30,314 bases of DNA from a virus: the IMG/VR virus record IMGVR_UViG_3300009163_000124, positions 1-30,314 of that record, one strand, 5' to 3'. The notes beneath the pieces were generated by a model, which searched no databases, was not told where the DNA came from, and saw only the letters and a program-made list of their open reading frames with translations. This document shows positions 1 through 30,314 of the stretch, piece by piece (position 1 is the first letter of the stretch; every line of letters begins with the position of its first letter). Position numbers and translations under genes: made by a program.

Positions 1-2
1 AC

Positions 3-2252
3 AAAGCCACTGCCGACTACTGGCAACTAAGAGTGTTAGACCCAGCGGCTGCTGCCGCGCAGGCTGCTCTCACGGACAGAACAGTAATAGGACCCGGTCC
101 TATTACAGTAGGACCGTATACCACAACCAGTAGTGGAGGTGGTGGAGGTGGAGGTGGAGGTGGAGCTCTTATAAACCCAAATGGAGTTACAGGAGCTCAA
201 TACAACGGTGGAAGCACCACCACGGTGACTACCAGTGTTTCCACAGCACAGGCAAAAGCGTTAGCAGATGCAAGTGTGTCCATTGGCGCTAGATTACAAA
301 ACTTTTATAAAGCTAACCCCAGCAACGCAATCCGCAGAAGATCTGCGCTACCATTGGTTTCCACTGCTGTTGATCAAGCAAACGCAAATACTGCTGCCAA
401 CTTGAATGCTAGCAGTACTCAAGCTTCTACAGCATCACAAGCTGCATCGGCACCCGGAGTACCAGTGGTGACCACAACCACTAACACAGTGTCGGGACAA
501 ACAACCACAACTTCTGTTGCTGCTGCAACCAACAACCCTGTTAGTTATGTAACCGATGCATCTTTAACATTAGCGACAGAAATAGCAATTGGTGCTTTTA
601 CTGCACCACTTGTGACCAATTCTACACTATTCAGCACCACCGGGGGGTTTGTACCGCCAGATTATATTCCTGTAGTTCCAATAATAAAACCATCGCCCGA
701 GGTAGATCCCCAGGTTGAAATAACAAACCTGCCCAGCCCACCTAATCCAATGCTCACAACAGACCAACCTGTTGTGTATACTGCTGGTAATCCATCTCCT
801 ACCAAAGGTGAAAACTTTGTGGCAGTTGAATTACCAGATGGAACATACGAAGTAATCAACGTAGATACTAACGAAACAGTAGCAAAGGGACTGACACAAC
901 GTGAAGCAGATGCCGAAGCAGTGTCGTTGGCTGCTGCTGGTATAGCAGCCAACAAAGGTCCAGATACACCTAATTCAACTACCACACAATCAATCACACC
1001 AGGAACACCAGCTCCTGCTGCTCCAAGATATGTAGTACAAGAAACTCCAGAAGGTGCATGGATTGTGTATGACAATAAAACAGGGGAGCCATCGCAGGCT
1101 ACTACAGAAGCAGCAGCCAGAAGTGCTGCTGCTGTTGGCAACACAGCCGAAACAACTCCGTTGCCCATTACCTCAAATACCACACAATCAATCACAACAG
1201 GAACGCCGGCTTCTACTGGACCTCGATATGTTGCAGTTGAATTACCAGATGGTGGATGGGGAGTATGGGATAACACCACCGGAGAATTAACCACTTCAAC
1301 TCCGACCACACAAGAAGCAGCCACAAGTGCTGCTGCTGTTGGTAATGCTGCCAACGTACCACCGCCTGCTGCCAGTACTGGGTCAGATGCACAAACTGCG
1401 GCAACAGAACAAAATGTAATAACAATATTGGCGCAAAAGCAAGCAACCTTGCAAGCACAAACAGTATTTGCCAACAACGGAGACTGGCGAGTCAAGTTAA
1501 GTCTAGCAGACGGCGCCCAATATCTATACAATGATCCTGATGTTAAAAGTTCGCAATCAAGCATATTATGGCCATTGAAACAGTCACGCGGCGTTATATT
1601 TCCGTATACACCGCAAATTGACACATCATACAAAGCAGAATATGCCACTTATGATTTAACCCACAGCAATTACCGTGGATATTTCTACAAAGGTAGTTCA
1701 GTAGAACCTGTTACAATTTCAGCAATGTTCACAGCACAAGATACATTTGAAGCCAACTATTTGTTGGCAGTGATACATTTCTTCCGTAGTGTGACCAAAA
1801 TGTTCTATGGCCAAGATGCACAAAGAGGTGTTCCTCCTCCGTTGGTTTTCTTAACTGGCCTTGGCTCATATCAATTTAACGGCCACCCATGTGTGGTAAG
1901 TAATTTTCAGTATTCCTTGCCCAAGGATGTGGATTATATTCGTGCCAAAACTGCCAACGTCAACGGAACTAACTTGCTGAGCCGTAGAGATCGACAGACA
2001 CAGGCCAACAATCCAATTTCATCAGCAGTGACTAGATTACAAAATTTATTTTCCAGTCAAGGAATAACCAAAGGAGCAACTTACGGATATAAGCCAGCTT
2101 ATACTCTGGGATTGAACTCTCCAACATATGTACCAACCAAAATGGATATGACCATAACACTGTTACCAATACAAAGCCGAGCTGACGTTAGTCAAGTCTT
2201 CAGCCTTAAGGACTATGCAACTGGCAATTTACTACGCAGAGGATTCTGGTAA
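3..2252 (+). CDS. Baseplate/tail-tube junction protein, gp48/gp54-like (5' partial)
   Basis: The reading frame is open to the left edge: codons from base 3 read KATADYWQLR before the GTG at 33. That GTG is therefore probably internal and the true start lies outside the window. The N-terminal two thirds (to about base 1470) is low-complexity Ala/Thr/Ser/Pro sequence with a ten-glycine tract and three related repeats. The C-terminal 260 residues (about 1473-2252) look globular. A segment near 1717-1815 (FTAQDTFEANYLLAVIHFF, then MFYG) and a later FNGHPCVVSNFQYSLP followed by KMDMTITLLPI resemble the layout of T4 gp48: a helix with an NYFSYG-like end, then FGPCQI, then a TFTLEITM-like strand. 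T4 gp48 and gp54 join the tail tube to the baseplate. The stop TAA overlaps the next ATG by one base, which suggests translational coupling. The family assignment is by recalled pattern; gp48 versus gp54 is unresolved. The coding call is very secure. Confidence 0.6.
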   Translation, partial: KATADYWQLRVLDPAAAAAQAALTDRTVIGPGPITVGPYTTTSSGGGGGGGGGGALINPNGVTGAQYNGGSTTTVTTSVSTAQAKALADASVSIGARLQNFYKANPSNAIRRRSALPLVSTAVDQANANTAANLNASSTQASTASQAASAPGVPVVTTTTNTVSGQTTTTSVAAATNNPVSYVTDASLTLATEIAIGAFTAPLVTNSTLFSTTGGFVPPDYIPVVPIIKPSPEVDPQVEITNLPSPPNPMLTTDQPVVYTAGNPSPTKGENFVAVELPDGTYEVINVDTNETVAKGLTQREADAEAVSLAAAGIAANKGPDTPNSTTTQSITPGTPAPAAPRYVVQETPEGAWIVYDNKTGEPSQATTEAAARSAAAVGNTAETTPLPITSNTTQSITTGTPASTGPRYVAVELPDGGWGVWDNTTGELTTSTPTTQEAATSAAAVGNAANVPPPAASTGSDAQTAATEQNVITILAQKQATLQAQTVFANNGDWRVKLSLADGAQYLYNDPDVKSSQSSILWPLKQSRGVIFPYTPQIDTSYKAEYATYDLTHSNYRGYFYKGSSVEPVTISAMFTAQDTFEANYLLAVIHFFRSVTKMFYGQDAQRGVPPPLVFLTGLGSYQFNGHPCVVSNFQYSLPKDVDYIRAKTANVNGTNLLSRRDRQTQANNPISSAVTRLQNLFSSQGITKGATYGYKPAYTLGLNSPTYVPTKMDMTITLLPIQSRADVSQVFSLKDYATGNLLRRGFW
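135..164 (+). repeat. Ten-glycine tract (alternating GGA/GGT codons)
   Basis: Ten consecutive Gly codons, mostly alternating GGA and GGT, encode a flexible linker near the left end of the partial gp48/54-like protein. The underlying GGAGGT hexamer repeat could change length by slippage. Changes in whole codons would alter only linker length, not the frame. Confidence 0.85.
813..1358 (+). repeat. Three in-frame protein repeats of about 66-71 residues
   Basis: Three copies begin at about bases 813, 1026 and 1224, a spacing of 213 and 198 bases. Each opens with an aromatic and valines (FVAVELPDG, YVVQETPEG, YVAVELPDG). Each then has a V-x-D/N-x-x-T-x-E strand, a Thr-rich turn and an Ala-rich helix (EAVSLAAAGIAA, ARSAAAVGNTA, ATSAAAVGNAA). 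Between copies lies a linker with a recurring TTQSIT motif. Copies 1 and 3 share VELPDG, and copies 2 and 3 share the AAAVGN helix. The predicted beta-beta-alpha shape is reminiscent of small DUF2188-like domains, but that is inference. Their role in a tail protein is unknown. Confidence 0.8.
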
Positions 2253-2551
2253 TGGCCATTTACTCTTCACTAAGCCCGTACTATACCACTGGGTATAATC
2301 AGTTTTATCTTGATGTTATGACTGATCGACCATTCCCGAGGGAAAACGATGATCAGATCATGGTAATCAATCAAACTTATCAGTATCGACCAGACCTGTT
2401 GGCGTTTGACTTGTATAATTCTGCAGAACTATGGTGGGTGTTTTATCAACGCAATCCCAACACGCTGACAGCACCACCACTGGATTTTGTAATAGGTGCA
2501 AAAATTTATCTTCCAAAAATTTCTACACTGCGGTCAACGCTGGGATTTTAA
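2252..2551 (+). CDS. 53: Baseplate wedge protein, gp53-like
   Basis: This 99-residue protein matches the pattern of short gp53-like/LysM-like phage baseplate proteins. It has an aromatic-rich N-terminus (YSSLSPYYTTGYN), a central YQYRPDLLAFDLY, and then ELWWVFYQRNPN followed by DFVIGAKIYLPK. The arrangement 'W-W-x-x-x-x-x-N-P-N ... G-x-x-I-x-x-P' is what one expects for a LysM-type fold used in wedge assembly. T4 gp53 is about twice as long, so this is a compact version. The ATG overlaps the upstream stop (TAATG), and AGAGG at 2238-2242 gives a plausible ribosome-binding site. In T4, gp53 joins the wedge late and contacts gp48/54 and gp5 functionally, which fits the neighbours here. Confidence 0.7.
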   Translation: MAIYSSLSPYYTTGYNQFYLDVMTDRPFPRENDDQIMVINQTYQYRPDLLAFDLYNSAELWWVFYQRNPNTLTAPPLDFVIGAKIYLPKISTLRSTLGF

Positions 2552-2554
2552 TCT

Positions 2555-5422
2555 ATGGCCACACTTGCTGAGAGCGAAGTACATCGCATCAAACTAGACA
2601 TTCAAGTTGTTACCGACGACATTCGTGCGTTTCAGGAAAGACTCCAGGATCCTAACCTCAGTCCTCTCCAGCGGGGTACAGCACAACGAAATCTAGAACG
2701 TGCTCAGGCAAAGTTAACACAATTGCAGGCCGATTTGGCAGCTGCTGAAGCCCGGCTTGCCGCCAAATCGGCACCAGTAGATACTGCTACTGCCAGTGCA
2801 GGAGAATTGGTAGGGAATTCTCAGGCTGCAAAATCTAATCCTTCTGCAAATGGTGTTGGTGATGATAATCCCGAGAATTCTGCTCCAAAGCCGGGCCCAG
2901 AAGTCATTACTCCTACTGGACGAATTACTCCGGCACAGGTCAATACCAGCGGAACCAATGCTACACCTACTGCTAGTCAAGAAACCGGCGACGAAGATAT
3001 AAATGTTGACGGTCCTGGAAAAACTATAGCACAAACACAGGCCACTTCTGAAGGCGCACCATCAACCGGTCCTCTTCAAAATCCACCAGTGACCATTGCC
3101 AACGTTCCTGCAAACAATCAAAACGAAAACAATCAAAACGAAAATACTTCTGGTCAATATGGTCAAGGTTCTCAAGCGAATCCAGTGGCAGCTACTACTC
3201 CTGGTGTGGGCGCCGGCAACGACAATACATCGTACAAGAATCCAACTAGAACAGAAATTGATAATAATTTTAGCAACACCGGAATTATAGCACCAAAACC
3301 AAACATATTAGATTCTTTGGCCAGTTATACCTATAATGCTGCGGTATACATGATGGATTCTGCCAGTTATACAGAAATGATCAAGTCTGGAAAAAGAAAT
3401 TTGTCCAACATGGCCTTGCTATTTCAATCTGGTGGTGCTCCGGCAGCTGGCCGTAACCCTTATTTTAGTTTAGATTACTATATTGACAATATTGAAATAA
3501 CTGGCCTGGCCAGCGGAAAAGGTACAGGATCGGCACACAATTCACTTAGTCTTAACTTTACTGTGATTGAACCAAATGGTATTACATTGATTGATAATCT
3601 CAACAAGGCTGTTACACAATATATTTTTAAAAACGACCTTACTAAAAAGAAAACTTTATGGGGAGCACAAAACTATCTCATGGTAATTACATTCACTGGA
3701 TATGATTCTCAAGGCAATATTGTGGGAAACATTACAGACCCTGCAACTGGGAAAAATACATTTACAGAAAAACTTATTGGATTTACTATTAGTGGAGTTA
3801 ATTTTAAAGTTTCTGGAAAAACAGTTGAATATTCTATCTCAGCGACCACACCTGGTGTACAAATGAACGCTGGAACCGGGCGCGGCATTATTCCTTATAA
3901 CGTGCAACTATCTGCGGCATCGTTAAAAGAAGCACTAGGGGGTCAAGCAACAGTTGTGCCATCTACATCATCTGCAGCTGGCTCAACAAATAGTTCTACT
4001 TCAGAATCTACTGTAGCTAACAATGCAGCACCAGCAGGCACACCAGCTCCACCAACAGCAGCAGCAGCACCAACTAATTCCAAAGTAGTCACTAAAGGAT
4101 TAATGGAAGCATTAAATCAATATCAAAGAGATGAAGTTAAAGCAGGACGTCAATCATTAGCTGACATTTATGAAATAGAATTTGCAAGCCCGGCACTGGC
4201 ATCAGCAAAAGTTAATTTCAGTGGAGGCATTGACAAACAAACAGTTCCTATGAACATGTCAACCAAGCCATCTGACAAATTAGACGCTTCTCGACAAAGT
4301 GTTGCAACAAACTATAATACTCTTTCGGCAGTTGCTGGTACTTCTATTTTGCAATTTTTAGAAAAGCTTGCAAGAAACAGCACCTACATACAAGATCAAC
4401 AAACCGTTGTTATAGATCCAGACACACAAAAACAAAAACCCAATGGTGCTCCTGCTGAAAATATTTCATGGTTTAGATTTGGATTAGAAGCAACTCAAAT
4501 TAACTGGGATGAAAAACGCAAAGATTATGCTTATCGAATGAAATATGTTGTAACTCCATTTTATGTAGCAAACTTAGACAGCGGTTACTTTAGCCCTGGC
4601 AAATTTAGAGGAGTGCATAAAAGATATTCATATTGGTTTACCGGGGAAAACACATCAGTTATTTCTTATGAACAAACCTACAACACACAATATTTTAGAA
4701 TTATGACTGGAAGCCCATCGGTAGATGACAGAAGTTCAAATCTTGAAGAAGCAGTCAAACGAATAAATCGATCTCGTAGTAATGCCAGTGCCCAAGGCGG
4801 TCAACTTCGCGTCAACGAACCGGCTGCCAATGCAGCTGATTATTTGTATAACCCGAGCGACCTGGCAGAGTCGGTTATGACCATTGTGGGAGATCCAGCA
4901 TGGTTATTTCAAGGAGAAGCGGCATCTTTGGGCACATCTAGCAAAACTTGGACACCAAAACCGTTTTTGGACGACGGCACTATTAACTCAGAAAGCGGAC
5001 AAGTTTATTACGAAATTAATTTTAGAAAACCACAGGATTATGATCTAAACACTGGACTAATGGACCCTTACAAACTCACTACAGATGCTGCACAACCTCC
5101 ACAAATTCTGCAAAGTTATGTGTATCTAGCTAGAAACGTAGTTAGTCATTTCAAGCAAGGGAAGTTTACACAAGAGTTATCAGGCACACTATATACATTT
5201 AAGACCGCCGACCCTGGCACAAGTGTAACTGATCTAGGAAGAGATCCTAACCAATCAGCAGCTGAAACAGCAAGATTGGCAAGATTGGGTAACCCTAGCA
5301 GTGCGTCTGCTGCAAACAGCAGCGCAGTACCATCTACAGAGTCTGGAGCAACAAACACATCTGCTACTCCAGAAATACCTGTAGTTATTGTGCAGCCGCC
5401 GGTTGATAGAAATCCAGGATAA
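2555..5422 (+). CDS. Putative baseplate hub protein (gp27-like role), 955 aa
   Basis: Residues 1-70 are a charged Leu/Gln/Ala heptad-like stretch (ERLQDPN, LTQLQADLAAAEARLAAK) predicted to form a coiled coil. Residues 70-240 are Pro/Asn/Thr-rich and probably disordered. Residues about 247-470 form one globular domain (SLASYTYNAAVYMM; YYIDNIEITGLASG). After an Ala/Pro/Thr linker, residues about 515-790 form a second (ILQFLEKLARNSTYIQ; WFRFGLEATQINW). The last 65 residues are again low complexity. The place directly before the spike gene and the two beta-rich domains suggest a gp27-type hub that would cap the tube and hold the spike. T4 gp27 is only 391 residues, so this would be a much enlarged version. 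There is no diagnostic motif, so the function rests mainly on position. The gene starts three bases after the gp53 stop, with only a weak ribosome-binding site. Confidence 0.45.
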   Translation: MATLAESEVHRIKLDIQVVTDDIRAFQERLQDPNLSPLQRGTAQRNLERAQAKLTQLQADLAAAEARLAAKSAPVDTATASAGELVGNSQAAKSNPSANGVGDDNPENSAPKPGPEVITPTGRITPAQVNTSGTNATPTASQETGDEDINVDGPGKTIAQTQATSEGAPSTGPLQNPPVTIANVPANNQNENNQNENTSGQYGQGSQANPVAATTPGVGAGNDNTSYKNPTRTEIDNNFSNTGIIAPKPNILDSLASYTYNAAVYMMDSASYTEMIKSGKRNLSNMALLFQSGGAPAAGRNPYFSLDYYIDNIEITGLASGKGTGSAHNSLSLNFTVIEPNGITLIDNLNKAVTQYIFKNDLTKKKTLWGAQNYLMVITFTGYDSQGNIVGNITDPATGKNTFTEKLIGFTISGVNFKVSGKTVEYSISATTPGVQMNAGTGRGIIPYNVQLSAASLKEALGGQATVVPSTSSAAGSTNSSTSESTVANNAAPAGTPAPPTAAAAPTNSKVVTKGLMEALNQYQRDEVKAGRQSLADIYEIEFASPALASAKVNFSGGIDKQTVPMNMSTKPSDKLDASRQSVATNYNTLSAVAGTSILQFLEKLARNSTYIQDQQTVVIDPDTQKQKPNGAPAENISWFRFGLEATQINWDEKRKDYAYRMKYVVTPFYVANLDSGYFSPGKFRGVHKRYSYWFTGENTSVISYEQTYNTQYFRIMTGSPSVDDRSSNLEEAVKRINRSRSNASAQGGQLRVNEPAANAADYLYNPSDLAESVMTIVGDPAWLFQGEAASLGTSSKTWTPKPFLDDGTINSESGQVYYEINFRKPQDYDLNTGLMDPYKLTTDAAQPPQILQSYVYLARNVVSHFKQGKFTQELSGTLYTFKTADPGTSVTDLGRDPNQSAAETARLARLGNPSSASAANSSAVPSTESGATNTSATPEIPVVIVQPPVDRNPG
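3113..3142 (+). repeat. Tandem 15-base repeat (two copies)
   Basis: Two perfect copies of a 15-base unit (aacaatcaaaacgaa) encode NNQNENNQNE in the disordered N-terminal region of the putative hub protein. The unit length is a multiple of three, so expansion or loss would keep the frame. It is a recent local duplication in a region under weak constraint. Confidence 0.85.
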
Positions 5423-5428
5423 GAAAAC

Positions 5429-6949
5429 ATGGCAGATAATATACCCAACACTAGTGGAAGACCAAAAGACTACAAATTTGACCGGGGCGGCGCGCCTGCG
5501 GAAATGGGACCATACATTGGTATTGTTGTAAACAATGTTGACCCGACGTTTGGCGGAAAAATGCAAGTGGCAATTGAAGAATTTGGAGCTATTGATAAAG
5601 ATGGTTTACCAGTATTGACTGACACCACGTTGTGGCGTACAGTGAGATATTGTCCTCCATTTTACGGTATTACACAAAAAACCAGCACCAACACAGGTGC
5701 AGGAACATATCCAGGTAATCAACAGACTTATGGCATGTGGTTTACTCCTCCAGATATAGGAGTCAAACTAATATGTTTTTTCATCTCAGGAGACCCAGAA
5801 CAAGGTTATTATGTCGGGTGTATTCCGGAACCTGGCATTAATCACATGATTCCTGCAATAGGCAGTGTCAGTAATTACACCACAGATAACATAACTCAGG
5901 AAAATTATTTTAGCCAAGCACCGTTGCTGCCTGTGACTGAAATTAACACAACCAATCCCGGGGTTGTAAACAATCCCAGATTTTCAGATCAACCACGCCC
6001 GGTACATTCTTTTCAAGCGTCAATATTTTTCCAACAAGGAGTAGATAGAGATCCCGAGCGCGGGCCTATTGGTTCCAGCAGCCAACGTGAAACTCCTAGC
6101 ACAGTATATGGATTTAGCACACCAGGACAGCCTATCTATGAAGGAGGCATGAAACCCAATGATATTCGTAAAAAATTACAATCAGGCGAATTAAAACCAC
6201 AAGATGTCAAAGTCATTGGACGATTAGGTGGTCATACTTTAGTAATGGATGACGGAGATCTCGAAGGTAACAACAGTTTGTTAAGATTAAGAACCTCCAA
6301 AGGTCATCAAATCATGATGAATGATTCAGGAAACTTCTTCCACATCATGCATGCCAATGGTCAAACTTGGTTGGAATTTGGAAGCGAAGGAACTGTGGAT
6401 GTGTTTAGTACCAACAGTATTAACATGCGAACACAAGGAGATATAAACTTCCATGCTGACAAAGACATCAACATGTATGCCGGAGGTAACTGGAACGTTA
6501 AAGCCAATGCCCAAGTAAATCTTGGTTCAGTAAAGAGTTTAAATATTGCATCTGAAGGTTCAATGACCTTGTTCTCTAGCAGCATACTTGGACTCAAAGC
6601 AGACCGTGCAATAACAATGAAGAGCTTAGGCGGCAGCTGGGACGCTGGACTAGCACTGGCACTTAAAGGATTTCAGATTCACTTGAATAGTTTACCCGTC
6701 GGTGTTCCGGTATCAACACCAAAGTTATATCCTAAAACACTAATGGATGATGTAACATTTAATAACAGCACAGGTTGGAAAGTCAAACCCAGCGGCCTAG
6801 AAAGTATTGTATCCCGAGCCCCCACACACGAACCTTACAGCTATCACAACGAAGGGGTGAATGTATCTGTATCTCTAGAGCCAGATACTCCAACACCGCC
6901 GCCAGGCGCAGAACCTGTACCAGATGGTTGGTCAATCAAGGTGAAATAA
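5429..6949 (+). CDS. 5: Baseplate central spike, gp5-like, lacking a lysozyme domain
   Basis: This 506-residue protein has an N-terminal OB-fold-like region at residues about 28-140 (YIGIVVNNVDPTFGGKMQV; LWRTVRYCPPFYG; GVKLICFF). A middle linker holds a YGFSTPGQPIYEGG segment. Residues about 267-405 carry a run of short alternating strands (FHIMHANGQTWLEF, INMRTQGDINFHADKDINMY, NVKANAQVNLGS) typical of the triple-stranded beta-helix of T4 gp5C and VgrG. The C-terminus is Pro-rich (TPTPPPGAEPVPDG). In T4 a lysozyme domain sits between the OB fold and the helix. Here there is neither room for one nor any lysozyme motif, as in many aquatic T4-like phages. The role is the membrane-piercing needle at the baseplate centre. 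It starts six bases after the upstream stop and abuts the next gene. Confidence 0.75.
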   Translation: MADNIPNTSGRPKDYKFDRGGAPAEMGPYIGIVVNNVDPTFGGKMQVAIEEFGAIDKDGLPVLTDTTLWRTVRYCPPFYGITQKTSTNTGAGTYPGNQQTYGMWFTPPDIGVKLICFFISGDPEQGYYVGCIPEPGINHMIPAIGSVSNYTTDNITQENYFSQAPLLPVTEINTTNPGVVNNPRFSDQPRPVHSFQASIFFQQGVDRDPERGPIGSSSQRETPSTVYGFSTPGQPIYEGGMKPNDIRKKLQSGELKPQDVKVIGRLGGHTLVMDDGDLEGNNSLLRLRTSKGHQIMMNDSGNFFHIMHANGQTWLEFGSEGTVDVFSTNSINMRTQGDINFHADKDINMYAGGNWNVKANAQVNLGSVKSLNIASEGSMTLFSSSILGLKADRAITMKSLGGSWDAGLALALKGFQIHLNSLPVGVPVSTPKLYPKTLMDDVTFNNSTGWKVKPSGLESIVSRAPTHEPYSYHNEGVNVSVSLEPDTPTPPPGAEPVPDGWSIKVK

Positions 6950-8281
6950 ATGGCAGTATTCAATATTACTATTGGCGGTAAAAATTATGAACTTCAAGGT
7001 CCACAGGGAGCGACCCTTGCTCAAGCCACGGCAATTTTAACCAAGCAAATAGACACCGGAAGTTTGGTTGGACTCAAACCAAATGACATATTAAATGCAG
7101 TTACACAGGCTGCTAAAGGTCTGCAAAGTGCTGTGGCACAACTGGGATCACAAGCTGAAGAAAAGATCAGAGCTCTTAGTACACAACTTCCAAATCTTAA
7201 TAATATATTGCCTAAAAACCCCATTGATGTTGCTGCGTATGCTAAACAAAAAGTTGGCCAATTTAGCATAGGATCATTGGTACCAAGTCAAGTGCAAGGA
7301 TTGATGGCACAAACTTCTAATTTTGTAAATCAACCTGCAACAGCTATTTCCAATGTGCTAGGGGTTGGAAAATATGGTATGCAGGCCACCCAATTAGAAA
7401 GACTTGGATTGTTGAAACCCGGAACATCCGATCTAGTTGCCAAAGGAATAGGATCGTTGGATTCAGTTTTAGGAAGTCCTGCAAGTTGGACTGGGAAATT
7501 TGGAGCCACTGATCTTAATTCAGTATTGAGCAATTCCGGCCTACAGGATGTGTTACAAAATGATTTGATGAAATCTGGATATGAACAACTCAATAACTTG
7601 GGTGCAATTACACAAAATCTTCAGGCAGATGTACTAGGACCATTGGTAACCAATGCTTCTAAGTTTGGTGCAGAAATTACATCAAATTGGGCCGCCGGAT
7701 TAACCGCTAATTTTCCAGCGGGATTGACCAGTCAACTTGATGTTCTAGGTAAGTCTGCAATTTTTGCAGAAGGGTTCGCTGCTATTGGTCCTATATTGAG
7801 TATTTTCGGTGGCGGCGGCAGTCCATTGGTTTCTGCAATCAAACAAGTGAAAGGGTATGTGAATACAGTGAATAGAGCCACTACCAACTTTGGTGTCAAG
7901 GCCATTGTTAATAACCTTAAAATACCAATTCCAAGTTTTGATAGACCCAAACCAGCAGCTTCGACAGTGCTAGTACCATTAATTTCGCAAATAAGAGCCT
8001 TTGAAAAATCTCGTTCCGCTCTAGCATCAACAAACAGTGCGGTTTATGCAACTTTAGTAACAGGTGAAAATTATGTTTCTGTTGTGGCACAAATTGACAC
8101 AGCAATAGCAGCGGTAAAAGCATTATCTGCTAGTGCATTGGCTTTGCAAACAAAATTAGGTTCTACTCCTGGTGCAGAACTATTGATAACGTTGATCAAA
8201 ACCATAATAGGCAATTTAGCAGCAGATGAATATGCATTGATCGCATACAAGGCCGGGATAATAGATTCATTTGGTGGATAA
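6950..8281 (+). CDS. Unknown Ala-rich structural protein, 443 aa
   Basis: I cannot name the family. The N-terminus (FNITIGGKNYELQGPQGATL, then AQATAILTKQ) looks like a short beta-hairpin plus helix module that I associate loosely with other phage virion proteins. The rest is Ala/Gly/Leu/Ser-rich with several amphipathic or hydrophobic helices (FAAIGPILSIFGGGG; VKALSASALALQTKL; AELLITLIKTIIGNLAADEY). No cysteine, catalytic motif or signal peptide stands out. The ATG abuts the gp5 stop (TAAATG) and has a good AAGGTG ribosome-binding site at 6938-6943. Co-translation with the spike and its place before gp25 suggest a baseplate or spike-associated part, possibly one that interacts with the membrane. 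That is inference. Confidence 0.5.
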   Translation: MAVFNITIGGKNYELQGPQGATLAQATAILTKQIDTGSLVGLKPNDILNAVTQAAKGLQSAVAQLGSQAEEKIRALSTQLPNLNNILPKNPIDVAAYAKQKVGQFSIGSLVPSQVQGLMAQTSNFVNQPATAISNVLGVGKYGMQATQLERLGLLKPGTSDLVAKGIGSLDSVLGSPASWTGKFGATDLNSVLSNSGLQDVLQNDLMKSGYEQLNNLGAITQNLQADVLGPLVTNASKFGAEITSNWAAGLTANFPAGLTSQLDVLGKSAIFAEGFAAIGPILSIFGGGGSPLVSAIKQVKGYVNTVNRATTNFGVKAIVNNLKIPIPSFDRPKPAASTVLVPLISQIRAFEKSRSALASTNSAVYATLVTGENYVSVVAQIDTAIAAVKALSASALALQTKLGSTPGAELLITLIKTIIGNLAADEYALIAYKAGIIDSFGG

Positions 8282-8284
8282 ATA
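8277..8284 (+). promoter_or_regulatory. Candidate T4-type late promoter (GATAAATA)
   Basis: GATAAATA differs from the T4 late consensus TATAAATA only at the first base. It spans the stop of the 443-residue gene and ends exactly five bases before the gp25 ATG at 8290. Transcription from such a motif would begin about at the ATG. The only ribosome-binding-like GGTGG overlaps the motif and is too far from the start. Confidence 0.5.
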
Positions 8285-8289
8285 TTAGT

Positions 8290-8664
8290 ATGACAACGTT
8301 CCTTGGATTTAACACGCAAGATCAATTTAAAAAGTTTACGCTAGTGGACTACAATTTAATCAGACGAGATCTGCTAAACGCATTTAATATACGTCAAGGG
8401 CAGTTGCCCGGGCGCCCAGGATATGGAACAATAATTTGGGATTTCATGTTTGAGAGTCAAGATCAAACAACACAACAATCAATAATCAACGAAGTAAAAC
8501 GTGTGGCCAGCGGTGATCCTAGATTGTTTGTGTCGGATATACAATGCTATCCTCAAGAAAATGGATTTTTGTTATCACTAGAAGTGCAAGTTGTTCCATC
8601 AACTGATGTGCAACGATTAGGGGTGTTCTTTGATCAAGCACAACGCACAGCCAACTATGTATAA
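8290..8664 (+). CDS. 25: Baseplate wedge protein gp25 (GPW/gp25 family)
   Basis: This 124-residue protein has the usual length and pattern of the gp25/GpW family, which shares a fold with lysozymes but is structural. Visible features are the N-terminal YNLIRRDLLNAFNIRQGQ, the highly typical LPGRPGYGTIIWDFMFE turn-strand, a helix with QSIINEVKRVA, and the C-terminal strand FLLSLEVQVVP. In T4 and related contractile systems gp25 forms the wedge core with gp6 and gp53 and begins sheath polymerisation. It lies nine bases after the previous stop and directly before gp6, the conserved partner. No good Shine-Dalgarno is seen; see the promoter motif at 8277. Confidence 0.88.
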   Translation: MTTFLGFNTQDQFKKFTLVDYNLIRRDLLNAFNIRQGQLPGRPGYGTIIWDFMFESQDQTTQQSIINEVKRVASGDPRLFVSDIQCYPQENGFLLSLEVQVVPSTDVQRLGVFFDQAQRTANYV

Positions 8665-8683
8665 CTAAGCCGTTTATTTTTGC

Positions 8684-8691
8684 CATAAATA
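8684..8691 (+). promoter_or_regulatory. Candidate T4-type late promoter (CATAAATA)
   Basis: CATAAATA lies in the 32-base gap between gp25 and gp6 and ends five bases before the gp6 ATG. This is the same spacing as the GATAAATA before gp25. The gap has no purine-rich ribosome-binding site. The match to T4 TATAAATA is seven of eight bases. Confidence 0.55.
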
Positions 8692-8696
8692 AAATT

Positions 8697-11600
8697 ATGG
8701 CACGCACTACTCGACAAACAGCAATCTTCGGCGTTGAAGACTGGAAACGCATTTATCAGACCTATCGCGAGGCTGATTTTCAAAGCTACGACTTTGAAAC
8801 TTTACGCAAGAGTTTTATTGACTATTTGCGACAATATTATCCAGAAACTTTTAACGACTATATTGAAAGTTCAGAATTTATTGCCTTACTAGATGTTGTT
8901 GCATTTATGGGACAGGCAATGGCCTTCCGCAACGATCTAAACACACGCGAAAATTACCTAGACACTGCTGAACGTCGTGATTCAGTGGTGCGTCTTGCTA
9001 ACCTGGTGAGCTATACTCCTAAGCGTAATACTGCTGCCCAAGGCTTCCTCAAAGTATTTTCTATACAAACCACAGAAAATGTAAAAGATTTCAACGGTAT
9101 TGATCTATCAAACATCACTGTAAATTGGAATGATCCTACCAATCCAAATTGGCAAGAACAATTTACCACCATTCTAAATGCCGCATTTGTCAACAGTCAG
9201 CGTGTGGGACGTCCAGGAAATCGTCAAACATTGTCAGGAATTGAAACATCCGAGTACGGTATTAATTTAGTACCGGGATACTTGCCTGTGGTGCCTTATA
9301 CTGCAACTGTGGATGGTGTGACCATGCCATTTGAAGCAACAAGCTCAACCAGCGTTGGTGAAGATTATATTTACGAACCCAGCCCAGTTGCAAATGGTAT
9401 TTTTAATTTGTTATTTCGTAACGATCGCCAGGGGTTTGCTAGCGAAAATACTGGTTACTTTTTCTTCTTCAAACAAGGCACATTGCAGAACGTAGACTTT
9501 AACTTGGCAGAAAAAGTTTCTAATCGCACAGTCAACGTCAACGTCGAAGGTATTAACAATCTGGATCGTTGGTTATTTCAATTAGATACTGTGGGCAATG
9601 TACAATACGAATGGAACTACGTCAATAATGTATATGCAGCCGCTGCGGAACAGTTGGCTCCAGATCAACGTAAATTGTTTTCTGTAACAAGTCGTACCAA
9701 TGATCAGATTACACTGACATTTGGTGATGGTGTTTTTAGTGAGATTCCTGTAGGATTGTTCCGTTGTTATGTTCGTGCCAGTAACGGTCTACAATACATT
9801 ATCAATCCTGTAGAAATGCAAAGCGTAGTTTTGCCTGTCAGTTATATCAGTAGAACAGGCCAACTAGAAACGCTGGTGTTCACATGTGGTATTACTAATC
9901 CAGTAAGCAATGCACAACCTCGAGAAACACTGGCTGAAATCAAACAACGTGCCCCTGCCAGATACTACACACAGAACCGTATGGTCAACGGAGAAGACTA
10001 CAATAACTTTCCGTTCACTCAGTACAACTCTATTATTAAGTCAAAAGCTTTGAATCGCAGTTCTATTGGAACCAGTAGATATCTTGATCTAGTAGACAAT
10101 ACAGGCAAGTACAGTTCAACCAACACCTTTAGCAGTGACGGAGCATTATGGGAAGAAAATCAACTTCCGTCATTCTTGTTCTCTTGGTTGAATAGGAATG
10201 ATATTGCCGACGTTATAGGCAATCAAGTACAACCAAGATTGGCACGTAATGAATTTATTCAATTCTGTAATGCAAACTTAATACGTCCTAGTTTGCTGCC
10301 GTTAAATGTAGAGTGGCACCAAAGTACCACGTTGCTCGGAGAAACCACTGGATATTTCAACTATATAAACGGTGGCCCAGTCCCAATTGGTGCATACAGT
10401 AGCAATAATACTCAATATATTCAAGTTAGTTCATTGGTAAAATTTGCTGCACCTCTTGGATACTTCTTTGATGCAGAAAACAAATTAAAAGTTGGTACTC
10501 CTATTGGTGCCGACGAGCGTTATACACTGTGGGCCAGTCCACTTAGAGTTATCAACGATGGTGCAAACCAAGGACTGGGCAATTTTACCAATGGCATTGG
10601 TCCAGTTACACTTAATACTTTTGTTCCTACAGGAGCAGTCGCAGTTCAAGTTATTCCTGTAATTATTACTAACCTACCCACTAGCTTTACAACACAAATT
10701 GCAGAACAGATTGTGTTGTACAGAAATTTTGGATTAGGATATGATAATTTAAATCAAGAATGGTATTTGATTACCAGTACTAATCTTGCAGAAAATGCAG
10801 AATTTAGCCTTGACAATGCACAGAGCACAGCCGGTACCAATAGTGATGCTTCGTGGCTGGTGCAGTTTACAACTGATGGGTCTACTTACACTGTGACTAC
10901 TCGTGCATTGGTTTATAGTTTTGGTTCTGTACTACAAACACGTTTCTTCTTTGAATCAAATCAGCGCATTTATGATTCAAGAACTGATACTGTAATCAGC
11001 GACTTTGTCAACGTTCTAAAAACCAACAGCCAACCTGACACAAACTATCCATTATACGGAGATATTAAACTGAGTATCATTGGTCAACCAGTTGAAAGCG
11101 ACGGGTATGTCGATGACTATCAAGTGATTGTGAGTTATGCAGACGTCAACAATGATGGTATTGCTGACGATCCCGATTTCTTTAATGAAATTGTCAATCC
11201 AGCTTATTCACCAAACACTAAATTTGTGTTTTTTGAAATGACCGTGGACTTCGATAATCTTCAACGATATCTATTGGTTGAACCTGGTAGAGTAGACTTT
11301 AGATATGCTACTCTCAACAACATTGAAATTTATAAATTCCAATATGTTGATGGTCAAATATTCTATGCTTACCAAGACAAAGAATTCTATCAATTGAGTG
11401 TTAGCACATCTGGGGTTAGCAGTCTTACAAATGTCACTAGCAGTTGGATAGCCCGAACAGGTCGTCAGAGCTTGGCATTCCAATATCGTCATAATTCACC
11501 ATTGACCAGTAGAATCGACCCTGGCACTACAAACATTATTGATTTGTATGTGGTCACACAAGCATATTATACTGCTTATCAAAATTGGATTCGCGATACA

Positions 11601-12104
11601 ACAGGAACAGTAATCAAACCCACTATGCCTACTCTAGATGAGCTTAACACAGCATACCAAGGATTGAACAATTATAAAATGATTAGTGACAATGTGGTAC
11701 TTAATTCAGTGACATTTAAACCATTATTTGGAGCCAAGGCTGCAGAAAATTTACGTGCCACAGTCAAAGTTATTCGTGCAGCAAATTCTACTGCTAGCGA
11801 AAGCGAAATTAAGAACCTAGTGGTAAGTTATATGAATGATTATTTTACTATAGACAAGTGGAACTTTGGCGATACGTTTTACTTTTCGGAACTAGCGGCC
11901 TACTTACATTCTAACATGGGTGGGATTGTTAGTTCGGTGGTACTTGTGCCACTAAACTCTCAAAAGAGTTTTGGTGACCTGTACGAAATTCGTTCAGCAC
12001 CAAATGAGATTTTTGTCAATGCAGCAACCGTGAATTCCGTAGAGGTAATTACAGCATTGACTAGTACAAATATTAAAACAGCACCCGGAAGTGGAGTAAT
12101 TTAA
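8697..12104 (+). CDS. 6: Baseplate wedge protein gp6-like, enlarged (1135 aa)
   Basis: The N-terminus is typical of gp6 of T4-like phages: residues 41-110 contain DYLRQYYPETFNDY, FIALLDVVAFMGQAMAFRND and SVVRLANLVSYTPKR. The last is the helical core that packs against gp25 and gp7. Residues near 335-460 keep a baseplate-J-like pattern (TLTFGDGVFSEIPVG; ETLAEIKQRAPARYYTQNRM; NGEDYNNF). The C-terminal region (YFSELAAYLHSNMGGIVSSV) also fits the gp6/GpJ family. T4 gp6 is 660 residues, so about 470 extra residues, mainly beta-rich, have been added in the middle and C-terminal half. It is preceded by gp25 and overlaps the giant gene by one base (TAATG), consistent with gp6-gp7 wedge assembly. The product call is secure; the extra domains are unassigned. 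Confidence 0.85.
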   Translation: MARTTRQTAIFGVEDWKRIYQTYREADFQSYDFETLRKSFIDYLRQYYPETFNDYIESSEFIALLDVVAFMGQAMAFRNDLNTRENYLDTAERRDSVVRLANLVSYTPKRNTAAQGFLKVFSIQTTENVKDFNGIDLSNITVNWNDPTNPNWQEQFTTILNAAFVNSQRVGRPGNRQTLSGIETSEYGINLVPGYLPVVPYTATVDGVTMPFEATSSTSVGEDYIYEPSPVANGIFNLLFRNDRQGFASENTGYFFFFKQGTLQNVDFNLAEKVSNRTVNVNVEGINNLDRWLFQLDTVGNVQYEWNYVNNVYAAAAEQLAPDQRKLFSVTSRTNDQITLTFGDGVFSEIPVGLFRCYVRASNGLQYIINPVEMQSVVLPVSYISRTGQLETLVFTCGITNPVSNAQPRETLAEIKQRAPARYYTQNRMVNGEDYNNFPFTQYNSIIKSKALNRSSIGTSRYLDLVDNTGKYSSTNTFSSDGALWEENQLPSFLFSWLNRNDIADVIGNQVQPRLARNEFIQFCNANLIRPSLLPLNVEWHQSTTLLGETTGYFNYINGGPVPIGAYSSNNTQYIQVSSLVKFAAPLGYFFDAENKLKVGTPIGADERYTLWASPLRVINDGANQGLGNFTNGIGPVTLNTFVPTGAVAVQVIPVIITNLPTSFTTQIAEQIVLYRNFGLGYDNLNQEWYLITSTNLAENAEFSLDNAQSTAGTNSDASWLVQFTTDGSTYTVTTRALVYSFGSVLQTRFFFESNQRIYDSRTDTVISDFVNVLKTNSQPDTNYPLYGDIKLSIIGQPVESDGYVDDYQVIVSYADVNNDGIADDPDFFNEIVNPAYSPNTKFVFFEMTVDFDNLQRYLLVEPGRVDFRYATLNNIEIYKFQYVDGQIFYAYQDKEFYQLSVSTSGVSSLTNVTSSWIARTGRQSLAFQYRHNSPLTSRIDPGTTNIIDLYVVTQAYYTAYQNWIRDTTGTVIKPTMPTLDELNTAYQGLNNYKMISDNVVLNSVTFKPLFGAKAAENLRATVKVIRAANSTASESEIKNLVVSYMNDYFTIDKWNFGDTFYFSELAAYLHSNMGGIVSSVVLVPLNSQKSFGDLYEIRSAPNEIFVNAATVNSVEVITALTSTNIKTAPGSGVI

Positions 12105-15100
12105 TGGCAAACACAAGAACAGTTGATTTTTTACCGCCAATTTTTCAAACCAAAACAAACCAACAATTTTTATCAGCAACTCTTGATCAATTAGTACAAG
12201 AGCCAACTTTTAAACAGGCACAAGGGTTTGTTGGACGAAAAGTTGGCCCCGGAGTTAATCCCAATGACAAATATGTTGTTGAATTAGATGCAACTCGTGC
12301 AAACTATCAACTTGAGCCTGGTGTTATTAGTTTGGTTCCAGATACTGATAGAATTTCGGATGCTATTACATATCCAGGAATAACGGATGCTCTTGCAATC
12401 CAAGGCGCCAATGTTAGCAAAGCTGATCGTTTGTATACTAGTGATTATTATACTTGGGATCCCTTCATTAATTTTGATAAGTTTGTTAACTATAGTCAAT
12501 ACTATTGGTTACCAGGCGGCCCCATACCAGTCGACGTTAGTGCAACTGTGGTGCCATTGACTGATTCTTTTGATGTTACTATCGATGGTGACGATTATTT
12601 GTTTAATGGTGTTCCTGGAAAAGATCCAGTTATTAATTTAGTACGTGGCGGCAACTATACATTTAATATCTCCAGTGTTAACAACAGCTTCTGGATACAG
12701 TCTACTCCCGGAGTAAACGGAACATTGCCTTGGGCTCCAAACATTAGCAGTCGAGATGTATTTGGTGTAATTAATAACGGTGAAAATGTTGGAACAGTAA
12801 CATTTAATGTGCCTTTGAAAACAGCACAAGAATTTTACTACACCCTGGATGAAATACAACCAGTTGATCTGATTAGCAGTATTAACTTTGACCAAATCAA
12901 TAATATATACTTGTCAACGTTCCTTGAAAATTACGGTGGCATTGACGGCATTTCATCGTTGGATAACCGAACTGTAATTTTTACCACCCCCGACGATCTT
13001 GACATGGGTGGCTGGTACAAAACAACTCAATTTGACCCATTAGTTAGAACTACTCCTAACCAAGTTTCTGAAACTCAAAGTTATGATGTAGATAATCAAA
13101 ACTATGACATCTATCCTTACGAAACATTGAGTGTTACTATTGTCAGCGGAAGCCCAGACCCACAAGATGGTCTACCTGGGTCGTTTGACAGTTTACCTTA
13201 CGATTTAGTTACTCCAATTGCTACACAAGCAGAACGTTACAGTGTATGGTTAATTCAATATCAGTATGATAATGATGGGTTGCCTATTCTTACGTTAACT
13301 CAGCAACGTAGTGTGAACAATCTTGAAAAGTTTAATATTTTATTTGGCAATCAATGGTCGGGCACACAATGGTACAAGGATGCTGAAGGTAGCTTCCAAA
13401 AGATTCCGTTACTCACAGCAATTCAAGATGTGTTGTGGTACCAAGATGGAACTAATCCAGAAATTTTTGGTAGAATTAGTCTCATTGAGCAAGTACAAGT
13501 TTCTGTACTAGAAATTGATAAAGATATTGTTGGAAAGAAAAATTATGTAAGCCCCAACGGCGTAACATTTACCAACAATATGATTGTACAATTCCGCGGT
13601 AATGTGGTCCCTACCAGTTACGAGAACAACACTTACTATGTTGCAGGAGTGGGCACAGCCATTAAATTGTTACCCACTGTTAATTATATTACTCCACAGA
13701 CATATACTCAAAGTGCAACACTGCCCTACGACTCAACAGGGTATGATGTTGGCAATTTTGATGCCAACTTGAATCAACCAGAAGTACCAGATTATATAAC
13801 AATTGCGTTAGATAGTCCAGATTTAAATGCATGGACTTGTTCCAATCGTTGGTTCCATATTGATGTAATCAATGCCAGTGCTGCATACAATAATACTGTT
13901 CCTGTACTTGACAATCGCTTCCGAGCAAAACGCCCGGTTCTAGAGTATCGCGGTGGTACACGATTGTTTAAGATGGGCACCGAAGCCAAACAGCCTGTTA
14001 ATATTATTGATTTTAAATCTTCAGACGCTCTTAGCAACATCAATGGATCTCTAGGATATGCAGTAGACGGATACCCATTTATTTCTGGTACTCGTGTGAT
14101 TTTTGCAGCAGATGTTGATCCTCAGGTACGTAATAAAATCTATCAAGTTGAGTTTATATCACCTAGTTCTGATGGAAGTTCAATCTTAGAACCTTGTATC
14201 AATCTTGTGCCTGCAGCTGATGCAGACGTATTGATTGATCAGTGTGTGGTTTGTCTAAGTGGGAACACATTACAAGGCAAGAACTTTTACTATGATGGTG
14301 TTGAATGGATAGAAGCACAACAAAAAACCAGCGTCAATCAACCACCGTTGTTTGACGTATTTGATTCCAAAGGAATTAGTTTTGGTAATAAAGTTGCATA
14401 TCCAAGCAGCACATTTGTTGGTAATAAATTGTTTAGCTATGCTGTAGGAACAGGTGTCGAAGATACTGTACTTGGACTCCCACTTGCTTATCTGTCATTG
14501 AATAACGTTGGTGATATTGTATTTGACAATAATTTATACACAGAAACTTTTATTCACGTTGACAATAACGTCAGTACAGAACTAGCAGTAAGCACTGGAT
14601 TTGTACGTCAATATGTTGATCGTACTGCATTTGTTCGAGAAATTGGATGGCAACCAGCAGTTACTCAGAGTCAAGACTACCAACAGTTCCAATTTGAATT
14701 CCAATTTGATACTCCTCTGGTATTGGATATTCCTGTAACACAATCAACCACAATACCAACTGTAAAAGTGTTTGTTGGTACAGTATTCCAAGCTCCGTCC
14801 ACTTACACTGTGACTATTGATGGTAATTGTACCTATATTGGTTTGTCCAACACAGTTGGTGTTCCTGGAGATGTTATCGAAGTGTTGGTTCTAAGTGACC
14901 AAGCAAGTACTACAGGGTTTTATCAAGTTCCTATTAACTTAGAGAATAATCCATTCAACGCTAACTCTGAGAGTTTTACACTAGGAACCATTCGTACTCA
15001 TTACGAAACAATTGCTGAAAACTTATTAACCTTTAACGGTAAAATTAACGGTGCAAACAACACAAGAGATCTTGGAAATATTATACCGTATGGTTTGAAT

Positions 15101-18100
15101 ATTTTACAACAAAGTTCTCCAATGACCTTGGCGGGTTATTTCTTGAGAAAACAAGAATATCCAATTTTTCAAAGCTTGACCTACAACAGTCGTGAATACG
15201 AAAAATTCAAGGCACAATTTTTAAATACCGCAATTTCCAATGACTACGAAGGATTGTCTATTGCTGAAATTGTAACATCAGTAATTGGTGAGATTACACT
15301 GGGACGAATTGAAACTAATCCATTTTACTGGAGTGACATGTTGCCGGCCAGTACTGTGTATACACAGACAGCAACCACAATTGGTCCTATAGGTATTAAT
15401 GTATTTGATACAATTCAAGTTTATAATTTTACTTCAGCAAACTATCTTGGATTGTTGGTGTACTTAAATGATGTGCTATTGACCCGCGGGTATGATTACA
15501 CTGTGGCAATTGATGCTCCTCGATTGACAGTCACTGTGCCGTTGCAAGTTGGTGATGTTGTTACAATTCAAGAGTTTACTAGTACCGCTGGCAACTTTGT
15601 GCCAAATACTCCAACCAAAATGGGATTGTATCCTGCTTATAAACCAGAAATCTATCTTGATACAACTTATGTAGATCCTATTTTTATGATCCGCGGACAC
15701 GACGGGTCTCTTACAGTTGCATTTAGTGATTTCCGAGATCAGTTGTTGTTGGAATTTGAAACTAGAATTTACAACAACTTGAAACTGGACGGTAATCCAG
15801 TTCCGTTAGTCGAAGCAGACGTTGTGCCAGGCCAATTTAGAACAACTGATTATAGTTTGGCTGAGACTAATCAGATGTTGAGCCAAGATTTTCTAAGCTG
15901 GGTAGGATGGAATAAACTTGATTATAAAGCACAAGATTACATTGTTAGCAATGCGTTTACCTACAACTACTCAACTGCTAGTAACAAACTAGACAATACT
16001 CAACCGTTGCCGGTTGGTGCATGGAGAGGTATCTACAATTACTTCTATGATACACAATATCCAGATTCTCGTCCGTGGGAAATGCTAGGATTTTCTAAAA
16101 TGCCCGCTTGGTGGGAAGATGAATATGGGCCAGCACCGTACACTTCTGGCAACTTAGTGCTGTGGGACGATCTTGCCGCCGGGCTAGTTCGTGATCCAAT
16201 AGCACCTTATATATTAACTAAGTATCGACGCCCTGAACTTACACAAGTACTTCCTGTGGGCAGCGAAGGTGCATTGTTGAGTCCATTAGAATCGGTAGTA
16301 GGCAACTACGATTCCCTTGATTTCCGCAAGAGCTGGGTAGCAGGAGATGACGCCCCTGTTGAAAATGCATGGAAAACTTCTAGTGCATATCCATTTGCTG
16401 TGATGAGATTGTTGGCTTTAACTCGTCCTGCAGAATTTTTCAGCTTGTTTGTTGATCGCGATCTTTACAAATTTGATGTAGAACTTGATCAATATCTTTA
16501 CAATGGTCGTTATAGATTGGATGCAAACGGCGTTCAAGTTTATGGTGATGGAGTAAGCAAGGCTAGTTACATAAACTGGATTGTGGATTTTAACCGCCAG
16601 ACCGGTATTAACTCAACCAACGCATTAACTGCTGATTTGTCTAACTTAGATGTGCGTTTGTGTTATCGATTGGCAGCATTCACTGGAAAAAATCTGTTGG
16701 ATTTGTATACTGAAAAATCTAGCCCTAACAGTTTAAACTCTAGTTTATTGTTACCAGATGAAAGCTATAATTTATTGTTCTACAAAAACGTACCATTTGA
16801 CACATTGGTATACAGTAGTGTAATTGTTCAAAGAACCATCAACGGATATGCAGTATATGGGTATGGAACCACTTCCCCTTATTTTAATATTTTAATTAGC
16901 CGTTCCAATGGATTAACCGCTGCAATTTCCGCAGGCGGCACAACTGTGTCTGTGCCAATTGAGTATACAAACAATGTAGCACAAGTTCCATACGGTTATG
17001 TATTTTCAAATGAAGTTGTTGTTGCTGACTTCTTGTTAAGCTATGGCAAATTACTAGAAAAACAAGGCATGATATTCACAACTCAAGAGAATGGTTATAT
17101 TCTTGACTGGAATCAGATGGTTAGTGAATTCTTGTATTGGAGTAATCAAGGTTGGGGACCAGGCAACGTTATTAATCTTAACCCTAATGCAAATAATCTT
17201 AAAATTGATAGACCTTACTCTATCGTAGACAGCATACAGTTACAGACCGCTGACAACATGGTGTTGGATCAAAATCGCACACAATTAGATACAAAGAATT
17301 TAGTGATTGATCGAATTGATAATTCGTTCTCTATTACCAGTTTAACTGACCAAACAATTAGTTATTTGAACATAAAATTTGTTAGCTTTGAAAACATGGT
17401 TGTTCTTGACAATCGAAGTATCTTTGCTGATTTAATTTACAATCCAACAACCGGTGCTCGACAAAATCGTATCAAACTTGTTGGTACATTAACTGATAAT
17501 TGGAACGGACAATTGGATGCACCTGGCTTTATTCTTAATCAGGACAACATCAAAGAATGGCAACCAAATCGCAAGTATGCTCGCGGCGAAATAGTCAAAT
17601 ACAAAAATTATTATTACAGTGCAATTGATATTGTACAACCGGCCACAATGTTTAACTTCAGCGAGTGGACCAAGAGTGATTATACCAAAATCCAACAAGG
17701 ATTGTTGCCTAACTTGCCTAACAAGAGCAACCAATTGGCCAATAGTTATGATATCTACAAAGCTAATCTTGAAACAGATCAAGATTTGTTTAGTTTTGGA
17801 TTAATTGGATTCCGCCCACGTCAATACATGGCTGCATTGAATCTTGACGACATCAGTCAAGTTAATCTTTATAGACAATTTTTAGGTACAAAAGGTACGT
17901 TGGCTGCAACTGATATTTTTAAATTTGCTGATCTTGGACGTGGCCCTGCTGAATACAATATCTATGAAAATTGGGCTGTACAACGTTCAGTCTACGGAGC
18001 AAATGCTAACCGTAGCTATTACGAGTTGCAACTGAATGAAGCGTTGTTGCAATCTAATCCTAGCCTTATTCAAGTTACTATACCGGCGGGTGAATCTAGC

Positions 18101-21100
18101 CTTGATGTTGATCTAGCAGATCAAGAAGTTTATCTTCAAGACGTATGGAATGAAAGTTATAAGTTAACATCTCCTGACATTTTAACAACAATTTATAATG
18201 TACCAAAAGAAAATGCATTGCCAGATGCTGGCTATGTTGATGTTGATGATGCTGATATCACAGTGTTTGATATTGCAGACCCTTCGGCATTAAATGCAAA
18301 TCTTGATATAATTGGATACGGAACCACAGTATGGGTAGCCAAAGTCAACGACTACGATTGGAACATATATCGAACTACTAATATTCCAGGCAATCTAGTA
18401 TTGGTTAGCAATAATCTCGATGGCACAAGTCTTCTTATTTTTAACAAACAACACGGACTGTCTGCCGGTGATGTCATTGTTATTAAATATTTCTCAACCG
18501 ATATCAACGGTGTGTACACTGTAAAGAGTGTTCCGGCTCTTGACACTTTGATTATTAACTTTAGTTTTATTGTGCCTTCTCAACTATCCGCCACAGGAGT
18601 TGGAATAGTATTTAAACTTCAGACTCAACGTGTAAAACAAGCCAGTGACATTATCAATTTACCGTATTCGCGTAGTTTATTACCTGGAGCAAAAGTTTGG
18701 GTTGATAACAACGGATCAGACCATTGGCAAGTTCTTGAAAAACAAGACACACTAATACCAGGGCAAGGTTTTGTAGCACGTAATCCATTCTCAAACAGCG
18801 GATTTGGCTCTAGTATTGCCCAAAGCTACGATAACTTGTTTGCGTTAGTTGGTGCTCCTAATATTGTCGCAACAGGTGGAGTATATACCTATGTCAAAAC
18901 AGATACAAACCCATTTGATGAAAATAGTTTAATTACCATAAACGCAATTGATACATTATTGTATGGTCATAGCGTAGCTGTTGGATATCAAGACTGGATG
19001 GTAGCAGGAGCTCCTGCCAGCGGAAATTCACGAGGTTATGCAACTGTGATATACCGTCCACCTGGATTGCCATCATTTAATGTTACTACCTTGTTAACTG
19101 CCCCAGACATCAGTGATTTGCAGTACTTTGCTGAATTTGGGTATAGTGTTGACATGAGCCAAGACGAGCGTTGGCTTTATATTGGCGCACCTGGTGTAAA
19201 TGCAGTTTATGCCTATGGTAGAGTTGATGTTGAGCCACAAGCGGTAGAATACATTACTGATGGTTTCACTAATAGTTTTAATTACAGCAATTACATTGTG
19301 ATTGATCAACTACCAATTTTGGATCCAGTCAACAATCAACAACTAGTAGTAGTATTGAACAATCAACTGTTGACTCACATAGTTGATTATTATCTTACAG
19401 CGACAGATGTGATATTGTCTAACATACCATTATCTGGCCAGAAGCTAGAAATTTCTCGAAGAACTTTGTTGTCACTCGTTGGAGATGGTAGTAGTAGTCT
19501 CTATTCATTGAATGAATATTTCTATAGTCTAAGCAATAACATTTACTCTTTCAAGATTACAGTAAATGGTGTGCTACAACGTCCCAACTTTGATTATGAA
19601 TATGACGACGACTTTAGCTCTGGTGCTCAAGATAGAGATGTGATTTTCAACATTGCACCTCCGGTAGACGCCACGATTGAATTTTTCACAACCACATATT
19701 TTACCAAAGTCGCTAAAATCACCGCGCCTGCAAGCACTACTGAGTCAGCAAGATTTGGGCATAGTGTAACTTGTTCTACCGACGGTCGACAAGTTACCAT
19801 TGGAGCTCCTGGAAACGCAGTTAATACCGGCAAAGTATTTGTTTACGATAGAGCGGTGCAGACATTTATTGTTACTAATTCATCACAATTTAGCTATACT
19901 GTCGATGGCGGGACATTGTTTAATCCTACATCAGTGATACTCAACAACGTATTTTTAGTCAATACCGAAGGTAACCTGAATGGAACATTCAGTGTGTCGG
20001 GTGGAACAGTCACGCTAGATACTGATCTTATGGTTGGTGATGTATTGGAAATTGGAATAAATCAATTTAGTTTGATACAATCATTCGTAGCCGACGTTCC
20101 TGGTCTAGGATATCGATATGGTGCTGCATTAGATTCTTGCACAAACAATTGCAGTTTATATGTAGGATCTCCCGACACCACTATCATGCAAGATTCGATT
20201 ACTCTATTGCAAAGTGCTGGTATAGTAGAACGTTTGGTTAATCAAAGCCGTGTGTACGGTGGTACCACTTCTTTGTATGCATATCCTGTGCTAGTGGCCG
20301 GAGATACATTGAGAATTAATGATGTAATAATTGCTGTTCCAAATTCACCTAACAACACTGTGTTAGGGCTAGTCGAAGCAATCAACTCATCTATTATTCC
20401 TAACGTTACAGCATACTATTGGCCAGCAGGATCTGCTAATGCTGGAAGAATGACATTGACAGTTACTAATATTGATGCAAGCATACAATTCAAAAGATTA
20501 TCAGTACTACCTGGTCTAGTTGGTACAGCATTTGATGACTTGGGATTTGATACTTTTGTATACACACAAACAATCCAAAGTCCTATTCCTCTTTCTTTTG
20601 CTAAATTTGGTTCAGCAGTTAATATTGATTCTCACGCAGACAATCTCACAGTTGGTTCACCAGGCGCCACTGTTTACAAAGCCAACACCTTTGATGCTGG
20701 TTACACTTATTTTGATGGACACGCTACAAAATTTAACGGCCCAGTAATTCAGAGTGGTGCAGTTTATACATTTGATTACTTGCCTAGCTCAACTGATAGT
20801 ATAAACAACCCAGGTAAGTTTGCATTTGGGCAACAGGTATATGATAATCAAGTACGTGCTCTTGATCAGTATGGCACCTCAGTTAGTTATATAAACAATG
20901 TATTGCTTGTGGGCTCACCCGGTTCTGAACCAATGGTAAGAGCTGGTAGATTTGTGACAGGAACTCAGTACACAATTTATTATATAGGCTCTACAGATTT
21001 TACATTGATTGGTGCTAGTTTTAATATTGTAGGAACTACGTTCACTGCTACAGGCCCAGGCCAAGGAACCGGCAAGGCCAGCGTTACAGCATATGTTAAT

Positions 21101-24100
21101 TCTGGTCGAATCAGTGTGTTTAATAATCCAACTAATTCTCAAGCATGGACTATACTACGTGAACAAAAACCAGTAGTTGATGTTAGCCTGATCAATTCAA
21201 TATTCATGTATGATAGAATCACCAGTGCAAGAACTGAGTTCTTTGACTACATTGACCCATTGCAAGGCAAGATCCTGGGTGTGGCACAACAAAACATCAA
21301 TTATATTGGTGCAGTTGACATGGCCTTTTACAATGCAGGGACAGTTAACAATATTGGTAAAAATTGGGGACAAGAACATCTTGGACAAATTTGGTGGGAC
21401 ACGAATACAGTAAGATTTATTAATCCCAATCAAGATGATATCACATACGCCAGCCGTCGATGGAGTCAGGTGTTCCCGGGCAGTACAGTAGATGTATATC
21501 AATGGGTTGCTAGTTCTGTTCCTCCTGCTAATTATACAGAAGAAGGTTCTCCTAAATCTATCAGCAGCTATTGTATTTCATCTAATGTAAATGATCAAGG
21601 CTACATCGAAACGATGTATTATTTCTGGGTTAAAGGAATTTCCTCAGTTGCTAGTACATTGGGCAAAACATTAAGTGCAACTGGTATTGCACAGTACATT
21701 GAATATCCTCGCAGTAGTGGTATTCCGTATGTGGCGTTCATTAATGCCAGCACTACCGCTCTTTATAATGCTGTAGATTTAATTTCTGCACAGGACACTA
21801 TCCTTAGCATTGAGTTTGATCGCCAATACACAAATGATAATGTACACACTCAGTATGATTTGATCCCACAAGATCGTGCAGATGGCTTCTTGAGTGATAA
21901 CTTGTATCGTAAGTTACAAGATTCATTCTGTGGCACAAATCTTGTTGGTGGCAAAGTACCAGATATTACACTAAGTCCAGCAAATCGTTATGGTGTACAG
22001 TTCCGACCGCGTCAAAGCATGTTTGCCAACAGATTTACTGCTTTGCAAAATTACTTGACTCATGCCAACAACATACTTGCACAGTTTCCTATTGTGGAAT
22101 CTCGAAGTTTTAGTCTGTTAAACAGTAGAGAACCCGAGCCAAAATCAGTCAGCGGAGAATGGGATAAACGTGTGTCAGACCTTGAAGAGCTGAGCTATCA
22201 AAATTTCCGCGAAGTTCCAGTAGGCTATCGTTATTTGGTCAACAGTGACTCACGCCAGAATGGTCTATGGACCATCTACAAAACCACAGCCAAACAAACA
22301 TTTGAGTCACTGGCATTGATTCGAATTCAAAACTATGACACTCGTCGGTACTGGCAGTATATCAACTGGTATCAAGTTGGGTACAATTCTAGCTCACAAA
22401 TTGTGGCCAAAGTTTCTACGTATTCTGCTTTGTCTACATTAGTTGGTTCTAACATTTTATTCCCAGGCGCCAGTGTAAAAGTCACTAGCAACTCACAAGG
22501 TAAATGGGAAATTTATCAATACATTCCCAATAATATCACCGGCACAATGGAGTGGATACGTGTGGGATTGCAAGATGGTACCATTGAGTTCAAAGCAGAA
22601 TTGTGGAACTATGAACTAGGACGTTTTGGTTATGATGTTGAAGTGTTTGATGCACAATATTTTGACCAAGAGCCTGTGATTGAAACACGAAAAATTATAC
22701 AAGCTATTAATGAAGAATTGTTTATTGGAGATCTGTTGATTGAACGTAACCGTGCATTGGTATTGATGTTTAATTATATTCTAAGTGAATTTCAAGCACC
22801 AGAATGGTTAGTAAAAACCAGTTTGATTGATGTCAATCACAAGATACGTCAATTGGTACCATATCAAATTTATAGACCTGATAACCAAGACTTTGTGGTT
22901 GATTATCTCAAAGAGGTTAAGCCATATCACGTTCAGATTAGAGAAATCAATTTAGTTTATGATGGATTTGACAGTTATCAAGGCACAATGACCGACTTTG
23001 ATATCTCAGCATACTACGATACTGATTTAGAAATTCCTCAATTTGTAAGCCCAGTATTAACACCATACACTGCTAGTACTGCTACAGGAACAGGTACTTC
23101 CAATAGCAATAGTGATATTGCTGCAGATAATCCTATTTGGACTCAGCAACCTTGGAGCGATTGGTACAGTAACTATTTGTTAGAAATTCAAAGCGTTATT
23201 GTAGTAAATGGTGGTACAGGATATTCTATTGCTCCTAGGGTAGTAGTTACAGGTACCTGCATTACTCCGGCGGTTATGGTGGCACAAGTTAACAGTGCAG
23301 GTAAAGTAATCAGAATTGATGTAATTGATCCAGGTTCTGGATATAGTACAACTGCTATTATTGACTTGATTGAGGGTAACGGTATCGGAGCAACTGCAAT
23401 TGCGGTAATGGGCAATGGACTGACCCGTAATATTAAAACCACAATAAAGTATGACCGTTATGAATATACTTCAAACATTGTAGAGTGGCAAGCCAACGTA
23501 ACTTATACTGATGGAACCCAAGTTCGACATCTTGATCGAGTATGGTCTGCTGACGGAACTGTTAACACAGAAACATTTGATCCATTTGACTGGGTTGCAG
23601 TCAGTGCAGAAAGCCTGAGCGGTGTTAATCGTACACAAGGATACTATGCACCAACTGCAAACCAGCCCGGATTAGATTTACCGTTACTAATTGATGGCCT
23701 TGACTATCCTGGAGTACAAGTTAGTGCTCCAACATTTGATCAGGACACTGGGTATGATGTAGGAAACTTTGATATAAATCCGTTTGATAACATCAGTTAT
23801 GGTCCAGAAGGTAAACCAACATACGATCCGGCTATATTAGATGCAATCTACGAAAGCAGCTTCTTGGATCCGTACTTAGGAACTCGTGCAATTGATGTCA
23901 ATGTGTCGGGCAGCGAATTCATTAACGAATATTCAAGTTATGCGCCAGAAGAACTTGTACCAGGCGCAGAATTTGATACTTTGGATTTCCGCGTGTACAC
24001 ACAACCTGGAATTGACTGGGACGAAAATGGCCACGGATTTGAACTTAAAATTGTCAAGTGGGAATTTGATTCAATCAACGCAACCGGTTGCAGCTTTGTT

Positions 24101-25996
24101 GGAATAATACCTAATCCAGTTCAAATACGTGTTACTAATCAAACACAAGGACGAGACCTTGCTCTTGATATCGACTACTCAGTGAATTGGAACAGTGAAT
24201 CAGTTACACTACTCACTAGAATTGAAGCACCACCTGCCAACAACGGCGACATATTGGTAATCACAGCATTTGGAATTGGCGGCGGCAATCAGCTGTATAA
24301 AGATAGTTTCAACGGAGCCAAGGTTGGTAATTCTATCACTATTCCAGTTGAATATAATCAAATTGATGAAATGGTTATTTTTGTTAACCAAGTGTTAATA
24401 AATGATTACAGTTATGTTGCTGACAATATTAACACTACCGTTACATTTGATACAACGTACCAATTGAGTGACAACATTAATATCACAGCACTGGGCATAA
24501 CTGATGGCAGCTCAGCTTACTCTTGGTCAACTGCATTGACTCAGTATTTTATCAGCATAGGAGAGCTAAATTACGTTCTTGACAACAGCATGCAAGGAAC
24601 AAATCCTGCTAATCTTGTTGTTGAGAAAAATGGAATTCGTGCTCGCCCGCCAGAGGGTGCTGAATATATTGCCGATGGCTCCACAGCTTACAATCTACCA
24701 AATCGCGGCGGATATAGCCAAAGCCTCATAGCAGACAACGATGTTGAAGTTTGGATCAACAATACTCCACAAACATTGTATGTGGACTTTACAATCGAAC
24801 CTTATTCAGTATACGATGATTGTCGAGAAGTGATATTTTCGTTTATTCCGCCAACTGGTGCAACAATTCTAATCAGTGTGAGTACCAAAGCTGATTATAT
24901 ACTACTAAGCAACGACGGAGTAAACACAGTGTCTTGGCGTACTACTGGTGGATTCTATCCATCCTACGGTGATGTTGTTTCAGTCACAAGCTGGAATGAT
25001 ACAGCCCAGCAAGATATTGCAACACTTGTTTTCCAAGGTCCTATTACTCAAGGTATTGTTATAACTGAACCTTATGATAGTACCAACTACGATATTGGGG
25101 ACTATGATCAAACAATTGGCGCTCAAGTGACTGTAAATGATTTTCAATTGGGACGCATCATTGATGACCCTACAAGATTGTGGGTTACTCTAAATGGTCG
25201 ACGAAAGTTTTATGGCGCTGATTTTACATTGTCTGGTGAACAATTAGTACTAACTGGTCCAACTATTAGTGCAATTGATGTATTGGCAGTGACAGAATTT
25301 ACTAATTCTATTGTGCCGCAGCCAATGGAATTCCGTATTTTCCAAGACATGCGTCAGATACAAGCAACGTATAGAATGACTCAAGGTACAACAACATTCT
25401 TGGTTCAAGATCTGAATGATACCGATGATGTAATCTATGTTGATGATGCAAGCGCATTGGCAGCTCCTGTATTAGCTGATAATATTTGGGGTATTTTAAT
25501 AGTCAATGGTGAACGCATCATGTATCGTGAACGTGATATTGCTACCAATACAGTTAGCAGTTTACGTCGCGGCACAGCTGGTACAGCAATTGCATCGCAT
25601 TCAGTTGCTGCAATTGTTTATAATTTGAATCGTGATAATTTAGCACCGTCCGAATACCAGGATCATTATGTAACAGACTATACTCTAGCAAATGGATCTG
25701 AAGTGACATTTATTGCCAATGATATTAATTTAGTGGCCAGTACAAAATCTGGATTTGATATAGCCAACACAATTCAAGTCTACGTTGGTGGTACCTTGCA
25801 AACTAATGGTTATACAGTAGATAGTGTGGCTCCTGCTACAATAACTTTTGATACTGCACCAACAGAAGGGTATCAAGTTGCGATACAAGTTCGCCAGGGA
25901 TTAAGCTGGTATCATCCTGGTATCGGCACTGCAAGTGACGGTGTTCCGTTACAACTCACAGATACCCTAGCGGCACAGTTTTTTAGAGGTCAATAA
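12104..25996 (+). CDS. Giant 4630-aa wedge/adhesin protein (gp7 position, beta-propeller)
   Basis: A single uninterrupted frame encodes about 0.5 MDa. Residues 1-150 (RTVDFLPPIFQT; LYTSDYYTWDPFINFDKF; YYWLPGGP) and 560-640 (SNRWFHIDVINAS; RAKRPVLEYRGG) look like conserved wedge-type sequence, and the place after gp6 is that of T4 gp7 (1032 residues). Residues 938-1050 contain GLNILQQSSPMTLAGYFLRK. Two CBM5/12-like modules lie near 1819-1860 and 3795-3835. Seven FG-GAP-like blades lie between 2233 and 2950, with inserts. Residues about 3050-3670 form another large conserved-looking block (GQIWWDTNTVRF; FRPRQSMFANRF; VKPYHVQIREINLVYDG). From about 3990 to 4600 small beta-modules repeat. It ends in GVPLQLTDTLAAQFFRGQ. 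GGAG eight bases before the ATG is a good ribosome-binding site. A structural baseplate role is likely; receptor or glycan binding is inferred. Confidence 0.6.
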   Translation: MANTRTVDFLPPIFQTKTNQQFLSATLDQLVQEPTFKQAQGFVGRKVGPGVNPNDKYVVELDATRANYQLEPGVISLVPDTDRISDAITYPGITDALAIQGANVSKADRLYTSDYYTWDPFINFDKFVNYSQYYWLPGGPIPVDVSATVVPLTDSFDVTIDGDDYLFNGVPGKDPVINLVRGGNYTFNISSVNNSFWIQSTPGVNGTLPWAPNISSRDVFGVINNGENVGTVTFNVPLKTAQEFYYTLDEIQPVDLISSINFDQINNIYLSTFLENYGGIDGISSLDNRTVIFTTPDDLDMGGWYKTTQFDPLVRTTPNQVSETQSYDVDNQNYDIYPYETLSVTIVSGSPDPQDGLPGSFDSLPYDLVTPIATQAERYSVWLIQYQYDNDGLPILTLTQQRSVNNLEKFNILFGNQWSGTQWYKDAEGSFQKIPLLTAIQDVLWYQDGTNPEIFGRISLIEQVQVSVLEIDKDIVGKKNYVSPNGVTFTNNMIVQFRGNVVPTSYENNTYYVAGVGTAIKLLPTVNYITPQTYTQSATLPYDSTGYDVGNFDANLNQPEVPDYITIALDSPDLNAWTCSNRWFHIDVINASAAYNNTVPVLDNRFRAKRPVLEYRGGTRLFKMGTEAKQPVNIIDFKSSDALSNINGSLGYAVDGYPFISGTRVIFAADVDPQVRNKIYQVEFISPSSDGSSILEPCINLVPAADADVLIDQCVVCLSGNTLQGKNFYYDGVEWIEAQQKTSVNQPPLFDVFDSKGISFGNKVAYPSSTFVGNKLFSYAVGTGVEDTVLGLPLAYLSLNNVGDIVFDNNLYTETFIHVDNNVSTELAVSTGFVRQYVDRTAFVREIGWQPAVTQSQDYQQFQFEFQFDTPLVLDIPVTQSTTIPTVKVFVGTVFQAPSTYTVTIDGNCTYIGLSNTVGVPGDVIEVLVLSDQASTTGFYQVPINLENNPFNANSESFTLGTIRTHYETIAENLLTFNGKINGANNTRDLGNIIPYGLNILQQSSPMTLAGYFLRKQEYPIFQSLTYNSREYEKFKAQFLNTAISNDYEGLSIAEIVTSVIGEITLGRIETNPFYWSDMLPASTVYTQTATTIGPIGINVFDTIQVYNFTSANYLGLLVYLNDVLLTRGYDYTVAIDAPRLTVTVPLQVGDVVTIQEFTSTAGNFVPNTPTKMGLYPAYKPEIYLDTTYVDPIFMIRGHDGSLTVAFSDFRDQLLLEFETRIYNNLKLDGNPVPLVEADVVPGQFRTTDYSLAETNQMLSQDFLSWVGWNKLDYKAQDYIVSNAFTYNYSTASNKLDNTQPLPVGAWRGIYNYFYDTQYPDSRPWEMLGFSKMPAWWEDEYGPAPYTSGNLVLWDDLAAGLVRDPIAPYILTKYRRPELTQVLPVGSEGALLSPLESVVGNYDSLDFRKSWVAGDDAPVENAWKTSSAYPFAVMRLLALTRPAEFFSLFVDRDLYKFDVELDQYLYNGRYRLDANGVQVYGDGVSKASYINWIVDFNRQTGINSTNALTADLSNLDVRLCYRLAAFTGKNLLDLYTEKSSPNSLNSSLLLPDESYNLLFYKNVPFDTLVYSSVIVQRTINGYAVYGYGTTSPYFNILISRSNGLTAAISAGGTTVSVPIEYTNNVAQVPYGYVFSNEVVVADFLLSYGKLLEKQGMIFTTQENGYILDWNQMVSEFLYWSNQGWGPGNVINLNPNANNLKIDRPYSIVDSIQLQTADNMVLDQNRTQLDTKNLVIDRIDNSFSITSLTDQTISYLNIKFVSFENMVVLDNRSIFADLIYNPTTGARQNRIKLVGTLTDNWNGQLDAPGFILNQDNIKEWQPNRKYARGEIVKYKNYYYSAIDIVQPATMFNFSEWTKSDYTKIQQGLLPNLPNKSNQLANSYDIYKANLETDQDLFSFGLIGFRPRQYMAALNLDDISQVNLYRQFLGTKGTLAATDIFKFADLGRGPAEYNIYENWAVQRSVYGANANRSYYELQLNEALLQSNPSLIQVTIPAGESSLDVDLADQEVYLQDVWNESYKLTSPDILTTIYNVPKENALPDAGYVDVDDADITVFDIADPSALNANLDIIGYGTTVWVAKVNDYDWNIYRTTNIPGNLVLVSNNLDGTSLLIFNKQHGLSAGDVIVIKYFSTDINGVYTVKSVPALDTLIINFSFIVPSQLSATGVGIVFKLQTQRVKQASDIINLPYSRSLLPGAKVWVDNNGSDHWQVLEKQDTLIPGQGFVARNPFSNSGFGSSIAQSYDNLFALVGAPNIVATGGVYTYVKTDTNPFDENSLITINAIDTLLYGHSVAVGYQDWMVAGAPASGNSRGYATVIYRPPGLPSFNVTTLLTAPDISDLQYFAEFGYSVDMSQDERWLYIGAPGVNAVYAYGRVDVEPQAVEYITDGFTNSFNYSNYIVIDQLPILDPVNNQQLVVVLNNQLLTHIVDYYLTATDVILSNIPLSGQKLEISRRTLLSLVGDGSSSLYSLNEYFYSLSNNIYSFKITVNGVLQRPNFDYEYDDDFSSGAQDRDVIFNIAPPVDATIEFFTTTYFTKVAKITAPASTTESARFGHSVTCSTDGRQVTIGAPGNAVNTGKVFVYDRAVQTFIVTNSSQFSYTVDGGTLFNPTSVILNNVFLVNTEGNLNGTFSVSGGTVTLDTDLMVGDVLEIGINQFSLIQSFVADVPGLGYRYGAALDSCTNNCSLYVGSPDTTIMQDSITLLQSAGIVERLVNQSRVYGGTTSLYAYPVLVAGDTLRINDVIIAVPNSPNNTVLGLVEAINSSIIPNVTAYYWPAGSANAGRMTLTVTNIDASIQFKRLSVLPGLVGTAFDDLGFDTFVYTQTIQSPIPLSFAKFGSAVNIDSHADNLTVGSPGATVYKANTFDAGYTYFDGHATKFNGPVIQSGAVYTFDYLPSSTDSINNPGKFAFGQQVYDNQVRALDQYGTSVSYINNVLLVGSPGSEPMVRAGRFVTGTQYTIYYIGSTDFTLIGASFNIVGTTFTATGPGQGTGKASVTAYVNSGRISVFNNPTNSQAWTILREQKPVVDVSLINSIFMYDRITSARTEFFDYIDPLQGKILGVAQQNINYIGAVDMAFYNAGTVNNIGKNWGQEHLGQIWWDTNTVRFINPNQDDITYASRRWSQVFPGSTVDVYQWVASSVPPANYTEEGSPKSISSYCISSNVNDQGYIETMYYFWVKGISSVASTLGKTLSATGIAQYIEYPRSSGIPYVAFINASTTALYNAVDLISAQDTILSIEFDRQYTNDNVHTQYDLIPQDRADGFLSDNLYRKLQDSFCGTNLVGGKVPDITLSPANRYGVQFRPRQSMFANRFTALQNYLTHANNILAQFPIVESRSFSLLNSREPEPKSVSGEWDKRVSDLEELSYQNFREVPVGYRYLVNSDSRQNGLWTIYKTTAKQTFESLALIRIQNYDTRRYWQYINWYQVGYNSSSQIVAKVSTYSALSTLVGSNILFPGASVKVTSNSQGKWEIYQYIPNNITGTMEWIRVGLQDGTIEFKAELWNYELGRFGYDVEVFDAQYFDQEPVIETRKIIQAINEELFIGDLLIERNRALVLMFNYILSEFQAPEWLVKTSLIDVNHKIRQLVPYQIYRPDNQDFVVDYLKEVKPYHVQIREINLVYDGFDSYQGTMTDFDISAYYDTDLEIPQFVSPVLTPYTASTATGTGTSNSNSDIAADNPIWTQQPWSDWYSNYLLEIQSVIVVNGGTGYSIAPRVVVTGTCITPAVMVAQVNSAGKVIRIDVIDPGSGYSTTAIIDLIEGNGIGATAIAVMGNGLTRNIKTTIKYDRYEYTSNIVEWQANVTYTDGTQVRHLDRVWSADGTVNTETFDPFDWVAVSAESLSGVNRTQGYYAPTANQPGLDLPLLIDGLDYPGVQVSAPTFDQDTGYDVGNFDINPFDNISYGPEGKPTYDPAILDAIYESSFLDPYLGTRAIDVNVSGSEFINEYSSYAPEELVPGAEFDTLDFRVYTQPGIDWDENGHGFELKIVKWEFDSINATGCSFVGIIPNPVQIRVTNQTQGRDLALDIDYSVNWNSESVTLLTRIEAPPANNGDILVITAFGIGGGNQLYKDSFNGAKVGNSITIPVEYNQIDEMVIFVNQVLINDYSYVADNINTTVTFDTTYQLSDNINITALGITDGSSAYSWSTALTQYFISIGELNYVLDNSMQGTNPANLVVEKNGIRARPPEGAEYIADGSTAYNLPNRGGYSQSLIADNDVEVWINNTPQTLYVDFTIEPYSVYDDCREVIFSFIPPTGATILISVSTKADYILLSNDGVNTVSWRTTGGFYPSYGDVVSVTSWNDTAQQDIATLVFQGPITQGIVITEPYDSTNYDIGDYDQTIGAQVTVNDFQLGRIIDDPTRLWVTLNGRRKFYGADFTLSGEQLVLTGPTISAIDVLAVTEFTNSIVPQPMEFRIFQDMRQIQATYRMTQGTTTFLVQDLNDTDDVIYVDDASALAAPVLADNIWGILIVNGERIMYRERDIATNTVSSLRRGTAGTAIASHSVAAIVYNLNRDNLAPSEYQDHYVTDYTLANGSEVTFIANDINLVASTKSGFDIANTIQVYVGGTLQTNGYTVDSVAPATITFDTAPTEGYQVAIQVRQGLSWYHPGIGTASDGVPLQLTDTLAAQFFRGQ
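17546..17690 (+). other. CBM5/12-like module 1 within the giant protein
   Basis: Residues about 1815-1862 read EWQPNRKYARGEIVKYKNYY, then YSAIDIV, and end in a tryptophan (EWTKSDY). The pattern W-x(4)-Y-x(2)-G-x(2)-V-x-Y-x(3)-Y-x-A ... W is that of small chitin/cellulose-binding modules of CBM families 5 and 12. The aromatic residues expected for sugar stacking are present. The match is by eye, and a short motif can mislead. Confidence 0.5.
18800..20980 (+). repeat. Seven FG-GAP-like beta-propeller blades
   Basis: Seven blade motifs of the form F/Y-G-x-S/A-V/I ... L-x-V/I-G-A/S-P occur in the giant protein. They start at about residues 2233 (FGSSIAQSYDNLFALVGAP), 2287 (YGHSVAVGYQDWMVAGAP), 2344 (FGYSVDMSQDERWLYIGAPG), 2550 (FGHSVTCSTDGRQVTIGAPG), 2672 (YGAALDSCTNNCSLYVGSP), 2834 (FGSAVNIDSHADNLTVGSPG) and 2923 (YGTSVSYINNVLLVGSPG). 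Blades 1-3 are 54-57 residues apart. Later spacings of 206, 122, 162 and 89 residues show insertions between blades. The form resembles the FG-GAP_2 type without an obvious calcium loop. Seven is the number that closes an integrin-like propeller. Confidence 0.75.
20300..20500 (+). other. Flagellin-IN-like insert inside the propeller region
   Basis: Residues about 2733-2800 read LRINDVIIAVPNSPNNTVLG, then LVEAINSSIIPNVTAYYW, then GRMTLTVTNIDASIQF. This strand, helix with an AIN motif, V-T-A strand and closing 'R-x-T-L-T' strand follow the pattern of the flagellin hook-IN domain. It sits between blades 5 and 6. Recognition is by eye only. Confidence 0.4.
23480..23615 (+). other. CBM5/12-like module 2 within the giant protein
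   Basis: Residues about 3793-3835 read VEWQANVTYTDGTQVRHLDR, then VWSADG, then FDPFDWVAVS. They keep the W ... Y-x(2)-G-x(2)-V ... W spacing of module 1, but the second Tyr-x-Ala is VWSA here. It follows directly on a Gly-rich segment (NGGTGYSIAPRVVV) near residue 3700. Confidence 0.45.
24100..25910 (+). repeat. C-terminal array of small beta-modules in the giant protein
   Basis: At least five diverged modules of about 60-80 residues follow one another. Each has a strand with an Asn-x-x-x-hydrophobic turn, then D-Y/F-x-V/I, then a strand ending in a 'P-x-x-G-D/A-x-I/L' turn. Examples are VIFVNQVLINDYSYVAD, VEVWINNTPQTLYVDFTIEP, LWVTLNGRRKFYGADFTLSG and IQVYVGGTLQTNGYTVD. Further copies occur near 14752, 15406, 19244, 19472 and 19862, the last three between propeller blades. 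Near 25381-25620 lies a different module ending in SSLRRGTAGTAIASH. The arrangement suggests growth by internal duplication. Confidence 0.6.
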
Positions 25997-26012
25997 TCAA
26001 GGTAAATAAAAT

Positions 26013-26171
26013 ATGAATGAAGAAAATACATCCGAACAAGAGCTTGTAAAACCGCAAGCTCAGGCTGCAGAACCACGCCGCCCAAACGAACGAGGTTCTA
26101 TTTCGGTCTCTGGGTTTGTTAAGATTTTTGATCCAAAAACTCAAGAAGTATTTGTGGAGACCCAAACATGA
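26013..26171 (+). CDS. Small 52-aa protein, partial paralogue of the next gene's N-terminus
   Basis: An ATG at 26013 opens 52 codons ending in a TGA that overlaps the next ATG (ATGA). AAGGT at 25999-26003 is a reasonable ribosome-binding site. Residues 1-28 are acidic then basic and probably disordered (NEENTSEQE; EPRRPNERG). Residues 29-50 read SISVSGFVKIFDPKTQEVFV. This aligns with GFLKIHDPNSGEVFV at the start of the following 201-residue protein: 10 of 17 residues are identical from GF to the acidic residue after VFV. It could be a short assembly partner, a mini-gene, or a remnant of a duplicated gene. The overlap and the filled gap argue that it is translated. No function is assigned. Confidence 0.7.
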   Translation: MNEENTSEQELVKPQAQAAEPRRPNERGSISVSGFVKIFDPKTQEVFVETQT

Positions 26172-26773
26172 TTATTCCAGGCTTTGTAAAAGTCGAAGGC
26201 TTTTTAAAAATTCACGATCCTAATTCGGGAGAAGTGTTTGTTGACAAGAAAAATGCTATTCATTATGAAAATATGAGTATCAGTCTTGCTGAAACTCTAG
26301 CCCACCAAACACAGGGTTGGATTTACGAAATGGCATTTGGAAACGGCGGCAGTTCTGTAGACCCTACAGGTGTTATCACTTATTTGCCGCCCAACACAAC
26401 CGGTCAAAATGCTGATTTATACAACGAAACTTACTTTAAAGTAGTTGACGGTAATAGTGCTGCAAATACAGATACGATCAATAACAATCTAACTGTGTTG
26501 CATACTACAGGAAAAGTGTATACTGATATTCTAGTAACTTGCTTATTAGACTACGGTGAGCCACCGGGCCAGCAAGCATTTGATAATTCAACCAACTTTA
26601 ACGGTGAGTATGTGTTTGACGAACTAGGACTAAAATCCTGGACTGGATCAACTACAGCACCAAGATTAATTACTCACGTGATTTTTCACCCTGTGCAAAA
26701 AAGCTTGAATCGACAGATTCAAATTGATTACACTGTGCGTATACAAACACTCACCAACTTGAGTGCAGCATAA
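26168..26773 (+). CDS. Virion structural protein, 201 aa (baseplate/fibre-associated)
   Basis: The N-terminus reads GFVKVEGFLKIHDPNSGEVF, then NAIHYENMSISLAETLAH. A conserved-looking core follows (MAFGNGGSSVDPTG, VITYLPPN, LYNETYFKVVDG), and the C-terminal half has VFDELGLKSW and THVIFHPVQKSLNRQIQIDY. I recognise this as a protein type found in tail regions of T4-like phages of aquatic bacteria, without an established T4 gene name. GGAG at 26157-26160 serves as ribosome-binding site, and the ATGA overlap with the 52-residue gene suggests coupling. The stop codon lies inside an ATAAATA motif. No enzyme motif is visible; a role as a fibre adaptor or peripheral baseplate protein is inferred from the following fibre-like genes. 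Confidence 0.6.
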   Translation: MIIPGFVKVEGFLKIHDPNSGEVFVDKKNAIHYENMSISLAETLAHQTQGWIYEMAFGNGGSSVDPTGVITYLPPNTTGQNADLYNETYFKVVDGNSAANTDTINNNLTVLHTTGKVYTDILVTCLLDYGEPPGQQAFDNSTNFNGEYVFDELGLKSWTGSTTAPRLITHVIFHPVQKSLNRQIQIDYTVRIQTLTNLSAA

Positions 26774-26776
26774 ATA
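26769..26776 (+). promoter_or_regulatory. Candidate late promoter (CATAAATA), upstream copy
   Basis: CATAAATA overlaps the stop codon of the 201-residue gene. It is the first of two late-type motifs, 25 bases apart, before the 458-residue fibre-like gene. It has seven of eight matches to T4 TATAAATA. A start about seven bases downstream would give a 40-base leader. Confidence 0.45.
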
Positions 26777-26793
26777 CATACAGTATGAGTGGT

Positions 26794-26801
26794 AATAAAT
26801 A
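26794..26801 (+). promoter_or_regulatory. Candidate late promoter (AATAAATA) with downstream RBS
   Basis: AATAAATA lies 23 bases before the ATG at 26825. Expected initiation near 26808 would give a short leader containing GGAG at 26814-26817, seven bases before the start. This is the most conventional promoter plus ribosome-binding-site layout in the window, so it is the better candidate of the pair. Confidence 0.55.
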
Positions 26802-26824
26802 CCTAAATAATTCGGAGTAGACAA

Positions 26825-28201
26825 ATGTCATATACAATTAATTTAACTAACGGTAGCATCTTTGCAGTAGTAGCAGATGGTACTGTTAACACCAGTTCAA
26901 GCATGATCCTAGTAGGTAAAAACTACGCTGGATACGGTGAATTTTTAGATGAAAACTTCATCCACTTGTTGGAAAATGGGGCAAATACTTCACCTCCTGG
27001 TGCACCTTTAACAGGCCAATTATGGTGGGACTCAACATCTGGCACACTAAAAGCTTATAATGGAACAACATTTAAAGTTGTAGGTGGTGCAACTGCATCG
27101 TCAAGTGCTCCGAGCAGCAACGTTGCTGGTGATCTCTGGTATGATTCTGTTAATGCACAGTTAAAAGTCTACAGTGGTTCTACTTGGATCTTGGTTGGCC
27201 CTGCATTCACTGCAGGAACAGGTACTACTGGTGCTATTGTTGATACTATTACTGACACAAGTATTGTTAGTCACGTTGTTATTAAATTGTATGTAGAAAA
27301 CCAAGTAGTTGGTATTGTCAGCAAAGATGCTACTTTTACTCCACAAACTCCCATCAGTGGATTTACTACAGTACGTCCAGGTATTACATTGGCTACTACC
27401 ATTAGTGGTGTTACTCAATTGTTCCAAGGTACTGCAACCGATTCGCAATTGCTTGACGGCTTAGACTCTGCAGATTTCTTGAGTAGTATTGCCAACGACA
27501 CAACCAGTGGCACATTGGGTATATTAAACAACGGTGGTTTGAGCGTGGGTTCCAACAGTGATGCTCGTGTTAGCGTTACTGGTACTGATGTATATTTTGC
27601 TAACCAAACACAAAACGGCAACATTGTCCTGCAAGTTAATACAGGTGGTGTCACAACCACAGTTGGTACAATTTACGGTTCAAATAGTGTTGTTAGCTTT
27701 GGTAATGCACTATCTGTTGGCAGTATTGCTCACAGTTCAGCCAATGGTGTTGGTAACATTGGTTCTAGCTCTAGCTACTTTAACCAAGTGTTTGCCACTG
27801 CTACTACAGCACTGTATGCTGACGTTGCAGAAAGATTTGCTTCTGACATTGAGTACGCACCAGGTACTGTGGTTGAACTAGGCGGAAGTGCTGAAATTAC
27901 CAAAGTAACAGATGATGCTAGCGATCGTGTGTTTGGTGTTATTAGTACACGACCTGCATTCACAATGAACGGCGGCGCTGGCTCAGACATAACTCACCCT
28001 GCAGTTGCTATGACTGGTCGTGTACCTGTTCAAGTCAAGGGTGTAGTAAACAAAGGTGATCGATTAATTAGTGCTGGAAACGGAATGGCCAGAGCTGCAC
28101 TAAAAGGCGAAGCCACAGCATTCAACGTTATTGGTCGTGCATTAACTAACAAACTTGACAGTGACATTGGCACAGTCGAAGCTATTGTAACAATCAAATA
28201 A
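26825..28201 (+). CDS. Tail fibre-like protein with Peptidase_G2/IMC-like C-terminus
   Basis: This is a 458-residue protein. The N-terminus (INLTNGSIFAVVADGTVN; GKNYAGYGEFLDENFIHLL) resembles phage fibre attachment regions. Two related units start at residues 64 and 102 (GQLWWDSTSGTLKAYNG and GDLWYDSVNAQLKVYSG). A LDGLDSADFL motif at about 210 is common in phage fibres, followed by Gly/Ser/Val-rich shaft-like sequence. From residue 331 (YADVAERF) the sequence has PGTVVELGG, VFGVISTRPAF, VAMTGRVPVQVKG and FNVIGRAL. This is the pattern of C-terminal chaperone-like or autoproteolytic domains grouped as Peptidase_G2/IMC. I did not verify a catalytic residue, so self-cleavage is unproven. It ends in tandem stops TAA-TAG. 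Confidence 0.65.
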   Translation: MSYTINLTNGSIFAVVADGTVNTSSSMILVGKNYAGYGEFLDENFIHLLENGANTSPPGAPLTGQLWWDSTSGTLKAYNGTTFKVVGGATASSSAPSSNVAGDLWYDSVNAQLKVYSGSTWILVGPAFTAGTGTTGAIVDTITDTSIVSHVVIKLYVENQVVGIVSKDATFTPQTPISGFTTVRPGITLATTISGVTQLFQGTATDSQLLDGLDSADFLSSIANDTTSGTLGILNNGGLSVGSNSDARVSVTGTDVYFANQTQNGNIVLQVNTGGVTTTVGTIYGSNSVVSFGNALSVGSIAHSSANGVGNIGSSSSYFNQVFATATTALYADVAERFASDIEYAPGTVVELGGSAEITKVTDDASDRVFGVISTRPAFTMNGGAGSDITHPAVAMTGRVPVQVKGVVNKGDRLISAGNGMARAALKGEATAFNVIGRALTNKLDSDIGTVEAIVTIK

Positions 28202-28213
28202 TAGGAAAAAGAA

Positions 28214-29209
28214 ATGACTTACTCAAGTGGTAACTTAATTCAGGCAACGGATTACAACGGTTTTGTTAGTACCACTGCTGGTGCCAACATTAATGATATT
28301 TGGGGTACAGGAAGTACAGACAAGGGCTGGGGGCAAACAGCATTGACTACTACCAGCACTAGTAGTACAGTAACCGCTACCCAATGGGCTAGTTTGGTTA
28401 ATACCACAAGTTCAATGGGTAGCCAGACCGGTACCACGATAACTTCTAGATCAGCACCCACCGCCGGTCAAACAATTGGTGTTTTAGCCGCAGTCAACAC
28501 GGACTTGACCAACATCACAACCAACCGTGGTAACGCAGTGGGCGTTGGCACCACAAGTAGTACATGGACAGGCAGCACAGCCAAAACCACAGCTACAGGA
28601 TTAGCCGGCGCATCTTGGACCATTACTTTTACTCATGTTGTGACTTTTCCCAGTGCAGCCCAAGCACGATACTTTTGGAATGCAGGCGGACTTGTGTTGT
28701 TAGACATGAGCAAGACCTCTACTGGTACAGACAATGATCCAGACTGGAACACATTTATTGGAACAATTGGTACTCTTTCCATGAGCGGTAGAGTCAACAG
28801 TGCAAACCAACTGATCAACGCTGTAACTTATACTGGTTTTTATCGCGCCGGCGGATCTGGTACACCAAGTCCTAACTTGACAACCACAGGATGGTACACT
28901 TTAACAGCAGGGGCAGGGGCAACCACCATGTGGCAATTGAACAGCACAGTGTCTCCTTATACAGGAGACTATGTTCGAATCACAGCAGCCAAAAATGCAG
29001 GTGCCACAACATTGACATTGGTTACCACATGGTTTAGTGCAGGTGATGCTACCGTTGGCGCAAGCACCAATATTTCAGGTGGTACAGACACTGCAAGCGG
29101 AGGTGCCTTTGGTACAGCTCCGGCTGTGCGTTGCCGATTTACACCTCCAAGCACAACCTACCTGACCAATTCATGGGGGACTCCCGCTGTTGCAGCTACA
29201 ATAACGTAA
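28214..29209 (+). CDS. Virion structural protein, 331 aa (tail-associated)
   Basis: This Thr/Ser/Gly/Ala-rich protein starts MTYSSGNLIQATDYNGFV. It then has short strands separated by Thr/Ser runs (STVTATQWASLVNTTSSMGS), an ASWTITFTHVVTFPSAAQAR segment leading to YFWNAGG near residue 151, and FVNSAN-like/TGFYRAGG turns. This layout matches a virion protein type seen in tail regions of aquatic T4-like phages; I know of no T4 counterpart. AGGA at 28203-28206 is a good ribosome-binding site, 12 bases after the fibre-like gene. It is the last gene before a strong hairpin, so it likely closes the late structural unit. A fibre tip or decoration role is inferred. Confidence 0.55.
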   Translation: MTYSSGNLIQATDYNGFVSTTAGANINDIWGTGSTDKGWGQTALTTTSTSSTVTATQWASLVNTTSSMGSQTGTTITSRSAPTAGQTIGVLAAVNTDLTNITTNRGNAVGVGTTSSTWTGSTAKTTATGLAGASWTITFTHVVTFPSAAQARYFWNAGGLVLLDMSKTSTGTDNDPDWNTFIGTIGTLSMSGRVNSANQLINAVTYTGFYRAGGSGTPSPNLTTTGWYTLTAGAGATTMWQLNSTVSPYTGDYVRITAAKNAGATTLTLVTTWFSAGDATVGASTNISGGTDTASGGAFGTAPAVRCRFTPPSTTYLTNSWGTPAVAATIT

Positions 29210-29226
29210 TCAAAACTCATTTGTTC

Positions 29227-29249
29227 TAAAGGGCCCTAAGGGCCCTTTA
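29227..29249 (+). terminator. Strong hairpin, probable terminator of the late unit
   Basis: TAAAGGGCCC and GGGCCCTTTA form a perfect ten-base stem around a TAA loop, six of the pairs being G-C. It lies 18 bases after the stop of the 331-residue gene. The T-tract that follows is weak (ACTTTTG), so it may act as a pause or processing site as well as a terminator. The stem is symmetrical and could also act on the other strand, but no gene points toward it. Confidence 0.8.
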
Positions 29250-29274
29250 CTTTTGACTATATATAATGTATAAT
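29246..29274 (+). promoter_or_regulatory. Candidate sigma70-like promoter after the hairpin
   Basis: TTTACT at 29246-29251 and TATAAT at 29269-29274 are separated by 17 bases; the -10 is a perfect consensus and the -35 is partial. A second TATAAT lies at 29262-29267, and TTGACT at 29253-29258 has poor spacing to either. Initiation would fall near 29281, the ATG of the next gene, so the transcript could be leaderless. Confidence 0.5.
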
Positions 29275-29280
29275 ATTTAA

Positions 29281-29589
29281 ATGACTACTACAGATCAAAT
29301 CATAACCCACGCTCGTGCCAGATTTGAGCATGCTGCTGCTCGAAGGCTGGCACAAGAAAAATACCAAGCCCGAATGTTGTTTGCTGCTCAAGGCGGCATG
29401 TGGCGTGCTGGTCCAGAATTACAGACCATGCTGTTGACTTGTCCAGATTTAGAAGCTGTGATACTAGACTTGTACGATACTCCAGTTAAAATCAACACAC
29501 GAGAACTGTTGGCTCAGAGTCAACAGCGGTGGCAAGAGCAAATGAATGCTTGGCTAGTAGAATATGAACAACTAAATCAAAACAGATGA
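29281..29589 (+). CDS. Hypothetical 102-aa helical protein
   Basis: I do not recognise the family with confidence. The protein is charged and mostly helical (ARARFEHAAARRLAQEKYQA; QQRWQEQMNAWLVEYEQLNQ), with a central MWRAGPELQTMLL and LEAVILDLYDTPVKI. It has no cysteine-rich, membrane or catalytic motif apart from one central cysteine. The start is well fixed because an in-frame TAA directly precedes the ATG. No Shine-Dalgarno is present, and a consensus -10 lies only six bases upstream. Its stop TGA overlaps the next ATG (ATGA), so it is probably co-translated with the glycosyltransferase-like gene. It could be a small assembly chaperone or accessory factor, but that is only a guess. Confidence 0.6.
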   Translation: MTTTDQIITHARARFEHAAARRLAQEKYQARMLFAAQGGMWRAGPELQTMLLTCPDLEAVILDLYDTPVKINTRELLAQSQQRWQEQMNAWLVEYEQLNQNR

Positions 29590-30314
29590 CACGCGGCGCA
29601 TTAATATTTGCCTTTAACAATGAACAAACCGACTATGTTGCTATGGCCAACTGGAGTGCTCGGAACATTCTTAGACATCTGGGCATTCCCACGGCCGTGG
29701 TTACCAACACATCGACCCACGTTGTACCGGGACCATACTGTATGGTGGTTGATGCATTGCCTGAGAATGGCGGCACTAGATACTTCGAAGATTATGCTGA
29801 AACTGTGACTTGGTACAATGCAAGTCGTACAGACGCCTATGCACTAAGTCCGTGGGACGAAACTCTGGTACTGGATGCAGATTATGTTGTGGCCAGTTCA
29901 CAACTAAATCTGTTGTTTGAAGCGGACCAAGACTTCTTGTGCCACAGATGGGCATATGATATCACCGGCCTAAATAATTTCAGTGGACTGAACTATTTCA
30001 GCAGAACCAACATGCCCATGTTGTGGGCAACTGTGATGATGTTTCGTAAGAGCAAATCAACTGAAACTATATTTGACATGATGAATATGGTCAAACACAA
30101 TTGGCTGCATTATCGTAGACTTTACGGCATTAGCCAAAGCAATTACAGAAATGATCATGCACTGAGTATTGCGTTGAATGTTGCCAGTGGAAATACTTTA
30201 TCTTACAAAGGCATTCCATGGAATCTTGCCAGCCTGACTCCTGGACATCAACTAACACAAATAGATCTTGACAGCTACAGAGTAGACTTTGTTAATCCTG
30301 CAGGCCGCAAACAA
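29586..30314 (+). CDS. Glycosyltransferase-like protein with DxD motif (3' partial)
   Basis: The frame opens at 29586 (ATGA overlap with the previous stop) and stays open for 243 codons to the right edge. The N-terminus GALIFAFNNEQTDYVAMANW, then SARNILRHLGIPTAVVTN, is a strand-helix-strand start typical of GT-A fold enzymes. Residues 94-102 read LVLDADYVV: the D-A-D at 97-99 is the metal/nucleotide-sugar-binding DxD motif in its usual hydrophobic strand. Later NDHALSIALN (near residue 200) resembles the acidic helix common in GT8-like enzymes. It may modify phage DNA, host surface glycans or virion proteins; the substrate cannot be read from sequence. It is a different kind of gene from the structural block before the hairpin. 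Confidence 0.65.
   Translation, partial: MTRGALIFAFNNEQTDYVAMANWSARNILRHLGIPTAVVTNTSTHVVPGPYCMVVDALPENGGTRYFEDYAETVTWYNASRTDAYALSPWDETLVLDADYVVASSQLNLLFEADQDFLCHRWAYDITGLNNFSGLNYFSRTNMPMLWATVMMFRKSKSTETIFDMMNMVKHNWLHYRRLYGISQSNYRNDHALSIALNVASGNTLSYKGIPWNLASLTPGHQLTQIDLDSYRVDFVNPAGRKQ

Follow-up and report, generated by a model that had tools for sequence, protein, structure and literature searches.

Integrins bind their ligands through heads built as FG-GAP propellers. In the integrin alpha chain (alphaM, alphaL, alphaIIb, and alphaV; e.g., 9t3y, 5e6s, and 3nid), the N-terminal propeller consists of seven FG-GAP blades. FG-GAP proteins of the PF14312 family are also known from giant DNA viruses (prasinovirus, mimivirus-like, and Pithovirus) and from a few phage entries. 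Jumbo phages, for their part, are known to carry a family of giant proteins, i.e., phrog_10938-type virion proteins of 3,300–4,600 aa, which in cultured relatives bear only the labels "virion structural protein" or "hypothetical protein." Here, we describe a giant protein of this family in which a predicted integrin-type FG-GAP propeller appears to occupy a single slot of the scaffold.

The window, i.e., the whole 30,314-nt IMG/VR fragment of viral DNA that was analyzed, carries on its plus strand genes for a gp53-position baseplate wedge subunit (2252–2551; 99 aa; phrog_7145, E 3.7e-19), a gp5-like baseplate hub/OB protein (5429–6949; phrog_13211, E 1.2e-31; weak Phage_base_V), a gp25-like baseplate wedge protein (8290–8664; PF04965, E 2e-6; phrog_43), and a gp6-like baseplate wedge subunit (8697–12104; 1,135 aa; phrog_10646, E 6.4e-278; T4-gp6-type phrog_219, E 6.6e-24). 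Directly after gp6, on the same strand, lies a giant ORF of 4,630 aa (12104–25996; phrog_10938, E 1.1e-303), whose features described below all share its orientation. The order gp53, gp5, gp25, gp6, giant gene is common to the window and to jumbo phages of the RaK2/GAP32/121Q/PA5oct/Atu_ph07 type. BLASTP blocks showed the giant ORF to be collinear with the post-gp6 giant proteins of PA5oct, Atu_ph07, RaK2, GAP32, and 121Q, and likewise with those of SCTP-2, Phosso, and Vibrio phage 2.275.O, which also follow gp6. Collinear homology to these jumbo-phage proteins spans window aa 1–2120 and 3003–3640, including the conserved scaffold that follows the propeller (aa 3015–3640; 21146–23023; collinear with RaK2, GAP32, PA5oct, and Atu_ph07). 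By sequence homology, the giant ORF is thus assigned to the RaK2/PA5oct-type giant virion protein family (phrog_10938).

The PA5oct homologue is present in the virion according to the ESI-MS/MS note in its record, and the phAPEC6 proteome table lists gp245 (381.88 kDa, 17 peptides) beside the baseplate wedge protein gp244 (PMC7247149). Judged from its size and the adjoining wedge gene, gp245 would be the phAPEC6 counterpart of the giant protein, and virion presence of the window's protein is carried over, by homology, from PA5oct and phAPEC6. In what we regard, taken as a whole, as a somewhat probable explanation, the giant ORF encodes a virion scaffold protein in the baseplate region of a jumbo myovirus. 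Close relatives diverge most at aa 3981–4400 (24044–25303) of the giant protein, a segment that varies more than the propeller and is partly missing in L001. Directly 3' of the giant ORF lies a 201-aa gene (26168–26773; phrog_11259, E 1.4e-71); the giant genes of L001–L003, SCTP-2, and Phosso are likewise followed by a gene of about this size, and one is found close after that of PA5oct. Fiber-like genes with weak tail-fiber and structural PHROG matches are situated just downstream (26825–28201). Near the start of the window, a 328-aa open frame on the minus strand (662–1648) runs opposite a low-complexity structural gene (33–2252) and most likely arose mechanically from codon composition.

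T4 encodes gp7 directly after gp6, and the preliminary description had likened the giant product to this wedge protein. The likeness stands as regards position, but profile comparison detected no relation to gp7 itself. The giant family was divided into seven to nine overlapping pieces and compared, profile to profile, with six gp7 sequences; the hhalign probability was ≤0.4% on every piece, whereas in the gp6 control the same method aligned the gp6 family with T4 gp6 over 308 columns (E 9e-4). Since the control works and gp7 gives no profile relation, "gp7" is a positional statement only. T4 gp7 also differs in length (1,032 aa vs. 4,630 aa here), and on these profile comparisons it was rejected as a homologue, the giant protein being instead a virion protein of the RaK2/PA5oct type. 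Comparison of the giant family with gp8, gp9, gp10, and gp11 gave nothing convincing (best gp10, probability 3.2%). Fold searches with a low-confidence scaffold model of the relative L090, whose slot is empty (pLDDT 65, pTM 0.43), returned only an E1-FCCH-like barrel and a CBM-like patch, with no gp7 chain among the matches listed.

We then examined the repeats themselves. Seven FG-x-S-V...GAP motif pairs had been reported in the giant ORF, and all seven were recovered with the pattern FG-x-[SA]-[VIL]...G[AS]P, between aa 2234 and 2939, as the sole matches in the protein. Placed by pattern match and conservation, they read FGSSI...LVGAP in blade 1 (aa 2234–2252; 18803–18859), YGHSV...VAGAP in blade 2 (aa 2287–2304; 18962–19015), FGYSV...YIGAP in blade 3 (aa 2345–2363; 19136–19192), FGHSV...TIGAP in blade 4 (aa 2551–2569; 19754–19810), YGAAL...YVGSP in blade 5 (aa 2672–2690; 20117–20173), FGSAV...TVGSP in blade 6 (aa 2835–2853; 20606–20662), and YGTSV...LVGSP in blade 7 (aa 2923–2939; 20870–20920). 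When the protein was shuffled 2,000 times, matches averaged 0.0005 per shuffle, with a maximum of 1. The expected match to Pfam FG-GAP_2 (PF14312; E 1.1e-8) held for the whole protein (35.5 bits) and for the region (46.3 bits), both above the gathering cut-off of 23, but not for every repeat, as just three to four scored individually; the second half of the region alone reached 19.3 bits, just under the cut-off. The count of seven therefore rests on motif, conservation, and structure, the glycine of the FG being kept at all seven positions in 58 of the 64 homologues. The repeats are unevenly spaced: blades 1, 2, and 3 lie close together, as do 6 and 7, and large domains separate 3 from 4, 4 from 5, and 5 from 6.

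Blade 5 has, in its A-B loop, a C-x3-C pair, C2679/C2683 (20138–20152), at the site where integrin blades carry their calcium loops. Each of the two cysteines is present in 61 of the 64 homologues, while the whole giant protein contains 14 cysteines only. The pair is possibly a disulfide or metal site.

To assess the fold, an AlphaFold2 model of aa 2060–3060 was built from an alignment of 64 related segments (mean pLDDT 87.8, pTM 0.86 for the propeller model). The earlier proposal of a seven-bladed propeller had named structure prediction as its test, and the prediction yielded an integrin-type ring. In Foldseek, integrin alpha chains ranked first, and integrins made up 50 of the 50 matches listed in the structural alignment. 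Model residues 156–959 superposed on the alphaM head with a Z of 41.1 over 357 residues (2.6 Å, 18% identity), and the integrin alpha heads together gave 350–380 residues, 2.5–3.0 Å, Z 37–41, and 17–20% identity. The aligned range, aa 2215–3018, covers the complete integrin head and is predicted to form a seven-bladed integrin-type FG-GAP propeller (18746–21157). The span of 18800–20980 given in the preliminary description thus covers the motifs, the domain itself being slightly longer. No relative turned up when solved structures were searched by sequence, either with the whole protein or with the propeller; only fold comparison reaches the integrins. Moreover, there were no calcium-type DxDxD(G) loops in any blade (aa 2215–3018) and no RGD anywhere in the giant protein, which makes this an FG-GAP propeller rather than an integrin. 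Integrin-type thigh/calf domains and a membrane anchor are not found after the ring, where the phage scaffold follows.

The irregular repeat spacing and the three to four individually scoring repeats might also be expected of chance FG/GAP-like peptides without a propeller, or of an assembly chimera. Against this, shuffles give essentially none, the model matches integrins at a Z of ~41, and 88 other loci have a large insert in this position, nearly all of those scanned matching FG-GAP_2. We rejected this reading as having practically no chance of being correct.

Comparison of the propeller-bearing protein with its relatives revealed a feature absent from the preliminary description. The conserved scaffold stops near aa 2215 and restarts near aa 3015, and the propeller is, as the alignments read, an insert at one fixed scaffold point, between aa 2214 and 3019. 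Counted from aa 2050, this slot measures ~150 aa in RaK2, GAP32, and 121Q and ~210 aa in PA5oct and Vibrio phage 2.275.O, and no FG-GAP motif was found in the slots of these phages. Among the IMG/VR loci with both flanks, 88 of 89 (a few duplicates included) have a slot of 732–1,124 aa, and FG-GAP_2 matched 41 of the 42 members scanned. Pfam gave no match on the slot of L098 even though that slot is full, and one or a few members are therefore too diverged to call. The exception among the 89 loci is L090, in which a short linker takes the place of the ring; two further distinct relatives, L123 and L125, are alike. On a scaffold tree computed without the insert (by a quick method, with several long branches), the propeller requires two changes: a gain ahead of the node that separates L006 from all others (support 99) and a loss in the L090 clade. 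The slot holds a CBM_5_12-bearing insert (E 1.3e-8) in L126 and an E1_FCCH-bearing insert in L129. In Atu_ph07, the slot (L012, 17157–21599) contains ~1,350 aa of other repeats, and that of Phosso is similar.

A scan of genome contigs yielded six MAG-binned contigs matching the giant protein at 30–35% identity, none of them with FG-GAP motifs. Jumbo-phage giant-protein genes on MAG-binned contigs (L126–L131) are assigned to Neomarinimicrobiota, Endomicrobia, Puniceicoccaceae, and Gammaproteobacteria; these are likely mis-binned phage contigs, or else a hint of the host.

Close relatives differ chiefly in the domains between the blades: where the core is ~83% identical, the blades are 71% identical and the blade 3–4 insert 53%. 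This insert (aa 2375–2531; 19226–19696), housed in blade 3's C-D hairpin, is the most variable of all: homologues have 188–409 aa from motif 3 to motif 4, and it is DUF2460-like in 5 of 42. By sequence, it comes after strand C (VYAYGRV) and ahead of strand D (YFTKVAKITAP). Integrin C-D loops lie on the face opposite the ligand. A further inserted domain, recognized from the alignment and the AlphaFold2 model, separates the motifs of blades 4 and 5 (aa 2591–2654; 19874–20065), and a third, flagellin-hook-like domain (PF07196 in 2 of 42 homologues) separates those of blades 5 and 6 (aa 2701–2825; 20204–20578). In ~22 of 89 members, though not in the window, the blade 5–6 domain hosts an extra CBM5/12-like module by a pattern test (best CBM_5_12 Pfam E 0.0018; most inter-blade CBM_5_12 matches fall below the cut-off). 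This module has come or gone between pairs whose cores are 91–97% identical: L073 and L080, with a core identity of 97%, reach only 45% in the blade 5–6 domain because one of them has the extra module, and L032 and L038 show the same difference. In L006, a CBM_5_12 match (E 2.5e-8) follows the GAP with which strand B of a blade ends and precedes strand C (GKIYIY); from this strand order, it would sit on the ligand-side face. No CBM_5_12 match exceeded the cut-off in window aa 2060–3060; relatives L006 and L126 have matches above it. Finally, the B-C loop of blade 7 contains a ~55-aa phage module (aa 2943–2996; 20930–21091) modeled with low confidence, which shows 54.5% identity to a section of a virion protein from cyanophage S-TIM54 and which few relatives share. 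It was the only match of the propeller to cultured phages at the DNA level or as a close protein match, and looks like a mobile phage module.

Outside the propeller, a small E1-FCCH-like beta-barrel precedes the ring (~aa 2090–2177; 18371–18634), as judged from the fold of the equivalent region of L090. Searched via that region, the barrel fold matched VIA at Z 7.6–10.6, and Pfam E1_FCCH was found in the relative L129. The barrel fold of the L090 region also occurs in the LKA1 tailspike and in siphophage tail or connector proteins. Further upstream in the scaffold lies a CBM_5_12-like module (aa 1818–1840; 17555–17623) with an E-value of 1.2e-4, just under the Pfam cut-off; the equivalent part of L090 matches a chain of the phage Milano receptor-binding complex (Z 8.0, 45 aa).

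What, then, might the ring do? We lean toward a role as a host-surface recognition head that binds a receptor or glycans, a reading with which the CBM-like modules on the propeller would plausibly fit. The closed ring would be plugged into the scaffold at one fixed point and, because its first and last strands are predicted from the fold to adjoin, could stand in for a short linker and leave the scaffold undisturbed. It would then project from each baseplate wedge as a multivalent surface-recognition head, whose loops and grafted small domains may bind envelope glycans or proteins of the host during adsorption; in several relatives, the grafted domains resemble chitin-type carbohydrate-binding modules. 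We counted in favor of recognition the CBM_5_12 domain in the L006 blade, the turnover of CBM5/12-like modules in close pairs, the CBM_5_12 in the L126 slot, and the lower identity of the blades and of the blade 3–4 insert than of the core. Counted against it were that the propeller is outpaced by aa 3981–4400, which are more variable, that the L090/L123/L125 clade and all cultured relatives examined do without a propeller, that most CBM_5_12 matches between blades score under the Pfam cut-off, and that CBM5/12-like modules also occur in structural, non-receptor phage parts, including the scaffold itself at aa 1818–1840.

Propellers are common protein-docking platforms, and the ring might instead be a structural domain that never touches the host but docks or stabilizes wedge proteins, fibers, or the product of 26168–26773. 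The location of the giant ORF within the wedge gene cluster, the good conservation of the blades with invariant residues on all seven, and the conservation of the next gene across phages (phrog_11259, E 1.4e-71) are consistent with docking. However, one clade lost the propeller and kept the scaffold that follows it, cultured jumbo phages assemble without a propeller, and the turnover of inter-blade domains between near-identical phages would not be expected of a fixed internal interface, and we regard docking as unlikely. Integrin alpha propellers pair with beta subunits through one face, so the fold match to the alpha propeller, together with the fiber-like genes just downstream (26825–28201), might also point to a socket that binds other phage adhesins rather than to a part that itself binds the receptor. 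This we rate as a long shot, since family searches found no beta-subunit-like partner in the neighboring genes and propeller-free relatives carry fibers too. Returning to surface recognition, we would suggest, tentatively and with more doubt than confidence, that the gp6-adjacent giant protein contains a slot dedicated to the exchange of surface-recognition modules, a slot that in one large uncultured lineage is taken up by an integrin-alpha-like propeller displaying interchangeable glycan-binding modules on each wedge. If true, host recognition would be built into the wedge scaffold and not carried only by separate fibers.

No paper in the literature searched links FG-GAP with phage baseplates or jumbo phages, and papers on RaK2, phAPEC6, and jumbo-phage comparisons nowhere mention a propeller in the giant protein. 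An integrin-head-like ring in one slot of the giant protein, widespread in uncultured phages, was not found in the papers searched. It provides a name and a predicted fold for ~800 residues in proteins that rank among the largest known from phages and points to a second site, besides the fibers, where jumbo phages may meet their hosts. The slot, being full, empty, or otherwise filled, amounts to a natural experiment in the modular evolution of the contractile tail.

Set beside known systems, the locus shares elements with several. A BFVD fold search retrieved many viral FG-GAP proteins, including "FG-GAP repeat [uncultured Caudovirales phage]" A0A6J5S3H5, and paired the propeller with a separate Atu_ph07 "hemagglutinin" (A0A2L0UZX4); the nearest match was an uncharacterized uncultured-phage protein (A0A6J5L8L4, E 6e-30), which may belong to the same family. 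These viral FG-GAP proteins are separate or unannotated, whereas the ring described here is inserted into a conserved scaffold of the baseplate region. In giant proteins of the RaK2/GAP32/121Q/PA5oct/Atu_ph07 type, conversely, that scaffold is present without an FG-GAP ring, the slot being short or otherwise filled. The endosialidase tailspikes of K1F, phi92, and EndoNF have a beta-barrel with the fold of the barrel next to the ring (L090 region; Z 7.5–8.8, 79–81 aa), but their own propeller is different and enzymatic, and the likeness is confined to the neighboring barrel. With integrins, the likeness lies in the predicted ring and its seven FG-GAP blades, and extends to the carriage of inserted domains, as integrins have an alphaI domain inserted in the propeller; the large inserts of the phage propeller sit elsewhere, by sequence mostly in C-D hairpins. 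The integrin alpha propeller stands at the N-terminus of a membrane receptor, whereas the phage ring lies within a structural protein, whose scaffold continues after it.
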